The notes under the pieces are model-generated. The model ran no database searches and had not been told where the DNA came from. It worked only from the letters and a program-made list of their open reading frames with translations. Below are positions 1-64,000 of a stretch of DNA of 64,000 nucleotides, in pieces. The translations under genes were made by a program, and so were the position numbers. The DNA lies in NCBI RefSeq assembly GCF_013170825.1, contig NZ_CP033365.1, positions 6,336,001 to 6,400,000 on the forward strand. The letters run 5' to 3'. Origin of the DNA: Mesorhizobium sp. NZP2298. GTDB lineage: Bacteria > Pseudomonadota > Alphaproteobacteria > Rhizobiales > Rhizobiaceae. Each line of letters begins with the position of its first letter. Position 1 is the stretch's first letter.

Positions 1-339
1 CAGCAATGAGACACCAAGGAAGAGGCCAGGCAGTGCGATCGGGGTGATGCACAGGATTTCGAGAACGCTTCGACCAATCCTCCCTAGCCGCAACCAGGCA
101 AGGGACGCGGCCGTGCCAAGGACAAGGGTGATGATGGCTGTTGCCGTGGCGATCACCAGGCTTTTGACAAGAGCCTGGCCAAGCTGCGGATCCTCGAAGA
201 TCAGCGTGTACCATCTCAGGCTGTAACCGTTGATGGGGAAGGAAAACGATTGCTCCGCATTGAAGCTGAACAAGACGATTACGACGAGCGGAATCAGGAG
301 ATATGCCAAGGTCGCGTAGACGACCGCCTTCAGCAACAT
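1..339 (-). CDS. ABC transporter permease, PotC-like (3' end outside window)
   Basis: Inner-membrane permease half of a spermidine/putrescine-type (PotC family) importer. The visible 113 codons begin MLLKAVVYATLAYLLIP and show a first membrane helix at about residues 5-25, the segment SFSFPINGYSLRWY, and a second helix at about residues 58-80; this N-terminal layout is typical of PotC-like permeases. The EAA loop lies beyond the window edge. The ATG overlaps the stop of the preceding permease (ATGA), so the two are translationally coupled. It is the last visible gene of the binding protein-permease-permease operon; the operon's ATPase would be expected further left. Confidence 0.85.
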   Translation of the reverse strand, partial: MLLKAVVYATLAYLLIPLVVIVLFSFNAEQSFSFPINGYSLRWYTLIFEDPQLGQALVKSLVIATATAIITLVLGTAASLAWLRLGRIGRSVLEILCITPIALPGLFLGVSLL

Positions 340-1220
340 CACGCAACCTCCTTGGCAGGTTTGGTTTTACGCCTGGCCGGAATGAGTCCCGTGAGGCGGC
401 CCAGGGCAAGCACGAGCGCATAGATGACCAGCGATACAAGGAACATGAGAAAGGCCTGGGCGGCCCCGAGCGGCCAATTGCCGGTCTTTCGGAATTGATC
501 CGCGATAAGAAGGCCGGTCGTTTGGCCCGAGGACCCGCCGACCATCTGCGGCGTGACGTAATCACCTGCCACAAGGATGAATGTCAGCATGAAGGCGCCG
601 ACAAGGCCTTGCGCGGCGTTGGGAGCGACAACCCGGAAGAAGGCCCCCAAAGCCGATGTGCCGAGATCGCGCGATGCCTCGATAAGTTCCGCCTTGATCT
701 CGCTCATCGCTGAAACGACCATCAGAATCGCGAATGGCAGATAGATGTGGGTCAGCGTTATCGCGACCGCAAATGGGCTGAACAGGAACGCTTGGACGGG
801 TGTGTGGACGATTCCGAGTTGAAGCAAAACCGCGTTGAGCAGGCCGTTGGTGCCAAGCAATGTGCGCCAGGCGTAGATTCTGACGAGGTAGCTGGAGAAC
901 CACGTGACGAGAATGAGATAGAAGATGATCTTCGATCTGGCGACGTAAGTCAGGTAATATCCGACAGGGATCGATAGACAGAGCGTTACGGACGCGGTGA
1001 TGAGACCGATTACGATTGCGTTGTAGGTCACACGCAGGAAAAGCGGCGATCGTATCGCCGATATGTAATTGGTCAGCACAAAGTCTGGAACGATGCGGAA
1101 GCCGGATGACATCCAGAAACTATAGGAGAACAGCAATATAGCGGGCACCACGAAGAACAACAGCATGTAGATTGCCGCCGGCGCGGCCAGAATGCCTCCG
1201 GTTCTTTGTGATGAGGTCAT
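339..1220 (-). CDS. ABC transporter permease, PotB-like
   Basis: Inner-membrane permease of 293 aa from the spermidine/putrescine (PotB) family. It has about six hydrophobic helices, the first at residues 10-30, and an EAA-type cytoplasmic loop (EASRDLGTSALGAFFRVVAP) for contact with the ATPase. The ATG at 1220 is preferred over an in-frame upstream start at 1247 because AAGGA sits six bases before it. It overlaps the next permease by ATGA and follows a binding-protein gene after a short gap that holds a hairpin. Substrate cannot be read from sequence; the family transports polyamines, but Rhizobiales paralogues serve many small cationic or carboxylic solutes. Confidence 0.9.
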   Translation of the reverse strand: MTSSQRTGGILAAPAAIYMLLFFVVPAILLFSYSFWMSSGFRIVPDFVLTNYISAIRSPLFLRVTYNAIVIGLITASVTLCLSIPVGYYLTYVARSKIIFYLILVTWFSSYLVRIYAWRTLLGTNGLLNAVLLQLGIVHTPVQAFLFSPFAVAITLTHIYLPFAILMVVSAMSEIKAELIEASRDLGTSALGAFFRVVAPNAAQGLVGAFMLTFILVAGDYVTPQMVGGSSGQTTGLLIADQFRKTGNWPLGAAQAFLMFLVSLVIYALVLALGRLTGLIPARRKTKPAKEVA

Positions 1221-1249
1221 CGCAATTCCTTTGACAAGAAAGCGCAAGA

Positions 1250-1268
1250 GCCGGTCTCGCCGACCGGC
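1250..1268. repeat. Hairpin behind the binding-protein gene (module A)
   Basis: Perfect 7-bp inverted repeat GCCGGTC/GACCGGC with a 5-nt loop, in the gap between the PotD-like gene (stop at 1291) and the permease start at 1220. No U-run follows on the minus strand, so an RNA-stabilising or attenuating stem is more likely than a full terminator. Confidence 0.6.
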
Positions 1269-1290
1269 CCCGACGACTGGTTACGGTGGA

Positions 1291-2439
1291 CTACAGGCCT
1301 GCCTTGAATTCCTGCCAGGCCTGGACCCAGTCCGCATAGGTCGCGTGCTCGCCATCATCGTCGACGGGGGGAATACCCGGCAAGCCAGACGCGAATATTT
1401 CGTTGATCTTCGAATAGTCGATCCGCTTGCGGGCGTCGGCATCCAGAAGCGCGACGGCCTTCTTCGAGACCGGCGCCTGCACGACCGCCGTCGCGACCTT
1501 GGCCTGGATCTGGGGATCGAGAGACTGGTTGATGAACGCGTGCGCGGTATCGATGTTGTCGGCCGATATGGGAATGAACCAAGCGTCGACCCACAGCACC
1601 GGGCCTTCTTCGGGGATCGCCATTTCGAGTGGCACGCCTTGCGCGCGCACCTGCGTGATGATTGACGGATCCGCCACAAGAACTGCCGCGACTTCCTTCG
1701 ATGCCACGAAATTTGCCACATCGCCCTGATTGATCGAGATCAGGCGCGCCTGGTTTCGATACAGGACGTAATTCTCGAACGCCTTGCCTAACTCCTCACG
1801 AGTCAGCAGAGGATACTTGTCCCCCAAGCCGACCAGGCGGGCGATCAACGGCCAGTTGCCCGTCGCATCGTCCATTATCGCGATCTTTCCTTTCAGGCTC
1901 GGGTCCAGCAGATCCTTGTAGGACGCGGGTTTTTTGATCATGTCGGAGTTATAGAGGAGGGTGTTGAAGCCCCATATGTAGGGCGATCCCCAATGCTTGC
2001 CGTCCGAGAACCATGTCGGCTTGTCGAAGAATACGTCAAAGAGATTGTCCGCGTTGTAGTTCGGTATTTTGGACATATCGATCGGCGAAACGATCTTCAT
2101 ATCCTTGATATAAAGCTTGCTGTAGGCCTGATTGTATTCGGCAAGATCGATGGGGGGAGGATTGCCGGCAATAAATTTGGCCTGGACATCGTCCTGAGAC
2201 GCTATCGATGAGGTTTCCGCGGTGACACCATTGGTCGACCGCCACTCCCGCAGCTCATTCGTCATGTCGTAGCCTTCCCACGCCATGATCTGCAATGAGC
2301 CGCCAACCGCCGCACGGGCTGGCGTTACGAACAGTCGTCCCGTCGACACTCCAAGGCCGGCCCCTGCCAGGCCAAGCAGCGCGGTACGTCGGGTAAACTG
2401 GATTGTTTCAAGCATAGACGTCTTCGGTTCTTTCGCCAT
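1291..2439 (-). CDS. ABC transporter substrate-binding protein, PotD-like, Tat signal
   Basis: Periplasmic binding protein of 382 aa that would deliver a polyamine-like solute to the two PotB/PotC-like permeases downstream. A twin-arginine signal (FTRRTALLGLAG, residues 16-27) is followed by a hydrophobic stretch and an ARAA cleavage region; mature-protein motifs such as LQIMAWEGYD and SPYIWGFNTLLYN are typical of the PotD/PotF group. The ATG at 2439 has AAGGGG seven bases upstream; a longer start at 2469 has no good ribosome site. It heads its own transcription unit, with an operator-like motif and promoter at 2481-2510. Confidence 0.9.
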   Translation of the reverse strand: MAKEPKTSMLETIQFTRRTALLGLAGAGLGVSTGRLFVTPARAAVGGSLQIMAWEGYDMTNELREWRSTNGVTAETSSIASQDDVQAKFIAGNPPPIDLAEYNQAYSKLYIKDMKIVSPIDMSKIPNYNADNLFDVFFDKPTWFSDGKHWGSPYIWGFNTLLYNSDMIKKPASYKDLLDPSLKGKIAIMDDATGNWPLIARLVGLGDKYPLLTREELGKAFENYVLYRNQARLISINQGDVANFVASKEVAAVLVADPSIITQVRAQGVPLEMAIPEEGPVLWVDAWFIPISADNIDTAHAFINQSLDPQIQAKVATAVVQAPVSKKAVALLDADARKRIDYSKINEIFASGLPGIPPVDDDGEHATYADWVQAWQEFKAGL

Positions 2440-2480
2440 GTCATTCCCCTTTCGTGTTGGTTCATTCACTTTTTTATAAT

Positions 2481-2510
2481 GGATATTGGATATAATAAAT
2501 TCGCAGTCAA
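2481..2510 (-). promoter_or_regulatory. Promoter with operator-like motif A, upstream of PotD-like gene
   Basis: Reading the minus strand, TTGACT (2505-2510) is followed after 16 bp by CAATAT (2483-2488). The -10 region lies inside GGATATTGGATA (2481-2492, plus strand), whose core ATAT-TGG-ATAT is an inverted repeat. Nearly the same 12-mer occurs before the sugar-binding-protein gene at 10758, and related copies occur before the dapA-like gene at 5291. Overlap with the -10 suggests a repressor site; the regulator is not evident in module A. Confidence 0.55.
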
Positions 2511-2576
2511 ATCATTTGTGAAGCGTGGTGCGGGCCAGGCAGTCCGGCTCCGCGGCCGATCGCCCTCCGGTGGATT

Positions 2577-4223
2577 TCAGCTCAAGCGCTTCTCGTCGGC
2601 GTAGTGCGCCACTTGCGGTGGCAGCGCCTGGCGACCTCGCACGCGATCGACCATCTTCTCGGCGATCATCATTGTCGGGCAGTGGAGGTTGCCGTTGGGA
2701 ATGCGCGGCATGACAGAAGCATCGATCACCCGGAGGCGTTCGACACCATGGACCCGGCCTTCGTCATCAACGACAGCCATGTCGTCATTGCCCATCCGGC
2801 AACTCGAGCACGGATGGTATTGCGTCCCCATATTCTCCTTGAGCCAAGAGAAGACCTCTTCGTCGGATTTCTTGCGCAGGCCGGGGACGATAGCTTCGCC
2901 GCGGATGCTATCCCAACCCCTTTGTTGGATGATCTCGTCGGTATGACGAACGCCGTCGATCAGATTCCGCCTGTCCTGCTGTTGTTGGAGATAGTTCAAC
3001 ACGATTGACGGGTGCAGTCTCGGGTCAGCCGATTTGAGCGTCACCGCCCCTCGGCTTTCCGGCCGGCCAAGGCACACCTGATATTGGAATCCTTCCTCGA
3101 TGTTGACCTTTCCATGCATCAGCTCGCCGAGCATCGGCAGGAACTCGTGCTGGATGTTGGCATACTCGACGGAATCGCTGCTTTTGAAGAAGGAGCCGAC
3201 TTCCCACAGATTGGTAATGCCCAAGCCCTTTCTGAAGAACAGCCATTGTGCGCCGATGAACGCCATCTTGATGAGGTTCATGTCGACCGCCGGAGACACG
3301 CCTCGATGCGAGGCACGATACTTGACGGATACGGCGACATGATCCTGCAAGCCTTTTCCCACACCGGGAACCTCAGCCACGCCCTTGATGCCATACGCGG
3401 CAAGTTCCGCGGCGGGACCAACACCGGAAAGGAGAAGCACATGCGGCGAGTTGAAGGCGCCGCCGCACAGGATAACCTCGCGCTCGGCTTCAACTGACTG
3501 AACCACGCCATCTTTCTCGAAGGTGACGCCGACAGCTTTCCGCCCACTGAAATCGACCTTGTGAACCAGGGCGTTCAAAAGCAGCTCGACATTACCGCGC
3601 TTGATGGCTGGGCGAAGATAGGCTCTCCCCCCACTCGCGCGGATACCATTGTCGATGTTGGCCTGATAGGCGTGGACGCCTTCCTGGCGATAGGCGTTGT
3701 AGTCTTCGCTCAACGGGTGCCCGGCCTGCTGCCCGGCTTCCAGGAACGCACGGAAGGGCTCGAGCTCGGCCTTCAGCGTCGTGATCCGTATTGGCCCCTG
3801 CCCGCCCCTGTATTCATTGCTCCCCTTGTCATACGATTCCAGTTTCTTGAAATAGGGAAGGCAATGGGCATAGGACCAGTTGGGAAGACCATTTTCCGCC
3901 CAGCGGTCGAAGTCGCGTGGATTTCCCCGCACATAGACCATGCCATTCAGGGATCCCGAGCCGCCAAGCATCTTGCCGCGAAGATGTGTGACCATGCGGC
4001 CATCGAGAGCCGCCTCGGGCCCTGTTTCGAATTCCCACGTCCGCTTTTTGTCAGTCAGCGGATAGGACATTGCGGCAGGCATTCGAACATAGATCGAATT
4101 GTCGTGCGGCCCCGCCTCGAGGACGAGAACATTGACATTACGGTCCTCGCCGAGCCGGGCGGCGACAATGGAGCCGGCCGCTCCAGATCCCACGACAATG
4201 TAATCGTATTTCTTCGAACGCAC
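2577..4223 (-). CDS. GMC-family FAD-dependent alcohol dehydrogenase (choline dehydrogenase-like)
   Basis: Flavoprotein of about 548 aa that should oxidise an alcohol to an aldehyde in the cytoplasm or at the membrane face. The N-terminal dinucleotide fold YDYIVVGSGAAGSIVAARL is followed by GMC signature 1 (GKMLGGSGSLNGMVYVRG) and signature 2 (GAFNSPHVLLLSGVGP). The C-terminal active-site pair is visible as the His of YHPCSSCRMG and the His of NGNLHCPTMMI. The GTG at 4223 with GGAG eight bases upstream is preferred; an earlier in-frame GTG at 4280 lies inside a hairpin. It probably shares a promoter with the dapA-like gene just upstream. Closest named family: BetA/AlkJ-type; substrate unknown. 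Confidence 0.9.
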   Translation of the reverse strand: MRSKKYDYIVVGSGAAGSIVAARLGEDRNVNVLVLEAGPHDNSIYVRMPAAMSYPLTDKKRTWEFETGPEAALDGRMVTHLRGKMLGGSGSLNGMVYVRGNPRDFDRWAENGLPNWSYAHCLPYFKKLESYDKGSNEYRGGQGPIRITTLKAELEPFRAFLEAGQQAGHPLSEDYNAYRQEGVHAYQANIDNGIRASGGRAYLRPAIKRGNVELLLNALVHKVDFSGRKAVGVTFEKDGVVQSVEAEREVILCGGAFNSPHVLLLSGVGPAAELAAYGIKGVAEVPGVGKGLQDHVAVSVKYRASHRGVSPAVDMNLIKMAFIGAQWLFFRKGLGITNLWEVGSFFKSSDSVEYANIQHEFLPMLGELMHGKVNIEEGFQYQVCLGRPESRGAVTLKSADPRLHPSIVLNYLQQQQDRRNLIDGVRHTDEIIQQRGWDSIRGEAIVPGLRKKSDEEVFSWLKENMGTQYHPCSSCRMGNDDMAVVDDEGRVHGVERLRVIDASVMPRIPNGNLHCPTMMIAEKMVDRVRGRQALPPQVAHYADEKRLS

Positions 4224-4258
4224 CTGTCTCACTCCGGCTTCAAAATTCGGCGATGAAA

Positions 4259-4290
4259 CCGGCGGACAACCTAGTGCCACTGTCCGCCGG
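4259..4290. repeat. 10-bp hairpin between dapA-like gene and GMC gene
   Basis: Perfect inverted repeat CCGGCGGACA/TGTCCGCCGG with a 12-nt loop, between the stop at 4338 and the GMC start at 4223. Only a weak TTTC follows on the transcribed strand, so it may attenuate rather than terminate. It also argues against a GMC start at 4280. Confidence 0.65.
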
Positions 4291-4337
4291 TCCTTCTCAA
4301 TATGACGATCCGAAGATCATGATGATGATCTTAGAGA

Positions 4338-5249
4338 TCATGCGGCCTGCGGTAGCGAGTAGTTTTCGAGCTGCTTGATCGCGTCCTTGATGGTACGCGT
4401 CACGAATTCCCGCTCGTCGCCAACGAGCGGCAAGCGCGGTCCACGCACCCATTCGGGCGCGCCATAGACCAGGCTCTCGGAGAGCTTGATGTACTGGACG
4501 AGCTTCACGTGAGTATCGAGATGGAAAGCCGGTGTCAGCAATCTGTAAAGCTGCAGCGCCTCATCCTTGCGCCCCTGGTTGCAAAGGTTGAACAGCGTGA
4601 CGCATTCCTTGGGCCATACATTTGTCATGCCCGACACCCAGCCGACCGCACCGAGCGCGACGCTCTCGACGACCTGATCGTCGACGCCACAGAAAATCTG
4701 ATACCGATTGCCGAGCGCTACATACATGTCGGTCACGCGACGGACATCGCCGGTCTCTTCCTTGACGGCTACGATGGTCGGCGAGTCGGCCAGTTCCTGC
4801 AAAACCCGAGGGGTAACGTCGACACCGTAGGCGATCGGATTGTTGTATATCATGATCGGTAGCCCACTGGCCCTGGCCAGGCTCTTGTACCATTCGGCTG
4901 TCTCTCGAGCATCGGACTTGTACCCAAGGGTGGGGAACGCCATCAGGCCCTCCACACCAAGTTTCTCGAATTCACGAGCACGAGAATTGGCGTCAGCCTG
5001 GGTGATCTCGGCAAGTCCGGACAGAACTGGAACCCGCCCGCCGGCCGCTTCTTGAGCGCTACGGATGACGAGTTCCTTCTCGGAAGGAGTGAGGCAGGCA
5101 TTTTCGCCGAGCATCGGCAAAACGATCACGCCCGAAACCCCGTTGGTGATCAGCCTGTCAATGGCAGACTGATTAGCCTGTACATTGATCGAGCCGTCCT
5201 GATTCAGCTTGGTGGTTACGGCGGGAAACACCCCAGTCCAGTTGTTCAT
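4338..5249 (-). CDS. Dihydrodipicolinate synthase/N-acetylneuraminate lyase family protein
   Basis: Cytoplasmic class I (Schiff-base) aldolase-type enzyme of 303 aa in the DapA superfamily. The catalytic tyrosine is Y135 in MIYNNPIAYG and the Schiff-base lysine is K163 in IVAVKEETGD; the segment LPMLGENACLTPSEKELV replaces the usual GTTGE motif, pointing to a catabolic lyase or dehydratase subgroup and not lysine biosynthesis. The ATG at 5249 has GAGGA five bases upstream. It lies between a dimethylformamidase-like hydrolase and a GMC oxidoreductase, with an operator-like motif before it, so a role in degrading the imported compound is inferred. A keto-deoxy acid or related keto acid is a reasonable but unproven substrate. 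Confidence 0.88.
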   Translation of the reverse strand: MNNWTGVFPAVTTKLNQDGSINVQANQSAIDRLITNGVSGVIVLPMLGENACLTPSEKELVIRSAQEAAGGRVPVLSGLAEITQADANSRAREFEKLGVEGLMAFPTLGYKSDARETAEWYKSLARASGLPIMIYNNPIAYGVDVTPRVLQELADSPTIVAVKEETGDVRRVTDMYVALGNRYQIFCGVDDQVVESVALGAVGWVSGMTNVWPKECVTLFNLCNQGRKDEALQLYRLLTPAFHLDTHVKLVQYIKLSESLVYGAPEWVRGPRLPLVGDEREFVTRTIKDAIKQLENYSLPQAA

Positions 5250-5290
5250 TTTTTCCTCTTGCGTTCGATGGCATACCTTACGCCATCACT

Positions 5291-5316
5291 ATATCCAATC
5301 TACAATATCCAATATT
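5291..5316 (-). promoter_or_regulatory. Two operator-like motifs upstream of dapA-like gene
   Basis: Two copies of TATCCAAT occur at 5292-5299 and 5306-5313; the second sits in AATAT-CCA-ATATT (5304-5316), an inverted repeat matching the ATAT-TGG-ATAT core at 2483 and 10760. They lie about 35-65 bases before the ATG at 5249. A possible promoter on the minus strand is TGGACT followed after 17 bp by TAGATT, which the motifs overlap. Confidence 0.5.
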
Positions 5317-5394
5317 TCGAGTCCAGCCCTGGCCTTCCTGGCAATTCGAAGACTCTGGACGAAAAGCTCAACTCCTTTTTCGGAATGGAGTGGC

Positions 5395-7545
5395 CTACGC
5401 CTCCCGCAGAAAGTGACGGAGCACGTTGCCCGTCAGCGTCGCAACGTTGTTGTCGTAGTTGTCGTAGGCAAGCGATCCGGCCCAACAGATCGACCCGACG
5501 GAGAATATCCCGCCTCCAGCTCCGGTTTCGATGAAGACGACATCGGACCTGACATTCGGGTTGTTCGGTCCGCTGACATTCGGCTCGACCTGCGTGACGG
5601 ACTCGAGGAACGGGTAGTAGGTATCATTGTGCCGCGAGCTCAGGATCACGCGGGCATTGCTTGGCGTCCCGGCCGCGAAGTCAGCGCTGTCCAACTCGTC
5701 GCCCGCGGCGCCACCGAGGACATAGCCAAAGTCACCGATCATCTCATCGCCGATGCCCTCGAACATGAAGGCAAGGTCGGGACTGTAGGAGTCCTGCGTG
5801 CGAGAATAGCCCGAAGCGGTGCCCCAACCGACGCCGGCCGAGGCGACGCCGAAAAACAGGCGGCTGCTTTGACCTCGGTGCGAATAGAGGCCTCCGATCT
5901 CTCCCGTCGTGGCATGCATCAACTCAGCCGGATGAGACGTCCAGTTGCGCTCACCCGAATAGCCGCGCCGGCACTCCAGCGTCATGGTGTCGTCGCCGTC
6001 ATAGCTCGTCACCCAATACCAGCCGTTGCCGCCGAGATACATGAGGCTCCCGCCCTGTCCGGCATAGGCCTTCAGCGCATCCATCTCCAGTGATGTCGGA
6101 TATTCCGGGTGAGATCCTGAGACAACGACATCATAGCGGGCCAGAAGTTCCAGGCCCATGCGATGCAGGTCCTCGTCCGTCGCCACGTCGAAACCGACGC
6201 CGGATCTCTCCAGCCAGCCGGTGATGTAAAAGTCAGCCGCAAAATGCCGGCGCGCGGCGTTGAGCCAGGTGATGTAGTTGGGCGAAAAATTGACGACAGG
6301 CCGCTTCCACGAGGAATGCATGACACCACTGCCATCCGCATGCCGATCGTAAATCGAAAGCCCCAGTTCAGGGTGCGTATGAACGAAAACATCCGTCTCA
6401 TTGAGCTGGATCTTGTCGCGCATGCGCTTTTGGTGAGCCTCGCCGCGTTCACCGTATCCCAGATGCTCGTTGGCATAGGCGAGATAGGTGTTCGTGGGCG
6501 CCAGAAACAGGACCTTGTTTTTGGATCGCTCGGTCGGCTGGATGTAGAAGGGCAGATGTTCGACCTGGTCGCCCTGTGTGAGCTTGGCGGCATAAATGCC
6601 GCTCGGCGTCGCCTCGGGAAACGTGGCACTGAAATCAGTTTCCCATCGTGCATCGTTCAGATCATCCTCATGGAAATGGATGGCGGACCACTCGGATGGA
6701 TTTTCCTGATAGCGGACCTTCGTTCCTTTCCACAGATGGCCCCGAACCCCGCGAGCAGGCCGATTGACAAGCGTCCCATGCAGGTCGTTGCCGGAAACAT
6801 CGGTGACGATGAGTGTGTCGATCCCCATCGCAAAGTCCCATGACGCGATCGGCTTTGCCCCCTCTCCGGGTGCAGACAACACGGAGGGATTGTCGATCCG
6901 GCCGTTGAACCGGTCCACCGGGCGGTCGCGCTCATCCAGGTTGGAACCGATGAGAATGCGATCGACTCGGGCTGGCTCCGGCGTATCCGGCAGCGCGAGA
7001 AACCGCGTTTGCCCAAAACGTTGGGATGGCCATAATCCGTCGACGGCAAACTCAAGGGCGATGCCGCGATCGCTGCGCCCGCCCTTGATATGGATCCACT
7101 TCCCCTCGTGATCATTGAGGTTCATGGAAAGAATCCTGGCGTCTTCTCCCCAGCCGACGCGCAGTTCAAGCTGGTCTCTCGCGATGACGAGAGACCAGGA
7201 AGCCGTGGTCCGGTCGGTGGCGACAGCCAGGATTGTCTGGCACTCGCGATCCTTGAGAGTTGGCTGGACCCAGACCTCGAAACCAAAAGTCGAGATCACC
7301 GGGGAAAACGTTGGCACCACGATCGCGTACGAACCCGGATCAAGGTCCTGAAGCCGCCCCTGGTAGAAACCGGCCGCCGCGTTGCCAATGCTCTCTTCTC
7401 TCACTGATTGGTCATCGCCATTGATGGCTACGCCATGCAGCCGAACAAACTCGACCGAATATGGCGCCTGGGCCGCACTGACCTTGAAATCGATCGTACC
7501 ACCCGGCTGGATGCTCACATGACTTGCATACCCTAGGATCTTCAC
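5395..7545 (-). CDS. N,N-dimethylformamidase large-subunit-like hydrolase
   Basis: Large cytoplasmic protein of 716 aa resembling the beta (large) subunit of N,N-dimethylformamidase, an amide hydrolase with a mononuclear iron held by two tyrosines and one glutamate. A LamG-like beta-sandwich spans about residues 100-245 (motifs GKWIHIKGG, FNGRIDNPSVL). The C-terminal catalytic domain has NTYLAYANEH (about 352-361), ELGLSIYDRH (Tyr 399) and SGSHPEYPTS (Glu 481). The spacing of Tyr 357, Tyr 399 and Glu 481 is close to that of the iron ligands described for the Paracoccus enzyme, so the site looks intact. The GTG at 7545 with GAGGA six bases upstream fits best. No small subunit gene is nearby. 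The substrate is more likely another amide or carbohydrate-like compound than dimethylformamide. Confidence 0.85.
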   Translation of the reverse strand: MKILGYASHVSIQPGGTIDFKVSAAQAPYSVEFVRLHGVAINGDDQSVREESIGNAAAGFYQGRLQDLDPGSYAIVVPTFSPVISTFGFEVWVQPTLKDRECQTILAVATDRTTASWSLVIARDQLELRVGWGEDARILSMNLNDHEGKWIHIKGGRSDRGIALEFAVDGLWPSQRFGQTRFLALPDTPEPARVDRILIGSNLDERDRPVDRFNGRIDNPSVLSAPGEGAKPIASWDFAMGIDTLIVTDVSGNDLHGTLVNRPARGVRGHLWKGTKVRYQENPSEWSAIHFHEDDLNDARWETDFSATFPEATPSGIYAAKLTQGDQVEHLPFYIQPTERSKNKVLFLAPTNTYLAYANEHLGYGERGEAHQKRMRDKIQLNETDVFVHTHPELGLSIYDRHADGSGVMHSSWKRPVVNFSPNYITWLNAARRHFAADFYITGWLERSGVGFDVATDEDLHRMGLELLARYDVVVSGSHPEYPTSLEMDALKAYAGQGGSLMYLGGNGWYWVTSYDGDDTMTLECRRGYSGERNWTSHPAELMHATTGEIGGLYSHRGQSSRLFFGVASAGVGWGTASGYSRTQDSYSPDLAFMFEGIGDEMIGDFGYVLGGAAGDELDSADFAAGTPSNARVILSSRHNDTYYPFLESVTQVEPNVSGPNNPNVRSDVVFIETGAGGGIFSVGSICWAGSLAYDNYDNNVATLTGNVLRHFLREA

Positions 7546-7615
7546 CGTGTTTCCTCGAAATACGCTGCTGCACACCCGGTTAAAGCCGCGACCGAACCGA
7601 GTTGCGTCGGCAAAC

Positions 7616-8836
7616 TCATGATTTTGCATCCCGGGACAGGAGCCCATCGGCGGTGACGGCAAGCACCAGTATCAACCCCTGAACCAGGTACTTGATCTCG
7701 GTGGGGGCACTGAGCAGCGAAAGCCCATTGGTGATGCTGCCGATAAGCAAGGCCCCAAGAAGGGCCGCCCATACGGACCCACGGCCGCCAAAAAGGCTGG
7801 CCCCGCCGATGACAGCGGCGGCCACCGCCTCGAGCAAGAGCGTTCCGCTGCCGGATTGCGCGGAAACCCCCAATGTGCGTGACGCGGAGATGATGCCGGC
7901 AATGCCAGCCAGCGCGCCAGCGATGATGAACGTGTAAATGCGGATCTGGCCAACATTGATGGCGGCGCGCCGGCTGGCCTCCACGTTCCCGCCAATGGCG
8001 TAGAGATACGTGCCGAACTTCGTCTGGGTCGTGACATAGGCCATGATCGAGAGGAGAACGATCAATATCGCCACCGGCGTTGGAACGCCGCGATCGAGAT
8101 TGAGAATGGCGACAACGAGACCACCGGCGAGGCTCAAGGCCGCGATTGGCAGCAAAACATTGCTCGGGATTGATTGATGGATGCCGAGACGCCTCTTGTG
8201 GTTTGACGACTGGACAAGGAGCGCGGCAACCACGCCGATACCGATGGCCAGAAGCAGGTAGCCGGCCATCGGCGGCAAGAAGCTGTTGGCGATCCACTGG
8301 ATATCGGTCCCCGATAGCGGGATCGACCCGCTCCTCGGCAAGAGCATCAGCAGCACGCCCTGCATGGCAAGCGAGGTGCCTAAGGTAACGATGAAAGCGG
8401 GCGCCCGGAATCTCGAGATGATCAGACCCTGGACCAAGCCGACCGCCGATCCCGTGACAATTGCCGCCAACAGGCACAGCCACGACGGAAGACCGACCGT
8501 TACCAACAGATAACCCATGACACCGGATGCCACCGCACTGAGTGCGGCCACCGAAAGATCGATCTCCTTCACGATGAGAACGAGCACGAGACCCAGCGCC
8601 AGCATAGCCGTCACAACGATCTGAACGGCGAGGTTCGTCAGGTTTCGCGGCGAGAGGAAGCGGTCGTTCATCGCATAGAAGAAAGCCCAGACGAGCGCGA
8701 TCGCGATAAGGACGGGGATAAACCGATACTTGCCGCTGACCCCACTCAGTATCCGTCTCTGCAGATCCCGGGAGCCTGTACGATCATTTTGCAAATTGGC
8801 CCCCTTGCTTATCCGCAGGCCTTTTGAATTGTTCAT
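7616..8836 (-). CDS. ABC transporter permease, XylH/RbsC-like
   Basis: Inner-membrane permease of 406 aa for a monosaccharide-type importer (carbohydrate uptake transporter 2 group). The length and extended loop (about residues 170-230) resemble XylH more than the roughly 320-aa RbsC. Hallmark segments are IVKEIDLSVAALSAVASG and GGNVEASRRAAINV, plus SRTLGVSAQSGSGTLLLEAVAAAVIGGASLFGGRG near the C-terminal ATPase-contact helices. AGGAAA six bases before the ATG supports the start. It follows the ATPase gene by eight bases and precedes the dimethylformamidase-like gene by 70, forming one operon. Confidence 0.9.
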   Translation of the reverse strand: MNNSKGLRISKGANLQNDRTGSRDLQRRILSGVSGKYRFIPVLIAIALVWAFFYAMNDRFLSPRNLTNLAVQIVVTAMLALGLVLVLIVKEIDLSVAALSAVASGVMGYLLVTVGLPSWLCLLAAIVTGSAVGLVQGLIISRFRAPAFIVTLGTSLAMQGVLLMLLPRSGSIPLSGTDIQWIANSFLPPMAGYLLLAIGIGVVAALLVQSSNHKRRLGIHQSIPSNVLLPIAALSLAGGLVVAILNLDRGVPTPVAILIVLLSIMAYVTTQTKFGTYLYAIGGNVEASRRAAINVGQIRIYTFIIAGALAGIAGIISASRTLGVSAQSGSGTLLLEAVAAAVIGGASLFGGRGSVWAALLGALLIGSITNGLSLLSAPTEIKYLVQGLILVLAVTADGLLSRDAKS

Positions 8837-8844
8837 GGGCTTTC

Positions 8845-9618
8845 CTAGGCGGCTGATGCGGACAGGCCGGTGATTGCCGAGACCAGATCGTCGCGCGAGA
8901 ATGTTCCACGGCTGAATTCAGCCACCTTGCGCCCAAGCCGCAGGACGACAACCGTGTCGGCCATCTCCTGTACATCGGCCAGGTCGTGCGAAATGACGAT
9001 GACGCCATGATTGGTCTGGCGAAGTCGCATGATCAACGCCATGACCTCCTTGCGCTGGGCAACCCCCAGCGCCGCCGTCGGCTCGTCGAGCAATACAACT
9101 TTCGGTTCCCAGAGCACCGAGCGGCAGATGGCGACCGACTGGCGTTGCCCCCCCGAGAGACTGCCCACCGGCACCGTGAGGTCGCGCAATGTACTGACTC
9201 CCAGTTCGCGCAACACCTTTCGCGCCCGGCTCTCCATGTCGGCACGACGCAAACGGCCGGCGGTCAGGATCCCGCCCTGCAGTTCACGTCCCAGAAACAG
9301 GTTCTGGACCGTATCGAGATTGTCGCACAAGGCGAGATCCTGATAGACGGTCTGGATACCCAGCCGCATTGCATCATGTGGGGCGGTGATCCTGACTTTT
9401 GCGCCATTGACCCGCATTTCCCCGGCATCGGGCGTGTTGATGCCGGCAATGGTTTTGACCAAAGTCGACTTTCCGGCGCCATTGTCGCCAACCAGTGCGA
9501 CAACCTCTCCAGGACGAACCGCCAAGGATACGCTTTCGAGAGCGTGGACGCCGCCGAAGTGCTTGCTGATATTTATGAGTTCAAGAACGGGCTGGCTGTT
9601 CGTGTTTGTGGAACCCAT
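8845..9618 (-). CDS. ABC transporter ATP-binding protein (single-domain sugar type)
   Basis: Cytoplasmic ATPase of about 257 aa energising the XylH-like permease. Walker A GDNGAGKST (residues 44-52), signature LSGGQRQS, Walker B VVLLDEPTAAL and the H-loop VIVISHDLADV are all intact. It has one nucleotide-binding domain, as in fructose (FrcA)-type systems, unlike the double-domain RbsA/XylG proteins, so it should act as a homodimer. The ATG at 9618 follows the binding-protein stop (9630) by a few bases; an upstream in-frame GTG at 9642 would overlap that gene. Confidence 0.9.
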   Translation of the reverse strand: MGSTNTNSQPVLELINISKHFGGVHALESVSLAVRPGEVVALVGDNGAGKSTLVKTIAGINTPDAGEMRVNGAKVRITAPHDAMRLGIQTVYQDLALCDNLDTVQNLFLGRELQGGILTAGRLRRADMESRARKVLRELGVSTLRDLTVPVGSLSGGQRQSVAICRSVLWEPKVVLLDEPTAALGVAQRKEVMALIMRLRQTNHGVIVISHDLADVQEMADTVVVLRLGRKVAEFSRGTFSRDDLVSAITGLSASAA

Positions 9619-9629
9619 CGCGCTCACCG

Positions 9630-10727
9630 TCACTTGGTGCACAAGGCGCTCTTGACGGCGGGACCCGCGCAGACTTCCTCGCGTGTCAGAATTCCCTTGT
9701 CGATCAGTTCCGCCTGCACGTTGTCGCGGGTGATGAAGACGTTCTCGTTGAAGATCGCCGGAACCGCCTTCATGCCGTTATCGTAGGTCCCGTTCACCAT
9801 CTTCTTTTCTTCGCCATTCTTTTCGAGAAGGGCGACGACCAGCCGGACGGCGCTGTCGGCCATCGCACGATATGGCGGCACCATATCGTTCTCGATGTTG
9901 CCGGCGAGAAGATGCTGGATCGTCCCGGCCTGACTGTCATAGCCGCCGAAAACCTTGACCTTTCCAAGCAGATCCTGTGCCGCCAGCGCGGCTATGGTGC
10001 CGTTCGCGGAACTGTCATTATGGACAAGGAACGCGTCGATATCGCCACCGGCCTGCTGCAGGCAACCGTCCGTCGCGACGCGGGCATTTTCCTCCGAGAG
10101 CTGCAGGTTGTCGCTCTTGCAGACGATCTCGACCTCGCCTTTTTGAACCAGGGGGGCGAGGACCTTCTCCGTGCCGCTGACGATCTCGCGGTCAAAGAAG
10201 AAGGATGGGTCGCCCGTAATCAGGCCAATTCGGATCGGCTTCTTTGCATCGGCCAGCGTCTTGATCGCGAAATTGGCAGCCGCCTCGCCGATCGGCTCAA
10301 ACGGCACGGTGACATAGTAGTCGATGTCGCTGTTGTCGGAATTGTAGGCATACCCGACGATCGGAATGCTGGCGTCGTGCGCCACCTGCACAATGCCCTG
10401 GCTTTGATTGGGCACAGCCGGCGCCAGAATGATTGCCTTGGCGCCTTGGGTCACGGCTGCCTGGGCCTGCTCGAGTTGCCTCGACGGATCGTTGTCGGCG
10501 CTCAGAACGACAAGCTTCAGATTGGGAGCGTATTTCTTCAGTGCCTCATCCATCCCCGGTTTGTCATAGGCTTCAAACCGCGTGATTTGGGAATTGGGCG
10601 TAAGGAAATATACCGTTCCCTCGATCTTTGAGGCGACTTCCTCGGCTTGGGCCACCGGGGTCTCCAATCCCGAAAAGGCGATCGTCAATGCGAACAGGCC
10701 ACGCGCAGCATTCCTGGTGAGTTTCAT
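9630..10727 (-). CDS. Periplasmic sugar-type substrate-binding protein
   Basis: Periplasmic binding protein of 365 aa, type I fold (RbsB/XylF/FrcB-like). A Sec signal (MKLTRNAARGLFALTIAF then VAQA) is followed by VYFLTPNSQITRFEAYDKPGM and by AIILAPAVPNQSQGIVQVAH, typical of the first lobe. FGGYDSQAGTIQHLLAGNI marks the second lobe. The ATG at 10727 has AGGGGA five bases upstream; an earlier start at 10772 would overlap the promoter. It is first in an operon with ATPase, permease and the dimethylformamidase-like hydrolase. Confidence 0.9.
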   Translation of the reverse strand: MKLTRNAARGLFALTIAFSGLETPVAQAEEVASKIEGTVYFLTPNSQITRFEAYDKPGMDEALKKYAPNLKLVVLSADNDPSRQLEQAQAAVTQGAKAIILAPAVPNQSQGIVQVAHDASIPIVGYAYNSDNSDIDYYVTVPFEPIGEAAANFAIKTLADAKKPIRIGLITGDPSFFFDREIVSGTEKVLAPLVQKGEVEIVCKSDNLQLSEENARVATDGCLQQAGGDIDAFLVHNDSSANGTIAALAAQDLLGKVKVFGGYDSQAGTIQHLLAGNIENDMVPPYRAMADSAVRLVVALLEKNGEEKKMVNGTYDNGMKAVPAIFNENVFITRDNVQAELIDKGILTREEVCAGPAVKSALCTK

Positions 10728-10757
10728 ACCATTCCCCTTGGTTCTCATATTTATAAA

Positions 10758-10788
10758 GGATATTGGATACAAAAAAGAAGGCTGTCAA
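10758..10788 (-). promoter_or_regulatory. Promoter with operator-like motif C, upstream of sugar-binding protein
   Basis: On the minus strand TTGACA (10783-10788) is followed after 17 bp by CAATAT (10760-10765). The -10 is embedded in GGATATTGGATA (10758-10769, plus strand), identical over 12 bases to the motif at 2481. The arrangement matches the PotD-like promoter, so both units are probably switched by the same repressor. Confidence 0.6.
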
Positions 10789-11255
10789 GTCGCATGGTGA
10801 CGGGTATGAGGGCCTGGGCTTCAAAAAAAGCGGTTCGCCCTTGAGCAGGCGCGCGCTGATGTTCACGCGCTGAATCCGCAATTTCGTGCGAAGAGCGGCC
10901 GTGGAGATCGAGGTTGGACTAGTCTTATCGCCAGCGATCCAAGCGTTGGTTCACGATCGATATGGCGACCACGAATCCGCATTGCCGACTCGGTTATCCT
11001 GCCCGGCGCGAACTCGGTTCCACTTTCGCAGTTGTCACCGATTCACCCTGTCGGACGTCGCAATCCCGGACTGACCGAAGCCGGCTCGAGCTGAGTTCAC
11101 AATGAGGCAGCCATTTCAGTACAGCGATCGGATTCGCCAATATGCTCCACCCGTACAACTCAATCAGGGCAGGCTCGCGTCTCCTGTCGCGAAGCCCATG
11201 GCTGGGGCACGAACAAGAATTGGAGCCAACCCCGCGTCCCGGTGCACGCGCCGGA
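10789..11255. other. Gap without a recognisable gene
   Basis: About 470 bases between the sugar-importer promoter and the 3' end of the decayed amidohydrolase gene. Short open frames exist on both strands but none has a convincing ribosome site or a family motif. I see no terminator with a clear U-run and no repeat that marks a mobile element. It may hold the remains of an older gene, but nothing supports naming one. Confidence 0.4.
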
Positions 11256-12665
11256 CTAGCCAAGAAGCGGCGGGGAGAGGTCGGACGGAAGAATGTTCAC
11301 GACAGGATCGCGCGCCAGTCTGGAGGCGTGCTCCTTCTTCGCCTCGGTCAACATGGCAGCGTCGCTCAGCAGGTCCGCCCCGGTGGCTGCCATCACCTTC
11401 GAAACATGCACCATGCCCTTATGGGCATGAGGCGATTTGCCTTGGGCTGTGACTTGCCAGGTGTGAAGCGGCGTCCCGATCGCCATAGTGGCGCCATAAG
11501 CCTGGACCGTGGGTACCTTCCAGCTCACGTCTCCTACATCAGTCGATCCGAGCATCTGCCTGCCGCTCGATCCCACTCCAACAATGCGGTCGCACAATGC
11601 CGTTGCGCCGGGCTCCAGCCCGAACATTGCATATGCCGACCGCACGTGATCCTGCGTCAGGGTTGCCTGTATCCGTTGCGCGAAGGCCTCGTCCTCCGCG
11701 TCGAATTCCGGTGGCCCGAGCATTTCGAAATTGCGGGCCAAAGCCCGCTCCAACACGCGATTCCCAAGCAAGCTGTTCATGGCACATACGAGGCGCGACT
11801 TTACTGTGGTCTCACTCATCAGGGCAGCGCCATCGGCGATGCCCTTGACACGGTCGACAAGCGCCACGACTTCGCGGGCGCGGGGCGATCGGACGATGTA
11901 ACGCACCGTCGCCTGAGCCTGTACGATGTTGGGTGCCGGACCACCTGCGTCGAGATAGGCGTAGTGAAGCCGGCAGTCGGAGGGGATGTGCTCGCGCAGG
12001 TAGTTCGAGCCAACGCTCATCAGTTCGACGGCATCGAGCACGCTACGCCCAAGGTGCGGTGAGCCAGCAGCATGAGCCGAGCGCCCCGTGAAGGAAAAAT
12101 CGAGAATGGCATAGGCGAGCGCGGCTGGCTCCATCACGCCGGCGAATGCAAAGGGATGCCACGAGATCGCCGCATCCACATCATCGAAAATGCCGTCACG
12201 GACCATGAAGGCCTTGCCGGCCCCGCCTTCCTCCGCCGGACAGCCATAGTAGCGCACGCGGCCGGGCAGGTTGCCCGCGGCCAGCCATTCCTTCACCGCC
12301 GTGGCGGCCAGCATCGCGCCCGACCCCAGAAGGTTGTGGCCGCAGCCATGGCCTAGCCCGTTTCCTGCGAGAGGCCTGTGCTCCGCCGCGCCAGCCTCCT
12401 GGCTGAGTTCCGGCAGCGCATCGAACTCTCCAAGGAAGGCTATACCGGTCCGCCCTCCCCCGCTTCTCCCATGACTGCGGTCGGCATTCCGGCGAGCCCC
12501 GTCTAGACCCGAAAACCCTGCTCCCGCAGCATGCGCGCGTGCGCCTCTGACGAGCGGTGTTCCTGATAGTTGAGTTCGGGCGTTGCCCACACCCTGTCGC
12601 TCAGCTCAACAAAGCGCGCCCCCCAATGCCTCAACGTGCCCCCAGACGGCAGGACTATTGCTCAT
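11256..12665 (-). pseudogene. Broken M20-family amidohydrolase (AbgB/aminobenzoyl-glutamate hydrolase-like)
   Basis: Remains of a cytoplasmic zinc amidohydrolase of about 465 aa. The body (11256-12440) is intact, with GNGLGHGCGHNLLG and the PAEEGGAGK motif of M20 enzymes. The N-terminal part is only recovered by changing frame: from an ATG at 12665, an extra base in a run of six C (12619-12624, plus strand) shifts frame; the next segment reads LSDRVWATPELNYQEHRSS, is stopped by an in-frame TAG (12503-12505), continues TGLAGMPTAVMGEAGEGG, and a missing base near 12439-12447 is needed to join IAFLGEFDALPELSQ. Three separate lesions indicate a true pseudogene unless the read is poor here. It sits 11 bases behind the aldehyde dehydrogenase gene in the same direction. 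Confidence 0.85.
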
Positions 12666-12676
12666 GTCGGCCCTGC

Positions 12677-14113
12677 TCAGACAGCTATGGTCTTGTGTTC
12701 GATGTAGTGGTTGATCGCCTCGGGACCGAATTCGCGTCCAATTCCACTGCGCTTGAAGCCACCGAATGGCGACAGGAGATCGGAGGCAGCGTTGTTGACG
12801 GTCACACCCCCGGTGCGGATGCGACGCGCGATCTCCAATCCTCGATCAGGATCGGAGGTCCACACCGACCCCGACAGGCCGTAGATAGAGTCGTTGGCGA
12901 GCCGAACGGCATCCTCCACACCGTCATAGGGAATGACGCACACGACCGGGCCGAAGATTTCTTCCTGAGCGATGCGCGAGGCGTTGTTGACATTGGCAAA
13001 AACCGTGGGCTTGACGAAGGCGCCGTGATTGATGCCTTCCGGCATCCCGAGCCCACCGACGGCAAGATCGGCTCCGCTTTCGATGCCCGCAGCGATGAAA
13101 TCGAGCACACGCTGCCGCTGGCGTTCCGCCACCAGCGGCCCCAGAAAAGTCTCAGGATCAGCCGGATCGCCAATCGTCATGTCGGAGACATTGTCCACAA
13201 GCGCGTCGACAAAGGCATCGTGGCGCCGGCGCGGCACGAGGATACGCGTTTGTGCGACGCAGACCTGCCCATTGTTGGGAAAGGAACGATAGCGGAGCGC
13301 ATCGACTGTCTGGCCTATATCGGCGTCGTCCAGCACTATCGCCGCGGATTTGCCGCCGAGCTCAAGGCTGACGCGCTTCAGTTGTGCGCCCGCCAGGCTG
13401 GCGATGCGGCTGCCGGCAACAGTGGAGCCGGTGAAGCCGATCTTGTCCACGCCCGGATGCGTCACCAGATATTCGCTGACCTCCCGGTGAGCAACCAGGA
13501 TGCTCAGGACGCCTTCCGGCAGTCCCGCCTCATTGAACAACTCGCCCAGATACTGGCCGTCAATCGCGGTTTCCGGCGCCAGCTTCAGGATCACCGTGCA
13601 GCCGGCGAGCAGCGCCGGAAAGAGCTTCGCCAGAGCGACCTGATGTGGCGCGTTCCACGGGATGACAGCGGCGACCACGCCTACCGGATCACGGACCCAA
13701 ACTGCGCTACCCCGCGGATAGCCAGCGCGATGCACTTCCCAAGGATACTCCTCGGCGGCAACCAGATAGGCTTGGCCCTGATCACGAATGAGGGTCTGGA
13801 TGGCTTTGGCAAACCAGGCCGGCGCGCCCATCTCCGCCGTCACCAAACCGGCGAACTCGTCGGAGCGGGTCTCGTAGAGTTCCGCGAACCTGCGGATGAC
13901 AGCAATACGGTCGACCACCGGCATGCGCGGCCAAGCGCCCTCATCGAATGCCTTGCGCGCCGTCGCGACCGCAAGATCCACGTCGGCCTGCGCTGCCAGC
14001 GGCACCGCGCCGACCTGGCTTCCGTCGTAGGGCGAGCGGACCTCGATGAAATCGGCGCCCAGGGGATCCACGCGCCTGCCGCCGACGAAGTTCTGCGTGA
14101 AATTCCGCGTCAT
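12677..14113 (-). CDS. NAD(P)-dependent aldehyde dehydrogenase
   Basis: Cytoplasmic aldehyde dehydrogenase of 478 aa oxidising an aldehyde to a carboxylic acid. The active site is complete: N154 in IPWNAP, K177 in LKLAP, E251 in SLELGGKS and catalytic C285 in NNGQVCVAQ; GFTGSTVAGSRI is the cofactor-binding turn. The ATG at 14113 begins MTRNFTQNFVGG. It directly follows a GMC oxidoreductase gene, so the pair probably carries an alcohol to an acid in two steps. The broken M20 amidohydrolase follows. Substrate not readable. Confidence 0.92.
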   Translation of the reverse strand: MTRNFTQNFVGGRRVDPLGADFIEVRSPYDGSQVGAVPLAAQADVDLAVATARKAFDEGAWPRMPVVDRIAVIRRFAELYETRSDEFAGLVTAEMGAPAWFAKAIQTLIRDQGQAYLVAAEEYPWEVHRAGYPRGSAVWVRDPVGVVAAVIPWNAPHQVALAKLFPALLAGCTVILKLAPETAIDGQYLGELFNEAGLPEGVLSILVAHREVSEYLVTHPGVDKIGFTGSTVAGSRIASLAGAQLKRVSLELGGKSAAIVLDDADIGQTVDALRYRSFPNNGQVCVAQTRILVPRRRHDAFVDALVDNVSDMTIGDPADPETFLGPLVAERQRQRVLDFIAAGIESGADLAVGGLGMPEGINHGAFVKPTVFANVNNASRIAQEEIFGPVVCVIPYDGVEDAVRLANDSIYGLSGSVWTSDPDRGLEIARRIRTGGVTVNNAASDLLSPFGGFKRSGIGREFGPEAINHYIEHKTIAV

Positions 14114-14129
14114 GGTAACCAGTTCTCCG

Positions 14130-15728
14130 CTACGGATGGATGAGGTCGGCCGCACGCTCGCCAATCATGATCGCCGTCGCGTTGGTGTTGCCGGCGATAT
14201 GACGCGGGAAGATCGAGGCATCCGCGACCCAGAGCCCTTCGGTGCCGCGTACGCGAAGCTCCGGGCTGACGACAGCGCTTTCGTCCGCCCCCATCCGGCA
14301 AGTGCCCACCGGATGCAGGAACGGCACCGTGGCCTTGCGCGCATAGGCTTCGTCCGCAGCAGGCCCCGCGCCTTCAGCCGGCACTTCGATCAGCTCGCGC
14401 ACATGGCTGCCGAATGGGGGCGTAGAGGCCAGCTTGCGTATCCAATCCAAGCCGCGCAGCACGCAGGCAATGTCGTCTGGATGGTCGAGCAGGCGCGGAT
14501 AGATCGCCACTGGCTGTCTCGGGTCGCTGGAACGAAGCTCGAGGTGGCCGGTGCTCTTGGGATAGTTGACGTTGGCTAGGATGGTAACAAGGTTGCGCGT
14601 CGGCACGTGCAGACGGCCGTTCTCGTTGAAGTATCCAAAGGGGAAGAGATGGAACTGGAGGTCCGGCATCTCCCTATCCGGCGTGGATTTCAGGAAGGCG
14701 AGCACCTGGGCGGTGGGCACGCTCAACACACCGTTGCGCGAAAGGATCCATTCGGCGAACGCTTTTGCCCGCCCGATTGGCGATGCATAGGCATTCCCCG
14801 TCTTGACGTTCATCTCCGCACGGACATAGAGGCCCGGATGTTCCATCAGGTTGCGGCCGACCTCGGGACTTGCGACCCGCACGCCAATCCCATGGCGGGC
14901 CAGTTGGTCCGGATCGCCGATGCCCGAGAGCATCAGTATCTGCGGCGAGTTAATGGATCCGGCCGACAAGACCACGCCGTGCCGTGCCTTGGCTCGTACC
15001 TTCTGGCTGCCGCGCAGGATGTCGACGCCGGCAGCCCGCTTGCCTTCCAGCACGATGCGCTCGACCAACGCATCGTCCATGAATGTGAGCTTGGCGTCAC
15101 CGAGGCGAGGCAAGATGAACGCGTCGAATGCCGAGTGACGAACGCCGCCTCTGGTGGAACCCTGATTCCAGGCGACGCCCTCGTGGGACCTTCCGTTGAG
15201 GTCGGGGTTCAGGGGCACGCCCGCATTGACGAAGCTGTCGATGAACTTGGCCGATATCGGGTGCTTCCAGCGTAAGGCCGACACACGGAGAGGTCCCATG
15301 CCGCCGCGATAGGCATTATCCTTGTCGTTATCGGCGGTCTCCATCTTGCGGAAATAGGGAAGCACCGAATTCCATCCCCACCCCTTGTTGCCCATCGCCT
15401 CCCAGGCGTCGTAGTCGGCCGCGGCTCCGCGAATGAAGATCATGCCGTTGATGGCCGAGGATCCGCCTGGCACGCGCCCCCGTGGCCACGATTCCTGCAG
15501 ACCATTGCGACTGGGATCGGGCTCGGTCACGTAATTCCAGTCGTAGCGGACGTTGCCGATCGTATGCATCAGCGCGGCCGGCACGCGCGTCAGATGCAGC
15601 TTTTCGCTTTTGCCCGCCTCGAGGAGAAGGACACTCGCGCCCTTTTCGACCAGACGCGCCGCGAGCGGTGAGCCGGCGCTGCCCGACCCTACGACAATAT
15701 AATCGAATTCCATCGTGGACGTGCTCAT
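14130..15728 (-). CDS. GMC-family FAD-dependent alcohol dehydrogenase
   Basis: Flavoprotein of 532 aa, choline-dehydrogenase-like. FAD-binding motif FDYIVVGSGSAGSPLAARL (residues 8-26), GMC signature 1 (GRVPGGSSAINGMIFIRG), signature 2 (GSINSPQILMLSGIG), C-terminal catalytic His in FLHPVGTCRMG and Asn in AGNTNATAIMI. Sixteen bases separate its stop from the aldehyde dehydrogenase ATG. It follows the fused ATPase gene by 67 bases and probably belongs to the same transcript. It is clearly different in sequence from the GMC protein at 2577-4223. Confidence 0.92.
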   Translation of the reverse strand: MSTSTMEFDYIVVGSGSAGSPLAARLVEKGASVLLLEAGKSEKLHLTRVPAALMHTIGNVRYDWNYVTEPDPSRNGLQESWPRGRVPGGSSAINGMIFIRGAAADYDAWEAMGNKGWGWNSVLPYFRKMETADNDKDNAYRGGMGPLRVSALRWKHPISAKFIDSFVNAGVPLNPDLNGRSHEGVAWNQGSTRGGVRHSAFDAFILPRLGDAKLTFMDDALVERIVLEGKRAAGVDILRGSQKVRAKARHGVVLSAGSINSPQILMLSGIGDPDQLARHGIGVRVASPEVGRNLMEHPGLYVRAEMNVKTGNAYASPIGRAKAFAEWILSRNGVLSVPTAQVLAFLKSTPDREMPDLQFHLFPFGYFNENGRLHVPTRNLVTILANVNYPKSTGHLELRSSDPRQPVAIYPRLLDHPDDIACVLRGLDWIRKLASTPPFGSHVRELIEVPAEGAGPAADEAYARKATVPFLHPVGTCRMGADESAVVSPELRVRGTEGLWVADASIFPRHIAGNTNATAIMIGERAADLIHP

Positions 15729-15795
15729 CAGAAGTTTGAGGCGGGCGCGGCAAGCCGCATCGCTCCGCCGGACGCGGTTGGAAATCTAGCTATCC

Positions 15796-17667
15796 TCACG
15801 ATGCCCTCACCTCAACGGCGGGCATCCTCGCCGGCGCGGCGGCTCCGGCGGTGACAAGATGACAGGCAGCATAGTCGTCGCCGCTACGCTTCATCAGCAT
15901 GGGGTCCTCGCTCACGCAACGTGCGAAGGCGAAGGGGCAGCGTGTGCGGAAACTGCAGCCCGGAGGGATGTCGATCGGATCGGGCGGCTCGCCTTCCAGC
16001 AGGTAAGTCCCGGTATCGTACGGCTTGTGCTCAATGGCTGGCACCGCGCTGAGCAATGCCCGGGTGTAAGGGTGCGCGGGATCGAAAAACGTGGCCCTGT
16101 TGCCGGCAAGTTCCGCTACGCGACCGAGATACATGACGGCTACGCGGTTGCAGACGCGGCGAACCATGCTCAGATCGTGGGAAATATAGACATAAGTGAT
16201 GCCGTGCCGGTTCTGCAGCCCCTCGAACAGGTCCAGCAACTTTCCCTGCTCGACCTGATCGAGCGCCGACAAGGTCTCGTCGAGAATGAGCAGTTCCGGC
16301 TCCAGCACCATGGCGCGCGCGATGTTGACACGTTGGCGCTGACCGGCGCTGAGGCCCACCGGCAGTCTGTCCGTAAGATCGGACCGCAGGCCTACCTCGT
16401 TCATCGTGGCCGCCACGCGTTCCCTGATCTCCTTGGCGGCCAACCCACCGTGGATACGCAGCGGCTCCGCGATTGTGCGACCGATGGTCAGGTGTGGCGG
16501 GATCGCGTTGTAGGGATCCTGAAGCAGCAGTTGGAACCGGTGGCGCAAGTCCATCAGCTTGCGGCCGCCCAGACGGGCGATGTCTTGTCCCTTGAACAGT
16601 ATCTGACCCTTGTTCGGAGCCTCAAGGCGGCTGAGCAGCCGTGACAACGTCGATTTCCCGCAGCCGGATTCGCCCACGATACCGAGATTGTCACCCTTGT
16701 AGACATCGAACGAGACGCCGCGCACGGCCTGCACCACGCGATGCGCGAACAGCCTCTGGCGATCCTTCGTGGCGTAGGAGCGATAGACGTCACGCACCGA
16801 GAGGATGACTTCGCGCTTGTCGTCCACAGCTTCTTCCGGCGCGGCCGCCGTCGGTTGGGCATCCCATATGCGAGGCAGGCTCTCGATGAGATTGCGGGTG
16901 TAGCTGTGTTCCGGTTTCTCGATGAGGCCGCGCGTGTCCTGACATTCGACGACCCGGCCATCGGCCAGCACCAGAATGTTGTCCGCAATCTCGTTCAGCA
17001 CCCCGAGCGCCGACGAGACGAAGATGATCGCTGTCGAGAAGTCGCGCTGCAGATCGCGCAGGAGGCGCAGGATCTGGGCCGCCACCGTCACGTCGAGCGG
17101 CTGCGTGATGTTGTCCGCCACCAGCAGGTCCGGATTTGTGACGAGCGCGTCGACGATCAGCACACGCTGCATCATGCCACCGCTGAACTGGAACGGAAAT
17201 TCGTGGAAGCGCTGCGCCGGCGAGGGAATGCGCACCGCATCCAGCACCCGCAGCACGCGAGCCCTCGCGTCGGCGGTCGAGATACCAGGCTCAACGGCGC
17301 GAAGCTTCTCGATGATCTGCTGGCCGACCGGAATGGTGGGATCAAGCGCGCTGCCTGGGTCGGAGCCGATATAGGCTATCTTGCTGCCGCGCAGCTTCTG
17401 CATCTCGGCGGGCGGAAGATCGAACAGATTGCGCCCACGGTAGGCGATACTTCCACCCGTCGGCAGAAGCGGTGGGCTTATCCAGTTCACCAGTGCGCGC
17501 GACAGGACCGTCTTGCCGGAGCCGCTTTCGCCGATGATGCCCAGGACTTCGTTCTTCGAGACCGAAAGATCGACGTTGCGCAGGATCGCGCGCCGACCGC
17601 CGGCAGGCGTGGCGAGATCGATCGAGAGGTCCGAGACCTCGAGGATTTTGGCACTTTCCGCGCTCAT
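15796..17667 (-). CDS. Fused double ATPase of an oligopeptide-type ABC importer, first half degenerate
   Basis: Protein of 623 aa joining DppD-like and DppF-like ATPases. The second domain (about 280-600) is normal: GESGCGKST, signature LSAGQRQR, Walker B LLILDETLSALD, H-loop YISHDLS, and a C-terminal cysteine-bearing oligopeptide-transporter tail (PPGCSFRTRCPFA). The first domain (about 1-260) keeps Walker A GESGSGKT and signature FSGGMMQR, but Walker B reads LLVADNITQPLD, so the catalytic Glu is Asn, and the H-loop reads IIFVSSALGV, so the His is lost. It should bind ATP but hydrolyse poorly at that site. CAGGGGG precedes the ATG, which overlaps the permease stop (ATGA). Confidence 0.92.
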   Translation of the reverse strand: MSAESAKILEVSDLSIDLATPAGGRRAILRNVDLSVSKNEVLGIIGESGSGKTVLSRALVNWISPPLLPTGGSIAYRGRNLFDLPPAEMQKLRGSKIAYIGSDPGSALDPTIPVGQQIIEKLRAVEPGISTADARARVLRVLDAVRIPSPAQRFHEFPFQFSGGMMQRVLIVDALVTNPDLLVADNITQPLDVTVAAQILRLLRDLQRDFSTAIIFVSSALGVLNEIADNILVLADGRVVECQDTRGLIEKPEHSYTRNLIESLPRIWDAQPTAAAPEEAVDDKREVILSVRDVYRSYATKDRQRLFAHRVVQAVRGVSFDVYKGDNLGIVGESGCGKSTLSRLLSRLEAPNKGQILFKGQDIARLGGRKLMDLRHRFQLLLQDPYNAIPPHLTIGRTIAEPLRIHGGLAAKEIRERVAATMNEVGLRSDLTDRLPVGLSAGQRQRVNIARAMVLEPELLILDETLSALDQVEQGKLLDLFEGLQNRHGITYVYISHDLSMVRRVCNRVAVMYLGRVAELAGNRATFFDPAHPYTRALLSAVPAIEHKPYDTGTYLLEGEPPDPIDIPPGCSFRTRCPFAFARCVSEDPMLMKRSGDDYAACHLVTAGAAAPARMPAVEVRAS

Positions 17668-18578
17668 AGAACCCCCTGCAGGAATTTGTTACGGGAGCGT
17701 TCGAGAGCGCCTCCCATCAGGTTGATGCCGCACAGCGACGCTGCCAGCAGCAGGCCGGGGATGGTGGTGATCCACCAGGCATTCATGAGATATTTCGTGC
17801 CGTCGGCGATTATGGTGCCGAAGGTCGGTGTAGGCGGCTGGATGCCGATGCCTATGAACCCCAGGATCGCCTCGAATATCATCATGCGCGCGACGTCGAG
17901 CACTGCCACGAAGGCTATGGGTGGCAAAGTGTTGGGCGCGATGTGCACAAGCAAAATGCGCAGGTCCGAGGCGCCCAGTATCTTGGCAGCGCGCACATAT
18001 TCCTTGCGCCGTTCCGACATGGTGGCGCTGCGCGCTATGCGGGCGTAGCCCGGCCAGCCCGCAAGGATGAACACCAGAATCACCGACATCGGCGTCGGTC
18101 GTGTCATGCCGAGGATCGTGATCGCCAGAATGATGACCGGGATGGACATCTGCGCGTCGGTGATGCGCATCAGGATGAGGTTGGTCCAGCCGCCGGCATA
18201 ACCCGCCAGCATTCCGATCGCCGAACCTATGACGAACATGCCGATGACGCTGGCAATGCCGATCATCAATGCGTTTCGCAGCCCTATCAGCGAACGTGCC
18301 AGAAGATCGCGGCCGAGCTGGTCCGTGCCGAACATATGCGGCCAAACCCAGCCTTGCTCCGGGAAGGGCGGTGAGAATTTCAGTCCCACGCTGAACTTTG
18401 TCGCGGAAAGCCCGAGCAATGTGGGCGCGACGACCGACAGCAGTATGAGGCCGAGGAATATCACCGCACCCACCCTGAACTCCGCCGTACTTGCGGCATT
18501 CAGGAAAATGCTGGCGCCCAGGCTGCGTGACTTCGCCGGCTGGCTGGCAGCGGTTTCGACGATGGCTTGCTCCGACAT
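17664..18578 (-). CDS. ABC transporter permease, DppC-like
   Basis: Inner-membrane permease of 304 aa, oligopeptide/nickel (DppC) type. N-terminal helix near residues 37-57, the conserved FGTDQLGRDLLARSLIGLRNAL segment of DppC proteins, and an EAA-like loop (EYVRAAKILGASDLRILLVHIAPN). Coupled at both ends: TGATG with the DppB-like gene, ATGA with the fused ATPase. It pairs with the DppB-like permease. Confidence 0.93.
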   Translation of the reverse strand: MSEQAIVETAASQPAKSRSLGASIFLNAASTAEFRVGAVIFLGLILLSVVAPTLLGLSATKFSVGLKFSPPFPEQGWVWPHMFGTDQLGRDLLARSLIGLRNALMIGIASVIGMFVIGSAIGMLAGYAGGWTNLILMRITDAQMSIPVIILAITILGMTRPTPMSVILVFILAGWPGYARIARSATMSERRKEYVRAAKILGASDLRILLVHIAPNTLPPIAFVAVLDVARMMIFEAILGFIGIGIQPPTPTFGTIIADGTKYLMNAWWITTIPGLLLAASLCGINLMGGALERSRNKFLQGVL

Positions 18579-19576
18579 CAGTACTGCAGCCTTCTGTCTA
18601 TCGTGGTCGATGCGAAATCGACCAATATGTTCACAAGCACGAGCGCGACGCAGGAGAAGATTGCGATCGCCTGGATGATGGGAAAGTCACGCTGGAACAC
18701 CGCGTTGATCATCAGCAGACCGATGCCTGGATAGTTGAAGACATACTCGATGACGAAGAGACCGCCGAGGATCAGACCCACCGCCTGAATGCCGAGAAGG
18801 TTGAGCAACGGAATGGACGAGTTGCGTAGCACATGCGCGCCGATCATCCGCGCACGCGTCAGGCCGCGTATCTGACCTACGGAAACATAGGGATCGAGGA
18901 GGTTCGACGACACCGAGACCGACAGGGAGCGCACGATCACCGGAATGAGTTCAACCGCGAGGACCAGCGCCGGCAATATGGCATAGGTCCAATTCTGGTA
19001 GCCGATCGCGGGAAGCCATCCGGTTTTGGCTGACAGCAGGAAAATGAACACAAGTCCAAGCCAGACATTGGGCAATGAAACCAGCACCGAGCTCAGATAG
19101 AGCGCGAAACGATCCGGCCATCTCCCAGCATTGAGCCCGGCCCAGACACCGAGCGGCAAGGCGACAGCCAGCGAGATCAGAAAAGCGAGGCCGGCCAGCA
19201 GGAGGCTGTAGGGCAAGGTCGTGACGATAAGCTCGATCACAGACGCTCGGTTGCTCGCATCGAAAGTCGATTCGCCGCGAGAACCGCCGGTGCTGCCGCC
19301 TTGAGCGCTTCGCACGAAGGAGCGTCCGAAATCGCCTTGCAGCACGTGTCCCATATAGCGCCCGAACTGGACGATTATCGGGTCGCGCAATCCAAGATCC
19401 TTGGCGGTTTGCTCCGCGACCGAGGGCGACACCATCGGCCCCAGCATGAGACGCACGGGATCTCCGGGCACGACACGCAGCAACGTGAAGATCAGCAGCG
19501 CGATGGCAACGACGATGATAGCGCCCTGGGCCAGGCGGCGAATGAGAAAATCTATGGCAAACAGCATGGAATCCAT
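18578..19576 (-). CDS. ABC transporter permease, DppB-like
   Basis: Inner-membrane permease of about 332 aa with a classic DppB start (LLIFTLLRVVPGDPVRLMLGP) and the family C-terminal part EYVFNYPGIGLLMINAVFQRDFPIIQ. The EAA-type loop is DPYVSVGQIRGLTRARMIGAHVLRNS. A glycine/serine-rich insert (GGSTGGSRGES) after the FGRSFV motif is slightly unusual. The start is uncertain (19576, 19567 or the far upstream 19606); the hairpin at 19594-19626 makes the internal ATGs more likely. Confidence 0.9.
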   Translation of the reverse strand: MDSMLFAIDFLIRRLAQGAIIVVAIALLIFTLLRVVPGDPVRLMLGPMVSPSVAEQTAKDLGLRDPIIVQFGRYMGHVLQGDFGRSFVRSAQGGSTGGSRGESTFDASNRASVIELIVTTLPYSLLLAGLAFLISLAVALPLGVWAGLNAGRWPDRFALYLSSVLVSLPNVWLGLVFIFLLSAKTGWLPAIGYQNWTYAILPALVLAVELIPVIVRSLSVSVSSNLLDPYVSVGQIRGLTRARMIGAHVLRNSSIPLLNLLGIQAVGLILGGLFVIEYVFNYPGIGLLMINAVFQRDFPIIQAIAIFSCVALVLVNILVDFASTTIDRRLQY

Positions 19577-19593
19577 CTCGTGCGGGGAGAATG

Positions 19594-19626
19594 GCGGCGT
19601 CGGCAAGTATGGATCCGGCGCCGCCT
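19594..19626. repeat. Hairpin behind the oligopeptide-type binding-protein gene
   Basis: Inverted repeat GGCGGCGTCGG/CCGGCGCCGCC (10 of 11 pairs) with an 11-nt loop, placed between the binding-protein stop (19637) and the DppB-like start. Same position relative to the binding-protein gene as hairpins in other operons of the window. Confidence 0.55.
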
Positions 19627-19636
19627 GTTCCTTGCG

Positions 19637-21190
19637 TCAGACCAGATCGGCTTTTGACAAGTCGATCGGCCCGTAGGGCAGATAGACGGCACCCTCAAGG
19701 CTCTTGGATGCGCCATGGAAGGTGAGCGCTGAGAACAACGAGAAGCTTGGAACCTTCTTCGCCATCGTCGGGAAGGTTTCCTCGGTAAGGATCTTCAGGC
19801 GCTCTTCCGGGTTGGGTGCCTTGCGCTCCTTGTCGAGCGCCGCATCGATCTCGGGATCGTTGATGCCGCTGATGAGCGCGGCACTCGAATGCCAGTTCGG
19901 CCGCAGTACAAGGTCCGGTTCCGGCGAAGGCGTCATCCAGCCCACGTCGCACATATGGCCCTGACCCTGTCCGTCCGCCCGCCGATAGATGGCGACTTCC
20001 CACGCGGCCGGCTCAAGGACGGTAAGCTGGACATTGAAGCCCTGCTCCTGGAGCATCGCGGTGATCAGCTCGCCGTATTCCTTCGTCTTCGGATAGAAGC
20101 CGATCGACGTGATGTATTCGAGCTGGGGCAGGCCTTCGCCTTTCGGGAAGCCGGCTTCCGCGAGCAGGCGCTGCGCCTCATCCGGATTGTAGTCCGGATA
20201 ACCCTCGATATCCTTGAAGCCGAATTTCATTGGCGAGATGTAGCAGCTCGTGGGCAGCGCCGCGTCACCCATGAGTTCCAGGATCTGCTTGCGGTCGATC
20301 GAATGGCATGCCGCGAGACGGATGCGAGGATCATCGAACGGCGGCTTGTTGCAACGGAAGTGCAGATACTTGTTCTCTGTCGTCAGGCCCTTGCGGGTGA
20401 CGACCTTGGGGTTGCCCTGAAGCGAGACATACTGCTCTGGCTCGAGGCGCTCGGCGATATGATACTGGCCGTTGAGCAGGCCCAGGACACGTGTATTGGC
20501 GTCGGGCACGTAGGCGTAGATAACCTCATCGACTTTCGGACGGCCGCCGAAATAATCGTCATTGGCCGCCAGCACGTTCTGGTCGCCGTTGGTGGCAACA
20601 TATTTGAACGCATTGGTGCCGTTCGGGCGCTTTTCCAGGCTCTTGGGATCGGCGACATCCTTGGCCGACAGAACCGGTATCACACTCGAGATGAACCACC
20701 AGGCAGAAGCCGGATAGCCATATTTCTCGGTGTGCAGTCGAACCGTGAGGCGGTCGACCACTTCGACATCAACCTTGCCAGGACAGTAAGAGGCGGCCGG
20801 GCGCTTCGGATCGGAAGAGTATTCATAGGTGGCCTTCACATCCTCGGCGCCGAATTCCTTGCCATCGTGGAACTTCACGCCATCGCGTAGCTTGAACTCG
20901 ATCGTGTTCGTGTCGATCAGGGACCAGCTTTCGGCCAGCGCCGGCTCCAGAAGGTCCGCCTCGCCGTCCCGCATCGGGGCCCTGGTCAGCGCATTGAACA
21001 CGAACTTCTCGAAATTGCCCTGCCCGAGCGTGGTGTGAGAGGTCGGGTCCCAGTTGCCGGTAACCGGCCCCATCGAGGCAAGCACGACACTTTTCTTGCC
21101 GTCAGCGCGCACTGGCACTGGCATGCCGCCGACCATGCCCGCCACGCCAAGCGCGCCAGCCCCTACAATAAGATCTCTACGCGTAACCAT
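19637..21190 (-). CDS. Oligopeptide-type substrate-binding protein, Tat signal (DppA-like)
   Basis: Periplasmic solute-binding protein family 5 member of 517 aa. The twin-arginine signal TRRDLIVGAGALGVAGMVGG starts at residue 3. Family features include the LAESWSLIDTNTIEFKLRDGVKFHDGKEF block and the SIDRKQILELMGDAALP region. ATG at 21190 has AAGGGGA six bases upstream. It heads the operon binding protein-DppB-DppC-fused ATPase-GMC-aldehyde dehydrogenase-M20 remnant, so it defines the uptake step for whatever the enzymes oxidise. Family 5 proteins bind peptides, glycosides, opines or nickel; the ligand is unknown. Confidence 0.92.
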   Translation of the reverse strand: MVTRRDLIVGAGALGVAGMVGGMPVPVRADGKKSVVLASMGPVTGNWDPTSHTTLGQGNFEKFVFNALTRAPMRDGEADLLEPALAESWSLIDTNTIEFKLRDGVKFHDGKEFGAEDVKATYEYSSDPKRPAASYCPGKVDVEVVDRLTVRLHTEKYGYPASAWWFISSVIPVLSAKDVADPKSLEKRPNGTNAFKYVATNGDQNVLAANDDYFGGRPKVDEVIYAYVPDANTRVLGLLNGQYHIAERLEPEQYVSLQGNPKVVTRKGLTTENKYLHFRCNKPPFDDPRIRLAACHSIDRKQILELMGDAALPTSCYISPMKFGFKDIEGYPDYNPDEAQRLLAEAGFPKGEGLPQLEYITSIGFYPKTKEYGELITAMLQEQGFNVQLTVLEPAAWEVAIYRRADGQGQGHMCDVGWMTPSPEPDLVLRPNWHSSAALISGINDPEIDAALDKERKAPNPEERLKILTEETFPTMAKKVPSFSLFSALTFHGASKSLEGAVYLPYGPIDLSKADLV

Positions 21191-21787
21191 TGATGTTCCC
21201 CTTTGCTTGCGTGCGCGCCTTCCTGGAACGCGCGACTTCGTTATCAATTGCCAAGCCGATCACAGTTCCAGCCTCCACCGCCGGTCCGAAACACTCCATC
21301 CGTCTCTGGAAGCGCAGGAAATGCGCGGCATCCCTGCCGCGGCCGGCGATGCCGCTCGCGGCGCCCGGAAGCGCGCCTTGAAGGGCTCGTCGCGCAACCG
21401 ATCCGCCTGCCAAAGCCAGAATAAACAAATCGGTCAAAAACATCATTATAGTCACACCATTCAGAGTCAAGCCAAACCGATCGGCGGCGCGAAGATTCAT
21501 AAATTGGAGGACACCGAGGGCTGCCTCAAATTAATCAGTTTTCATATAAATATTTGAATTTACGTGATAAATTTCCTTCGATTCCCGAAGCGATGCGCGC
21601 CATGGATGAACGATTTGAATGTTTTATGAATTTTTGCCGAATTGACGGATCATCAGCCTGAACTTATCATGTCGGAAACGGGAGGCTTGACTTAGTCATG
21701 GAAGCCATTAGCCCAAGGCTGTTGGAACCGCTCATGTCAGGGAACGCAGATGGGCTGCCCCCCACTGGCCGGCGGTAGAATGAGTCC
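21191..21787. other. Long divergent regulatory region between DppA-like gene and DeoR gene
   Basis: About 600 bases with a central AT-rich part (21420-21640). No convincing gene. ATTCATAAA (21495-21503) and its reverse complement TTTATGAAT (21623-21631) are 128 bases apart start to start, and an imperfect TTCA...TGAA repeat lies at 21541-21558. These are candidate DeoR sites for control of both divergent units; support is by pattern only. Confidence 0.4.
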
Positions 21788-22552
21788 ATGAGATTTTCAG
21801 AATTCCGGCAGGAAAAGATTCTTGAGATCCTGCGAGCCAACGAACGCGCGAGCGTCAATGCCTTAGCGGAGCGTCTTGAGGTCAGTCCTGAATCCATCAG
21901 GCGGGACCTGCGCATCCTTGAAATCAACGGCTTCGCCCGAAGGGTCTATGGCGGTGCGGTCATCACACCCAACGAGGCCGACAAGCCCTTCGTCGAACGC
22001 AACAAGGTCAACGCGCCGGAAAAGAACCGGATCGCGGAGCAGGCAGCCAGCCTCGTTCGCGACGGGATGAAGATATTCGTCAGTTCCGGCACCACGACGC
22101 TCGCCTGCGTGAAGCAGTTGCACAAGCACCAGGACCTGACCATCTTCACAAATTCCATCGCCGTCGCCGCGCACTTCTTTTCGCACGGCTGGGGTACCAG
22201 CGTTCGCGTGCTCGGCGGCCCGATGGTGCCGGAGTACCAGGCGACCTTCGGCCACGCGACCATCACCGCGCTCAATGGCCATCGTTTCGATCTGGCGCTG
22301 ATGGGCGCCAGCGCTGTTCACTACGACCACGGCTTCATGGGCTTCGGCGAGGACGAGGTCGCACTGCACGATGCGGCCAGACTGCAGGCTTCCACCACTA
22401 TCATGGTGGCCGACGCATCGAAGTTCGGACGCTTCGGCTCCGTGCGCGCCTTCGGCCTTGGCGATGCGCATCACGTCATTACGACCAAGGGCGTGGGCGA
22501 GGAGTTCGTGCAACGTTTCAGCGAACTGGGCGTCGACCTCATCAGGGTCTAG
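21788..22552 (+). CDS. DeoR-family transcriptional regulator
   Basis: DNA-binding repressor of 254 aa. The N-terminal winged helix-turn-helix is typical (ILEILRANERASVNALAERLEVSPESIRRDLRILEINGFARRVYGGAV, residues 10-57), followed by a phosphosugar-sensing DeoRC domain with FVSSGTTTLACVKQL and VADASKFGRFGSVR. It is divergent from the oligopeptide-type importer operon and upstream of two kinase-fold genes, so it likely represses both in the absence of a phosphorylated metabolite made by those kinases. Confidence 0.92.
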   Translation: MRFSEFRQEKILEILRANERASVNALAERLEVSPESIRRDLRILEINGFARRVYGGAVITPNEADKPFVERNKVNAPEKNRIAEQAASLVRDGMKIFVSSGTTTLACVKQLHKHQDLTIFTNSIAVAAHFFSHGWGTSVRVLGGPMVPEYQATFGHATITALNGHRFDLALMGASAVHYDHGFMGFGEDEVALHDAARLQASTTIMVADASKFGRFGSVRAFGLGDAHHVITTKGVGEEFVQRFSELGVDLIRV

Positions 22553-22698
22553 CCGCGGCGCGCATTCCAAAACCTGCCTGCCTCCAAATCTTTGCTTTAC
22601 ACAAGGCACCAGAGCGATAGCATCGACCTGGCCCTGCCAGCGCCATTGGCCAGACTTGCAGTGGCGTTTGTTCGAACAGTGCGCGAGACAATCCTAGC

Positions 22699-23754
22699 TT
22701 GACGGAAATGGCTCTGGCGGAAAAGGGCTCGACGCCCCGCAATGACTTGACGGAAGTCGCCGGCCCTGCCGCGACGAACGCACTTCACGCGATTCTAGCG
22801 AAGGACTGGGATGGCCTTGTCACTCGCGCGACGACATCGCGCTTGGACCGTCAGACATGGACCGCAGCCCGGGTAAATGTCGCGGCGGAGGCGGGCGCGC
22901 CGGGTCTTCTGGTGCCTACGCATCGCGGCATCGACAGCACGAGGCTCGAACTATCGATGGAAGGCCAACGCCCTTCCCTGTTGCTGAAAATCATTCATCC
23001 CGATCAGCGTCGCTATATCGATACGGCTGCTTCTTTCGATGCCCAGCGAAAGGCGGCGATGCTCGGCTGCGCGCCCGACATCCTGGTGTCGGACGCCGTG
23101 CGCGGCATCGCGCTGATGGAATTTCTCGACGGATGGAGGACAGCACGCGTCAACGACTTGCGCCAGGCAGACGTCATGGATGCCGTGCTTGGCGTCAAAC
23201 GCAGGATCCATTCCGGGCCTCGCCTGACGCGTAGCTGGTCCGTCTTCGACAGGATCAGGATCCTTCAGGCGGAAATCGGACGTAACACGAGCGGTGCGCC
23301 GAGTGAACTGACCGCCTTGCAGGACGATGTGTTCCGTATCGAGCGCATGATCGAGGCTGCCGGCGTGGACACCGTTCCGGCTCATGCCGATGGCCTCGCC
23401 TCCAACATCCTGATCGACACTCACGGCAAAATCCAACTCGTGGATTTCGACGAGGCGCGCAACGTCGACCCCTATTTCGAGTTTGGTATCCTGATGAACG
23501 AAGCCTTCGGGCCTGAAGAAGAGATGCTGCCTGCTCTTGAAATATTCGAGGGCCGCGCGAGGCTTGAAAGCCTTCGCCGCGCCAAGCTCTATGCGATTGC
23601 CGATGACCTGGCGTGGACCATGTGGGGACTGGTCATGGATGCCGTCTCCGCAAGGAAGGATGTCGAATTCTTCCGCTATGCATGTTGGCGCCTGATCCGG
23701 TGCCGCGCCACATTGGCCAGCGTCGATCTCGACCCCCGCGCCGGGTGGCTTTGA
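22699..23754 (+). CDS. Aminoglycoside phosphotransferase-family kinase (first of a tandem pair)
   Basis: Protein of about 351 aa with the APH/choline-kinase fold. The catalytic loop is HADGLASNILID and the metal-binding segment is LVDFDEARNVDPYFEFG; the LLLKIIHPDQRRYIDTAASFDAQRKAAML stretch carries the ATP-lobe lysine and helix. Starts with TTG at 22699 or ATG at 22708; neither has a strong ribosome site. Its stop abuts the ATG of the second kinase. It probably phosphorylates a hydroxyl on a small imported compound, since drug-resistance APHs are not usually found in catabolic operons. Confidence 0.8.
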   Translation: MTEMALAEKGSTPRNDLTEVAGPAATNALHAILAKDWDGLVTRATTSRLDRQTWTAARVNVAAEAGAPGLLVPTHRGIDSTRLELSMEGQRPSLLLKIIHPDQRRYIDTAASFDAQRKAAMLGCAPDILVSDAVRGIALMEFLDGWRTARVNDLRQADVMDAVLGVKRRIHSGPRLTRSWSVFDRIRILQAEIGRNTSGAPSELTALQDDVFRIERMIEAAGVDTVPAHADGLASNILIDTHGKIQLVDFDEARNVDPYFEFGILMNEAFGPEEEMLPALEIFEGRARLESLRRAKLYAIADDLAWTMWGLVMDAVSARKDVEFFRYACWRLIRCRATLASVDLDPRAGWL

Positions 23755-24702
23755 ATGTCCGCCGTTGAAAAAGGCCTGGGTGAAGGCAACACCCTCGCCG
23801 AACGCCAACTCGAGGCAGCATTATCCAAGGTCACCACCTGGCAAGGCAAGGCCATTCGCTACCGGCCGATGTTCGGCGGCTTCAGCAACTCCAACTGGCG
23901 TGTCAGCGTGGCCGGCGAACAAGGCTCCTTTTTCGTCAAGTTGCCTGGCCCGGGCACGGAGCGCTTCATCGATCGCGCCGCGTCCCTGGAAGCGGGCCAG
24001 CGAGCCTATCTGCTCGGCATCGGGCCCCGGTGCTTCGACTATCTGAAAGACGAAGGCATAGAAATCTACGATTTCGTCGAGAATTCCCGCACATGCGTCA
24101 CCAGGGATTTTCACACCGCCGGCATCAGGGAGAGCACAATCGCGCTTTACCGCTCATTCAACGACTCCCCCCTTCTCGGTCTCACAAAGACCGTCTTCGA
24201 CATGATCGAGGAACATCTCGAGCAACTGACCGAATTGGGAGGGGAACTGCCCCTCGGCTTTCCTTCGATCCACGCACAGTATCGGGCAGCGCGTGCCGCG
24301 ATCGAAGCCGCAGGGATCGATCTCGTGCCTTGCTACAACGATCCCGCGCCCGCCAACTTCCTGTCAACCAGCGACGGCCGTATCATGATCGTCGATTTCG
24401 AATACGCCTCCAACAACGACCGTTGCTACGATTTGGCAACGTGGTGCGCGGAAATGTTCTTCGATGATTGCATGAACAACGAAGCCATCGAAGTCTATTT
24501 CGGCCGGGTGGAGCCGGCCATTCAGGCGCGCATGTTCGTGTATCGGATGCTTGGCGATTTCAAATGGTCGCTCTGGGCCATGATCCAGATGGCTATCTCC
24601 GACATCGATTTCGATTTCTATAAATTCGGCGCCTGGAAGCGGATGAGACTGCACTCGACGCTGAACGACCGGCGCTGGGACCGATCGCTGGCCTCACTCT
24701 GA
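23755..24702 (+). CDS. Aminoglycoside phosphotransferase/choline kinase-family protein (second of a tandem pair)
   Basis: Protein of 315 aa, LicA/choline-kinase-like. The N-lobe has FGGFSNSNWRVSV and FFVKLPGPGTERFIDR, and the catalytic loop reads PCYNDPAPANFLS where most relatives have HND, so the usual histidine is tyrosine while Asp and Asn are kept. Metal-binding segment IVDFEYASNNDRCYDLA is intact. It starts with ATG directly after the TGA of the first kinase, a sign of coupled expression and possibly a heterodimer. The relation to choline kinases fits an amino-alcohol substrate. Confidence 0.82.
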   Translation: MSAVEKGLGEGNTLAERQLEAALSKVTTWQGKAIRYRPMFGGFSNSNWRVSVAGEQGSFFVKLPGPGTERFIDRAASLEAGQRAYLLGIGPRCFDYLKDEGIEIYDFVENSRTCVTRDFHTAGIRESTIALYRSFNDSPLLGLTKTVFDMIEEHLEQLTELGGELPLGFPSIHAQYRAARAAIEAAGIDLVPCYNDPAPANFLSTSDGRIMIVDFEYASNNDRCYDLATWCAEMFFDDCMNNEAIEVYFGRVEPAIQARMFVYRMLGDFKWSLWAMIQMAISDIDFDFYKFGAWKRMRLHSTLNDRRWDRSLASL

Positions 24703-24824
24703 CCGTATCGGATAACTTGTCGCCTGGCAGAGTGAACAAATACGCTGCGCCCGACGGTGCGGCACCTCGCGAAGGGTTGCCGCCCTACGAGGTGCTCTTC
24801 CTTCGCGGCCTAGAGTCCGAGACG

Positions 24825-26000
24825 TCACAGTACTTCGAAGAGCCCTGCCGCGCCCATGCCCCCGCCCACGCACATGGTGACAACGATATAACGCACGCCT
24901 CGTCGTTTGCCTTCCAGGAGGGCGTGCCCAACCATTCTTGCTCCCGACATGCCATAGGGATGGCCGATTGAAATCGCGCCGCCATTGACGTTGAGCCGCT
25001 CATCAGGGATCCCCAAACGGTCGCGGCAATACACAACCTGGACGGCGAAGGCCTCGTTGATCTCCCAGATACCAATGTCATCCAGCGAGAGTCCGAAGCG
25101 TTCAAGCAAGCGCGGCACGGCAAAGACCGGGCCAATGCCCATTTCATCCGGCTTGGTGCCGGCCACGGCCATGCCGACATAGCGGCCGAGCGGGCTGAGA
25201 CCGCGTCGCTCCGCGAGGCGCGCTTCCATCACGACGCAGGCCGACGCGCCATCGGAAAGCTGGCTGGCATTCCCGGCCGTGACCGTACCGCCTGGAATAA
25301 CTGCCGCCAGCGCGCTCAGTCCATCGAGTGTGGTTCCGGGCCTTGCTCCCTCGTCGCGATCGAGGACTACTTCGTGGAAGGTGACGTCCTTGGTCGCCTT
25401 GTCGACCCGCTTCATCGTCGCCATCATTGGCACGATCTCGGCATCGAATCGCCCCGCGATCTGAGCTTGCGCGGTGCGTAGTTGCGAACTGAGTGCATAG
25501 GCGTCGCATGTTTCGCGCGTGATGCCATAGCGCCGCGCCACGACTTCGGCAGTCTCCAGCATCGACATATATGCGTCGGGATGCATGGCGGCGAGCATGG
25601 GATCGGGTGTGGTCCGCAGTTCTGGCGTTTGGACCAGCGAGATCGATTCCACTCCGCCGGCGACAACGACATCCATTCGGTCGACGATGATCTGCTTTGC
25701 CGCCGTGGCTATAGTCATGAGCCCGGAAGAACATTGCCGGTCAAGGGTCATCCCCGGCACCGTCACGGGAAAGCCCGCGCGCAATGCCGCCATCCGGCCG
25801 ACTGTCTGCTGTACCCCCTGCGGCAACGAGCAACCGAGCAGGCAATCCTCGATCTCCTCAGGCGCAACGCCGGCGCGTTCGACGGCCGCGGTGAGGGCAT
25901 GCGCCGCAAGCGTCGGCGATGGCGTATGATTCAACGCACCGCGATAGGCGCGACCGATCGGCGTCCGTGCCGTTGCTACGATGACCGCGTCTCGCATCAT
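24825..26000 (-). CDS. Acetyl-CoA C-acyltransferase (thiolase)
   Basis: Cytoplasmic thiolase of 391 aa that would cleave a 3-ketoacyl-CoA to acetyl-CoA and a shortened acyl-CoA. The nucleophilic Cys is in [11 protein letters not shown], the His in [10 protein letters not shown] and [16 protein letters not shown], and the second Cys in [18 protein letters not shown]. The start overlaps the stop of the SDR gene. With the acyl-CoA ligase and dehydrogenase upstream it completes a short beta-oxidation-like route for the product of module C. Confidence 0.93.
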
Positions 26001-26890
26001 TGCCGCACCGCTCCCGCCCGCGCGACCATCTCTGCGCTGGCGAGTTCGCGTTCGGCCTGGGTCAAGCCATATTCAGGGACAATCTCATCCGAGCGCTCGG
26101 ATATGGCTTGCCAGACCTGCATGACGCGTTCGCCCGCGTCGTCGCCCCCGCCGATATAGACGCCTTGGGTGAGTGTTACATTTGCCCGGGCGAAATGACC
26201 TGCGCCGGCACAAAGGATCACCCGGGTGGGAGCGTCCTGACCGACAAGGGCTAGCAGTCCCGGGCTGACCAGTGCCGGATCAAGCAGATCCAGATGCCTT
26301 TCTGGGAGCAGGCCCCCGGTCATCTGTGTCGCGGCTGTCGGAGCCAGGCAGTTGACGCGGATGCCGTATTTGTCGCCCTCGATCGCCAAGGTTTGCATCA
26401 GTCCGACCAGCGCCATCTTGGCCGCACCATAGTTTGCCTGACCGAAGTTGCCGTAGAGCCCGGAGGACGATGTCGTCATCACGATGCGGCCATGGCGCTG
26501 CTCGCGCATGATGTCCCAGACCGCCTTGGTGCAGATCACCGCGCCCATCAGATGAACGTCGAGTACGAGGCGGAAGTCATCGAGGCTCATCTTGGCGAAG
26601 CTCTTGTCGCGCAATATGCCGGCGTTGTTGATCAGGATGTCGACACGGCCCCAGCGCTGCATCGCCTGCACGGTCATGGCAGTTATGGCGGCTTCGTCGG
26701 TCACCGATGCGGCTATGGCGACGGCCTCGTGACCCGCCGCGACAATCTCTGCCGCAACGCGCTCCGCGGCCTCATGCGACAGATCGTTGACGACCACTTT
26801 GGCGCCTTGCCGTGCCAGGTAAAGGGCATGCGCGCGGCCAAGCCCGCCGCCGGCGCCAGTAATGATCGCGATCCTTCCGTTGACAGACAT
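25997..26890 (-). CDS. SDR-family oxidoreductase (3-hydroxyacyl-CoA dehydrogenase-like)
   Basis: Short-chain dehydrogenase of about 297 aa resembling the dehydrogenase part of peroxisomal multifunctional enzyme 2. Cofactor motif [13 protein letters not shown] with NDLSHE for [14 protein letters not shown], catalytic Ser in [21 protein letters not shown] with the YxxxK pair. The C-terminal extension is longer than in FabG. ATG at 26890 is chosen; sequence upstream of it in the same frame is low-complexity and not conserved-looking. It lies between acyl-CoA ligase (73-base gap) and thiolase (overlap). Confidence 0.9.
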
Positions 26891-26963
26891 TCGGCTGCAC
26901 CCTTGGTTTCGATTGGCTATGCTTGCGGATGATGTTTCGTGGACGTTTGTGGGAACGCTCCCA

Positions 26964-28535
26964 TCAACCGCCACCATATTCGGCGCGCAGCCGGATCTTG
27001 TCGATCTTGCCGGTGGCCGCCAGGGGCATGCGCGGCAGTCGGTAGATCGCATCTGGAACCCACCACGACGCCACATGCCCTTTCAATGAAGCCAGAAGGG
27101 CTTCGTCGCTGATTGCCTGTGCCTCACGTATCTCGACCAGCAGGATCGGTCGCTCACCCCATTTGGGATCGGGCCGTCCAATCACCGCAGCGAGCCCCAC
27201 CTCAGGGAGGGCGCCGATCACCGCCTCGACCTCGGCCGGGTTGATCCATTCGCCGCCGGATTTGATCAGGTCCTTGACCCGGCCCGTAATCGCGACATTG
27301 CCGCTTTCGTCGATGCGCGCGAGATCGCCTGTCGCAAACCAGCCATTCGCATCACTCGCCTTGTCCTGCTCTCCAAAATAACGTTCAACGACGGCGGCAC
27401 CGCGCACGCGCAACTGGCCTTCAACACCACGCTGCCGAGGCAACGCCTGTCCGTCGGCGTCGGTCAGCAATAGATCGACGCCGATAGCGGGGCGACCCGA
27501 GAGCCCCGCTTGCGATCGCTCGTGAAGCGGCGCCACCGTACCCGAGGGCGAGAGCTCGGTCATTCCCCAGCTCGTCTGCACTTTCACATCAAGGCGGCTT
27601 TCGATCCGCTCCATCAGCGCCGGTGCGATCGGGGCCCCTCCAACGGTGATGCGCTTGAGTGTCGGCATGGATATACCGGTCGCTTCGACATGCTCGACAA
27701 GACCCAGCCAGACGGTCGGGACGCCCACTGCCATCGTCACCTCTTCCTCCACAATCAGGCGCGCCAGGCTGGCGCCGTCCATGGCGCGCCCCGGCAGGAC
27801 CAGCCTTGCGCCCACTGCCGGCACCGCAAATGGAAGGCCCCAGGCGTTGGCATGAAACATCGGCACGACGGCAAGAACGCTGTCGGCGCTTGAGATGGCC
27901 ATCACATCGGCCTGCAACAGCCGCAGCGTGTGCAAAAAGCTCGAGCGATGGGTGTAGGTGACCCCCTTGGGGGCACCCGTCGTGCCCGAAGTGAAGCAAA
28001 GTCCGCAAGGAGACGTCTCGTCGAAATCACCCCAGCCTGCCTCGCCCTGCGATCGGGCGATGAGCAGGTCGAGCGAGTAGAGCGGCGGTTCGACGACGCT
28101 TGCCCCGTCGATCACCCAGATTCGCTCGATGTCCGTCGCGGCGGCGACTATCTCGGCGGCAAGCGGCAGGAGATCCGCACTGACGACGAGGATTCGCGCT
28201 TTGGACAAGCCCGCCATGGCAGCGAGTTGCGCGCCGGTCAGCCGCGGGTTGAGTGTATGGCAGACGGCACCCATGCCCATGCAGGCGTACCAGACCTCGA
28301 CATGAGTTTGGGTGTTCCAGGCGAGAGTGGCGATCCGGTCCCCAACACGTATGCCGAAGCTCCGCAGGACCGCCGAGATACGCATGCTGCGATCCCTCAA
28401 TGCGAGGTATCCAATTCGATCGGATTTGCCGTCCGCGCGTCCGGTTACCACCTCCGCTTGAGGATGCCATTTGGCGGCGTGCTCGAGAAACTTCTCGAGC
28501 GTCAAGGCGAAAGGCTGGACAGTGCCGTCCATCAT
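26964..28535 (-). CDS. Acyl-CoA ligase (AMP-forming)
   Basis: Cytoplasmic adenylate-forming enzyme of 523 aa activating a carboxylic acid to its CoA thioester. The P-loop is FTSGTTGAPKGVTYTHRS, core motif WGMTELSPSG, then GWFATGDLARIDESGNVAITGRVKDLIKSGGEWI and the catalytic lysine in PLAATGKIDKIRLR. Most like medium-chain fatty-acid ligases (AlkK type). The ATG pair at 28535/28532 follows GAGG; a long upstream open frame has no relation to the family. A 152-base gap before it carries a TetR-operator-like sequence, so it may have its own promoter. Confidence 0.92.
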   Translation of the reverse strand: MMDGTVQPFALTLEKFLEHAAKWHPQAEVVTGRADGKSDRIGYLALRDRSMRISAVLRSFGIRVGDRIATLAWNTQTHVEVWYACMGMGAVCHTLNPRLTGAQLAAMAGLSKARILVVSADLLPLAAEIVAAATDIERIWVIDGASVVEPPLYSLDLLIARSQGEAGWGDFDETSPCGLCFTSGTTGAPKGVTYTHRSSFLHTLRLLQADVMAISSADSVLAVVPMFHANAWGLPFAVPAVGARLVLPGRAMDGASLARLIVEEEVTMAVGVPTVWLGLVEHVEATGISMPTLKRITVGGAPIAPALMERIESRLDVKVQTSWGMTELSPSGTVAPLHERSQAGLSGRPAIGVDLLLTDADGQALPRQRGVEGQLRVRGAAVVERYFGEQDKASDANGWFATGDLARIDESGNVAITGRVKDLIKSGGEWINPAEVEAVIGALPEVGLAAVIGRPDPKWGERPILLVEIREAQAISDEALLASLKGHVASWWVPDAIYRLPRMPLAATGKIDKIRLRAEYGGG

Positions 28536-28603
28536 GATTGCCTCGCCTGGCGGCCGGCCACGACGATCTGCTTGGGCCTGCGTTCTACACATCCGAGGCC
28601 AAA

Positions 28604-28628
28604 ATTCACTATCGTGCCAGTTAGTAAC
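28604..28628. promoter_or_regulatory. Third TetR-operator-like site, upstream of acyl-CoA ligase
   Basis: AATTCACTATC (28603-28613) is identical over 11 bases to one arm of the site upstream of tetR; the opposite arm TTAGTAAC (28621-28628) is a poorer match and its spacing is four bases longer. It lies 70-90 bases before the ligase ATG. Confidence 0.4.
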
Positions 28629-28687
28629 ATGCATTGACCTGTCAAATGGACGTCCTGCTGTACCGCGTTCACGAGAGCGCGGCAGGT

Positions 28688-30184
28688 TCAGTGAATCGCA
28701 GCATTGAGAATGCTGGCGGCGGTCGCCTCGGCGCGCGAGAATTCGGCGGCAATCGTGCCGCTCTTGGCGACCAGGATCCGGTCGCAGGTCTCCAGAATTT
28801 CCGGCAAATAAGACGATATCAAAATGACGCCGGCACCGCTGTCGGCAAAACTGCGGATGATCTGGCGTATCTCGGCAATTGCTCCGACATCGACGCCGCG
28901 CGTCGGCTCGTCGAAGATGACCAGCCGCGGCTTCTGAATGAGCGACTTGGCTATAACCACCTTCTGCTGGTTGCCGCCGGACAGGTACAGGACCGGTCGT
29001 TCGACGCCGATGCTGCGGATCGACAGCCTGTCCACCCATTCGCGCGCCAGGGCTCGCATCTTTGCGCGTGGTGCGAGCAAGCGACGGCCTCCGAACTTGG
29101 CCAGCCAGCCAAGGCCGATGTTTTCCGCCACACTCAACGTGTCGAAGAAGCCGTCGAGCTTGCGGTCTTCACTGATGTAAGCGATGCCGTCGGCCACCGC
29201 CTGGGCCGGTAGGCCGTAGCGGACCTCGCGGCCGTCGAGCCAGATACGGCCGCCGCCGAAATTGCGCTTTGTGTGTCCCATGATGACCTTGGCGACCTCA
29301 CTCCTGCCCGAGCCGATCAAGCCGGCCAGGCCGGTGATTTCTCCGGGGAAGATCGAGAAGGACATGTTGTTGACCATGCTGCCCATGCGGATGTTTTCCA
29401 CGCGCAGCACCGGCAGGGCGGAGCGCGGCGGGCGCTTGCCCGCTGGGAGCCTGTCCTGCTCGTTCAATTCATCGCCGATCATGTGATGGATCAACGTGTT
29501 GCGATTGAAATTCGCGGCAGGCCCCGTGGTCATCATGCGTCCGTTTCGCAAAACCGAGATTCGATCCGCATAGCTCAGGGCCTCCTCCAGGGCATGCGAT
29601 ATGAAAACAATCGCCACACCGTCTCGCTGAAGCGACTTCATCAGATCGAAGAGATGATCTGTTTCCTCCGGGGTCAGGGCCGCCGTGGGTTCGTCAAGGA
29701 TGATGACCCTCGCCTTGTTCAGCACTGCGCGGGCGATCTCGACCATTTGCCGTTTGGCGGCGGAGAGCGTACCTGCAAGCTGCGCGGGCTCGACCTTGAA
29801 GTTCAGCCGCTGCAGAACTTGCCGGGCAGCACCGCGCACCCGCCGCACCGAGTTGAACATGCGCTCGCGGCCAAGGAAGATGTTCTGGGCGACGGTGAGT
29901 TGCGGCACCAGGCTGGTCTCCTGGTAGACCATTGAAATCCCCTGCCCGCTCGCATCCCTGGGTGAAGAGAAAACCACCGGCTGGCCATCGATCCTGAGAA
30001 TGCCCTCGGATGGCGAGATCACGCCGGCGATCAGCTTGCATAGCGTCGATTTTCCAGCGCCGTTCTCTCCGACCAGGGCGTGGATCTCGCCCGCCATCAA
30101 ATCAAAGCTCGCATCGGCAAGCGCGGCTGTGTTGCCATACGTCTTCGTGACATTCTCGAGGCTGACGATGGGCTGGGCTGTCAT
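28688..30184 (-). CDS. ABC transporter ATP-binding protein, RbsA-like (double domain)
   Basis: Cytoplasmic ATPase of 498 aa with two nucleotide-binding domains for a ribose-type importer. Domain 1: GENGAGKST, LSAAKRQMVEIARAVL, VIILDEPTAALTPEE. Domain 2: Walker A is GLIGSGRSEV, lacking the lysine as is usual for this family, with LSGGNQQKVVIAKSL and LVIFDEPTRGVDVGA. Its ATG overlaps the stop of the propeller protein gene at 30181. It is the last importer gene before the lipid-type enzymes. Confidence 0.93.
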   Translation of the reverse strand: MTAQPIVSLENVTKTYGNTAALADASFDLMAGEIHALVGENGAGKSTLCKLIAGVISPSEGILRIDGQPVVFSSPRDASGQGISMVYQETSLVPQLTVAQNIFLGRERMFNSVRRVRGAARQVLQRLNFKVEPAQLAGTLSAAKRQMVEIARAVLNKARVIILDEPTAALTPEETDHLFDLMKSLQRDGVAIVFISHALEEALSYADRISVLRNGRMMTTGPAANFNRNTLIHHMIGDELNEQDRLPAGKRPPRSALPVLRVENIRMGSMVNNMSFSIFPGEITGLAGLIGSGRSEVAKVIMGHTKRNFGGGRIWLDGREVRYGLPAQAVADGIAYISEDRKLDGFFDTLSVAENIGLGWLAKFGGRRLLAPRAKMRALAREWVDRLSIRSIGVERPVLYLSGGNQQKVVIAKSLIQKPRLVIFDEPTRGVDVGAIAEIRQIIRSFADSGAGVILISSYLPEILETCDRILVAKSGTIAAEFSRAEATAASILNAAIH

Positions 30185-31221
30185 GGCACGCTCCCAGAAC
30201 CGAGGTTGAGGATTTCGCTGCTAGCCCGGCTGACGGCAATCAGGTCCCCGTTCCACGAACAGACATCGCAGATCGCATGGCGCCTTCCGTTGGCGCGCGA
30301 ATGCGCGCAGGCGATCGGCATCAGGGCCTCGTCCAGTTCGATCAGCAGCCCATATGAAAATGAAGGCGCCCAGGGTTTTACATCACCGAAGAGCCGAGCC
30401 GCCCCCAGTTCGATTGGGAAGTCGTGGCTGATTTCCGGCGTGGCACGCGGCGAGATCCAGTAGCGCGGATCAAGATTGGTCTTCATATCCGAAACGAACA
30501 CCGGCTCCGTCTTCAGGAATTCGATCAAGGGATCGCGCCTCGACAGGCAGGCCATCGCGTATCCGGTGCCGGTCTTGCGGATGCGTCCGAGATAGCCGGG
30601 ATAGCCAGACTGGAGAGTGCGGCCTGAAAGATCGACGATGCAGGCACGGTCGAGTTGGGAGATGATGAGACCGCCGGCGAAGTCTGGGGTGATGCCCATC
30701 GGGCAATGCAATGCTCGCGCAACGATGCGCGGCTCCTTGAAGCGGCCCACCACCACCACCTTCCCGCGAGGCACTTCATCCCATGGCGCGATGGACAACA
30801 CGTTTTGATCGTCGCGGTAGCCATTGTCGACGACAGCGATCTCGTCGCTGGACAGGAAGGCGCAATCGCTCACAGAGACGAGATCTGGCGGCGTGGACCA
30901 GCCGTCGACCGCCTGCCCGCTCTGGTCGATGACCGCGATGGAACCACCTTGCAGACCGACCGCCACAAGGCCGTCGGCGCTGCACGACAGGGCGGACACG
31001 GGTTGGTCGAACCGCGCCCAGGCTTCCGGTGCTTCGCGCCATCGGTGCAGGCGGAATATCTGGCCGCCGGAACTGAACAGCAGGTGGCCTTCGGCTGATA
31101 CGGATAATGCTTCCGGCTTCTTCACAGGGATGGCCTCCGCGTCGTCCAGCCGGTTGTTGGGGCCAAGGACCCCTTCCAGCGTCATTCCGGGAGTCTCCTT
31201 GGCCTTGCGTGCGAAGAGCAT
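30181..31221 (-). CDS. Beta-propeller protein, SMP-30/strictosidine-synthase-like
   Basis: Protein of 346 aa without signal peptide or membrane helix. Repeated beta-strand turns (EALSVSAEGHLLFSSGG, ALSCSADGLVAVGLQGG, DCAFLSSDEIAVVDNGYR, PMGITPDFAGGLIISQLD) suggest a six-bladed propeller of the gluconolactonase/strictosidine synthase superfamily, but catalytic metal ligands cannot be assigned with confidence. The ATG at 31221 overlaps the stop of the fusion permease (TGATG) with GGAGGG upstream. Being encoded between two importer genes suggests a cytoplasmic lactonase or sugar-lactone-binding partner. It could also be non-enzymatic. Confidence 0.7.
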   Translation of the reverse strand: MLFARKAKETPGMTLEGVLGPNNRLDDAEAIPVKKPEALSVSAEGHLLFSSGGQIFRLHRWREAPEAWARFDQPVSALSCSADGLVAVGLQGGSIAVIDQSGQAVDGWSTPPDLVSVSDCAFLSSDEIAVVDNGYRDDQNVLSIAPWDEVPRGKVVVVGRFKEPRIVARALHCPMGITPDFAGGLIISQLDRACIVDLSGRTLQSGYPGYLGRIRKTGTGYAMACLSRRDPLIEFLKTEPVFVSDMKTNLDPRYWISPRATPEISHDFPIELGAARLFGDVKPWAPSFSYGLLIELDEALMPIACAHSRANGRRHAICDVCSWNGDLIAVSRASSEILNLGSGSVP

Positions 31222-33356
31222 CAGCGGTCCCTCCCCCAATAGCTCGCAGGCCCGGTCCACCGTGCGTTGGCGCCTTCTAGGGCGAGCCGACCGATCTTGT
31301 CGTTGGTCACACCGCCGAGGAACAGCGAGCCTTCGTGCTCACGCATCGATGTGATCATGTAGAGAGGTCCATCGGGAGCATCCCACAGTGCATCCACTAT
31401 CTTGCCAAGCCCGTCTATCTTGAGCACGCCTCCGATATTGAGGTTGCCGAAGAGCCAGTTTGTCGGTGGCACGCGCCTTGTCATGCGCCGTCGCAGGCCC
31501 GGGTGTTTCAGCACCCGGTCGAAGAGCGGATTGCGCATCCCGGCCAGCGCCACCCAGTAGCCGCCATCCGACGCCCGGTTGATGTTGTCGGGATAACCCG
31601 GCAGACCTTTGAGGAAGATGCGTGGCCCATCCGACAACTTGGCGAGATCGAAGATCAGGATCGAGCAGTTCCACGTACTGGCGACCAGCAGGTGCTTGCC
31701 GTCATGTGTCAGGCACACACCGTTTGGAAACACCAGATTGTCGCAGATGGTCCGGGTTTTCCCGGATTTCGGGTCATGACTGAGGAGACGGCCGTTGGGC
31801 CGCCCTTCAAGAAGGTCCATTCCCCAGTTTTCAATGTCGTAGCGCTTCGTTGCGTCTGTGAAATAGATCGTGCCATCGGGCCCTATGTCCAGGTCGTCGG
31901 CCATACGGATTGCGGTGTCGTCCTGGACACTGAAGAGGCTGCGTGACGTCTCGTCCGTCAACAGTTCGACGTGGCCTGCCATGGTGACGCGGATCAGCCC
32001 CATTCCGGCAACGCAGGTGACGATCCGCCCTTCACGGTCAAAGGCCAGCCCAAGTGGGCGCCCACCGATCTTGGCCAGCACGCTTACATCCGAATAGGTC
32101 GGCGCGGCGATTTTCAGGATGCAGCCATTGCGGTTGCCGCAGTAGAGGTTGCCTTCAGCGTCGAGAATAACATCCTCGGGTCCGTCAACGCGCCCGGACG
32201 CCAGGATTTTCGCGCCCTTCAGCCGCGGAACTGTCTCATCCGGCATCAATCCGCGCATGCCCTCGACGGGCCCGGCATCGAGCACGATGGGATCGAGGTA
32301 GCTTGAGGCCAGCAAGCGGTGCCGGTTCTTGCGGAATCGGACATCGATCGTCAGGATCACGATGATGATGGCGCCCATGCAGAACTGGACGAAGTCGCCA
32401 CGGAAGCCTGCATTGATCATGGCGTTGTTCAGGAGGTAGATCGTCGTGAAGCCGATGAGCACGGTCACGGGCGAACCCTTGCCGGGAACGAAGCCGCCAA
32501 GGCCGACCACGAGGGCCGTCAGCGCGAAAAACTCCATGCCGATGCCGGTGTCGGCGACGCTGATGCTGTTTTGACGTGCCGCAAACAGAAAGCCGGCCAG
32601 ACCGACGATAAGTCCCGCCAACAGGTAGGCCAGGAAAATGGTCGTCCTGACAGGGATGCCGCCATGGCGCGCCGCCTTGCGATTCCCGCCGACCGCGAGG
32701 ATATGCCAGCCGAAGCGAAGCTGGCGAAACATAACGAACACCAGCGCCGCCACGGCGATCAGGCACCAGGCTCCGATTGGGACGGCCAGGAACTTCTCGA
32801 AGCCAATCCAGTCCCAAAGGTCATCGGTGCGGCTGCTCGTCGATATTTCCACGAGTTCAGCCTGAGCGGCGAGCGCAAACAATGCCCTGACGGTGATCAT
32901 GGTCCCGAGCGTCGTCAACAACGCGCCACAGCCGAGCAGGCCGGCGACGATGCCATTCGTCATGCCGACCGCGGCGCCGGCCGCAAGCGTGAGCACCAAC
33001 ACGGCAGGAACCGGCAGGTTGAGAATGTGAAAGCAATAGAGCGCGACGAAGGCCGACATGGCGAAGTTCGAGCCGACCGAGAGATCGATGCCGCCAACCG
33101 CGACGACAATCAGAAGCGCCAGGACGACGAGCCCGCCATCGGCGGCGTATTGCGCGAGATTCTGCAGGTTGGCCGGCGAGAAATAGCCGTCCGTCGTCAG
33201 TGCGATGCCGATCAGCACGCACAGCAGGGCCAGGAACGGAATTGTGCTCTCGATCCATCCCTTGGCGAGGATGTCCGCCAGAATGCGCCGCGGCGACACC
33301 ACGAACAGGGGTACGTGTTGCCTTGGCAGGCTGGCGAAGTCGATTTCAGCGGGCAT
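31221..33356 (-). CDS. Fusion: RbsC-like ABC permease + strictosidine-synthase/SMP-30-like propeller
   Basis: Single chain of 711 aa. Residues about 35-335 form an RbsC-like permease: multiple helices, GGIDLSVGSNFAMSAF, GGNRKAARHGGIPV, and ALVVGLGGFVPGKGSPVTVL. From about 375 the protein is a soluble propeller with strictosidine-synthase/APMAP-like motifs: GPEDVILDAEGNLYCG, DDLDIGPDGTIYFTDATKRYD, GRLLSHDPKSGKT, LVFPNGVCLTHDGKHLLVAS and GYPDNINRASDGGYWVALAG. No stop or frameshift separates the halves. If topology follows other permeases of this class, the propeller faces the cytoplasm at the pore exit, where it could hydrolyse a lactone or ester as it enters. Confidence 0.88.
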   Translation of the reverse strand: MPAEIDFASLPRQHVPLFVVSPRRILADILAKGWIESTIPFLALLCVLIGIALTTDGYFSPANLQNLAQYAADGGLVVLALLIVVAVGGIDLSVGSNFAMSAFVALYCFHILNLPVPAVLVLTLAAGAAVGMTNGIVAGLLGCGALLTTLGTMITVRALFALAAQAELVEISTSSRTDDLWDWIGFEKFLAVPIGAWCLIAVAALVFVMFRQLRFGWHILAVGGNRKAARHGGIPVRTTIFLAYLLAGLIVGLAGFLFAARQNSISVADTGIGMEFFALTALVVGLGGFVPGKGSPVTVLIGFTTIYLLNNAMINAGFRGDFVQFCMGAIIIVILTIDVRFRKNRHRLLASSYLDPIVLDAGPVEGMRGLMPDETVPRLKGAKILASGRVDGPEDVILDAEGNLYCGNRNGCILKIAAPTYSDVSVLAKIGGRPLGLAFDREGRIVTCVAGMGLIRVTMAGHVELLTDETSRSLFSVQDDTAIRMADDLDIGPDGTIYFTDATKRYDIENWGMDLLEGRPNGRLLSHDPKSGKTRTICDNLVFPNGVCLTHDGKHLLVASTWNCSILIFDLAKLSDGPRIFLKGLPGYPDNINRASDGGYWVALAGMRNPLFDRVLKHPGLRRRMTRRVPPTNWLFGNLNIGGVLKIDGLGKIVDALWDAPDGPLYMITSMREHEGSLFLGGVTNDKIGRLALEGANARWTGPASYWGRDR

Positions 33357-33380
33357 GGCGCGTTCCAGGCGATGGAAAAG

Positions 33381-33400
33381 GCGGGGCTGGAGAGCCCCGC
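33381..33400. repeat. Hairpin behind the ribose-type binding-protein gene
   Basis: Perfect 8-bp stem GCGGGGCT/AGCCCCGC with GGAG loop, between the binding-protein stop (33432) and the fusion permease ATG (33356). No U-run follows. Likely an mRNA stabiliser or attenuator favouring binding-protein expression. Confidence 0.65.
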
Positions 33401-33431
33401 GGAGTCCGTTATGTCAGCGACTGGCCGTCGC

Positions 33432-34421
33432 TCACATTTTCCAGCACAGGCTGGCATCGTATGTGGGGCCCCCCTTGATGATCTTGAGGGGTGAATCCAC
33501 CGTCAGCATGGACCCGTCCGCGGCGGTGGCTCCCTGCAGCAGCAGGTCGATCACCGTGGCCGCATCGCGGCCTTGCCCATCGGCGTCGTAGCTCCACACC
33601 CGGTCGAGAATCTTGTCCTCCACCGCCTTGCAGGTGACGTTGTCGCCACCGCCCGTTGCGTAGACCAGCACCTTGTCCTCAAGCCCAGCGTCCTTGACGG
33701 CATGGCCGGCGCCCATCGTATGAACATCCCAGTGGCCGAAGATGGCGCAGAGGTCCGGATGCTGTTGCAGCACGGTTGCCGTGATCTGGCGCGCCTTCTC
33801 TGGCTCCCAGTCGGACGCCTGGTTGGAGACAACCTGGATCTCGGGGTGATCCTTGAACACCTTGAAGGCCGCATCATTCATCATGACGCTGTCGGCCGCG
33901 GTCAACTGGCCGGGGATGATGGCCACCTTGCCCGACTTGCCGCTGCCTGCGCCGCACTCCTTGACGATGTCCTCCGCGACGTCGTGGCCAATGCGGGTCC
34001 AGTTGGCGCCGACGAATGCGGAAGACGGCTGGTTGGACTGCAGGTTGAGCTGCAGGACCTTGATGCCCGCGGCCTCGGCCTGCTTGATCTGGCGGGCCAG
34101 CAACTGAACCGTCGGATTGTGAACGACCAGAACATCAGGCTTTTCACTGATCGCCTTGGCCAGAAGTTCGGCCATTGCGCCGCTGTTGAAGGCGGGATCG
34201 CGGATCTCGAGGGTGTAGCCATGCAACGCCGCGTCCTCCTTCATGCGGCGCGCCCACCCTTCGGTCAGCGAAATACCCATGGCGATCGGTATGAAGATCA
34301 CCTTCTTGCCGGCGAGGTCGGTGCCCGCCGAGGTCGATCCGGTTGAACCCATCGCCGCGGTCGCCGCGATCAGAAAAGCCATAGCTGCGGTTCGAACGCG
34401 ATTTCCAATTCTATAGACCAT
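33432..34421 (-). CDS. Periplasmic substrate-binding protein, RbsB-like
   Basis: Type I periplasmic binding protein of 329 aa. Sec signal (about residues 10-30, TAAMAFLIAATAAMGS), first-lobe segment KVIFIPIAMGISLTEGWARRMKEDA, then VLVVHNPTVQLLARQIKQAEAAGIKVLQLN and IFGHWDVHTMGAGHAVKDAG in the second lobe. Thirty bases downstream of the 335-aa permease gene. It feeds the two RbsC-like permeases of module C; sugar, cyclitol or lactone ligands are all possible. Confidence 0.92.
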   Translation of the reverse strand: MVYRIGNRVRTAAMAFLIAATAAMGSTGSTSAGTDLAGKKVIFIPIAMGISLTEGWARRMKEDAALHGYTLEIRDPAFNSGAMAELLAKAISEKPDVLVVHNPTVQLLARQIKQAEAAGIKVLQLNLQSNQPSSAFVGANWTRIGHDVAEDIVKECGAGSGKSGKVAIIPGQLTAADSVMMNDAAFKVFKDHPEIQVVSNQASDWEPEKARQITATVLQQHPDLCAIFGHWDVHTMGAGHAVKDAGLEDKVLVYATGGGDNVTCKAVEDKILDRVWSYDADGQGRDAATVIDLLLQGATAADGSMLTVDSPLKIIKGGPTYDASLCWKM

Positions 34422-34450
34422 GTTCTCCTCCTTTGTTTGATTATCAGTCT

Positions 34451-35458
34451 CTAAAGATCGCCAACGGTGTCCGTTTCGGTGTCCCTGGGGTTCAGATAAT
34501 TGTCGATGACGATCGCAAGGATCAGGACCAGCCCCCTCAGGGCATCCTGCATCTGCGTGGTGAAGTTCATGAGCGTCATCCCATTGCGCAGTATGGCGAT
34601 GAGCGCCGCCCCGACCAGGATGTTCCTGAGGCCGCCACGGCCGCCCCGAAGCGGTATGCCTCCGAGGACCACGACGAGGATCACATCAAACAGCAGCGTC
34701 CCGTTCGAAACAGTCCGGAAGTCAACCGCACCGCTGGCCGCCGAGGTGACAAGACCGGCCAGAAGTGCGGTGACCGCGGCATAGACGTACACCACCACGG
34801 TGGTCGTTCTCACCGGCAGGCCGGTCAGGCGGGCAGCCTGATAATTGTCGCCCATGGCATAGATGATGCGCCCGGCGGTCGAATAGCTCAGCAGCAGCCA
34901 GGTCGCAAAAAGGGTGGCAACCATGAGCGCGACCGGAACCGTCACGCCGGGCAGGATGTTTGCCGACAGGAACATTACCGCAGGATTCGATTTCGGCAGC
35001 AGCAGGATGAATTCGCCACGCAGTATCGCGAACCGAAACAGGCCGGTGATGAACATGGCCGACGCCAAAGTGGCCAGCATCGCAGGAATGCCCACATAGG
35101 CGATTAGAAAGGCGTTCACGAATCCGACCAGGACCATGGCGGCGACCGCCACCAGCAATGCCAGCGAGGCCGGGCTGCCGCCGGTAACCAGGATGCTGAA
35201 AATGGTTGCCCCCGCCACCATCTGGGCGATCAGGGACAGATCCAAGCCCCTCGATATGATCACGACGGCCATGCCGCAGCTCAGCATGACAAGGGAAGTG
35301 GAATTGGACAGGATGACCAGCAGGTTTCCGGAAGTCGCAAATCCATCGATGAAGAGAGCGAACAAGACCGCCAGGGCAAAGGTCACGACGAGCACGACGC
35401 GCTCGAGCATGCCGACCTCACGCCTGCCCGTCATTTTCCCCAGCACGGTCTCAGTCAT
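34451..35458 (-). CDS. ABC transporter permease, RbsC-like
   Basis: Inner-membrane permease of 335 aa, first structural importer gene of module C. Family motifs SRGLDLSLIAQMVAGATIF, GDNYQAARLTGLPVRTT and VNGTLLFDVILVVVLGG-like segments are present; it should pair with the permease half of the downstream fusion. The ATG overlaps the stop of a 54-codon leader frame (ATGA), so its translation may depend on that leader. Confidence 0.92.
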   Translation of the reverse strand: MTETVLGKMTGRREVGMLERVVLVVTFALAVLFALFIDGFATSGNLLVILSNSTSLVMLSCGMAVVIISRGLDLSLIAQMVAGATIFSILVTGGSPASLALLVAVAAMVLVGFVNAFLIAYVGIPAMLATLASAMFITGLFRFAILRGEFILLLPKSNPAVMFLSANILPGVTVPVALMVATLFATWLLLSYSTAGRIIYAMGDNYQAARLTGLPVRTTTVVVYVYAAVTALLAGLVTSAASGAVDFRTVSNGTLLFDVILVVVLGGIPLRGGRGGLRNILVGAALIAILRNGMTLMNFTTQMQDALRGLVLILAIVIDNYLNPRDTETDTVGDL

Positions 35459-35619
35459 GGCAGGCGCCGTCCGAGCCGATCGTATCGACGGCTTCGCGCG
35501 CGCCGGCCGGCCATCGGAAGGCTCCTCGACGGCCTTTCAAGCGAGACCCAACGGTTGCGTGGGGGTGCATCGCGCAGCCCACCACCGGTCAAGCCCGCAA
35601 TCCCTGCCTTGCGTTGCAT
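35455..35619 (-). CDS. Possible 54-aa leader peptide with strong ribosome site
   Basis: ATG at 35619 is preceded by GGGAGGAGAGGAC, the strongest Shine-Dalgarno in this module. The frame runs 54 codons (begins MQRKAGIAGLTGGG, then arginine-rich) and its TGA overlaps the permease ATG. The peptide matches no family I know and is basic enough to be a chance frame. A leader that loads ribosomes onto the permease message, or a decayed N-terminal gene fragment, are the two readings. Confidence 0.35.
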   Translation of the reverse strand: MQRKAGIAGLTGGGLRDAPPRNRWVSLERPSRSLPMAGRRARSRRYDRLGRRLP

Positions 35620-35931
35620 GTCCTCTCCTCCCGGGCGAAGCTGTAGCAAGAATTACATTCACTAACAAGATAGCGAATGTTATTTGACGCAAGAATGATC
35701 CGCCTGCCGGCAACGCAGGCGTCGGACGGCCTCGACCGGCCGCCCGCCAGGCGGCCATGGCGATTTTCAGGATGATCTCAAGGTGAGAAGTCGGCCGCCG
35801 GCAGCATATCGCTTGGGATCGGGTTCCCGACAGGAACTTGACCGGAGATGGCGGTCACGGACACCGGTCTTGGTCCGGGATTTTGCCGAGACTGCGCCCG
35901 CCAGAGTGGCTTCGTACGAGGCAATGGCGGG
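35620..35931. other. Gap between tetR stop and importer leader
   Basis: About 310 bases holding the importer promoter region and the operator-like site at 35655-35680. No gene is supported in it. A possible minus-strand promoter is TTGTTA overlapping the operator followed after 17 bp by TACAGC, which is weak. Confidence 0.4.
35655..35680. promoter_or_regulatory. TetR-operator-like site upstream of module C importer
   Basis: Inverted repeat with arms ACATTC/GAATGT, extended inwards by CTA/TAG, over 26 bases. Its core matches the site at 36795-36814 at most positions (TTCACT..C.AGATAG.GAAT). It sits just upstream of the leader frame and permease gene. Confidence 0.65.
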
Positions 35932-36651
35932 TCAGATCTTGCGCGTCGCCCCGAGCCTGTCGCCCACTGCCTCCCGCTTCACGCAGATGGACCGGATGCC
36001 CGCCGCCATGAACGTCGCCATTCGTTCCTTTACCGCCATGAAGTCGTCCGACCGGCACAGTCCGCCCGACAGCTTGTCGATGCGGCCGGTTCGAGCGAGC
36101 GTGAGCATCAGTGCCCCGGTGACGAAATGATATCCCCAGAAAATGTCTTCTTCAGCGCATCCAGGAAGCGCTTTCTTGAGAAGATCAACCAGTCGCAACA
36201 CGACGGGATCGAAGTGCTTGTCCATCAGTTCCGCGCCCCATTGCGGTGTATTCGCCACCTGGGCACCCAAGGCAGCGTAATTCTTCCAGCCCTCGTCACC
36301 TTCGATGTAGAGGTCGAGATCGGTGTCGAGAAATGCGCGTAGCGCGCCCTCTACCGTGGGCTTGCCTTTCATGGCCTGGTCGTAATCGGCAAGCGCCTTC
36401 ATCCGCCGATCGCTGGTGACCGCAGCCCTGCGCGCAAAGACAGCATCAAAGAGCATCTTCTTGTCGGTGAAGTAGTAATTGATCAGCGTGTGGTGCACAC
36501 CGACGGCTCGAGCGACGTCCTTCAGTGCGACTCCATGCAGTCCATGCTTTGAGAAGAGGAATTCGGCGGTGTCGAGAATCTGCTCGATCGTCTCGGCTCG
36601 TTGCTCTGCTTTCGTGGCACGCTTGCGCCTTACGCCGCTCTCCTGAGACAA
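35932..36651 (-). CDS. TetR-family transcriptional regulator
   Basis: Regulator of 239 aa with an N-terminal TetR DNA-binding domain (ETIEQILDTAEFLFSKHGLHGVALKDVARAVGVHHTLINYYFTDKKML, residues 20-66) and a ligand-binding C-terminal domain similar to FadR/CerR-like relatives. Starts with TTG preceded by AAAGGG. Near-identical palindromes lie upstream of it (36795), before the importer (35655) and, less well preserved, before the acyl-CoA ligase (28604). This supports autoregulation and control of module C, with an acyl-CoA or lactone as possible inducer. Confidence 0.9.
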   Translation of the reverse strand: MSQESGVRRKRATKAEQRAETIEQILDTAEFLFSKHGLHGVALKDVARAVGVHHTLINYYFTDKKMLFDAVFARRAAVTSDRRMKALADYDQAMKGKPTVEGALRAFLDTDLDLYIEGDEGWKNYAALGAQVANTPQWGAELMDKHFDPVVLRLVDLLKKALPGCAEEDIFWGYHFVTGALMLTLARTGRIDKLSGGLCRSDDFMAVKERMATFMAAGIRSICVKREAVGDRLGATRKI

Positions 36652-36736
36652 GCTGATACCCTTTCCAATTCACCGTCGAACGCCAGCGCATCCATTTTCG
36701 CGCGCTGTGAAGCGAGCTTTGGCAATTCGACGCATT

Positions 36737-36763
36737 CCAAGTCAATCCGGCCAAGTCAATCCG
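36737..36763. repeat. Tandem repeat CCAAGTCAATCCG x2 upstream of tetR
   Basis: Two exact 13-base copies at 36737-36749 and 36751-36763, a 14-base period. They lie about 90 bases before the tetR start and could be a protein-binding site or a simple duplication. Confidence 0.55.
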
Positions 36764-36794
36764 AGAATCAATCAATGTGACACGCGAGTCAATC

Positions 36795-36814
36795 TTCACT
36801 CGCCAGATAGTGAA
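36795..36814. promoter_or_regulatory. TetR-operator-like site upstream of tetR
   Basis: Inverted repeat TTCACT/AGTGAA with an 8-base centre. The sequence around it agrees with the site at 35655-35680, including the asymmetric AGATAG centre. It is 144 bases before the tetR start, as expected for an autoregulatory operator with a long leader. Confidence 0.6.
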
Positions 36815-36972
36815 TTAAATCGCTTTTCGGCTGTGTTTCAACCGTTTCCGATCACCGCTAGATGGGTTGGACAAAATCATTGGCAATCATCCTCGCCTTG
36901 GGGGCCGGAAGCGGATTGTCTGCTCAGTGGGATGAAATCACAAATAAAGCAGCCATCCGCCCACAACCCGAC

Positions 36973-37013
36973 AGGGTCATAACAAAGCAGCCGACCGACG
37001 AAGCGTTGTGACC
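36973..37013. repeat. Inverted repeat GGGTCATAAC/GTTGTGACCC
   Basis: Arms match at 9 of 10 positions with a 21-base spacer, about 140 bases behind the M24 gene stop. It might mark the transcript end of module D or a binding site; there is no U-run. Confidence 0.45.
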
Positions 37014-37154
37014 CGGTAGCCTTGCGGAAAAGCTTTGGGCTTGCCCGATCTGATGGCCCGATGCCTCTCACCGACGTGCGCGACTTCCGTTTATCGGCAA
37101 GCCTGCCGAAGGTCCGAAAGCGCTGGTTAGGCATCATCGACGACCCGCTGGGAC

Positions 37155-38519
37155 TCAGTCGCGGCCTAGAAGTTTGCCGCTGGCAAGCCAGAAGGGCGGC
37201 AGGCAGAGCGGGATGGTGGACAGCAGCAGGATATCCTCCTTCACCGTGATGCCGATCCGCTCGGCGACAAACCGGTGGCGTGCCTCGAACCTCTTCGCCA
37301 GCGCCGGGTGGCGGTGTGCGATCTCAGCGCGCAAGCCGACATCGGCGAAGGTCACCGCATCCTCGCAATTGAGCGTCCATCCATCGGGCATCGGCACGGG
37401 TATGATGTCGACCTGGAACGGCATGCCGGAGACGATGCGTTCTGTCGAGCCGGGACGGATCGGGGAATTCATCCACTCGTCGAGGCCGACGAGATGGCCG
37501 GGATTGAGGGCTGGGCGCAGCTTGCCCGCCGCCAGGGTCGAAATCACAGCCTCATGGATCGCGCCGCCCTCGGCGCCGATGCCGGCCGCCTCATACCAGG
37601 CGATCAGGCCGCGGAAATAGGCCTTGGCCACGTCCAGAAATGCGTCGTCATGCTCGGCGATCAGGCCGGCTCGGGCGGTCAGTCCGCCCCAGTAGCCAAC
37701 CGCCGTGGTGACGCCGTCACCATGGCTGGGCACGCGCGCCGTGGGACTGCGCAGGCCGATCACCTGGCCGGACGCATCATTGGTCGCGAACATCGGATGG
37801 CAGTTCATCGGCTCGCCGGCATACCCCATGCGAGAGGCCGCGGTCAGTTCGGTGTCGCCGAGCGTGAAGCCGCTCAGGATACGCCACACAGCCATTGAAG
37901 ACCGGGCCGCGCCCCATTCGGCCTCGGCGATCTGATCGGCATCGACGACGGCGCGCAGCCCGTCCGCCTGGTGCATGAGCACCGCCGTCGCATCGGTGAT
38001 CGACGAGGGGGACACGATCGATGCGATCGCGTCGACGATGAAGGCCGGCACGAGGAAGGTGGGACGCTGAGCGGACCATTCCTCCTTTTCGAGATATTTC
38101 CAGCCCACCAGGCCGACACTGTCGCCCGCCGTGATACCGGCCTCGCGCAGCACGGCCACGAGATCCGGCTTCTGCATGCGGTCCTGCGCCATGAGGCTCA
38201 GGGACTGCGCCAGCATTGTGATGATGCCAGGCAGTCCGGCGATAGGCGTATAGCCGAGGTTCTCGTTGCCGGTGACGATGATGCGCTGCCCCGATTTGCC
38301 GAGCAGCAGGATCGCCTCCTCGAAACGCGGGTCGAAGCCGGTCAGGAAGGCGATGTTGGCGGCATGCTCGCGATCGGCATAGACGGCGAGCCAGTCCGTG
38401 CCGGCGCGCTCGAGCGCCTTGGCGCAACGGGCCTCATAGGTCGCTGGCGGAATGGCAGGGCGCTCGACGGGGATGCCGAAATCGGGGATGTCGACGGTGC
38501 GAAGGCTAATGCTCATCAT
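37155..38519 (-). CDS. M24 (creatinase/aminopeptidase P) family protein with poor metal-ligand set
   Basis: Cytoplasmic protein of about 454 aa with the pita-bread fold layout: N-terminal domain ending near residue 170 and a C-terminal M24 domain. Canonical metal ligands of methionine aminopeptidase-type M24 enzymes are not all visible: the region where DxGxxxxGYxxDxTR is expected reads HGDGVTTAVGYWGGLTARAG, the GHGxG motif reads GHLVGLDEW, while FQVDIIP and NCEDAVTFAD occupy the later glutamate positions. Creatinase in the same family works without metal, so a carbon-nitrogen hydrolase acting on a guanidino or ectoine-like compound is possible. Last gene of the polyamine-type importer operon, next to a deiminase-fold enzyme. 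Confidence 0.8.
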   Translation of the reverse strand: MMSISLRTVDIPDFGIPVERPAIPPATYEARCAKALERAGTDWLAVYADREHAANIAFLTGFDPRFEEAILLLGKSGQRIIVTGNENLGYTPIAGLPGIITMLAQSLSLMAQDRMQKPDLVAVLREAGITAGDSVGLVGWKYLEKEEWSAQRPTFLVPAFIVDAIASIVSPSSITDATAVLMHQADGLRAVVDADQIAEAEWGAARSSMAVWRILSGFTLGDTELTAASRMGYAGEPMNCHPMFATNDASGQVIGLRSPTARVPSHGDGVTTAVGYWGGLTARAGLIAEHDDAFLDVAKAYFRGLIAWYEAAGIGAEGGAIHEAVISTLAAGKLRPALNPGHLVGLDEWMNSPIRPGSTERIVSGMPFQVDIIPVPMPDGWTLNCEDAVTFADVGLRAEIAHRHPALAKRFEARHRFVAERIGITVKEDILLLSTIPLCLPPFWLASGKLLGRD

Positions 38520-38566
38520 GTCTCTCAATCTGTCAGGGAATGCGGATTTTCGGCTGAAGCCGATCG

Positions 38567-39670
38567 TCAGTTGGATGCGACGGCGACGGATGCCGTCCTG
38601 TTCGCCGGCACGTCATTATCGGCAAGAAAGCCGATGCTGGAGGGCAGCACGCTGCAGGGGACCCTGTCGCCGGCAGCGATGCCGCGCGCCGTCGCCGAGG
38701 ATGCCAGGAGCAGGAGTTCCTGGCCGTCCGGGGTGGACACGGTCATGCGCTCGGACGAGCCGACGAAGGAGACGTCGGCGACAATGGCGGGAAAGGCGAT
38801 GGCCCCGGGGGACGGCTCGCCGATGGCGATGTCCTCCGGACGCATCCAGACCGTCAGCGCCGATCGGCCATGCCGCGACGCGTCGTAGCCATCGGGCATC
38901 GGCGCCCGGCTTCCGAACAGCTCGATGCCGCCATCGACGGCGCGCGCCGAAACGATGTTGTTGCCGCCGAGGAAGCCCGCGACGAAGCGCGAGGCGGGCG
39001 CGCGGTATATGTCGCGCGGGGTGCCGACCTGAACGATCGCGCCATTGTGGAAGACGGCTATGCGGTCCGACATGGCGTAGGCTTCCTCCTGGTCATGGGT
39101 AACATAGACGAAGGTCACACCGGTCTGCCGATGCAGCCGTTTGAGTTCGCGTTGCATGGTGTCGCGCAGCGTACGGTCGAGCGCCGACAGCGGTTCGTCG
39201 AGCAGCAGTATCTTCGGCCCGAAGGCCAGCGCGCGGCCGATCGCCACGCGCTGCTGCTGACCGCCCGACAATTCACGCGGCTTGCGCGCGGCCAACCTGT
39301 CCAGGCCGACGAGATTGAGAATCTCTTCCACCCTCGCGGCGATCCTGGCCTTGTCCCATTTGCGGACCCTCAAGGGGAAGGCGATGTTGTCCGCGGCGTT
39401 CAGGTGGGGAAACAACGCATAGCCCTGGAAGACCAGTCCGAAATTCCTGTCCTCCGGGTCGACGCGCGTGATGTCGACGCCATCCAGCAGGATGGCGCCG
39501 TCGTCCGGCTTGGTGAACCCGGCGACCGACATTAGCAGCGTCGTCTTGCCAGACCCCGAAGGGCCGAGCAAGGTTACGAACTCCCCCGCCTCGATCGACA
39601 GGTCGATGCCGTCGAGCGCGACGGCCGACCCGTAGGTCTTGCGGAGGTTTCGGACGTCGAGAAAGGACAT
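38567..39670 (-). CDS. ABC transporter ATP-binding protein, PotA-like
   Basis: Cytoplasmic ATPase of 367 aa for the module D importer. Walker A GPSGSGKTT, signature ELSGGQQQRVAIGRAL, Walker B ILLLDEPLSALD and H-loop VYVTHDQEEAYAMSDR are intact; the C-terminal TOBE region (about 285-350) includes VWMRPEDIAIGEP. Its ATG directly follows the TGA of the deiminase-fold gene. Such ATPases serve spermidine/putrescine-type importers. Confidence 0.94.
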   Translation of the reverse strand: MSFLDVRNLRKTYGSAVALDGIDLSIEAGEFVTLLGPSGSGKTTLLMSVAGFTKPDDGAILLDGVDITRVDPEDRNFGLVFQGYALFPHLNAADNIAFPLRVRKWDKARIAARVEEILNLVGLDRLAARKPRELSGGQQQRVAIGRALAFGPKILLLDEPLSALDRTLRDTMQRELKRLHRQTGVTFVYVTHDQEEAYAMSDRIAVFHNGAIVQVGTPRDIYRAPASRFVAGFLGGNNIVSARAVDGGIELFGSRAPMPDGYDASRHGRSALTVWMRPEDIAIGEPSPGAIAFPAIVADVSFVGSSERMTVSTPDGQELLLLASSATARGIAAGDRVPCSVLPSSIGFLADNDVPANRTASVAVASN

Positions 39671-40690
39671 TCAGATCGGATCCCGGGCGAGCGGACCCGT
39701 CGAGCAATGAATGCCGCCCCCGTTCAGTTCGATGCATTCATAGTCCAGCGTCAGGATCTCGATGCCGGCGGCGTCGAGCCGGTCGGCCAGGCGCGGCGTG
39801 CGGGTGGCGTGCATGACGACCCGACCCGGTGCGATCGCCAGGCAGTTGAGCGAGAAGGCGTTGTCCTCCGGCGGAAGTTCGATCAGCTTCATGCCGCGCT
39901 TGTTCAGATAGTCGATGAAGACATAGGGCAGTTCGTTGATGTTGATGATCGCCGTCTCCTTGTCGATCATCATGAAGCTGCCGTCGATGTGGATGCGATA
40001 GCCGGGCATCGGCACCTTGATCAGTTCGACGCCCAGGCTGTTGAGGATCATCTCGACCTGCCGCACGCCCTCGGCGTTGCAGGCGACGGAGACCGAGCAG
40101 ACGGCGGTCTTGTCGTCGAGGAGCGCGAACCCGCCGCCTTCGAACACCGCTTCGCCATGCAGCGTGCCGAGGATCGGGCAACCGGCCTTGGCGAGCGCCT
40201 GGGTGACCATCAGTTCCTCGCCGCGGCGCGCCCGGCGGGCAAGGCGGGTGACGATCGCGCCGCCCTTCACGCCGATGACGCTGTCGCGGCAGAAGGTCGA
40301 CTTGAGAGCGCCGGGGGCTGCCTTCTCGGTAAGGATGACGTCGACGCCCTCCGAGCGCAACAGCTTGGTGAAGCTATCGTGCGCTGCCTGCATGGCGGCG
40401 AGATCCGGCGGCGTCTTGCCCATGAAGTACCAGCCTTTTTCCGGATCGCCGAAACCGCCGATCTCGGGCATGGGCTTGTTCTTGTCGACGACATTGATCT
40501 CCTCGCCAGGCCGGTGCATCAGCACGGCGCGCAGCTTGCCGACATCATTGGTGCAACCCCAGGGCCGGCCCCAGACGCGGGTCTGCTCTTGCGGGTCATG
40601 GAAAGCCGGCGTCGGGACGGAGCCGAAGGTCTGAAAGAACTTGGCCTCCCGGTATTCGTGCTCGCTCATTGCGGCGCTGTGGGCAGTCAT
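39671..40690 (-). CDS. Amidinotransferase/arginine deiminase-fold enzyme
   Basis: Cytoplasmic enzyme of 339 aa in the guanidino-group-modifying superfamily. The N-terminal segment AVLMHRPGEEI, the FCRDS motif (133-137), Glu 184 in VFEGGG, His 234 in YRIHIDGS and the catalytic Cys 329 in GGGIHCSTGP match the Glu-His-Cys set of deiminases and amidinotransferases. Its length fits neither classical ArcA (about 400) nor dimethylarginine hydrolase (about 260-280). AAAGGA precedes the ATG. Being inside a polyamine-type importer operon, it probably attacks an imported guanidino compound; transferase versus hydrolase activity cannot be told. Confidence 0.88.
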   Translation of the reverse strand: MTAHSAAMSEHEYREAKFFQTFGSVPTPAFHDPQEQTRVWGRPWGCTNDVGKLRAVLMHRPGEEINVVDKNKPMPEIGGFGDPEKGWYFMGKTPPDLAAMQAAHDSFTKLLRSEGVDVILTEKAAPGALKSTFCRDSVIGVKGGAIVTRLARRARRGEELMVTQALAKAGCPILGTLHGEAVFEGGGFALLDDKTAVCSVSVACNAEGVRQVEMILNSLGVELIKVPMPGYRIHIDGSFMMIDKETAIININELPYVFIDYLNKRGMKLIELPPEDNAFSLNCLAIAPGRVVMHATRTPRLADRLDAAGIEILTLDYECIELNGGGIHCSTGPLARDPI

Positions 40691-40736
40691 GTCTTCGATT
40701 TCCTTTCTGAAACAAGCGAAGCGATTGAAGGTCGTG

Positions 40737-41546
40737 TCATGACCGGCGCTGGGCGATACGTTCCCAGACGGTCATGCGCAGGATGAGCCCGACGATAGTG
40801 ACCGCCAGCATGACGGTAGCGATCGCGGCCAGCGCGGGGTCGACGGCATCGGCGATGCTCGTCCAGATCTTGCGCGGCAGGGTGACGATGCCACGGCTGG
40901 TGATGAACAGCGTCACGGTGATCTCGTCCCAGGAGACGATGAAGGCGAGGATCGCCCCGGCAACCGTGCCCGGCACTATGTTGGGCAGGATCACGCGCCC
41001 GAAGATCGTCGCCGGGCGCGCGCCGAGCGAGCGGGCCGCCTGCACCAGACGCGGATCGAGGTTCGACAGCGAAGCGCCTATCGCCAGCACGGCAAGCGGC
41101 ATCGCCAGGATCACATGGACGATGGTGACGCCAAGCCATGTGTCGAGAAGGCCCAGCTTCGACCACAGGCGTACCATGCCGACCGCATAGATGATCGGCG
41201 GCACGATCAGTGGCGAAAGCAGGACAACGCGCAGGATCGTCGGCCAGCGTCCGACATAGACCCATGCACCCATGGCGAAGGCCGCCGAAACGGCGGTCGC
41301 GACGATGCTTGAGGCCACGGCGATGCCGAGGCTGGTGAGGATGCTGGGCATCCAGCCCGCGCGCCAGTTGGCGAGCGCCGCGAAATGGTCGAAGGAGATG
41401 CCGTTGTTGGGCAGCGACAGATAATCCCGGTCGGTCAACGCCACGGGAATGACCACGAGCACCGGAACGAACAGGAAGGCGAGCAGCAGCCAGGCGAAGA
41501 GCTTTGGCAGCGCGCGTTCGAGCAGACGGCGGGTGCGTGGCGTCAT
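40737..41546 (-). CDS. ABC transporter permease, PotC-like
   Basis: Inner-membrane permease of 269 aa. Six helices beginning at about residue 15, and the EAA-type loop QAARSLGARPATIFGRVILPNIVPG. Overlaps the PotB-like gene by ATGA. Together with it forms the channel for the module D solute. Confidence 0.92.
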   Translation of the reverse strand: MTPRTRRLLERALPKLFAWLLLAFLFVPVLVVIPVALTDRDYLSLPNNGISFDHFAALANWRAGWMPSILTSLGIAVASSIVATAVSAAFAMGAWVYVGRWPTILRVVLLSPLIVPPIIYAVGMVRLWSKLGLLDTWLGVTIVHVILAMPLAVLAIGASLSNLDPRLVQAARSLGARPATIFGRVILPNIVPGTVAGAILAFIVSWDEITVTLFITSRGIVTLPRKIWTSIADAVDPALAAIATVMLAVTIVGLILRMTVWERIAQRRS

Positions 41547-42382
41547 TTGCGGCCGCCTTCGAAGGCCGCGCGCAACGCCGGGCTGCGCATCGCCAGCGCG
41601 ATAAGGGCGCCGACGACGAGCAGGAGCATCGTCGACAGTGCCGTCGCCACGCCCCAGCGCAGGGTCGAGGATATCTGCACGGAAATGTATTCGGCGACCA
41701 TCAGCACCCTGCCGGCGCCAAGGATCGCCGGAGTGACGAGGAAGCCGAGCGAGAAGATGACGATGAACAGGCTGGCGATTGCCAGGCCGGGCATGCTGAG
41801 CGGCACCCAGACACGAAAGAAGATGGTGACCGGGCGCGCGCCGAGCGATCGCGCCGCCTGGATGATCCTGTGGTCGATCTCCGACAGGTTCGCGTAGAGC
41901 AGCATGATGGCGAAGGGCATCATGTAATGCACCATGCCGACGATGACGCCGAACTGGTTGTAGACCAGTTCGAGAGGTTCACCGACGGCTCCGCTGCCCA
42001 CCAGGGCCGAATTGAGCACGCCGTTTCGGCGCAGGATGGTGATCCAGGCAAAGGCGCGCACCAGCACCGATATCCAGAATGGCACCATGACCATGAACAG
42101 GGCGACGCGGCGCGTCGCCGGCGGCATGTGGACCAGCGCGAAGGCGACGGCATAGCTCATGACGATCGTAAGCGCGGTCGTCACCGCCGAGACGAAGACG
42201 GTCGTGCGCACGACGCGGCCGATTGCGGCATTCTGGAACAGAGCCACGTAATTGCCGATGCCGAAGGTCGGCTCGGTGAAACTGAGCGCCAACACCTGAA
42301 GGATGGGCAGCACGTAGAGACACAGGGTCAAAAGCGCCGCCGGCACCGTCAGGCAGAAGGCCCAACGCTGGAATGACGTCAT
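41543..42382 (-). CDS. ABC transporter permease, PotB-like
   Basis: Inner-membrane permease of about 279 aa with six helices and the loop QAARSLGARPVTIFFRVWVPLSMPG, nearly the same as in its PotC-like partner. The ATG at 42382 (MTSFQRWAF) is preferred; an upstream in-frame start at 42427 would put a 13-bp perfect hairpin inside the coding region and encode a simple HRPVVV extension. Confidence 0.9.
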   Translation of the reverse strand: MTSFQRWAFCLTVPAALLTLCLYVLPILQVLALSFTEPTFGIGNYVALFQNAAIGRVVRTTVFVSAVTTALTIVMSYAVAFALVHMPPATRRVALFMVMVPFWISVLVRAFAWITILRRNGVLNSALVGSGAVGEPLELVYNQFGVIVGMVHYMMPFAIMLLYANLSEIDHRIIQAARSLGARPVTIFFRVWVPLSMPGLAIASLFIVIFSLGFLVTPAILGAGRVLMVAEYISVQISSTLRWGVATALSTMLLLVVGALIALAMRSPALRAAFEGGRK

Positions 42383-42392
42383 GGTCTTTCGA

Positions 42393-42421
42393 ACCACCAC
42401 CGGCCGATGGCCGGTGGTGGT
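42393..42421. repeat. Perfect 13-bp hairpin behind the module D binding-protein gene
   Basis: ACCACCACCGGCC/GGCCGGTGGTGGT with a 3-nt loop, the strongest stem in the window. It fills the gap between the binding-protein stop (42431) and permease ATG (42382) and may occlude the permease ribosome site as well as protect the upstream message. Confidence 0.75.
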
Positions 42422-42430
42422 CTCCAATGG

Positions 42431-43534
42431 TTAGCGCGAGATGAAGTCGAGGAACTTGTTCTGCAGTTCGGCCTCGTTGTCGGCATAGTATTGCGCCGAG
42501 ACGGCCAGACCTGTCTTGGCATTCTCGGGGGCCAGCGAATAGACCGCCTTGTCTTCGTCGGTCATCAGCGCCAGCGCCTTCGGGTTCGACGGGCCGTTGC
42601 CCATGAGGCGCAACAGCGTCACCTGGCCTTCCGGGTCCATCGACGAATTGATGAAGTCGAAGACCTTCTTGCCGGCGGGATTGCCCTTCGGCACCGACCA
42701 GGCGCTGGCGAACATCAGGTTCTGGTTCCAGGTCCAGGTGTAGTCCGGGTTTTCCTTGCGCAGCAGGTTGGCGCGCGTATGCCAGATATTGCCCATGACC
42801 ACCTCGCCGTCGCGGAAGAGCTGCTGGCTCTGCGCGCCCGACTCCCAGAAGATCAAATTGGGCAGCAGCGGCTCGAGCTTCTTGAAGGCGCGGTCGACGT
42901 CGAGCGGATAGATATCCTGCGGCTTGACGCCGTCGGCGAGCAGCACGGCTTCGAGCTGCCCCTGAATCCATTTGCACATGGTACGCTTGCCGGGAAACTT
43001 TTCGAGATCGAAGAAGTCGTTCCAGCTCGAAGGGGCCGTGGCGCCGACCTTCTTGGCGTCATAGGCCAGCACATTGGAATAGGTGTAGTTGCAGATGCCG
43101 AACTCGGCCGACAGCCCTTCGCCGACAAGGGACTTGTCGACGATGGAATAATCGATCGGCTCGAGGTAACCGCCCTTGCCGAGCACGACGGCGTCCGTCA
43201 TGCCGCCATCCGTGGCATCCCAGGTGACATTCTTGGAATCGACCATGGCGCGGATCGCGCCCGTCGCCGGGCCGGTGCCATCGATGACGACCTCCATGCC
43301 GGACTTGGCCTTGAAGGGCGCGCCATAGGCCTTCTGGAAGGCTTCGAGGGCGGCCCCGCCCCAGTTGCAGACAACGATTTCCGACGCCGCGGCGGAGGCC
43401 CGCCCAGGCTTGAACGCGACTGCGATGCCAAGCCCGGCCATGGCGGTGATGAAGCCTCGGCGATCGATCTTCCCAGTTTTGAACTTATCAAGCGCAATCA
43501 ACGCTGCGTCTTGACCAAAGCGATTGATGGACAT
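42431..43534 (-). CDS. ABC transporter substrate-binding protein, PotD-like, Tat-type signal
   Basis: Periplasmic binding protein of 367 aa. The N-terminus MSINRFGQDAALIALDKFKTGKIDRRGFITAMAGLGIAV holds a twin-arginine motif (DRRGFITAM) unusually far in, near residue 25. Mature motifs EIVVCNWGGAALEAFQKAY and YTYSNVLAYDAKKVG are typical of the family. ATG at 43534 has AGGGGA six bases upstream. It lies 31 bases behind the LacI gene and heads the transport part of that operon. Confidence 0.92.
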   Translation of the reverse strand: MSINRFGQDAALIALDKFKTGKIDRRGFITAMAGLGIAVAFKPGRASAAASEIVVCNWGGAALEAFQKAYGAPFKAKSGMEVVIDGTGPATGAIRAMVDSKNVTWDATDGGMTDAVVLGKGGYLEPIDYSIVDKSLVGEGLSAEFGICNYTYSNVLAYDAKKVGATAPSSWNDFFDLEKFPGKRTMCKWIQGQLEAVLLADGVKPQDIYPLDVDRAFKKLEPLLPNLIFWESGAQSQQLFRDGEVVMGNIWHTRANLLRKENPDYTWTWNQNLMFASAWSVPKGNPAGKKVFDFINSSMDPEGQVTLLRLMGNGPSNPKALALMTDEDKAVYSLAPENAKTGLAVSAQYYADNEAELQNKFLDFISR

Positions 43535-43565
43535 GTGTGTTCCCCTTTCACGTCCGTGGAAGCGA

Positions 43566-44672
43566 CTAGTTTTCTTGCTTCTCCTCCCAGGCCGGCACCG
43601 GGCGCCCATCTGGGCTTCCAGAGCCGGTATGCACTACCGAACGTCCTGACGGACGACCGTGCGGCGGCGCCACCGAACTGCGTATGACGAGTTCGACGCC
43701 GACCCTTTCGATCGCCGTTCCGGATTTCCTGCCGGCGATGAAATCGAGCAGCATGTTGACGCCGCGCGTGCCGAACTCGGCCGCCGACTGACGCACGGTG
43801 GTCAGAGCCGGCGCCAGCAGGTCCGCATTGTGGATATCGTCGAAGCTGACGAGAGAAATGTCGTCCGGAATGCGGATTCCGGAATGCAGCGCGGCCCGCA
43901 TGGCGCCAGTGGCCAGCATGTCGCCGAAGGTGAAGATCGCGGTGGGCGGCTCGTCCTGCCGAAGCAGGTCGAGAAACGCGATCGAGGCCGGCGCCTCCTC
44001 GTATTCGCAGAACCTCAAAAGGGCGGGATCGGCATCAAGACCAGCCTCGCCAAGCGCCCGCGTGAAGCCGTCGAGACGTTCGGTGGTGCTGAGAAGCCCC
44101 TTCGGCCCGCCGATGGCGGCGATGCGGGTATGGCCGCGAGATATCAGATGGCGTGTCGCCAGGAGACCGCCATGGACGTTGTCGGCGAACAGGCGCGGCG
44201 CCTTCGCGCCCGGCACGTCCTCGTCGAGAAGCACGACGTTTCCGGTCTCGTTGATCCGCCGCAACAGCCGCCCGTCATCATGATGGTTGGTGAGAAGCAG
44301 GATGCCGTCGACCTGCCGGTCCTCGATGCGCGACAGGAAGGAGACTTCCTTCTCCACCAGGTTGCGGCTGTTGAACATCAGGAGATTGTAGCCAAGCCTC
44401 GCGGCCTCGGCCTCCGACGCGCTGGCGATCTCGGCAAACAGCGGATAGGCGATGTCGGCGGTGATGAGGCCGAGTGTCTCGCTCTTGCCGCTGCTGAGCC
44501 TGCGGGCGATCGCGTTGGGATGATAGCCGAGGCGCTCCGCCGCCAGCTGGATACGGCTCGCCGTCGGCTCAGGCAGGCTGATCTGCCCGTTCAGATAACG
44601 GGAAACGGACGTGACGGACACGCCGGCTGCCCGCGCAACGTCACGAATGGTGACCTTCAATCTTCCCGACAA
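43566..44672 (-). CDS. LacI-family transcriptional regulator
   Basis: Regulator of about 368 aa with an N-terminal LacI helix-turn-helix (VTIRDVARAAGVSVTSVSRYLNG) and hinge helix (NAIARRLSSGKSETLGLI), then a periplasmic-binding-protein-like sensor domain. A TTG start at 44672 with GTGGAG upstream places a perfect LacI-type palindrome (44716-44725) just ahead of the gene; the longer frame to 44795 would bury that palindrome in coding sequence. Because the importer genes follow after 31 bases, the protein probably represses its own operon. Confidence 0.88.
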   Translation of the reverse strand: MSGRLKVTIRDVARAAGVSVTSVSRYLNGQISLPEPTASRIQLAAERLGYHPNAIARRLSSGKSETLGLITADIAYPLFAEIASASEAEAARLGYNLLMFNSRNLVEKEVSFLSRIEDRQVDGILLLTNHHDDGRLLRRINETGNVVLLDEDVPGAKAPRLFADNVHGGLLATRHLISRGHTRIAAIGGPKGLLSTTERLDGFTRALGEAGLDADPALLRFCEYEEAPASIAFLDLLRQDEPPTAIFTFGDMLATGAMRAALHSGIRIPDDISLVSFDDIHNADLLAPALTTVRQSAAEFGTRGVNMLLDFIAGRKSGTAIERVGVELVIRSSVAPPHGRPSGRSVVHTGSGSPDGRPVPAWEEKQEN

Positions 44673-44715
44673 GCGGCTCCACTCCCGCAAGACATGTACA
44701 GATAACCGCTTCAGT

Positions 44716-44725
44716 AAACCGGTTT
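44716..44725. promoter_or_regulatory. LacI-type operator AAACCGGTTT
   Basis: Perfect 10-base palindrome with the central CG pair typical of LacI-family operators, 44 bases before the LacI TTG start, in the gap behind the GntR gene. Likely autoregulatory and controlling the importer operon. Confidence 0.65.
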
Positions 44726-44791
44726 CATAAACGGGCCAAAAAAAATCGCGCGCGCCTTCCGCAATGGAGAGGGAGCGAAGGACGACGGCGC

Positions 44792-45505
44792 TCACGGGAG
44801 GTCTCCGGACCGGAAGAATTCCGTATGTTCGCGCTCCAGGCTCAACTGGTCGAAATCAGCATTTCGGATGTGCGCCGCCATGAGCAGCGCGGCCTCGGCC
44901 ATGTTGCCGGCCCGCACCTTGTCGAAAATGGCACGGTGCTCGGCGATGACCGAGCGGATGTGATCCGGTTTCATGCCGATCAGGAACTGGACGCGCATCA
45001 TGTCGGCCGAAACGTGCTGGCACGCGGTCCAAGCCCGAGGATGCGCGAAAGCGCCGAGCAGACCTGCATGGAAGGCCATGTCGGCGCGGTGCAGGGCGCC
45101 CATGTCATCGCCTTGGACGAGACGCTCCTGCGCCCGAAGCAACAGCTCGACCTCGTCCAGCAAGGCCGGATCCGGCTTGACACCGCTGTTGGCGATCACC
45201 GCGCTTTCAAGCGTGGAGCGGATGAATACCGCCTCGCGGACGCGAGCCATGTCGATCAGCGAGACGCGGGTGCCGGTTTGGGGTGAGATCTCGATCAGAC
45301 CCTCGTCGAAAAGCCGCGTGAACGCCTCATGCACGGGGGTGCGGCTGATGCCGAGCGACTGCGCGACATCCGTTTCCGAGAAATTGGCGCCGGGCGCGAC
45401 GCGCGCGGTGATGATCGCCTCGCGCAACTCGACATAGGCCTTCGACGAGATCCTGTTTCGACGCTCGTTCTGATCCGCGAGGAGTGAGGTGCCCAAGTTC
45501 AGCAT
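44792..45505 (-). CDS. GntR-family (FCD subgroup) transcriptional regulator
   Basis: Regulator of about 237 aa: winged helix domain (AYVELREAIITARVAPGANFSETDVAQSLGISRTPVHEAFTRLFDEGLIEI) and an FCD effector domain with metal-site candidates Asp/His in RADMAFHAGLL, His in IAEHRAIFD and His in MAAHIRNAD. Start is uncertain (45505 or 45529); no strong ribosome site. A perfect GCACAA/TTGTGC palindrome lies 37 bases upstream. It follows the class II aldolase and hydroxyacid dehydrogenase genes and probably controls them. Confidence 0.88.
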   Translation of the reverse strand: MLNLGTSLLADQNERRNRISSKAYVELREAIITARVAPGANFSETDVAQSLGISRTPVHEAFTRLFDEGLIEISPQTGTRVSLIDMARVREAVFIRSTLESAVIANSGVKPDPALLDEVELLLRAQERLVQGDDMGALHRADMAFHAGLLGAFAHPRAWTACQHVSADMMRVQFLIGMKPDHIRSVIAEHRAIFDKVRAGNMAEAALLMAAHIRNADFDQLSLEREHTEFFRSGDLP

Positions 45506-45541
45506 GGCGGCATGCTGGCATTCAGGCATATTTCGAGTCAA

Positions 45542-45556
45542 GCACAATCTTTGTGC
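45542..45556. promoter_or_regulatory. GntR/FCD-type operator candidate GCACAA-TCT-TTGTGC
   Basis: Perfect 6-3-6 inverted repeat between the hydroxyacid dehydrogenase stop (45572) and the GntR start, directly before a TTGACT -35-like hexamer on the minus strand. A fit for autoregulation by the GntR protein. Confidence 0.55.
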
Positions 45557-45571
45557 AGTTGCGAGATCGGC

Positions 45572-46513
45572 TCAATTTTCAACCAGTTTCCCAGACCGGA
45601 CCAAGTCCGGAAGGCCGTGGCCCTGTTCGAGCGCCGTCGCGACGGCGGCAATGGACGCCGCAGCGCCCTGAGGTGTCGGCAGGCCGGCGCGATGCGGCGT
45701 CAGCCGGACCCGGTCGTGCCGCCAGAACCAGTGTTCGGGCGGCAGGGGCTCGACGGCAAAGACATCCAGCCACGCGGCGCCGAGCCGTCCCCGATCGAGC
45801 GCGGCGCGCAGCGCCTGCTCATCGAGGTGGTCGCCGCGGCCGAGATTGACGACGTAAGCGCCGGGCGCGAGGCGGGAAAACAGCCGGTCCGACAATATGC
45901 CCTTCGTCTCGTGCATGGAGGGCAGGAGATTGACGAGGACATCGGCGCCGTCGACGCAGGCGCCGAGCCCGTCGTCGCCGTGCAGGCAAATGACGCCGTC
46001 GATCCGACGGGCGGTTCTCGACCAGGCGGACACTGGGAAGCCGGCGGTCGAAAGCCCCCGCGCGACATGCAGACCGAGGGGACCCAGTCCAAGCACGGCC
46101 GTCCGCAGCGAACCGCGGGTCCGGTTCTGGCGATCGGGCGGGCGCCACAGGCGGGCCTGCTGATCCGCTCTGACAGCGACATCGTCAAGCAGGCGCGCGA
46201 AAGCCGCGAGCATCGCATAGTCCAGCAATTGCTCGGCCTGACCTTGGTCCCGCAGGCGCGCGACCGGGAGGTCGGGCGGAATGCGGGGATCGTCGAGAAG
46301 CTGATCCGTTCCCGCGCCAAAACAGAAGATCGCGCGCAGCGACCGTGGCAGCGCGGTCATCTCCTTGGGCAGATTCCAGGCGACCAGGAGATCGTATTCG
46401 GCGCCGTCCGCCAGATCGGGCCATCGGACGAAGTCCGCCGAAGGAAGAGCGGCGCGCAGCGCGCGCTCGAAGGGGACACTGTAAGCAAGCGGATCGGCGA
46501 TGACGATCCGCAT
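45572..46513 (-). CDS. D-2-hydroxyacid dehydrogenase (GhrA-like)
   Basis: Cytoplasmic NAD(P)-linked dehydrogenase of 313 aa reducing a 2-keto acid or oxidising a D-2-hydroxy acid. The Rossmann motif AVLGLGPLGLHVARGL is at about 139-154, followed by substrate-site Arg in VVNLGRGDHLDE, the Glu in DVFAVEPLP and catalytic His in RLTPHRAGLPT. This layout is the glyoxylate/hydroxypyruvate reductase A subgroup. Three bases separate it from the class II aldolase gene, so the two act together. Confidence 0.9.
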   Translation of the reverse strand: MRIVIADPLAYSVPFERALRAALPSADFVRWPDLADGAEYDLLVAWNLPKEMTALPRSLRAIFCFGAGTDQLLDDPRIPPDLPVARLRDQGQAEQLLDYAMLAAFARLLDDVAVRADQQARLWRPPDRQNRTRGSLRTAVLGLGPLGLHVARGLSTAGFPVSAWSRTARRIDGVICLHGDDGLGACVDGADVLVNLLPSMHETKGILSDRLFSRLAPGAYVVNLGRGDHLDEQALRAALDRGRLGAAWLDVFAVEPLPPEHWFWRHDRVRLTPHRAGLPTPQGAAASIAAVATALEQGHGLPDLVRSGKLVEN

Positions 46514-46516
46514 CGA

Positions 46517-47239
46517 TCAATGCCCGTCGAGGGGCATTCCGGCAAGCCGGCGCAGCGCCAGCCATTCCAGCTCCGCCGCGCCATCGGGATCGGCCGCATA
46601 CTGGCTGGCGGTGCGCTCGCACACTTCCTTGCTCGGCAGGTGGATGGGGCGTCCGCTGCCCAGAGCGGAAAGCTGGATACGACAGGCCTGTTCGAGATTG
46701 TACATCAGGGAGAAAGCCTCTCCGATGGATCGCCCGACGGTCAACAGCCCATGGTTTCTCAGGATCATGGCGCGATTGTCGCCGAGGTCGGCGACCAAGC
46801 GCTCCTGTTCGCCGGGATCGAGCGCTATGCCCTCGAATTCGTGATAGCCGATCTGCCCGTAGAAGAGCAGCGAGGTCTGGTTGAGCGGCAGGAGTCCTTC
46901 CTCGAGGCAACTGACCGCGACACCGGCCGCGGTATGCGTGTGCATGACACAGACCGCATCCGGGCGCGCGGCGTGGACGGCGGTGTGAATGACGATACCC
47001 GCAGTGTTGATCGGCACCTGCTGGCCACGCATCTGCTGGCCATGGTGATTGATGACCGCCAGCGATTCCGGCGTCACCTCCCGAAAGAGATCGCCGTAGC
47101 GGTTGATAAGCAGGAGTTCCGGCTCTTCGGGCAGACGCGCGGATATGTGCGTGTGGATGATGTCATCCATCCCAAACCGGGCGATCAGTCGATAAGCCGC
47201 CGCCAGATCCTCGCGCATAGCCATTTCAGCGGTCGACAT
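46517..47239 (-). CDS. Class II aldolase/adducin family protein
   Basis: Zinc-dependent aldolase-fold protein of 240 aa. Phosphate/substrate-binding and zinc ligands are visible as HTHISARLP, VMHTHTAAGVAVS (His pair) and ILRNHGLLTVGRS (third His). Relatives include fuculose-phosphate aldolases and decarboxylases or epimerases, so the exact reaction is open. Encoded directly before the D-2-hydroxyacid dehydrogenase, suggesting the aldolase product is a hydroxy or keto acid. Confidence 0.88.
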   Translation of the reverse strand: MSTAEMAMREDLAAAYRLIARFGMDDIIHTHISARLPEEPELLLINRYGDLFREVTPESLAVINHHGQQMRGQQVPINTAGIVIHTAVHAARPDAVCVMHTHTAAGVAVSCLEEGLLPLNQTSLLFYGQIGYHEFEGIALDPGEQERLVADLGDNRAMILRNHGLLTVGRSIGEAFSLMYNLEQACRIQLSALGSGRPIHLPSKEVCERTASQYAADPDGAAELEWLALRRLAGMPLDGH

Positions 47240-47410
47240 CGGTGTGGATCGTCCTTCCTGTTGATGCTTGCCGCATACTTGAGTTCCTGTATGCAGTCAA
47301 CTTTTCCGGATGAATCGACAGCCGGTCGCGCACGTCCGGTCCGCTTCTCCGGCCCGCGGCGAGGGGCACTCGCTTCAGAAAACGCGTAACCCACCCAGGA
47401 TAACGCCACC

Positions 47411-47497
47411 GTGAAGACAGCACCGACGAAAGCCGCGCTCTTCGGTCTGGGTCTATGGGTCTGCTTCAGCTTTCTTTCGGCGCAAAGCGGCGTCTGA
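47411..47497 (+). CDS. Possible 28-aa hydrophobic small protein
   Basis: GTG frame (begins VKTAPTKAALFGLGLWV) with AGGA nine bases upstream. A short hydrophobic segment at residues 9-23 could span the membrane. Nothing else supports it; it precedes the hypothetical gene at 47508 in a different frame. Confidence 0.2.
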   Translation: MKTAPTKAALFGLGLWVCFSFLSAQSGV

Positions 47498-47507
47498 ATG
47501 GAAAAAT

Positions 47508-47885
47508 ATGTACTCGGTCGCCAAGCAGGCGCTCATCCTTGACCAGCGATTTTGGCAACTGACTATCCGGGCGGAGCGCCGCGCCTCCGGTGCCCTGAGC
47601 TCCGATGGGATAGAAAGGCGGCTCACCCTGGCCGCGGCCTTGACCTACCACACCCGGCACTTGATCAAGGCCGCCGAAGTGCAAAAGCCCGACACCACGC
47701 TACTCTCGGCGGCGGTAGGTGCCAACCTGGGCACGCTCGCCAGGGACCACGTCTCCGCCCTGGTCCAGATTCTTAAGGCGAACCGCCAGGTCAAGGCGTG
47801 GGGTCGCCTTGGCGTCATGCAAATGCAGGTGGGCCGCCACGAAGACTGGGGCAGTCATCGGGCCGCGATGAAGAAACAGACCTAG
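47508..47885 (+). CDS. Hypothetical protein of 125 aa
   Basis: Open frame of 125 codons with third positions rich in G/C like its neighbours. Predicted to be mostly helical and basic, with LTLAAALTYHTRHLIKAAEV and DHVSALVQILKANRQVKAW; no signal peptide, membrane helix or known motif. The stop overlaps the stop of the convergent SorC gene by four bases. No clear ribosome site (GGAAAAAT before the ATG). I do not recognise a family; it may be a fragment of an older gene. Confidence 0.4.
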   Translation: MYSVAKQALILDQRFWQLTIRAERRASGALSSDGIERRLTLAAALTYHTRHLIKAAEVQKPDTTLLSAAVGANLGTLARDHVSALVQILKANRQVKAWGRLGVMQMQVGRHEDWGSHRAAMKKQT

Positions 47886-48856
47886 CCGCGGCCGATCAGC
47901 GGAAGAAGGCCGGCCGCAAGATCGCCATCGACGATCAGCCGGTTGATCGTGCCCGAGCGCAGCAGGGCGACAAGCGCCTTCGCCTTGGACAGGCCGGCCG
48001 CCAGCAGGACAACGTCGCGGCTGCGAATATCCTCATAGGACACGCTCGGCGTGCGGCGGTTCAATGTATTGTCCAGCAAGGCGCCGTCCTTGTCGAAGAA
48101 CTTGCCCAGCATGTCGGCGACGGCACCGGCATTGATGACCTGGTCGATCTCATCGTCGTGCAGCAGGTCGTGATGGTAGATGAAGGACTGTTTCGAGCAG
48201 TCGCCAAAGGAGGCGATGTAGAAATCGGCCGAGCGAGCAAGCTTCAGGGCCTGCTGGACGAGCTTCTGGCTCATGATCACCTGATAGTCGGCCTCGCTGT
48301 CGGCGATGAACGGGGCCGGCAGGATATAGGCCTCGCCTTCGCATAGCTGTGCCAGGGAATGGACGCAATCGAACGGGTTGGTCCTGGCATTGCGGCTGAG
48401 CGAGCCCATCAGCGAGACGATCTTCAGGTCAGCCTTGGAGAGCTTTGGAAGTTCGTCGACCATCGCGGCGATCGTGCGCCCCCACGCCAGGCCGATCGTC
48501 ACCGGCTCCGCCGCGCTCAGCCGCCTCTCCAGGAACGACGCCGCCGCGATGCCGACCGCGCGTCGTGCATTGTTCTCGTCCTCGTCCGCATTGCCGCCGG
48601 GCACCGCGATCGCCGGCGTGACGATGCATTCCCTGAGATCGAACGCCGCCTGGATCTGACCGGCAACATCGAGCGATTGCGCCGTCTCGTGCTGGATGGC
48701 GATCTTGACCAGCCCTTTTTCACGAGCCCGCGCCAGCATGCGGTTTATCTTGAAGCGTGACAGGCCCAGCTGGTTGGCGATCTCCTCCTGATTCTTGTTG
48801 CCCACGTAATAGAGCCAGGCGAGCTGCACCAGCAGGTCTTCTTCATTATGCGTCAT
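47882..48856 (-). CDS. SorC/DeoR-type sugar-binding transcriptional regulator
   Basis: Regulator of 324 aa: N-terminal helix-turn-helix (LAWLYYVGNKNQEEIANQLGLSRFKINRMLARAREKGLVKI, residues 12-52) and a SorC effector-binding domain with IGLAWGRTIAAMVDEL and VVLLAAGLSKAKALVALLRSG. The ATG at 48856 is chosen over an upstream start. It is divergent from the sugar importer operon of module E, with candidate sites in the shared 150-base gap, so it most likely controls that operon in response to a phosphorylated sugar. Confidence 0.92.
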   Translation of the reverse strand: MTHNEEDLLVQLAWLYYVGNKNQEEIANQLGLSRFKINRMLARAREKGLVKIAIQHETAQSLDVAGQIQAAFDLRECIVTPAIAVPGGNADEDENNARRAVGIAAASFLERRLSAAEPVTIGLAWGRTIAAMVDELPKLSKADLKIVSLMGSLSRNARTNPFDCVHSLAQLCEGEAYILPAPFIADSEADYQVIMSQKLVQQALKLARSADFYIASFGDCSKQSFIYHHDLLHDDEIDQVINAGAVADMLGKFFDKDGALLDNTLNRRTPSVSYEDIRSRDVVLLAAGLSKAKALVALLRSGTINRLIVDGDLAAGLLPLIGRG

Positions 48857-48922
48857 GCGTAAACTTTCGTGCAGAGCGTGCACATTTGTGGTTGACCGGC
48901 CGTTTCAGCTCATCTAGCTTCA

Positions 48923-48944
48923 TTTGTGCAGCCATTGCAACAAA
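48923..48944. promoter_or_regulatory. Candidate SorC operator between divergent genes
   Basis: Imperfect inverted repeat TTTGTGC/GCAACAAA (one arm has an extra base) in the gap between the SorC gene and the binding-protein gene. A second ATTTGTG lies at 48884-48890. Confidence 0.4.
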
Positions 48945-49009
48945 GTGCAAGCGCCGCCAACAAAAATTCAAAGTGTCCGCTCTCACGCCTTGAACAAGGG
49001 GAATTGCCA

Positions 49010-50395
49010 ATGTTTTCGTCCTTATTCCGGCGCGGCCTGAGCCGCAGCCGCGCGACTGTTGCTGCCGCGCTCGTCGCGACCTCGGCCCTGTCGCTTGCAT
49101 CCGCTCCGGCCTACGCCGAGATGAACTGGAAGGCCGCCGACGGCCAGACCATTAACCTGATGCTGATCTCGCACCCGTTCGTCGAAAGCCTGAAGCCGCT
49201 GCTGCCGGAATTCACCGCCAAGACCGGCATCAAGGTGACCTATGAGGAACTGGCCGAGCAGTCCGGTTTTGAAAAGCTGCTTGCCGACCTGTCATCCAAG
49301 ACCGGCACCTACGACGTCTTCATGACCTCGCCGCTCAACAACTGGCAGTATGCCGCCGCCGGCTGGCTGGAGCCGCTCGACGGCCTGATCGCCAATACCG
49401 ACAAGACCGCCGCTGACTACGACGTCAATGATTTCATTCCCTCCATCCTGTCAGCCGGCCGCTGGGACCTTACCCCGCTCAAGGGCATCGGCGAGGGTTC
49501 GCTGTGGACGCTGCCGATCAATTTCGAATCCTACCAGTTGGCCTATCGCCCGAGCCTTCTGAAGAAGCTCGGCCTCCAGGTGCCCAAGACCTATGCCGAC
49601 CTGCTGGCCATGTCCGACAAGCTGGCCATCGATGGCCCCAACGGCAAGATGCACGGCATCATCACCCGTTTCGATCGCTACTGGGACCTGCCCTACCTGA
49701 CCTTCGGCACGATGCTGCAATCCTATGGCGTCGAGATGCTGGACAAGGACGGCAAGCTGCAGATCTGCTCAGACAAGAGCATCGCGGCCACGCAGGATTT
49801 CGTCACCCTGATCAAGAAGGCCTCTCCCGAGGGCGCCGGCGCCTTCACCTGGTACGAGGCCATGCAGGGCTTCGCGTCGGGCCAGTATGTGTTCTCGCTC
49901 AACGAGGCGAACCTGTTCGCACCGACCTATGAGGACCCCAAGCAATCCGCCATTGCCGGCGATGTCGGCTATGCGCCAACGCCGCTCGGCCCCGATGGCA
50001 AGCGCGCCGCCGCCGCATGGATCTGGTCGCTGTCGATGAATTCCGCCTCCACCCACAAGGACGCCGCCTGGCTGTTCATGCAGTGGGTGACGTCCAAGGA
50101 GACGATGATCAAGACGCATCTGGCCGGCAACATGAACCCGGTGCGCAAATCGGCCTGGGATGCGCCCGAAGTGGCGAAGCTGATGGAGAGCTGGGGTGAG
50201 ACGCCCGGCCAGTACATCCAAGCCGCCAAGACCGAAGCCGAGGTCGCGACCATCCGCTTCCCGCCGCATCCCGAGCTGACCCGCATGCTCGACCGCTGGG
50301 CCGAGGCGATCCAGAAATCCTATTTCGGCCAGGGCGACGTGAAGACCAATCTGTGCAACGCGCAGGCCGACATCCAGAAAATGCTCGACGAATAG
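49010..50395 (+). CDS. Sugar ABC transporter substrate-binding protein (family 1)
   Basis: Periplasmic binding protein of 461 aa, MalE/UgpB-like cluster. Sec signal of about 38 residues (TVAAALVATSALSLASAPAYA). Typical segments are INLMLISHPFVESLKPLLPEFTAKTGIKV, YDVFMTSPLNNWQYAAAGWLEPL, and AAAWIWSLSMNSASTHKDAAWLFMQWV. ATG at 49010 has AAGGGG upstream (10 bases). First gene of an eight-step module with two permeases, kinase, amidohydrolase, BtpA-family protein and ATPase. The ligand is probably a carbohydrate or polyol. Confidence 0.93.
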   Translation: MFSSLFRRGLSRSRATVAAALVATSALSLASAPAYAEMNWKAADGQTINLMLISHPFVESLKPLLPEFTAKTGIKVTYEELAEQSGFEKLLADLSSKTGTYDVFMTSPLNNWQYAAAGWLEPLDGLIANTDKTAADYDVNDFIPSILSAGRWDLTPLKGIGEGSLWTLPINFESYQLAYRPSLLKKLGLQVPKTYADLLAMSDKLAIDGPNGKMHGIITRFDRYWDLPYLTFGTMLQSYGVEMLDKDGKLQICSDKSIAATQDFVTLIKKASPEGAGAFTWYEAMQGFASGQYVFSLNEANLFAPTYEDPKQSAIAGDVGYAPTPLGPDGKRAAAAWIWSLSMNSASTHKDAAWLFMQWVTSKETMIKTHLAGNMNPVRKSAWDAPEVAKLMESWGETPGQYIQAAKTEAEVATIRFPPHPELTRMLDRWAEAIQKSYFGQGDVKTNLCNAQADIQKMLDE

Positions 50396-50407
50396 TCGTC
50401 CAGCCCT

Positions 50408-50430
50408 GCTCCCGGGCTTGACCCGGGAGC
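50408..50430. repeat. 9-bp hairpin behind the module E binding-protein gene
   Basis: Perfect stem GCTCCCGGG/CCCGGGAGC with a 5-nt loop, 13 bases after the binding-protein stop and about 130 before the permease. Suited to protect the upstream mRNA. Confidence 0.7.
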
Positions 50431-50557
50431 ACCCGGTGGGTCTCAACAAGATCCCCCCGCGCAAGCTCGCTCGCGCGCCGCATCGTTCTTCCCACACGGC
50501 GGCCCTTCGACGAAAATCGCCACGGGCAATGTGACACCAGCAACCAGAGCAGTTCCC

Positions 50558-51463
50558 ATGGCCCGCATCACAGCCCAAGCCGACAAGACATGGATGAGCA
50601 AGGCCGCATTCTACGCCATGCTGGCGCCGGCGCTCATCCTGCTCATGTCGACGACATATCCGTTCCTGAGCGGCATCTACACCAGCCTCACCAACCAGAA
50701 GCTCTACATCCCGGCCTCGAAATTCGTCGGCCTCAACAACTACATCAACCTGTTCGAGACGCCGCTGTTCTGGAATGGCCTTGCAAATACGCTGACCTAT
50801 GCCGGCGCGGCACTGGCGATCCAGCTGCCGCTCGGGCTCGCTTTCGCCATCCTGCTGGACGTTCCCGGCCGGCTGCAATCCTTCTTCCGTTCCGCCGTCG
50901 TGCTCCCGCTGCTGGTGCCGCCGGTGGTCGCCGGCCTCATCTGGAAGACCATGATGCATCCCCAGAGCGGCGTGCTGAACTGGCTGCTGGCGCAGGTCGG
51001 CATCGAGCCGCTGTCCTGGCTCACCAGCCCGTCGACGGCGATGATGTCGATCATCCTGATCGACACCTGGCTGTTCACTCCGCTGGCCACCATAATCCTG
51101 CTCGCCGGCCTACAGTCCGTGTCGGGCGAGGTCGTGGAGGCCGCACGCATCGACGGCGCCGATGCCTGGCAGGTCATCCGCTATGTGAAACTGCCGCTGC
51201 TGGCTCCCTATCTGCTGCTGGTCGCGCTGTTTCGCGTTTCCGATTCCCTGAAGTCGCTGGAGATCATCTACTCCACCACCAAGGGCGGACCGCTCGACGC
51301 CACCCGAACCCTGCATGTCATGGCCTATGAGGAGGCCTATCGCTGGTCGAGCCTCGGCCGCGCCATGACCATCGTCTTCGTGCTCTGGCTGGTCTGCTAC
51401 ACGATCAGCGGCGCGCTGCTGGCTTTCTGGCAGAAGCAGGAGGCGAAGAACCGTGGCCTCTAG
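50558..51463 (+). CDS. Sugar ABC transporter permease (MalF/UgpA-like)
   Basis: Inner-membrane permease of about 301 aa with six helices and the EAA loop VEAARIDGADAWQVIRYVKLPLLAP. Starts at ATG 50558 (MARITAQADK) or GTG 50531; neither has a strong ribosome site, which fits reduced expression relative to the binding protein. Overlaps the next permease gene. Confidence 0.92.
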   Translation: MARITAQADKTWMSKAAFYAMLAPALILLMSTTYPFLSGIYTSLTNQKLYIPASKFVGLNNYINLFETPLFWNGLANTLTYAGAALAIQLPLGLAFAILLDVPGRLQSFFRSAVVLPLLVPPVVAGLIWKTMMHPQSGVLNWLLAQVGIEPLSWLTSPSTAMMSIILIDTWLFTPLATIILLAGLQSVSGEVVEAARIDGADAWQVIRYVKLPLLAPYLLLVALFRVSDSLKSLEIIYSTTKGGPLDATRTLHVMAYEEAYRWSSLGRAMTIVFVLWLVCYTISGALLAFWQKQEAKNRGL

Positions 51464-52319
51464 CATGCTCCTTCGCACCCTCGCGCAAAAACTCGCGCTC
51501 GCGCTTTGCTACCTCGCCTTCGCCGGCTTCGTGCTGTTCCCACTCGTCTGGATCTTCATGATGTCGATCAAGAACTTCGGCGACATCATCGCCTATCCGC
51601 CGCGTTTCCTGTTCACGCCCACGCTCGAAAACTATGTCGAGGTGCTGTTCGGCAACGAGGCGCAGCGCGCAGGCGGCCAGGTCCCCGACCTCCTCAAGTT
51701 CCTTATGAACTCTGTCATCATCTCGGGCGGTGCAGTGCTGATCTCGGCGCTGCTCGGCATCCCCGCCGCCTATGCACTGGCGCGGCGCCGGGACAAGACG
51801 TCGGACAAGCTGCGTTTCACCTTCCTGTCGTTCCGCTTCGCGCCCGAACTTGCCGTCATCCTGCCGCTCTACGTCATCTACACGCGCATCGGCCTATACG
51901 ACAGCTATGTCGGCATGATTCTCGTGCACCAGCTGATCACCCTGCCGCTGATGATACTGATCCTGGCGAGCTTCTTTCGCGACATGCCGATCGAGATCGA
52001 GGAGGCCGCGCGCATCGACGGCGCCCGCATCTGGACCATGCTCACCAGGATCGTCGTGCCGATCGCGAGGCCGGGCATCGCCAGCGCCATGATGATCGCC
52101 TTCATCTTCAGCTGGAACAACATGATCTTCGGCCTCGTGCTCGCCGGCGGCAGCACGCGCCCGGTGACCATGGGCATTCTGCAGGCCATGACCTTCGACC
52201 AGATCAAGTGGGGCATGATGGCGGCCTCGGCGATGGTTTCGGCGCTGCCCGGCATGATCGCCGCCGTGCTGTTCCAGAAACAGATTACCCGCGGACTGAC
52301 CATGGGAGCGGTGAAATGA
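51453..52319 (+). CDS. Sugar ABC transporter permease (MalG/UgpE-like)
   Basis: Inner-membrane permease of 288 aa with the loop EEAARIDGARIWTMLTRIVVPIARPG and a MalG-like C-terminus (GLTMGAVK). The GTG at 51453 has AGGAGG nine bases upstream and overlaps the previous gene by 11 bases. Its TGA overlaps the kinase ATG. Confidence 0.93.
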   Translation: MASSMLLRTLAQKLALALCYLAFAGFVLFPLVWIFMMSIKNFGDIIAYPPRFLFTPTLENYVEVLFGNEAQRAGGQVPDLLKFLMNSVIISGGAVLISALLGIPAAYALARRRDKTSDKLRFTFLSFRFAPELAVILPLYVIYTRIGLYDSYVGMILVHQLITLPLMILILASFFRDMPIEIEEAARIDGARIWTMLTRIVVPIARPGIASAMMIAFIFSWNNMIFGLVLAGGSTRPVTMGILQAMTFDQIKWGMMAASAMVSALPGMIAAVLFQKQITRGLTMGAVK

Positions 52320-53260
52320 AGGAACTGGAACTCTTCTCCATCGGGTCGTGGACGATCTTCGATCATCTGCTGCGCATGAAGCGGCTGCCGCGCGACGGAG
52401 AGACCGTGCCGCTCGACATGCCCATGGAAGAAGTCGAGACCATCCATTTCGGCGATTGCAGCGCCAACATCGCGGCGGTTGCCGGCGCGCTCGGCATGAA
52501 GGTCGGGCTCGGCATGGTCGTCGGCGACGATTTCCGCAGCTCGGGCTACGCTGACCACATGACCCGCAACGGCGTCGACCTCGCCGGCGTCGAGGTGATC
52601 GAGGGCGCCCGTTCCGGGCACAGCTTCAATTTCTTCGATGCCGCCAATGGCGGTTTCTGCGTCTCCCATCTCGGCGTCGCCGAGAAGCAGGATGATTGGC
52701 GCACGCCCTATGGCGAGATCGACCGTTCCGGCGCGGTCGTCATCAGCGAGATGTTCGGCGCCTATACGCTGAATGCCATCGAGCACGCCCGCAAGACCGG
52801 CGCGCTGACCGCCATCAACGGTATGGTCGCCACCGCGGGCGATCTTGCGCCACGCTTCCTGGAAGCCTGCGAGGTCCTGTTCCTCAGCCGTGGCGAGGCC
52901 GACGCGCTGATGCAGGCGCTTGGCGTCGCGTCGGCGGCCGACATACTGGCGCATGGTCCGCGTCTGGTGATCGTGACGCGCGGCGGAGAAGGCAGCGCCT
53001 GGTACACCGCCGATGGCCGACAGGACATGCCCTCGGTCGCGCCCGATGCCTTCGTCGATTCCACCGGTGCGGGCGACTCCTTCGTCGCCGGCACGCTGAA
53101 GGGCCTGATCGGCGGCCATTCGCACGAGACGGCGGCGCGCATCGGCGCCACCGTCGCCAGTTTCATCATCGAGAAATGGGGATGCCAGTCGAACCTGCCC
53201 TCGCCGCAACGCGTGGCGCAGCGCTTCGAGGCAAACTTTGGAAGGAAGCTATCGCTGTGA
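52316..53260 (+). CDS. PfkB-family carbohydrate kinase
   Basis: Cytoplasmic sugar or nucleoside kinase of 314 aa. The N-terminal glycine region (FGDCSANIAAVAGALGMKVGLGMVVGDD) and the C-terminal catalytic motif DSTGAGDSFVAGTLKGL with the base Asp are intact. Coupled to the permease by ATGA and to the amidohydrolase by GTGA. It should phosphorylate the imported sugar, giving the metabolite that a SorC-type regulator would sense. Confidence 0.92.
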   Translation: MKELELFSIGSWTIFDHLLRMKRLPRDGETVPLDMPMEEVETIHFGDCSANIAAVAGALGMKVGLGMVVGDDFRSSGYADHMTRNGVDLAGVEVIEGARSGHSFNFFDAANGGFCVSHLGVAEKQDDWRTPYGEIDRSGAVVISEMFGAYTLNAIEHARKTGALTAINGMVATAGDLAPRFLEACEVLFLSRGEADALMQALGVASAADILAHGPRLVIVTRGGEGSAWYTADGRQDMPSVAPDAFVDSTGAGDSFVAGTLKGLIGGHSHETAARIGATVASFIIEKWGCQSNLPSPQRVAQRFEANFGRKLSL

Positions 53261-54039
53261 GAGTAATCGACGCCCATATGCACTACGGCACCGACAAGAA
53301 CGTCGCCGCCAACACCTGCGTCCCCTATCTGGTCAGGGGCGAACCCGACAGCGTCATCCGCCTGCTCGACGAGCAGGGCGCGTCGCATGGCGTACTCTTC
53401 CCGCACGACCGCCGGCAGACGCCGCCTTGGGATGCCGACTACAACGAGGCCAATGGCGATATCGGCCTCGCCGCGCTGAAATATCCCGACCGCATCGTCG
53501 GCGTTGCCCGCATCGACCCGACCTTCGGCGCCAAGCACACCCAGGAGCTCATTGACCGCTATGTCGGCGAATGGAACTGCCGCGGCTTGAAGCTGGTCGC
53601 CGGCTATGATTTCTACCGGCCCAACGACATGAAGGTCATGGGTCCGCTGCTGGACAAGGCTGAGGAGCACAACCTCACCGTCCTCATGCATTCGGGCGAT
53701 GCGCCGCGCGACCTGCCCTATCTCCAGGCGCAGGCGGCCAAGGCCTATCCGAACGTCACCTTCGTGCTCGCTCATATCGGCATGCACGCCTTCCTATGGG
53801 AGGCGATCCTCGCCTGCCAGGAATACCCCAACATCAATGTCGATATGTCGCAGGCCTATCCGTTCGACATCATGACCTTCCTGAAAAACGTCTCGGTCGA
53901 TCGCCTGCAATATGGCTCTGACGTGCCCTACCAGTCGCCGCGCGTCGAGCAGGAGAAGCTGCGCGTCATCGGCCTGAGCGAGGAGGACCTCGAAAAGGTC
54001 TTCTGGAAGAACGCGGCGCGCATCTGGCGCATCGATTGA
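53257..54039 (+). CDS. Amidohydrolase-2 family protein
   Basis: TIM-barrel metal-dependent hydrolase or decarboxylase of 260 aa. The first strand carries HxH in VIDAHMHYG; later metal or catalytic residues are His in VLMHSGDAP, His in VLAHIGMHA and Asp in QYGSDVPYQSP. GTG start at 53257 overlapping the kinase stop, with GGAAGG upstream. Related proteins act on lactones or on aromatic and keto carboxylates. In this operon a sugar-lactone or phosphosugar hydrolase is plausible but unproven. Confidence 0.88.
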   Translation: MRVIDAHMHYGTDKNVAANTCVPYLVRGEPDSVIRLLDEQGASHGVLFPHDRRQTPPWDADYNEANGDIGLAALKYPDRIVGVARIDPTFGAKHTQELIDRYVGEWNCRGLKLVAGYDFYRPNDMKVMGPLLDKAEEHNLTVLMHSGDAPRDLPYLQAQAAKAYPNVTFVLAHIGMHAFLWEAILACQEYPNINVDMSQAYPFDIMTFLKNVSVDRLQYGSDVPYQSPRVEQEKLRVIGLSEEDLEKVFWKNAARIWRID

Positions 54040-54116
54040 AGACAAAAGAACACGAAGGCGCATCGGCTGACTTGTCGTCGTCGGCGCGCCCAACCGGAAG
54101 CCAAGGAGAGAAGAAG

Positions 54117-54956
54117 ATGTCGAATCTCGACACGAAAAACACGCCGGTACTGCAGCGCCTGTTCGGCACCAGCAAGCCCATCATCGGCATGGTGCATGTG
54201 CTGCCACTACCCGGCTCGCCCTACTACCGGAACGGGTCGCTGCAGGCCGTCTATGACCAGGCGGTCGAGGAAGCGCTGGTCCTCGAGGAAGGCGGCGTCG
54301 ACGCGATCCTGCTCGAGAATGCCGGCGACATCCCTTTCCGCAAGCCTGACGACATCGGCTTCGAGACGATCGGCGCCATGTCGGTCATCGGCGATCGCAT
54401 CCGCCGCGCCACGAAGCTTCCGCTCGGCTTCAACATCGTCGCCAACGCCGCCAAGGCCTCGCTTGCCTGCGCCAAGAGCTCGAACGCGCAGTTCGTACGC
54501 GTCAACCAGTGGGCCAATGCCTATGTGGCCAATGAGGGCATCATCGAGGGTGCCTCGGCCCACGCCATGCGCTACCGGCGCGAACTCGACGCGGAGGATA
54601 TCGTCGTGTTGGCCGACGTGCACGTGAAGCATGGCAGCCACGCCATCGTCGGCGACCGCGACATCGAGGACCAGGCTCGCGACGTCGAGTTCTTCGGCGC
54701 CGACATCCTGATCGCAACCGGCACCCGCACCGGCCATCCGACGGCGCCCGCCGAAGTCAAGCAGATCCGCGCCGGCGCCGTCGGGCCGATCCTGGTCGGC
54801 AGCGGCTTCAGCAGCGACAACGCCGCCGAGCTTCTGTCTGTCGCCGACGGCGCCATCGTCGGCAGCTACGTCAAGGGCAACGGCAAGATGCACGGCGACA
54901 GGGTCGTGCTGGCCAAGGTCCAGGCGCTGATGGACGCGGTACGCAAGGTCCGCTGA
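54117..54956 (+). CDS. BtpA/SgcQ-family protein
   Basis: Cytoplasmic TIM-barrel protein of 279 aa in the BtpA family (named from cyanobacterial photosystem I biogenesis, but in heterotrophs found in sugar operons as SgcQ). Family segments are IGMVHVLPLPGSPYYRNG, GGVDAILLENAGDIPF, FVRVNQWANAYVANEGIIEG, ADVHVKHGSHAIV and PILVGSGFSSDNAAELL. The ATG at 54117 follows AAGGAGAGAAGA. Enzymatic role is not established; context suggests an aldolase- or epimerase-like step on a phosphosugar. Confidence 0.9.
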   Translation: MSNLDTKNTPVLQRLFGTSKPIIGMVHVLPLPGSPYYRNGSLQAVYDQAVEEALVLEEGGVDAILLENAGDIPFRKPDDIGFETIGAMSVIGDRIRRATKLPLGFNIVANAAKASLACAKSSNAQFVRVNQWANAYVANEGIIEGASAHAMRYRRELDAEDIVVLADVHVKHGSHAIVGDRDIEDQARDVEFFGADILIATGTRTGHPTAPAEVKQIRAGAVGPILVGSGFSSDNAAELLSVADGAIVGSYVKGNGKMHGDRVVLAKVQALMDAVRKVR

Positions 54957-54990
54957 CATCCACACCGGTCCGGAAGAGAGGGGCTGATCC

Positions 54991-56061
54991 ATGGCATCCA
55001 TCGAACTGCGCGGCGTCGAGAAATCATTCGGCGCTGCCGCCATCATCCGCGGCATCAACCTCAGCATAGGGGATGGCGAGTTCGTGGCACTCGTCGGTCC
55101 CTCCGGCTGCGGAAAGTCTACGCTGCTGCGCATCATCTCCGGGCTGGAGAGCGCCTCGCGCGGCGACATCCTGCTTGACGGGCGCAAGGTCAACGACGAC
55201 AGCCCGCGCGACCGCAACGTGGCGATGGTCTTCCAGAGCTATGCGCTCTACCCGCACATGACGGTGGCCGAGAACATGGCCTTCAACCTGAAGCTTTCCG
55301 GCAAGGGCAAGGCGGAGATCGCCACCCGCGTCGAGGAGGCCGCGCGCATGCTCGACCTCGCCGACCTCCTGCACCGCAAGCCCGGCCAACTGTCCGGCGG
55401 CCAGCGCCAGCGCGTCGCCATGGGCCGCGCCATCGTGCGCAACCCCTCGGTGTTCCTGTTCGACGAGCCGCTGTCCAATCTCGACGCCAAACTGCGCGTG
55501 CAGATGCGCGGTGAAATCAAGCTCCTGCATCATCGCGTCCGAACGACCGCCGTGTATGTCACGCACGACCAGATCGAGGCGATGACGCTCGCGGACCGCA
55601 TCGTCGTCCTCAACGGCGGCAACATCGAACAGGTCGGCTCGCCGCTCGAACTTTACAACAGGCCGGCCAACCTGTTCGTCGCCGGCTTCATCGGCTCGCC
55701 GGCAATGAACGTGGTCAAGGCCGAGCTTCGCCAAACGGCGGCGGGCATCAAGGCCGTGCTTGGCGATGGCTCGGAGATCGCCCTACCGGTCCGCGCCTAC
55801 GCTTCGTCGACGAACCGCATCGTGCTGGGCATTCGGCCCGAAAGTGTGATCGTGGACCGTCAGGCCGGCGATCTTACCGGCACGCTGAAAGTGGCGGAGC
55901 CGACAGGGCCGCAGACGCATCTGGTGGTCGACGCGGCGGGAACCGACATCCTCGCCATCGTCAAGGCCGATTTCGCTTCGCGCGATGGCGACCGTCTGTG
56001 GCTGTCGTTTCCGACCGAAGCCCTTCACGTCTTCGACGCGGAAAGCGGAAAAGTCATCTGA
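54991..56061 (+). CDS. ABC transporter ATP-binding protein, UgpC/MalK-like
   Basis: Cytoplasmic ATPase of 356 aa for the module E importer. Walker A GPSGCGKST, signature QLSGGQRQRVAMGRAI, Walker B VFLFDEPLSNLD, H-loop VYVTHDQIEAMT; the C-terminal OB/TOBE domain (about 235-350) includes VLGIRPESVIVD. GAGAGGGG precedes the ATG. Last gene of the operon. Confidence 0.95.
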   Translation: MASIELRGVEKSFGAAAIIRGINLSIGDGEFVALVGPSGCGKSTLLRIISGLESASRGDILLDGRKVNDDSPRDRNVAMVFQSYALYPHMTVAENMAFNLKLSGKGKAEIATRVEEAARMLDLADLLHRKPGQLSGGQRQRVAMGRAIVRNPSVFLFDEPLSNLDAKLRVQMRGEIKLLHHRVRTTAVYVTHDQIEAMTLADRIVVLNGGNIEQVGSPLELYNRPANLFVAGFIGSPAMNVVKAELRQTAAGIKAVLGDGSEIALPVRAYASSTNRIVLGIRPESVIVDRQAGDLTGTLKVAEPTGPQTHLVVDAAGTDILAIVKADFASRDGDRLWLSFPTEALHVFDAESGKVI

Positions 56062-56370
56062 AGCACGCGGGGTCGGGCCTCAAGCGCCGACGTATCGGCT
56101 CCATGGGTGGTCGTCGGGCCATCCCTCGCCGATTTTCCGAGAGTTCGCGCGGAATGAGTTCGAGGATCGGGAGATTCCGGATCTGACCGGCTATTCCAGC
56201 GTGGCGACCAACAATCGAGCCAAGGATTCCCTATGCCGGCCTGTGAATTACCGCGGACGGCCACATTCGCCATAATCTGCTTCCCAACGGTCGCTATGAC
56301 GAAGCGCGCGGCCGTCGAGAGGGTGCATACCGGCTGCAGTCGGATACAGCTTCACCCAGCCGGCCTCCGA
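56062..56370. other. Gap between module E operon and lrp-like gene
   Basis: About 310 bases between convergent genes. No gene, no clear terminator with a U-run and no repeat was seen. Confidence 0.4.
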
Positions 56371-56808
56371 CTAGTCCAGGTTCAGCACTACCATCGTGGA
56401 GGTCTCGGCTACCGACGGGATCGACTGCAGGACATTGCTGATGAAGTTGCGGAGCGCGGCTATGTCCTTGACCCAGACACGCAGCAGGTAGTCGATGTTC
56501 CCCGTCACCAGCAGGCATTCGGTGATCTCCGGCCGTTTGGCGACCTCGCGCAGGAATTCACCGGCCCCTTCAGGGCCTTGCTTGCCCAGACGCACCGAGA
56601 CGATGACGCAGATCGCCAAACCCATAGCGGACGGGTTGATCCGCGCAGCGTAGCCCTGGATCACACCGCTATCCTCCAGGCGTTTCACGCGGCGCGCGCA
56701 GGGCGTCGGAGACAGGCCGACCCGCGCGGCCAGATCGACCGTCGAGACGCGCGCGTCGGCCCGCAGTTCGCGCAGGATCTTATGGTCGATGGCATCCAGA
56801 ATCGTCAT
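56371..56808 (-). CDS. Lrp/AsnC-family transcriptional regulator
   Basis: Regulator of 145 aa. Helix-turn-helix MTILDAIDHKILRELRADARVSTVDLAARVGLSPTPCARRVKRLEDSGVIQGY and an RAM (ligand-binding) domain with ITECLLVTGNIDYLLRVWVKD. ATG at 56808 has GGTGA eight bases upstream. It is divergent from the DUF1330 and aminotransferase genes, which suggests control by an amino acid that the aminotransferase uses. Confidence 0.92.
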   Translation of the reverse strand: MTILDAIDHKILRELRADARVSTVDLAARVGLSPTPCARRVKRLEDSGVIQGYAARINPSAMGLAICVIVSVRLGKQGPEGAGEFLREVAKRPEITECLLVTGNIDYLLRVWVKDIAALRNFISNVLQSIPSVAETSTMVVLNLD

Positions 56809-56944
56809 GGCTGATTTCACCACATCTTACGCAGATCATAGAGAGAAACTGCAAGGAATCTCAAGATGGCGATGTCATTTGGTGTAAAACGCTCTTCAGC
56901 CCGTCCTAAGCTCGACATCATCGCAACGCGGGGAGGACGAAGGA

Positions 56945-57265
56945 TTGGCGGCTTACATGATCTGCACGATGCGCGTGCATGATGCCGAAACCTACAAGAG
57001 ATACACGGCGGTGACGCCCGGCACGCTGGCACGCTACGGCGGCAGGTTCCTGACGCGCGGCGAGCCGGTCACGACCTCGGAAGGCGAACCCTTCACGCAG
57101 CGCATGGTCATACTCGAATTCCCCGATCGGGCGTCGGCCGAGGCCTGGTACAACGATCCGGAGTACCAGAGCGCGTCGGAGTTTCGCCGGGCGTCGGCTT
57201 CCGACGGACGGATGATCCTGCAGGAAGGTCGGCCGCACAGCGCAGCGCCCGATCCATTGGTCTGA
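56945..57265 (+). CDS. DUF1330-family small protein
   Basis: Protein of 106 aa of the dimeric alpha-beta barrel type. Family features are AYMICTMRVHDAETYKRYTAVTP, GGRFLTRGEPV and VILEFPDRASAEAWYNDPEYQSASEFRRASA. Starts with TTG at 56945 behind GGAGG (seven bases); an internal ATG at 56957 is the alternative. Biochemical role of the family is unknown. Eleven bases upstream of the aminotransferase gene. Confidence 0.85.
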   Translation: MAAYMICTMRVHDAETYKRYTAVTPGTLARYGGRFLTRGEPVTTSEGEPFTQRMVILEFPDRASAEAWYNDPEYQSASEFRRASASDGRMILQEGRPHSAAPDPLV

Positions 57266-57276
57266 GAGGAATCGAC

Positions 57277-58533
57277 GTGGTGGCAAGCGATCTCGCCCCG
57301 GCGATGGACGACCGTGCAAAGGTGCCGGGCGGCAGACGGCCGCCATTCGCGGCGTGGCTGTCGACGACCAACGACGTCACCAAGACCTTCCTGTCGGTGG
57401 CCGAAAGGGCCGACGTGATCAACCTCGCGGGCGGCTTGCCCGAGCCGACGACCTATCCGGCCGAGGAACTGGCCGGCATCGCTGCCGAGGCGCTTCGCAA
57501 GCATGGCCCGGAAGTGCTGAGCTACAGCCAGATCGACGGTTTGCCGGCATTGCGCGACCGTCTGGCCGAACGCTTCAGCGACGAATACGTGCGGCTGACA
57601 CGCGAAAACGTCATCGTCACCACCGCCGGCATGCAGGCGCTCGACCTGATCGGCAAGGTGCTGCTCGAACAAGGAAGCGTCATCGCCGCGCATGCTCCAA
57701 CCTATCTTGGCGCGATCGATGCATGGCGGCCGCGCGCGCCGCGCTATCGCCCATTCACACCGGGCAGCAATACGCTGGACTATCCGACGGCATTCGAGGG
57801 CGCCAGCTTCGTCTACACGGTGCCCAACTTCTCCAATCCGAGCGGCAAGCTAGTGACGCACGGCCAGCGTGTCGCGATGGTGGAAGCGGCGCACCAGACC
57901 GGCGTCTGGCTGGTGGAGGACGACCCCTATGGCGGTCTGTATTATGACGGCGCGCCGCTGCCGCGCCTGCTGTCGCTTTCAGGCAAGCTGATGGGCGAGG
58001 CCGATGCGGAACCCTATAGGGGACCCGTCGTCTACACGGGCACGCTTTCCAAGGAAGTCGCGCCGGGCTTGCGTGTCGGCTGGGTAGTCGCCGCGCCCGA
58101 GATGATCCGGGCACTGACCGTCGCCAAACAGGGCTCGGATATGTGCACCAGCGGGCTCAGCCAGCGGCTCGTGCTGGATGCCATGAACGCCGGATTGCCC
58201 GAGCGGATTCAGCCGCAAATCCTGGCGCTCTACCGCGCGCGCCGCGACGCCTTGTGCGAGGCGATGGAAGAACATCTGGGCTCGCTCTTCGCCTGGGAAA
58301 AGCCGCAAGGCGGCATGTTCGTCTGGGCGACGGCGCGCAATCCATCGCTCGACACAGACGAGCTGATGCGGTTGGGGCTGGAGGAAGGCGTCTGCGTCAC
58401 GCCCAGCAGCGTGTTCGACGTGACCGGCGAGGACCGTCGCGCCATTCGCATCAACTTCACGCTCAACGCGCCCGAGCGGCTGCACGAAGGGGTGCGGCGG
58501 CTGGCTGCTGCGGTCCGCAGGCTTGGTCAATGA
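57277..58533 (+). CDS. PLP-dependent aminotransferase (2-aminoadipate/LysN-like, fold type I)
   Basis: Cytoplasmic aminotransferase of 418 aa. Typical blocks: LAGGLPEPTTYPAEEL, TTAGMQALDLIGKVLL, VPNFSNPSGKL, VEDDPYGGLYYDG and the PLP lysine in YTGTLSKEVAPGLRVGW; substrate Arg in RAIRINFTL. The GTG at 57277 has GAGAGGA six bases upstream. No N-terminal MocR DNA-binding domain, so it is a plain enzyme. Likely under control of the divergent Lrp protein. Confidence 0.92.
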   Translation: MVASDLAPAMDDRAKVPGGRRPPFAAWLSTTNDVTKTFLSVAERADVINLAGGLPEPTTYPAEELAGIAAEALRKHGPEVLSYSQIDGLPALRDRLAERFSDEYVRLTRENVIVTTAGMQALDLIGKVLLEQGSVIAAHAPTYLGAIDAWRPRAPRYRPFTPGSNTLDYPTAFEGASFVYTVPNFSNPSGKLVTHGQRVAMVEAAHQTGVWLVEDDPYGGLYYDGAPLPRLLSLSGKLMGEADAEPYRGPVVYTGTLSKEVAPGLRVGWVVAAPEMIRALTVAKQGSDMCTSGLSQRLVLDAMNAGLPERIQPQILALYRARRDALCEAMEEHLGSLFAWEKPQGGMFVWATARNPSLDTDELMRLGLEEGVCVTPSSVFDVTGEDRRAIRINFTLNAPERLHEGVRRLAAAVRRLGQ

Positions 58534-58601
58534 CCGGAAGGGCCGCTTGATCGCTTGAAGGATGCCTTGTCGAACCCCCCTGCGCTGCGCGGAAGCTGGA
58601 C

Positions 58602-59513
58602 TTGAGAACCGAGATAACGCACGTCGATCCCGCTTATCGGACTTATGCCGACTTCTACATGCGGTCGGCTTACGGGGCGTTTCCGCAGCAGCACAGGCAC
58701 ATTCAAGGCAGCATGCGCTCCAGCCTGATCCTGGTCGAGCAGAGTCGGCATGAGTTCGTAGATCCGGCCGTCGACGAATTGGTCGTCTCGACGCCGCTTG
58801 ATGCTGCCTGCAGCTATGACTGGAATATGGGGTCGGGCTGGACGTCCGGGCAGTCACGCACCGGCGATCTGATCATCGTCCCGCCGGGTACCGACAGCCG
58901 CTGGCGTGCGGGCGGCGACCGCCGGCTGATCATCCTGGCAATCCCGACGGCGCTGGTGAGCCAGTTGTTGGGGCCGGATTGTCCGGCGGACCTGGCCGCA
59001 ACCTTCGCACCGCTTGGCGGCTCCTCGGGCAACGACGCATTCGTCAACGCTGTTCTGCGGCGGCTGTGGGAGAATAGCGGCGAGGACGAACCGATCAACC
59101 GCTCGCTTGCCGATCGACTGGTGGAGGCGCTCGTTTGCCACCTCGTAATGCGTGCCGGCACGGTCACGCCGAAGCTCGCGCCCGGCCCGTTTTCGCTGCG
59201 GGAGTGGCGCAAGCTCGAGGACTATGTCGACGCGCATCTGCATCGCGACATCCTGCTTCTGGACCTGGCGGACATCGTCGGCTGGAGCGTGCGGCACTTC
59301 TCGCGCATGTTCCGGCAGGCCACGGGCAAGACGCCGCATGACTGGATCGTCGCCAAGCGCGTAGGCCGCTCCAAGGACCTGCTTGGCAAGGAGAAGCTCT
59401 CGCTGGCCGAAATCGCGCTCTGTTGCGGTTTTGCCGACCAGAGCCATTTCACGACCTCTTTCCGGAAAGCGACGGGCATGACTCCGCTTCGCTGGCGCCG
59501 CGGCCGTGTCTGA
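58602..59513 (+). CDS. AraC-family transcriptional regulator
   Basis: Regulator of 303 aa: N-terminal cupin-like ligand domain and C-terminal double helix-turn-helix (LLDLADIVGWSVRHFSRMFRQATGKTPHDWIV, LSLAEIALCCGFADQSHFTTSFRKATGMTPLRWRRG). TTG start at 58602 with GGAAG six bases upstream. It precedes the amidohydrolase gene in the same direction and probably controls it. Confidence 0.93.
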   Translation: MRTEITHVDPAYRTYADFYMRSAYGAFPQQHRHIQGSMRSSLILVEQSRHEFVDPAVDELVVSTPLDAACSYDWNMGSGWTSGQSRTGDLIIVPPGTDSRWRAGGDRRLIILAIPTALVSQLLGPDCPADLAATFAPLGGSSGNDAFVNAVLRRLWENSGEDEPINRSLADRLVEALVCHLVMRAGTVTPKLAPGPFSLREWRKLEDYVDAHLHRDILLLDLADIVGWSVRHFSRMFRQATGKTPHDWIVAKRVGRSKDLLGKEKLSLAEIALCCGFADQSHFTTSFRKATGMTPLRWRRGRV

Positions 59514-59693
59514 GGTCGGGCCCAATCTCGTTCGGCGATGCGGCTAGCCGACCGCGCCGTCATGTCCGGATTTCACAATACCGCATGCGCGAAGGCCATG
59601 CACACTTGATCGCGCGGGAAGTGGCCGCCAGGGCGGCCGCGGCGGCCGATGTCGGCGCGCAGCATCCGTATTCTGGAACAGGGGCCAGGCAAC

Positions 59694-60590
59694 ATGTATT
59701 CGGGACCGATCATCGATCCGCATCACCACCTATGGGATCTTTCCATGGGCAAGCATGCATGGCTGGTGCCGTCCGACCCGACGGTACAAGCCATCGCCGG
59801 CCTGGAAAAGATCGCCCACGACTATTTCCCGGATGACTACGCCAGGGATGCGGCCGGCCACAACGTCGTTGCCACCGTGCATATCGAGGCGCTTTGGGCC
59901 GGCAATCCGGTCGAGGAGACGCGCTGGCTCGAGACGCTCGACAAGTCCAGGGGCGTCGCGCTGCGCTACGTCGCGGGGGCATCTCTCGGTATGGGCGGCG
60001 CCGAGCGGGTGATCGCCGAACAGGCGGCCTTCGATCGCGTGACCGGCATTCGCGGGATCCTGAGCTGGCATCCCGATCCCAAGAAGTGCTTCGTCAGCGA
60101 TCCCGAACTCGGACGCAACGCCGACTGGCGACGCGATGTCGCGCTTTTACCGGCGCATGGGCTGAACCTCGAACTGATGATGTACCCCTACCAGGCGAGC
60201 ATCGTGCGCGAGATAGCCGACTCGCTGCCGGACCTCCAGATCATTATCAACCACTGCGGTAGCCCGATCGATCGCGACGCCGAGGGCATGCAGCGCTGGC
60301 GCGACGGCCTAAAGCTGATCTCCGTCTGCCCCAACATCGCGATCAAGATCTCCAACCCCGGCGCCTACGATCATGACTGGACACCGGAGAGCATCCGCGA
60401 TGTCGCCATGCACTGCATCGACTGCTTCGGCACCGAACGCAGCATGTTCGGCACGGATTATCCGGTTTCGAAGATCCAGATGAGTTACGACCAGATCTAC
60501 GACACATTCAAGACCATTGCCTCGGCCTTGCCCGTGGAAGACCAGGCGAAGCTCTTCCACGACAATGCAAAGCGGTTCTACCGACTATGA
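59694..60590 (+). CDS. Amidohydrolase-2 family protein
   Basis: Metal-dependent TIM-barrel hydrolase or lactonase of 298 aa. HxH in IIDPHHHLWD, His in IIINHCGSPID, and Asp in MFGTDYPVSK are visible; AFDRVTGIRGILSWHPDP and LELMMYPYQ are typical of the lactonase/2-pyrone-4,6-dicarboxylate hydrolase-like group. ATG at 59694 is preferred to 59649 on alignment of the conserved first strand. Convergent with the M20 gene, 26 bases apart. Confidence 0.9.
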   Translation: MYSGPIIDPHHHLWDLSMGKHAWLVPSDPTVQAIAGLEKIAHDYFPDDYARDAAGHNVVATVHIEALWAGNPVEETRWLETLDKSRGVALRYVAGASLGMGGAERVIAEQAAFDRVTGIRGILSWHPDPKKCFVSDPELGRNADWRRDVALLPAHGLNLELMMYPYQASIVREIADSLPDLQIIINHCGSPIDRDAEGMQRWRDGLKLISVCPNIAIKISNPGAYDHDWTPESIRDVAMHCIDCFGTERSMFGTDYPVSKIQMSYDQIYDTFKTIASALPVEDQAKLFHDNAKRFYRL

Positions 60591-60616
60591 CTGGCCGCGC
60601 CGTGCCGCTGCCGGGG

Positions 60617-61780
60617 TCACGCCCTTCTCGCATCGCCGATCAGGCCATCGATGAAGTCGACGCAGCGATGCATCTGCTCCACGGCGATCCATTCGTCGGC
60701 GATGTGCGCCTCGCGGTCGCGTCCCGGTCCGCAGATGATTGTCGGCACTCCGGCGCGCTGGAAGATTCCGGCCTCCGAGCCGTAATTGACGGTGCCGACC
60801 TGGTTGGTTCGCGCGAAGCGCTTCGCCAGCGTTTCGGCCAGCGAACCCTCGCTCGGCACCAGCGGCGGAACGTCGTAGGCATATTCCGTCTTGATCGCGG
60901 AGTCGGAAAAGCCGGCCTTCATGACGGGCAGGACCGTCTCGTCACAATAGGTGCCGAAACGCTCGACCAGCTTCTCGACCATGCCGGCCTTTGTTGCGCG
61001 GATGTCCCATTGGAAGCGCACGTCGCCGGGAATGGCGTTGCGGGCCGTGCCGCCCTGGATCACACCGACGCTGACGGTCGTGTAGGGCAGCTCGAATGGC
61101 GATTCGGCCTCGGGCGCGGCAGCCAGTTCCTCGGCATAGCCGCGCAACTCGCCGATCAAGTCGATGGCGTGGAAGATGGCATTGACGCCGAGATCCGGGC
61201 GCGAGGAATGGCAGGCCTTGCCGGTGATCGTCGTAAGGAGGCCGGTGCTGCCCTTGTGGCCGCCGATGACCCCCATCTCGGTCGGCTCGCCGACAAAGAC
61301 CGCGAGTTGTTTGGGCAGAGACCTGGTCATGTGGTCGATGAGGCCGTAGGCACCGAGGCAGCCGACCTCCTCGTCATAGGACAGCGCCAGGTGGAGGGGC
61401 ACGGCAAGCGGCGCGGCGAGCATGGTTGGCACGCGCGCCAGCATGCAGGCGACGAAACCTTTCATGTCGGTCGTGCCGCGTCCATAGAGCCTGCCATCCT
61501 TCTCCCACATGCGGAACGGATCGCGCGACCACTGCTGGCCCTCGACCGGCACGACGTCGGTGTGGCCGCTCAGCACATAGCCTGGCACGTCGGCCGGGCC
61601 GATCGTGGCGAAAAGATTTGCCTTCTGGCCGGTCGCATCCGGCAGCAACGTGCTCGCGACGCCCAGTCCGTCGAGATACGATCGCACGAAGTCGATCAGT
61701 TCGAGGTTGGAGCGGCTGCTCACGGTGTCGAAGCCGACCAGGCGGTCCAGCAGCTCGATCTCGGAAAGGGGCGTCGTCAT
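60617..61780 (-). CDS. M20-family deacylase, acetylornithine deacetylase-like
   Basis: Cytoplasmic zinc amidohydrolase of 387 aa, ArgE/DapE type. Metal ligands: His in LSGHTDVVPVEG, Asp in YGRGTTDMKGF, Glu pair in LSYDEEVGCLG, Glu in VFVGEPTEM and His in DREAHIADEW. Removes an acyl group from an amino acid. It is divergent from the branched-chain-amino-acid-type importer, suggesting that an N-acylated amino acid is imported and deacylated. It is unlikely to be the housekeeping biosynthetic argE in this setting, though that cannot be excluded. Confidence 0.9.
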   Translation of the reverse strand: MTTPLSEIELLDRLVGFDTVSSRSNLELIDFVRSYLDGLGVASTLLPDATGQKANLFATIGPADVPGYVLSGHTDVVPVEGQQWSRDPFRMWEKDGRLYGRGTTDMKGFVACMLARVPTMLAAPLAVPLHLALSYDEEVGCLGAYGLIDHMTRSLPKQLAVFVGEPTEMGVIGGHKGSTGLLTTITGKACHSSRPDLGVNAIFHAIDLIGELRGYAEELAAAPEAESPFELPYTTVSVGVIQGGTARNAIPGDVRFQWDIRATKAGMVEKLVERFGTYCDETVLPVMKAGFSDSAIKTEYAYDVPPLVPSEGSLAETLAKRFARTNQVGTVNYGSEAGIFQRAGVPTIICGPGRDREAHIADEWIAVEQMHRCVDFIDGLIGDARRA

Positions 61781-61899
61781 GGCAAGTCCTCGTCTTGGCG
61801 AAGCGCCAGTCTAGCCGAGACCGTCAGGCGATCTTTTGCAATCCGGCCAAACGGCCGGAGAAACTCGTTCAACCTAAAACCAAAAAGGGGAACTGACAC

Positions 61900-63147
61900 A
61901 TGCAGTCGCATGGATTGAAACGCTACCTGGCGGCGGGTGCCGTCAGCTTCACCGCTTTATTCGCGGGCCTGAACGTGGCCGCGGCCGACGTCGTCAAGAT
62001 CGGGGTGCTCGCGCCGCTGACCGGTCCGTCGGCCGCCGACGGCGCCGACTTCGTGCGCGGCGTGGAGCTGGCGGTGGAAGAGCAGAACGCCAAGGGTGGC
62101 GTGGCCGGCCACACGTTCGAGATCGTCTCTGCCGACGTCAAGGACGGCTCGCCCGACAATGTCAGCAGCGCCGCCCAGCGCCTGATCAATACCGACGGCA
62201 TCGAGGTCGTGCTGACCGGCTATGCCAGCCTGTCGCTGTTCGAGGTCGATCTCTTCGCCGACGCCAACCTGCCGTACCTGTCGTCGGGCCCCTCAGGCCC
62301 ATTCGCCGGGATCGTCTCGAAGAATCCCTCGAACTACAATTGCTGTTGGTCGCTCTCGCCCTCCTACAAGGGCTACGAGACCGACGTACTGCCGCTGGTC
62401 GAAGGTCTGATCGCCGACGGCACGTTCAAGGCTTCCAACAAGAAGATCGCGATGATCTCTTCGGACAATCCCTACTCCAAGGCAATCTCCGAGGGCATGA
62501 AGACCTCGTTCGCGGCCGCTGGCTGGACGGTGACCGTCGACGAGATGGTGCCGTTCGGACCTGTCAACGACTGGCGCGCCAGCCTCGCCAAGGTGCGCCA
62601 GGATCCACCCGCGCTCGTCGTCAACACCGACTACCAGCCGGCCAACTCCGCGCTCTTCCTGCAACAGTTCCTCGACCAGCCGACGCAGAGCCTGGTGTTC
62701 CTGCAATATGCGCCGTCCGTGCCGGAATTCGTCGACCTGACGAAGGAGAAATCGAACGGCGTGCTCTACAACCTGATCGGCGGCGCGATCGACTCGCCGA
62801 ACTGGCCGCGCGGCCAGGAAGTGAACAAGAAGCTCACCGACAAGTACGGTGTGAAGCCCGGCGTCTATGGCTCGGCGCTCTACGAGGAAGCCACGATCTA
62901 CTTCAAGGCACTCGAGAAGGTGGGCGACCCGACCAACCATGACGCAATCGGCAAGGCCATCGGCGAGGTGACCTATGACGCGGCCCCCGGCCCAGTTGCG
63001 TTCGATCCGGCGACCCATCTCGCCTTGCAGGACGACAACCACATCCCGGTTACCTTCTGGCAGATCTGGGATGGCCAGCGCACGCTGATCTCGCCCAAGA
63101 AATATTCCACCGGCAAAATCAAGCTGCCGCCCTGGATCAAGCAGTAA
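61900..63147 (+). CDS. Branched-chain amino acid-type substrate-binding protein (LivJ-like)
   Basis: Periplasmic binding protein of 415 aa. Sec signal (about 27 residues ending NVAAADV), family motif IGVLAPLTGPSAADGADFVRGVELAVEEQNAKGGVAG, and late segment YEEATIYFKALEKVGDPTNHDAIGKAI. AAGGGGA precedes the ATG by eight bases. First gene of an importer operon that continues beyond the window. The group binds amino acids, amides, urea or aromatic acids. Confidence 0.93.
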   Translation: MQSHGLKRYLAAGAVSFTALFAGLNVAAADVVKIGVLAPLTGPSAADGADFVRGVELAVEEQNAKGGVAGHTFEIVSADVKDGSPDNVSSAAQRLINTDGIEVVLTGYASLSLFEVDLFADANLPYLSSGPSGPFAGIVSKNPSNYNCCWSLSPSYKGYETDVLPLVEGLIADGTFKASNKKIAMISSDNPYSKAISEGMKTSFAAAGWTVTVDEMVPFGPVNDWRASLAKVRQDPPALVVNTDYQPANSALFLQQFLDQPTQSLVFLQYAPSVPEFVDLTKEKSNGVLYNLIGGAIDSPNWPRGQEVNKKLTDKYGVKPGVYGSALYEEATIYFKALEKVGDPTNHDAIGKAIGEVTYDAAPGPVAFDPATHLALQDDNHIPVTFWQIWDGQRTLISPKKYSTGKIKLPPWIKQ

Positions 63148-63153
63148 TTGAAC

Positions 63154-63227
63154 AGCGGGTGAGCGAGGAGCCCGCTATCGGCCGCGGCTCTGGAAAGGGG
63201 CCGCGCCGTCACCGTCGAGCGATAGCG
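63154..63227. repeat. Structured gap behind the LivJ-like gene
   Basis: Several stems are possible: AGCGGG/CCCGCT (63154-63176), CGCTATCG/CGATAGCG (63173-63227) enclosing CGCGGC/GCCGCG (63183-63205). The outer 8-bp arms are perfect. Position directly behind a binding-protein gene repeats the pattern of other operons here. Confidence 0.5.
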
Positions 63228-63256
63228 CGTTCTCCGGGCCTTACCATCCTTTTTAT

Positions 63257-63991
63257 ATGGCAGATATGATCCTCCAGGCAGACAATCTCACCAAGTCCTT
63301 CGGTGGCCTGCGCGCGGTCGGCGGCGTCAGCTTCACGCTTGACGCCAACGAGATCCTCGGCATCGCCGGCCCCAATGGCAGCGGCAAGAGCACGCTCTTC
63401 AACATAGTGACCGGCATCCCGTTCGGGCCGGACAGCGGCCGCGTGATCTTCGAAGGCAGGGAGGTCCAGGATGTCGCGCCGGAGGAACTTGCCCGCTCGG
63501 GAATCGCCCGCACGTTCCAGCGCGAGAGCATCTTTCCTTCGCTGAGTGCCATCGACAACGTGCTGGTCTCGGTCGAGCACAGCGGTCGCCGCGCGCGGTC
63601 CAGGGACAACGAGGCCGCCGCGGTACTTGCCCTCGACACGGTCGGATTCCCGCAGACGCTGCACAACGCGCCGACGGCAACGCTGCCGATCTTCTTTCGC
63701 AAGACGCTGATGATGGCGAGCGCGCTGGCCATGTCTCCGCGCGTGCTGCTTCTCGACGAGCCGGCCTCCAGTCTGACGCCGACCGAAATCGAGCACATGA
63801 AGACGCTGATCCTGGGGCTGCGTAACGCCGGCATCGCGATCTTGCTCATCGAACACGTGCTGCCACTGCTGATGACGGTGTGTGATCGCCTGGTTGTGCT
63901 GGACCAGGGCAAGGTCATCGCCCAGGGCTTGCCCAACGACGTGGTGGCTGATCCGAAGGTGATCGAGGCCTATCTGGGACAGGCGAAATGA
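63257..63991 (+). CDS. ABC transporter ATP-binding protein, LivG-like, signature motif missing
   Basis: Cytoplasmic ATPase of 244 aa. Walker A GPNGSGKSTLFN, Walker B VLLLDEPASSLTP, and H-loop His in LLIEHVLPLL are present and LivG-like segments (ADNLTKSFGGLRAVGGVSF) are clear. Where family members have LSYGQQRxLEIARAL this protein reads LPIFFRKTLMMASAL, so the LSGGQ glycine and glutamine are absent. The reading frame is continuous there. Its TGA overlaps the ATG of a next gene (ATGA). It may depend on the partner ATPase for a functional site, or be impaired. Confidence 0.9.
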   Translation: MADMILQADNLTKSFGGLRAVGGVSFTLDANEILGIAGPNGSGKSTLFNIVTGIPFGPDSGRVIFEGREVQDVAPEELARSGIARTFQRESIFPSLSAIDNVLVSVEHSGRRARSRDNEAAAVLALDTVGFPQTLHNAPTATLPIFFRKTLMMASALAMSPRVLLLDEPASSLTPTEIEHMKTLILGLRNAGIAILLIEHVLPLLMTVCDRLVVLDQGKVIAQGLPNDVVADPKVIEAYLGQAK

Positions 63992-64000
63992 CGCAACCGC
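63988..64000 (+). CDS. Start of next gene (probably LivF-like ATPase), cut by window end
   Basis: ATG overlapping the stop of the LivG-like gene (ATGA); only four codons are visible (MTQP). Identity is inferred from usual liv operon order and is not shown by sequence. Confidence 0.4.

Follow-up and report, generated by a model that had tools for sequence, protein, structure and literature searches.

A gene cluster of Mesorhizobium sp. NZP2298, in which an ABC importer lies next to a tetR gene and genes for an acyl-CoA ligase, an SDR dehydrogenase and a thiolase, forms a well-supported predicted TetR regulon. The importer belongs to a widespread and seemingly undescribed family in which one permease carries a C-terminal propeller domain. 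In the model that we favor, with somewhat better than even confidence, a single repressor would control genes that take up a 3-hydroxy-acid lactone, hydrolyse it and cleave the product in a β-oxidation-like manner.

Gene content of the cluster

The analysis covered a 64,000-nt stretch of the chromosome (the window; GCF_013170825.1, NZ_CP033365.1, 6,336,001–6,400,000, forward strand), and all positions refer to it (Table 1). Pfam and NCBIfam confirmed the families named in the original prediction, namely TetR, an RbsABC-type importer, an AMP-forming ligase, an SDR and a thiolase. The prediction of two propeller proteins stands for one, encoded by a separate gene; the other is not free-standing, as Pfam places it on the permease 2 polypeptide. 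The importer has the parts of an RbsABC-type system, a Peripla_BP_4 substrate-binding protein (SBP) with a signal-peptide-like N-terminus (translation judged by eye), BPD_transp_2 permeases and a double ABC_tran ATPase (Pfam). The NCBIfam scan for sugar models covered the SBP, permease 2 and the ATPase, leaving out permease 1; the specific sugar models listed for these three proteins, ribose-specific equivalogs included, all scored under their cut-offs, and the cluster is therefore not classed as a ribose importer. The thiolase exceeds the TIGR01930 cut-off and scores 580 on PRK07108 (cut-off 615; NCBIfam).

Table 1. Genes and predicted operators of the cluster, in window positions
Feature	Position	Strand	Basis
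Operator B, upstream of tetR	36795..36814	.	1 mismatch to TTCACTA-N6-TAGTGAA
tetR: TetR regulator, TetR_C_30 domain, PsrA-like	35932..36651	-	Pfam; NCBIfam NF053516
Operator A, between tetR and importer	35658..35677	.	Pattern scan and conservation in relatives
Importer permease 1 (BPD_transp_2)	34451..35458	-	Pfam
Sugar-type SBP, Peripla_BP_4	33432..34421	-	Pfam
Importer permease 2 with C-terminal strictosidine-synthase-like/paraoxonase-type propeller	31221..33356	-	Pfam, homologues, AlphaFold, Foldseek
Degenerate partner propeller	30181..31221	-	Profile match, fold
RbsA-type double ATPase	28688..30184	-	Pfam, NCBIfam
Operator C (degenerate), upstream of ligase	28605..28624	.	3 mismatches; site at equivalent place in L018, L019, L020
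AMP-forming acyl-CoA ligase	26964..28535	-	Pfam; nearest NCBIfam PRK06018, PRK07008, both under cut-off
SDR dehydrogenase, probably 3-hydroxyacyl(-CoA) type	25997..26890	-	Pfam
Thiolase (acetyl-CoA C-acyltransferase)	24825..26000	-	Pfam; NCBIfam

Predicted TetR operators

The operator pattern was derived from sites A (TTCACTAACAAGATAGCGAA) and B (TTCACTCGCCAGATAGTGAA) themselves, each of which departs from it by one mismatch; conservation in relatives is therefore the independent test. With at most one mismatch, the window contains two matches, whereas none of 100 dinucleotide shuffles contains any. A search of the whole chromosome (7,336,816 bases, 7.34 Mb) returned A and B as the sole matches at this stringency, bearing out the two near-identical palindromes that had been proposed.

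The third proposed site, before the ligase, held up in part. The 11-base arm (AATTCACTATC) is indeed present at 28603–28613, but two arm copies with at most one mismatch arise in 8 of 100 shuffles; the arm alone is therefore weak, and we rejected it as stand-alone evidence. As a 20-mer, site C is one of 31 sites with three mismatches genome-wide, and there is no excess at this level (33 matches in all versus 68 for the reversed control pattern). Site C is nevertheless credible because the pre-ligase position also bears a site in three Mesorhizobium-type relatives, L018 and L019 (two mismatches each) and L020 (three mismatches); the block is identical in 18 of 20 columns, barely over the local median of 16 of 20. 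All three relatives have sites at positions A, B and C, and the site A block is identical in them and in the window; the DNA upstream of this block shows poor conservation.

Matches with spacing 4, 8 or 12 and at most one mismatch number 19 in the 11 TetR-bearing loci (240 kb) versus 3 in the 21 loci without TetR (407 kb); other spacings give 2 versus 0. At exactly two mismatches the enrichment is small, 27 versus 17 for spacing 4, 8 or 12 and 19 versus 23 for the others. Operator conservation and enrichment, together with a gene linkage that survives rearrangement, support the earlier proposal that the importer and the CoA enzymes form one regulon.

The permease–propeller fusion and its partner

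Permease 2 comprises ~10 membrane helices followed by a propeller at about residues 346–711, an architecture found in all of the at least 120 homologues listed. Pfam, AlphaFold and Foldseek agree on the propeller fold, and the domain is probably cytoplasmic; its placement relative to the membrane domain is not confidently predicted (AlphaFold, pTM 0.65). Calcium-ligand-type positions E394, D487/D488, N545, D590 and N591 are retained in all 37 fusions compared (D487 in 36), among them five paralogues at 42–43% identity. They were mapped by motif onto the PON1 ligands, which we take to be E53, N168, N224, D269 and N270; the fusion has an Asp where PON1 has an Asn. The Drp35 profile matches weakly (E 5e-4) and that of PON1 not significantly (E 0.27). 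Foldseek matches the propeller lactonase RPA3624, the closest folds being TGW6 and plant strictosidine synthases, and the fold and ligand residues also fit strictosidine-synthase-like proteins and DFPase. The fused propeller probably hydrolyses a lactone.

The partner propeller has no Pfam match; it matches the fused propeller by profile (E 6e-34) and shares its fold. Its open reading frame begins at 31260, the likely start being the ATG that overlaps the stop codon of the fusion (TGATG). Three calcium-ligand positions are lost, and a conserved arginine replaces a calcium ligand. The partner is a conserved, degenerate companion of the fusion that looks non-catalytic from its residues and probably docks on the fused propeller.

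Importer and CoA enzymes in relatives

The five-gene importer occurs in alpha-, beta- and gammaproteobacteria, and none of the best-matching papers listed in a literature search describes the permease–propeller fusion. All five genes are at least partly present in 30 of 32 fetched loci; in the other two, the contigs start within the SBP gene. As far as contigs permit, the set is intact in the 32 loci, 9 plasmid regions (those examined out of 15 plasmid matches) and 12 paralogue loci.

In 12 of the 32 loci, ligase and thiolase genes accompany the importer, with at least five different arrangements among these loci. A β-keto-acid cleavage enzyme, which replaces or accompanies them in relatives, lies near the importer in 10; 18 loci have the ligase and thiolase or the cleavage enzyme nearby, and 14 have neither. 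Eight cleavage enzymes from these 10 loci were scanned; five score above the cut-off of NF053538, a 3,5-dioxohexanoate model, and the three below it include both of those from loci that also have ligase and thiolase. The window cluster has no cleavage enzyme, and this clue to its substrate is therefore indirect. In Hoeflea marina (L046), operator sites lie at the CoA-enzyme genes, and the cleavage enzyme and importer adjoin a PucR-type regulator. L022 and L031 have a carboxylesterase gene adjoining the cluster.

Paralogues next to mevalonate-degradation genes

A paralogue elsewhere in the same genome (L051) has the neighbors of a mevalonate-degradation operon, a degradative HMG-CoA reductase (TIGR00532, 437 versus a cut-off of 260) and an HMG-CoA lyase (PRK05692, 381 versus 246). 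In the genus, a fusion importer is found no more than 5 kb from six of the seven HMG-CoA reductases, and reductase and importer likewise occur together on a Shinella plasmid; outside the genus, three HMG-CoA reductase loci lack a nearby fusion importer. Conversely, of the 58 fusion matches in genus relatives, just 6 have an HMG-CoA reductase nearby, and the other two fusion paralogues of this genome have none. The clustering of HMG-CoA reductases with fusion importers suggests mevalonate as the probable substrate of the linked paralogue. Among the best-matching papers listed in our literature search, none describes a natural bacterial mevalonate importer; one concerns a yeast transporter evolved for mevalonate uptake (PMC12405511).

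Proposed mechanism and alternatives

We propose that TetR, acyl-CoA- or acid-sensing by family resemblance, would bind the palindromes before tetR, importer and ligase. When its ligand is present, the RbsABC-type importer would be made for a small 3-hydroxy acid circulating as its lactone; the propeller on permease 2 would open the lactone during entry, trapping it as the hydroxy acid. The ligase would form the CoA ester, the SDR would oxidise the 3-hydroxyl, and the thiolase would yield acetyl-CoA and a shortened acyl-CoA. The substrate would most likely be a mevalonolactone-like 3-hydroxy-δ-lactone or a 3,5-dihydroxy acid, perhaps C6 (3,5-dihydroxyhexanoate type). The original suggestion, in which a lactone-like compound is converted to its hydroxy acid and this is then activated and cleaved, is supported by the calcium-ligand-type propeller, the mevalonate-type paralogue operons and the cleavage enzyme in relatives. 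The question of the substrate can be addressed directly through the repressor and its operators, since either the substrate or the CoA ester formed from it is expected to act as inducer.

A broader and more tentative idea, which we think possible but doubtful, is that the whole importer family performs import-coupled hydrolysis. A cytoplasmic calcium lactonase on permease 2, capped or gated by the partner as a pseudo-lactonase, would open lactones at once and trap them as anions, and paralogues would serve mevalonolactone, the 3-hydroxy lactone of the window and other small lactones. If so, transporter and first catabolic enzyme would be one polypeptide, an unusual route to irreversible uptake, and soil and marine bacteria would have importers for mevalonate/mevalonolactone and related lactones.

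The fused propeller may instead be a sensor or gate, or an esterase/arylesterase, and the substrate need not then be a lactone. Its closest folds, the non-catalytic look of its partner and the carboxylesterase gene in two loci agree with this reading, yet we consider it unlikely in view of the near-invariant calcium-ligand-type positions, kept even in the five paralogues, the Drp35 and RPA3624 matches and the mevalonate-type neighbors of some paralogues. Another possibility is that TetR control extends from its own gene to one side only, either the importer or the CoA enzymes, and that the remaining part is co-located but has its own regulation. The weak site C of the window and the arrangement in Hoeflea marina would fit; Mesorhizobium-type loci, however, keep strong sites before the importer and a site before the ligase, which makes divided control quite unlikely.

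Deoxyribonate and mevalonate share a 3,5-dihydroxypentanoate frame. The substrate could thus be 2-deoxyribonate or the corresponding lactone, with the cluster acting as an ABC-transporter form of the acyl-CoA deoxyribonate pathway of Klebsiella, whose enzyme set is very similar (below); the Pseudomonas simiae enzymes likewise parallel the cleavage-enzyme form. However, tblastn (E 1e-10) queried with this genome's glycerate kinase of the MOFRL type and three of its CoA-transferase frames (PF01144) gave no match in the 32 loci, and the genome's own genes for both lie >1 Mb from the window. The fitting cleavage-enzyme model bears the 3,5-dioxohexanoate name, although a deoxyribonate enzyme might also exceed its cut-off. 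We rejected deoxyribonate as first-choice substrate, with the queries used, and regard it as very unlikely. Chance adjacency of an ordinary ribose-type sugar importer to unrelated fatty-acid-type genes is highly improbable: the SBP, permease 2 and the ATPase do match sugar-importer models, but each specific one listed falls under its cut-off, arguing against a plain sugar importer, and both the linkage across rearrangements and the intact five-gene set speak against coincidence.

Comparison with known systems

The statement that no characterised pathway has this set proved wrong. Deoxyribonate catabolism in Klebsiella michiganensis combines a CoA-synthetase, a β-hydroxyacyl-CoA dehydrogenase, a thiolase and a lactonase homologue, there a separate protein, with MFS transporters, a CoA-transferase and a glycerate kinase (Price et al. 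2019, PMC6365646). The window likewise unites CoA ligase, hydroxyacyl dehydrogenase, thiolase and lactonase-type protein with transporter genes in one cluster, a likeness by family only; in place of an MFS transporter pair it has an ABC importer with fused propeller, and it has TetR operators. The same paper describes deoxyribonate oxidation in Pseudomonas simiae by an SDR, a β-keto-acid cleavage enzyme and a lactonase, with MFS transport and a GntR-like regulator (PMC6365646). Loci L025, L029, L038 and L048, which hold the cleavage-enzyme form of the cluster, resemble this system but differ in their ABC fusion importer and PucR-type regulator. The triacetate:acetoacetate-lyase step of phloroglucinol degradation (PMC10470551) also pairs a dehydrogenase with BKACE-family cleavage of 3,5-dioxohexanoate, the compound for which NF053538 is named; that pathway differs in being anaerobic and in having a reductase and a cyclohydrolase.

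PsrA-type TetR regulators share the TetR_C_30 sensor domain with the window TetR. NF053516 (PsrA) is its sole NCBIfam match at E 1e-15, but the score of 69.8 bits against a cut-off of 300 led us to reject it as a PsrA equivalog. With RbsABC-type sugar importers the cluster shares the binding protein, two permease genes and the double ATPase; unlike them, it has a catalytic-type propeller at the C-terminal end of permease 2, with a gene for a partner propeller alongside in the loci examined. Paraoxonase/SMP-30/strictosidine-synthase-like proteins (Drp35, RPA3624, PON1, TGW6) have the same propeller fold and calcium-ligand positions, whereas the window propeller is attached to an ABC permease and probably lies in the cytoplasm. 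Import-coupled hydrolysis would be the hydrolytic counterpart of group translocation.

An importer and CoA enzymes in one putative TetR regulon

On the minus strand, tetR (TetR_C_30) is followed by genes for permease 1, a sugar-type binding protein, a fusion of permease 2 with a C-terminal propeller, a second propeller protein and a double ATPase, and then by an AMP-forming ligase, an SDR and a thiolase. The fusion and second propeller genes overlap as TGATG, and the propeller/ATPase and SDR/thiolase pairs overlap by 4 bases. A DeoR-family regulator and two APH/choline-kinase-like genes adjoin the thiolase end; genes for an ABC transporter with a TOBE-domain ATPase and two permeases lie upstream of tetR together with an arginine-deiminase/DDAH-like gene.

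Coordinates of the cluster, its candidate operators and features of compared loci
Feature	Sequence	Position	Strand
DeoR regulator, two APH/choline-kinase-like genes	window	21788-24702	plus
Thiolase	window	24825-26000	minus
SDR	window	25997-26890	minus
Ligase	window	26964-28535	minus
Site C (before ligase)	window	28605-28624	
ATPase	window	28688-30184	minus
Second propeller	window	30181-31221	minus
Fusion	window	31221-33356	minus
Binding protein	window	33432-34421	minus
Permease 1	window	34451-35458	minus
ATG of short frame (frame continues downstream)	window	35617-35619	minus
Site A (tetR/importer gap)	window	35658-35677	
tetR	window	35932-36651	minus
Site B (upstream of tetR)	window	36795-36814	
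ABC transporter, DDAH-like gene	window	38567-42427	
Carboxylesterase, thiolase ends	L031	14653-16637	
Permease 1, two frames	L033	7935-8905	
Importer between reductase and lyase	L051	G000:C1:7135000-7154000	

The two palindromes that the original prediction placed near tetR are borne out: sites A and B each have one mismatch to TTCACTA-N6-TAGTGAA, and matches this close appeared in 0/100 window shuffles. The proposed search for the palindrome elsewhere, run over the whole 7.34 Mb chromosome, of which the window is bases 6336001-6400000, returned these two sites alone at ≤1 mismatch. Site C has 3 mismatches, as do 31 sites in the genome, where matches with up to 3 mismatches show no excess over a reversed control pattern (33 vs 68); the 11-base arm it shares, previously offered as evidence, is not significant by itself (8/100 shuffles).

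Comparison with related loci carries the case further. The three nearest (L018, L019, L020) each have a site in front of tetR, another in the gap separating tetR from the importer and a third ahead of the ligase; L020 has a fourth before its SDR gene. Across these loci and the window the site A block is identical, with poor conservation of the DNA upstream and some conserved sequence downstream, including a ribosome-binding-site-like stretch; site C keeps 18 of 20 columns, little above the local median of 16/20 in this four-sequence comparison. A conserved ATG behind site A opens a short frame, out of frame with permease 1, whose alignment with relatives falls out of register within a few codons; a leader peptide is possible.

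A TetR orthologue (76-96% identity) occurs in 11 of the 32 fetched loci. TTCACT/AGTGAA half-site pairs spaced by 4, 8 or 12 bases with ≤1 mismatch number 19 in these loci (240 kb) vs 3 in the other 21 (407 kb); other spacings give 2 vs 0. Ten of the 19 come from the close relatives L018-L020, and the remaining nine represent seven separate places because nested half-sites are counted repeatedly. The two groups of loci differ little when exactly 2 mismatches are required (27 vs 17 at spacings 4/8/12; 19 vs 23 at others). In the distant loci (L022, L026, L027, L032, L033, L040, L046, L047) the gaps between half-sites measure 4, 8 or 12 bases and CACT/AGTG steps recur, a pattern that would suit a regulator able to bind in more than one register. 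The Hoeflea marina locus (L046) has sites at the CoA-enzyme genes and not at the importer, suggesting that TetR may control the importer in only some members of the group. On this comparative evidence, the single regulon of importer and CoA enzymes that had been predicted is very probably real.

A permease fused to a lactonase-like propeller

The fusion comprises 711 residues; its closest named match among those listed is from M. qingshengii (94%). At least 2012 proteins match at E 1e-20, scored among the 7996 candidates sharing most words, and the best 120 listed, for which the architecture is known, combine BPD_transp_2, SSL_N, Str_synth and SGL. The AlphaFold model (pLDDT 82, pTM 0.65) has a membrane region built of helices and, at its C-terminus, a propeller that is likely cytoplasmic, judging from ten likely membrane helices and loop charges with hand-set limits. 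Foldseek matched the propeller to TGW6, strictosidine synthases, DFPase and the propeller lactonase RPA3624; the profile also matches Drp35 at 5e-4, while PON1 stays below significance at 0.27. Across 37 aligned fusions, five of which are paralogues at 42-43% identity, E394, D395, D488, N545, D590 and N591 never vary, and 36 of the 37 retain D487. By motif, these residues correspond to the PON1 calcium ligands E53/D54, N168/D169, N224 and D269/N270.

The second propeller has no Pfam match. Its profile aligns with that of the fused propeller almost end to end (E 6e-34, one-profile comparison), and structure comparison of its model (pLDDT 86) recovers the same folds, among them PON1 and Drp35. 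Where the fused propeller has N545, D590 and N591, this protein has Met, Gly and Arg, and Asn is found at the N545 position in only one of 30 sequences. R226, in place of a calcium-ligand asparagine, is kept in 29/30 and could bind a carboxylate. The E394 (Glu 12/30, Asp 9/30) and D488 (Asp 21/30) positions are partly kept. The protein thus looks like a conserved non-catalytic partner. The fusion of a permease with a putative lactonase, together with its degenerate partner, is the interesting part of the cluster; no description of it was found among the best-ranked matches in the open-access literature.

One importer design with varied neighbours

All five importer genes, whole or partial, are present in 30 of the 32 loci, which derive from genome contigs. 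In L042 and L044 the contig starts within the binding-protein gene, and in L045 the ATPase gene runs past the contig end. Permease 1 of Rhizobium sp. G21 (L033) matches in two overlapping frames and is therefore frameshifted in the record, by sequencing error or decay. The same gene order is annotated in all nine plasmid regions opened (of 15 matches), from Paraburkholderia, Pantoea, Shinella (two), Sulfitobacter, Paracoccus, Celeribacter, Salipiger and Rhizobium. Their neighbours vary: CoA-transferases with a MaoC dehydratase; an AMP-binding protein with an acyl-CoA dehydrogenase and a phosphotransferase; 3-oxoacyl-ACP-reductase-type dehydrogenases; triose-phosphate-isomerase-family and dihydroxyacetone-kinase-family genes. 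This variety suggests one transporter design serving several small-molecule substrates. On the Sulfitobacter alexandrii plasmid (L068), a paralogous fusion importer lies beside phosphotransferase, acyl-CoA dehydrogenase and AMP-binding proteins, a set reminiscent of 4-hydroxy-acid (gamma-lactone) catabolism.

Mevalonate is one candidate substrate. Besides the window's importer, the strain has three more fusion importers (L050, L051, L052). The L051 importer is immediately flanked on one side by a degradative HMG-CoA reductase, which scores 437 bits against the TIGR00532 cut-off of 260, and on the other by an HMG-CoA lyase (381 against 246); together they look like a complete mevalonate catabolic operon. 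The same operon, annotated 'hydroxymethylglutaryl-CoA reductase, degradative', is on a Shinella plasmid (one of the nine regions opened). Mevalonate forms a 3-hydroxy-delta-lactone, which fits a lactonase domain. HMG-CoA reductase is present in 10/101 genomes; within the genus, six of seven lie 2.3-4.4 kb from a fusion importer and the seventh is at a contig end, and the three reductase loci of other families have no fusion importer within the fetched stretches. Conversely, a reductase is close to just 6 of the 58 fusion matches found across those genomes, which limits mevalonate as a possible substrate to a single paralogue group. The neighbours scanned at L050 (aromatic amino acid lyase, MFS transporter, metallophosphoesterase) and L052 (LysR regulator, isocitrate/isopropylmalate-type dehydrogenase, FAD oxidoreductase) include no HMG-CoA reductase or lyase genes. 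In three loci the window-type cluster has a further importer as its direct neighbour: in L020 one of the L051 type, its propeller 92% identical, accompanied by an HMG-CoA-lyase relative, and in L024 and L034 one closer to the L051 type (63-64%), accompanied by a different ligase and an enoyl-CoA hydratase.

Substrate class and comparison with deoxyribonate pathways

The 12 of the 32 loci that have ligase and thiolase order the genes in at least five ways: importer-ligase-SDR-thiolase, importer-thiolase-ligase-SDR, ligase-thiolase-TetR-SDR-importer, ligase-thiolase-TetR-importer-SDR, and divergent. A PucR-type regulator is present in 10/10 loci with a beta-keto-acid cleavage enzyme (BKACE family); among the 32 loci, TetR and PucR-type regulators occur together in L046 only. 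Free-acid cleavage with acetyl-CoA and CoA activation with thiolysis both act on a beta-keto acid, and a 3-hydroxy acid is therefore the most likely product of the imported compound. Five of eight cleavage enzymes scanned, a set not including L023 and L030, pass the cut-off of NF053538 (3,5-dioxohexanoate:acetyl-CoA acetone transferase); L021, L031 and L046, with slightly trimmed frames, fall below it and include both enzymes scanned from ligase-thiolase loci. Because the window cluster lacks a cleavage enzyme, the NF053538 matches bear only indirectly on its substrate; seven BKACE-family matches lie elsewhere in the genome. In Hoeflea alexandrii (L031), a carboxylesterase and matches to just both ends of a thiolase adjoin the SDR: a decayed thiolase next to a kept cleavage enzyme.

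Price et al. (PMC6365646) describe two deoxyribonate pathways: an SDR, a beta-keto-acid cleavage enzyme and a lactonase in P. simiae, and a CoA-synthetase, a beta-hydroxyacyl-CoA dehydrogenase, a thiolase and a lactonase homologue in K. michiganensis. The earlier statement that no characterised pathway has this set is therefore wrong in kind. The Klebsiella cluster also has a CoA-transferase and a glycerate kinase; searches of the 32 loci with own-genome queries found no counterpart of either. A C6 3,5-dihydroxy acid is weakly preferred as the substrate because its thiolysis to a 3-hydroxybutyryl-type CoA would need neither enzyme. The substrate class is probably a 3-hydroxy lactone. Both deoxyribonate clusters described in PMC6365646 use MFS transporters, unlike the ABC importer of this cluster.
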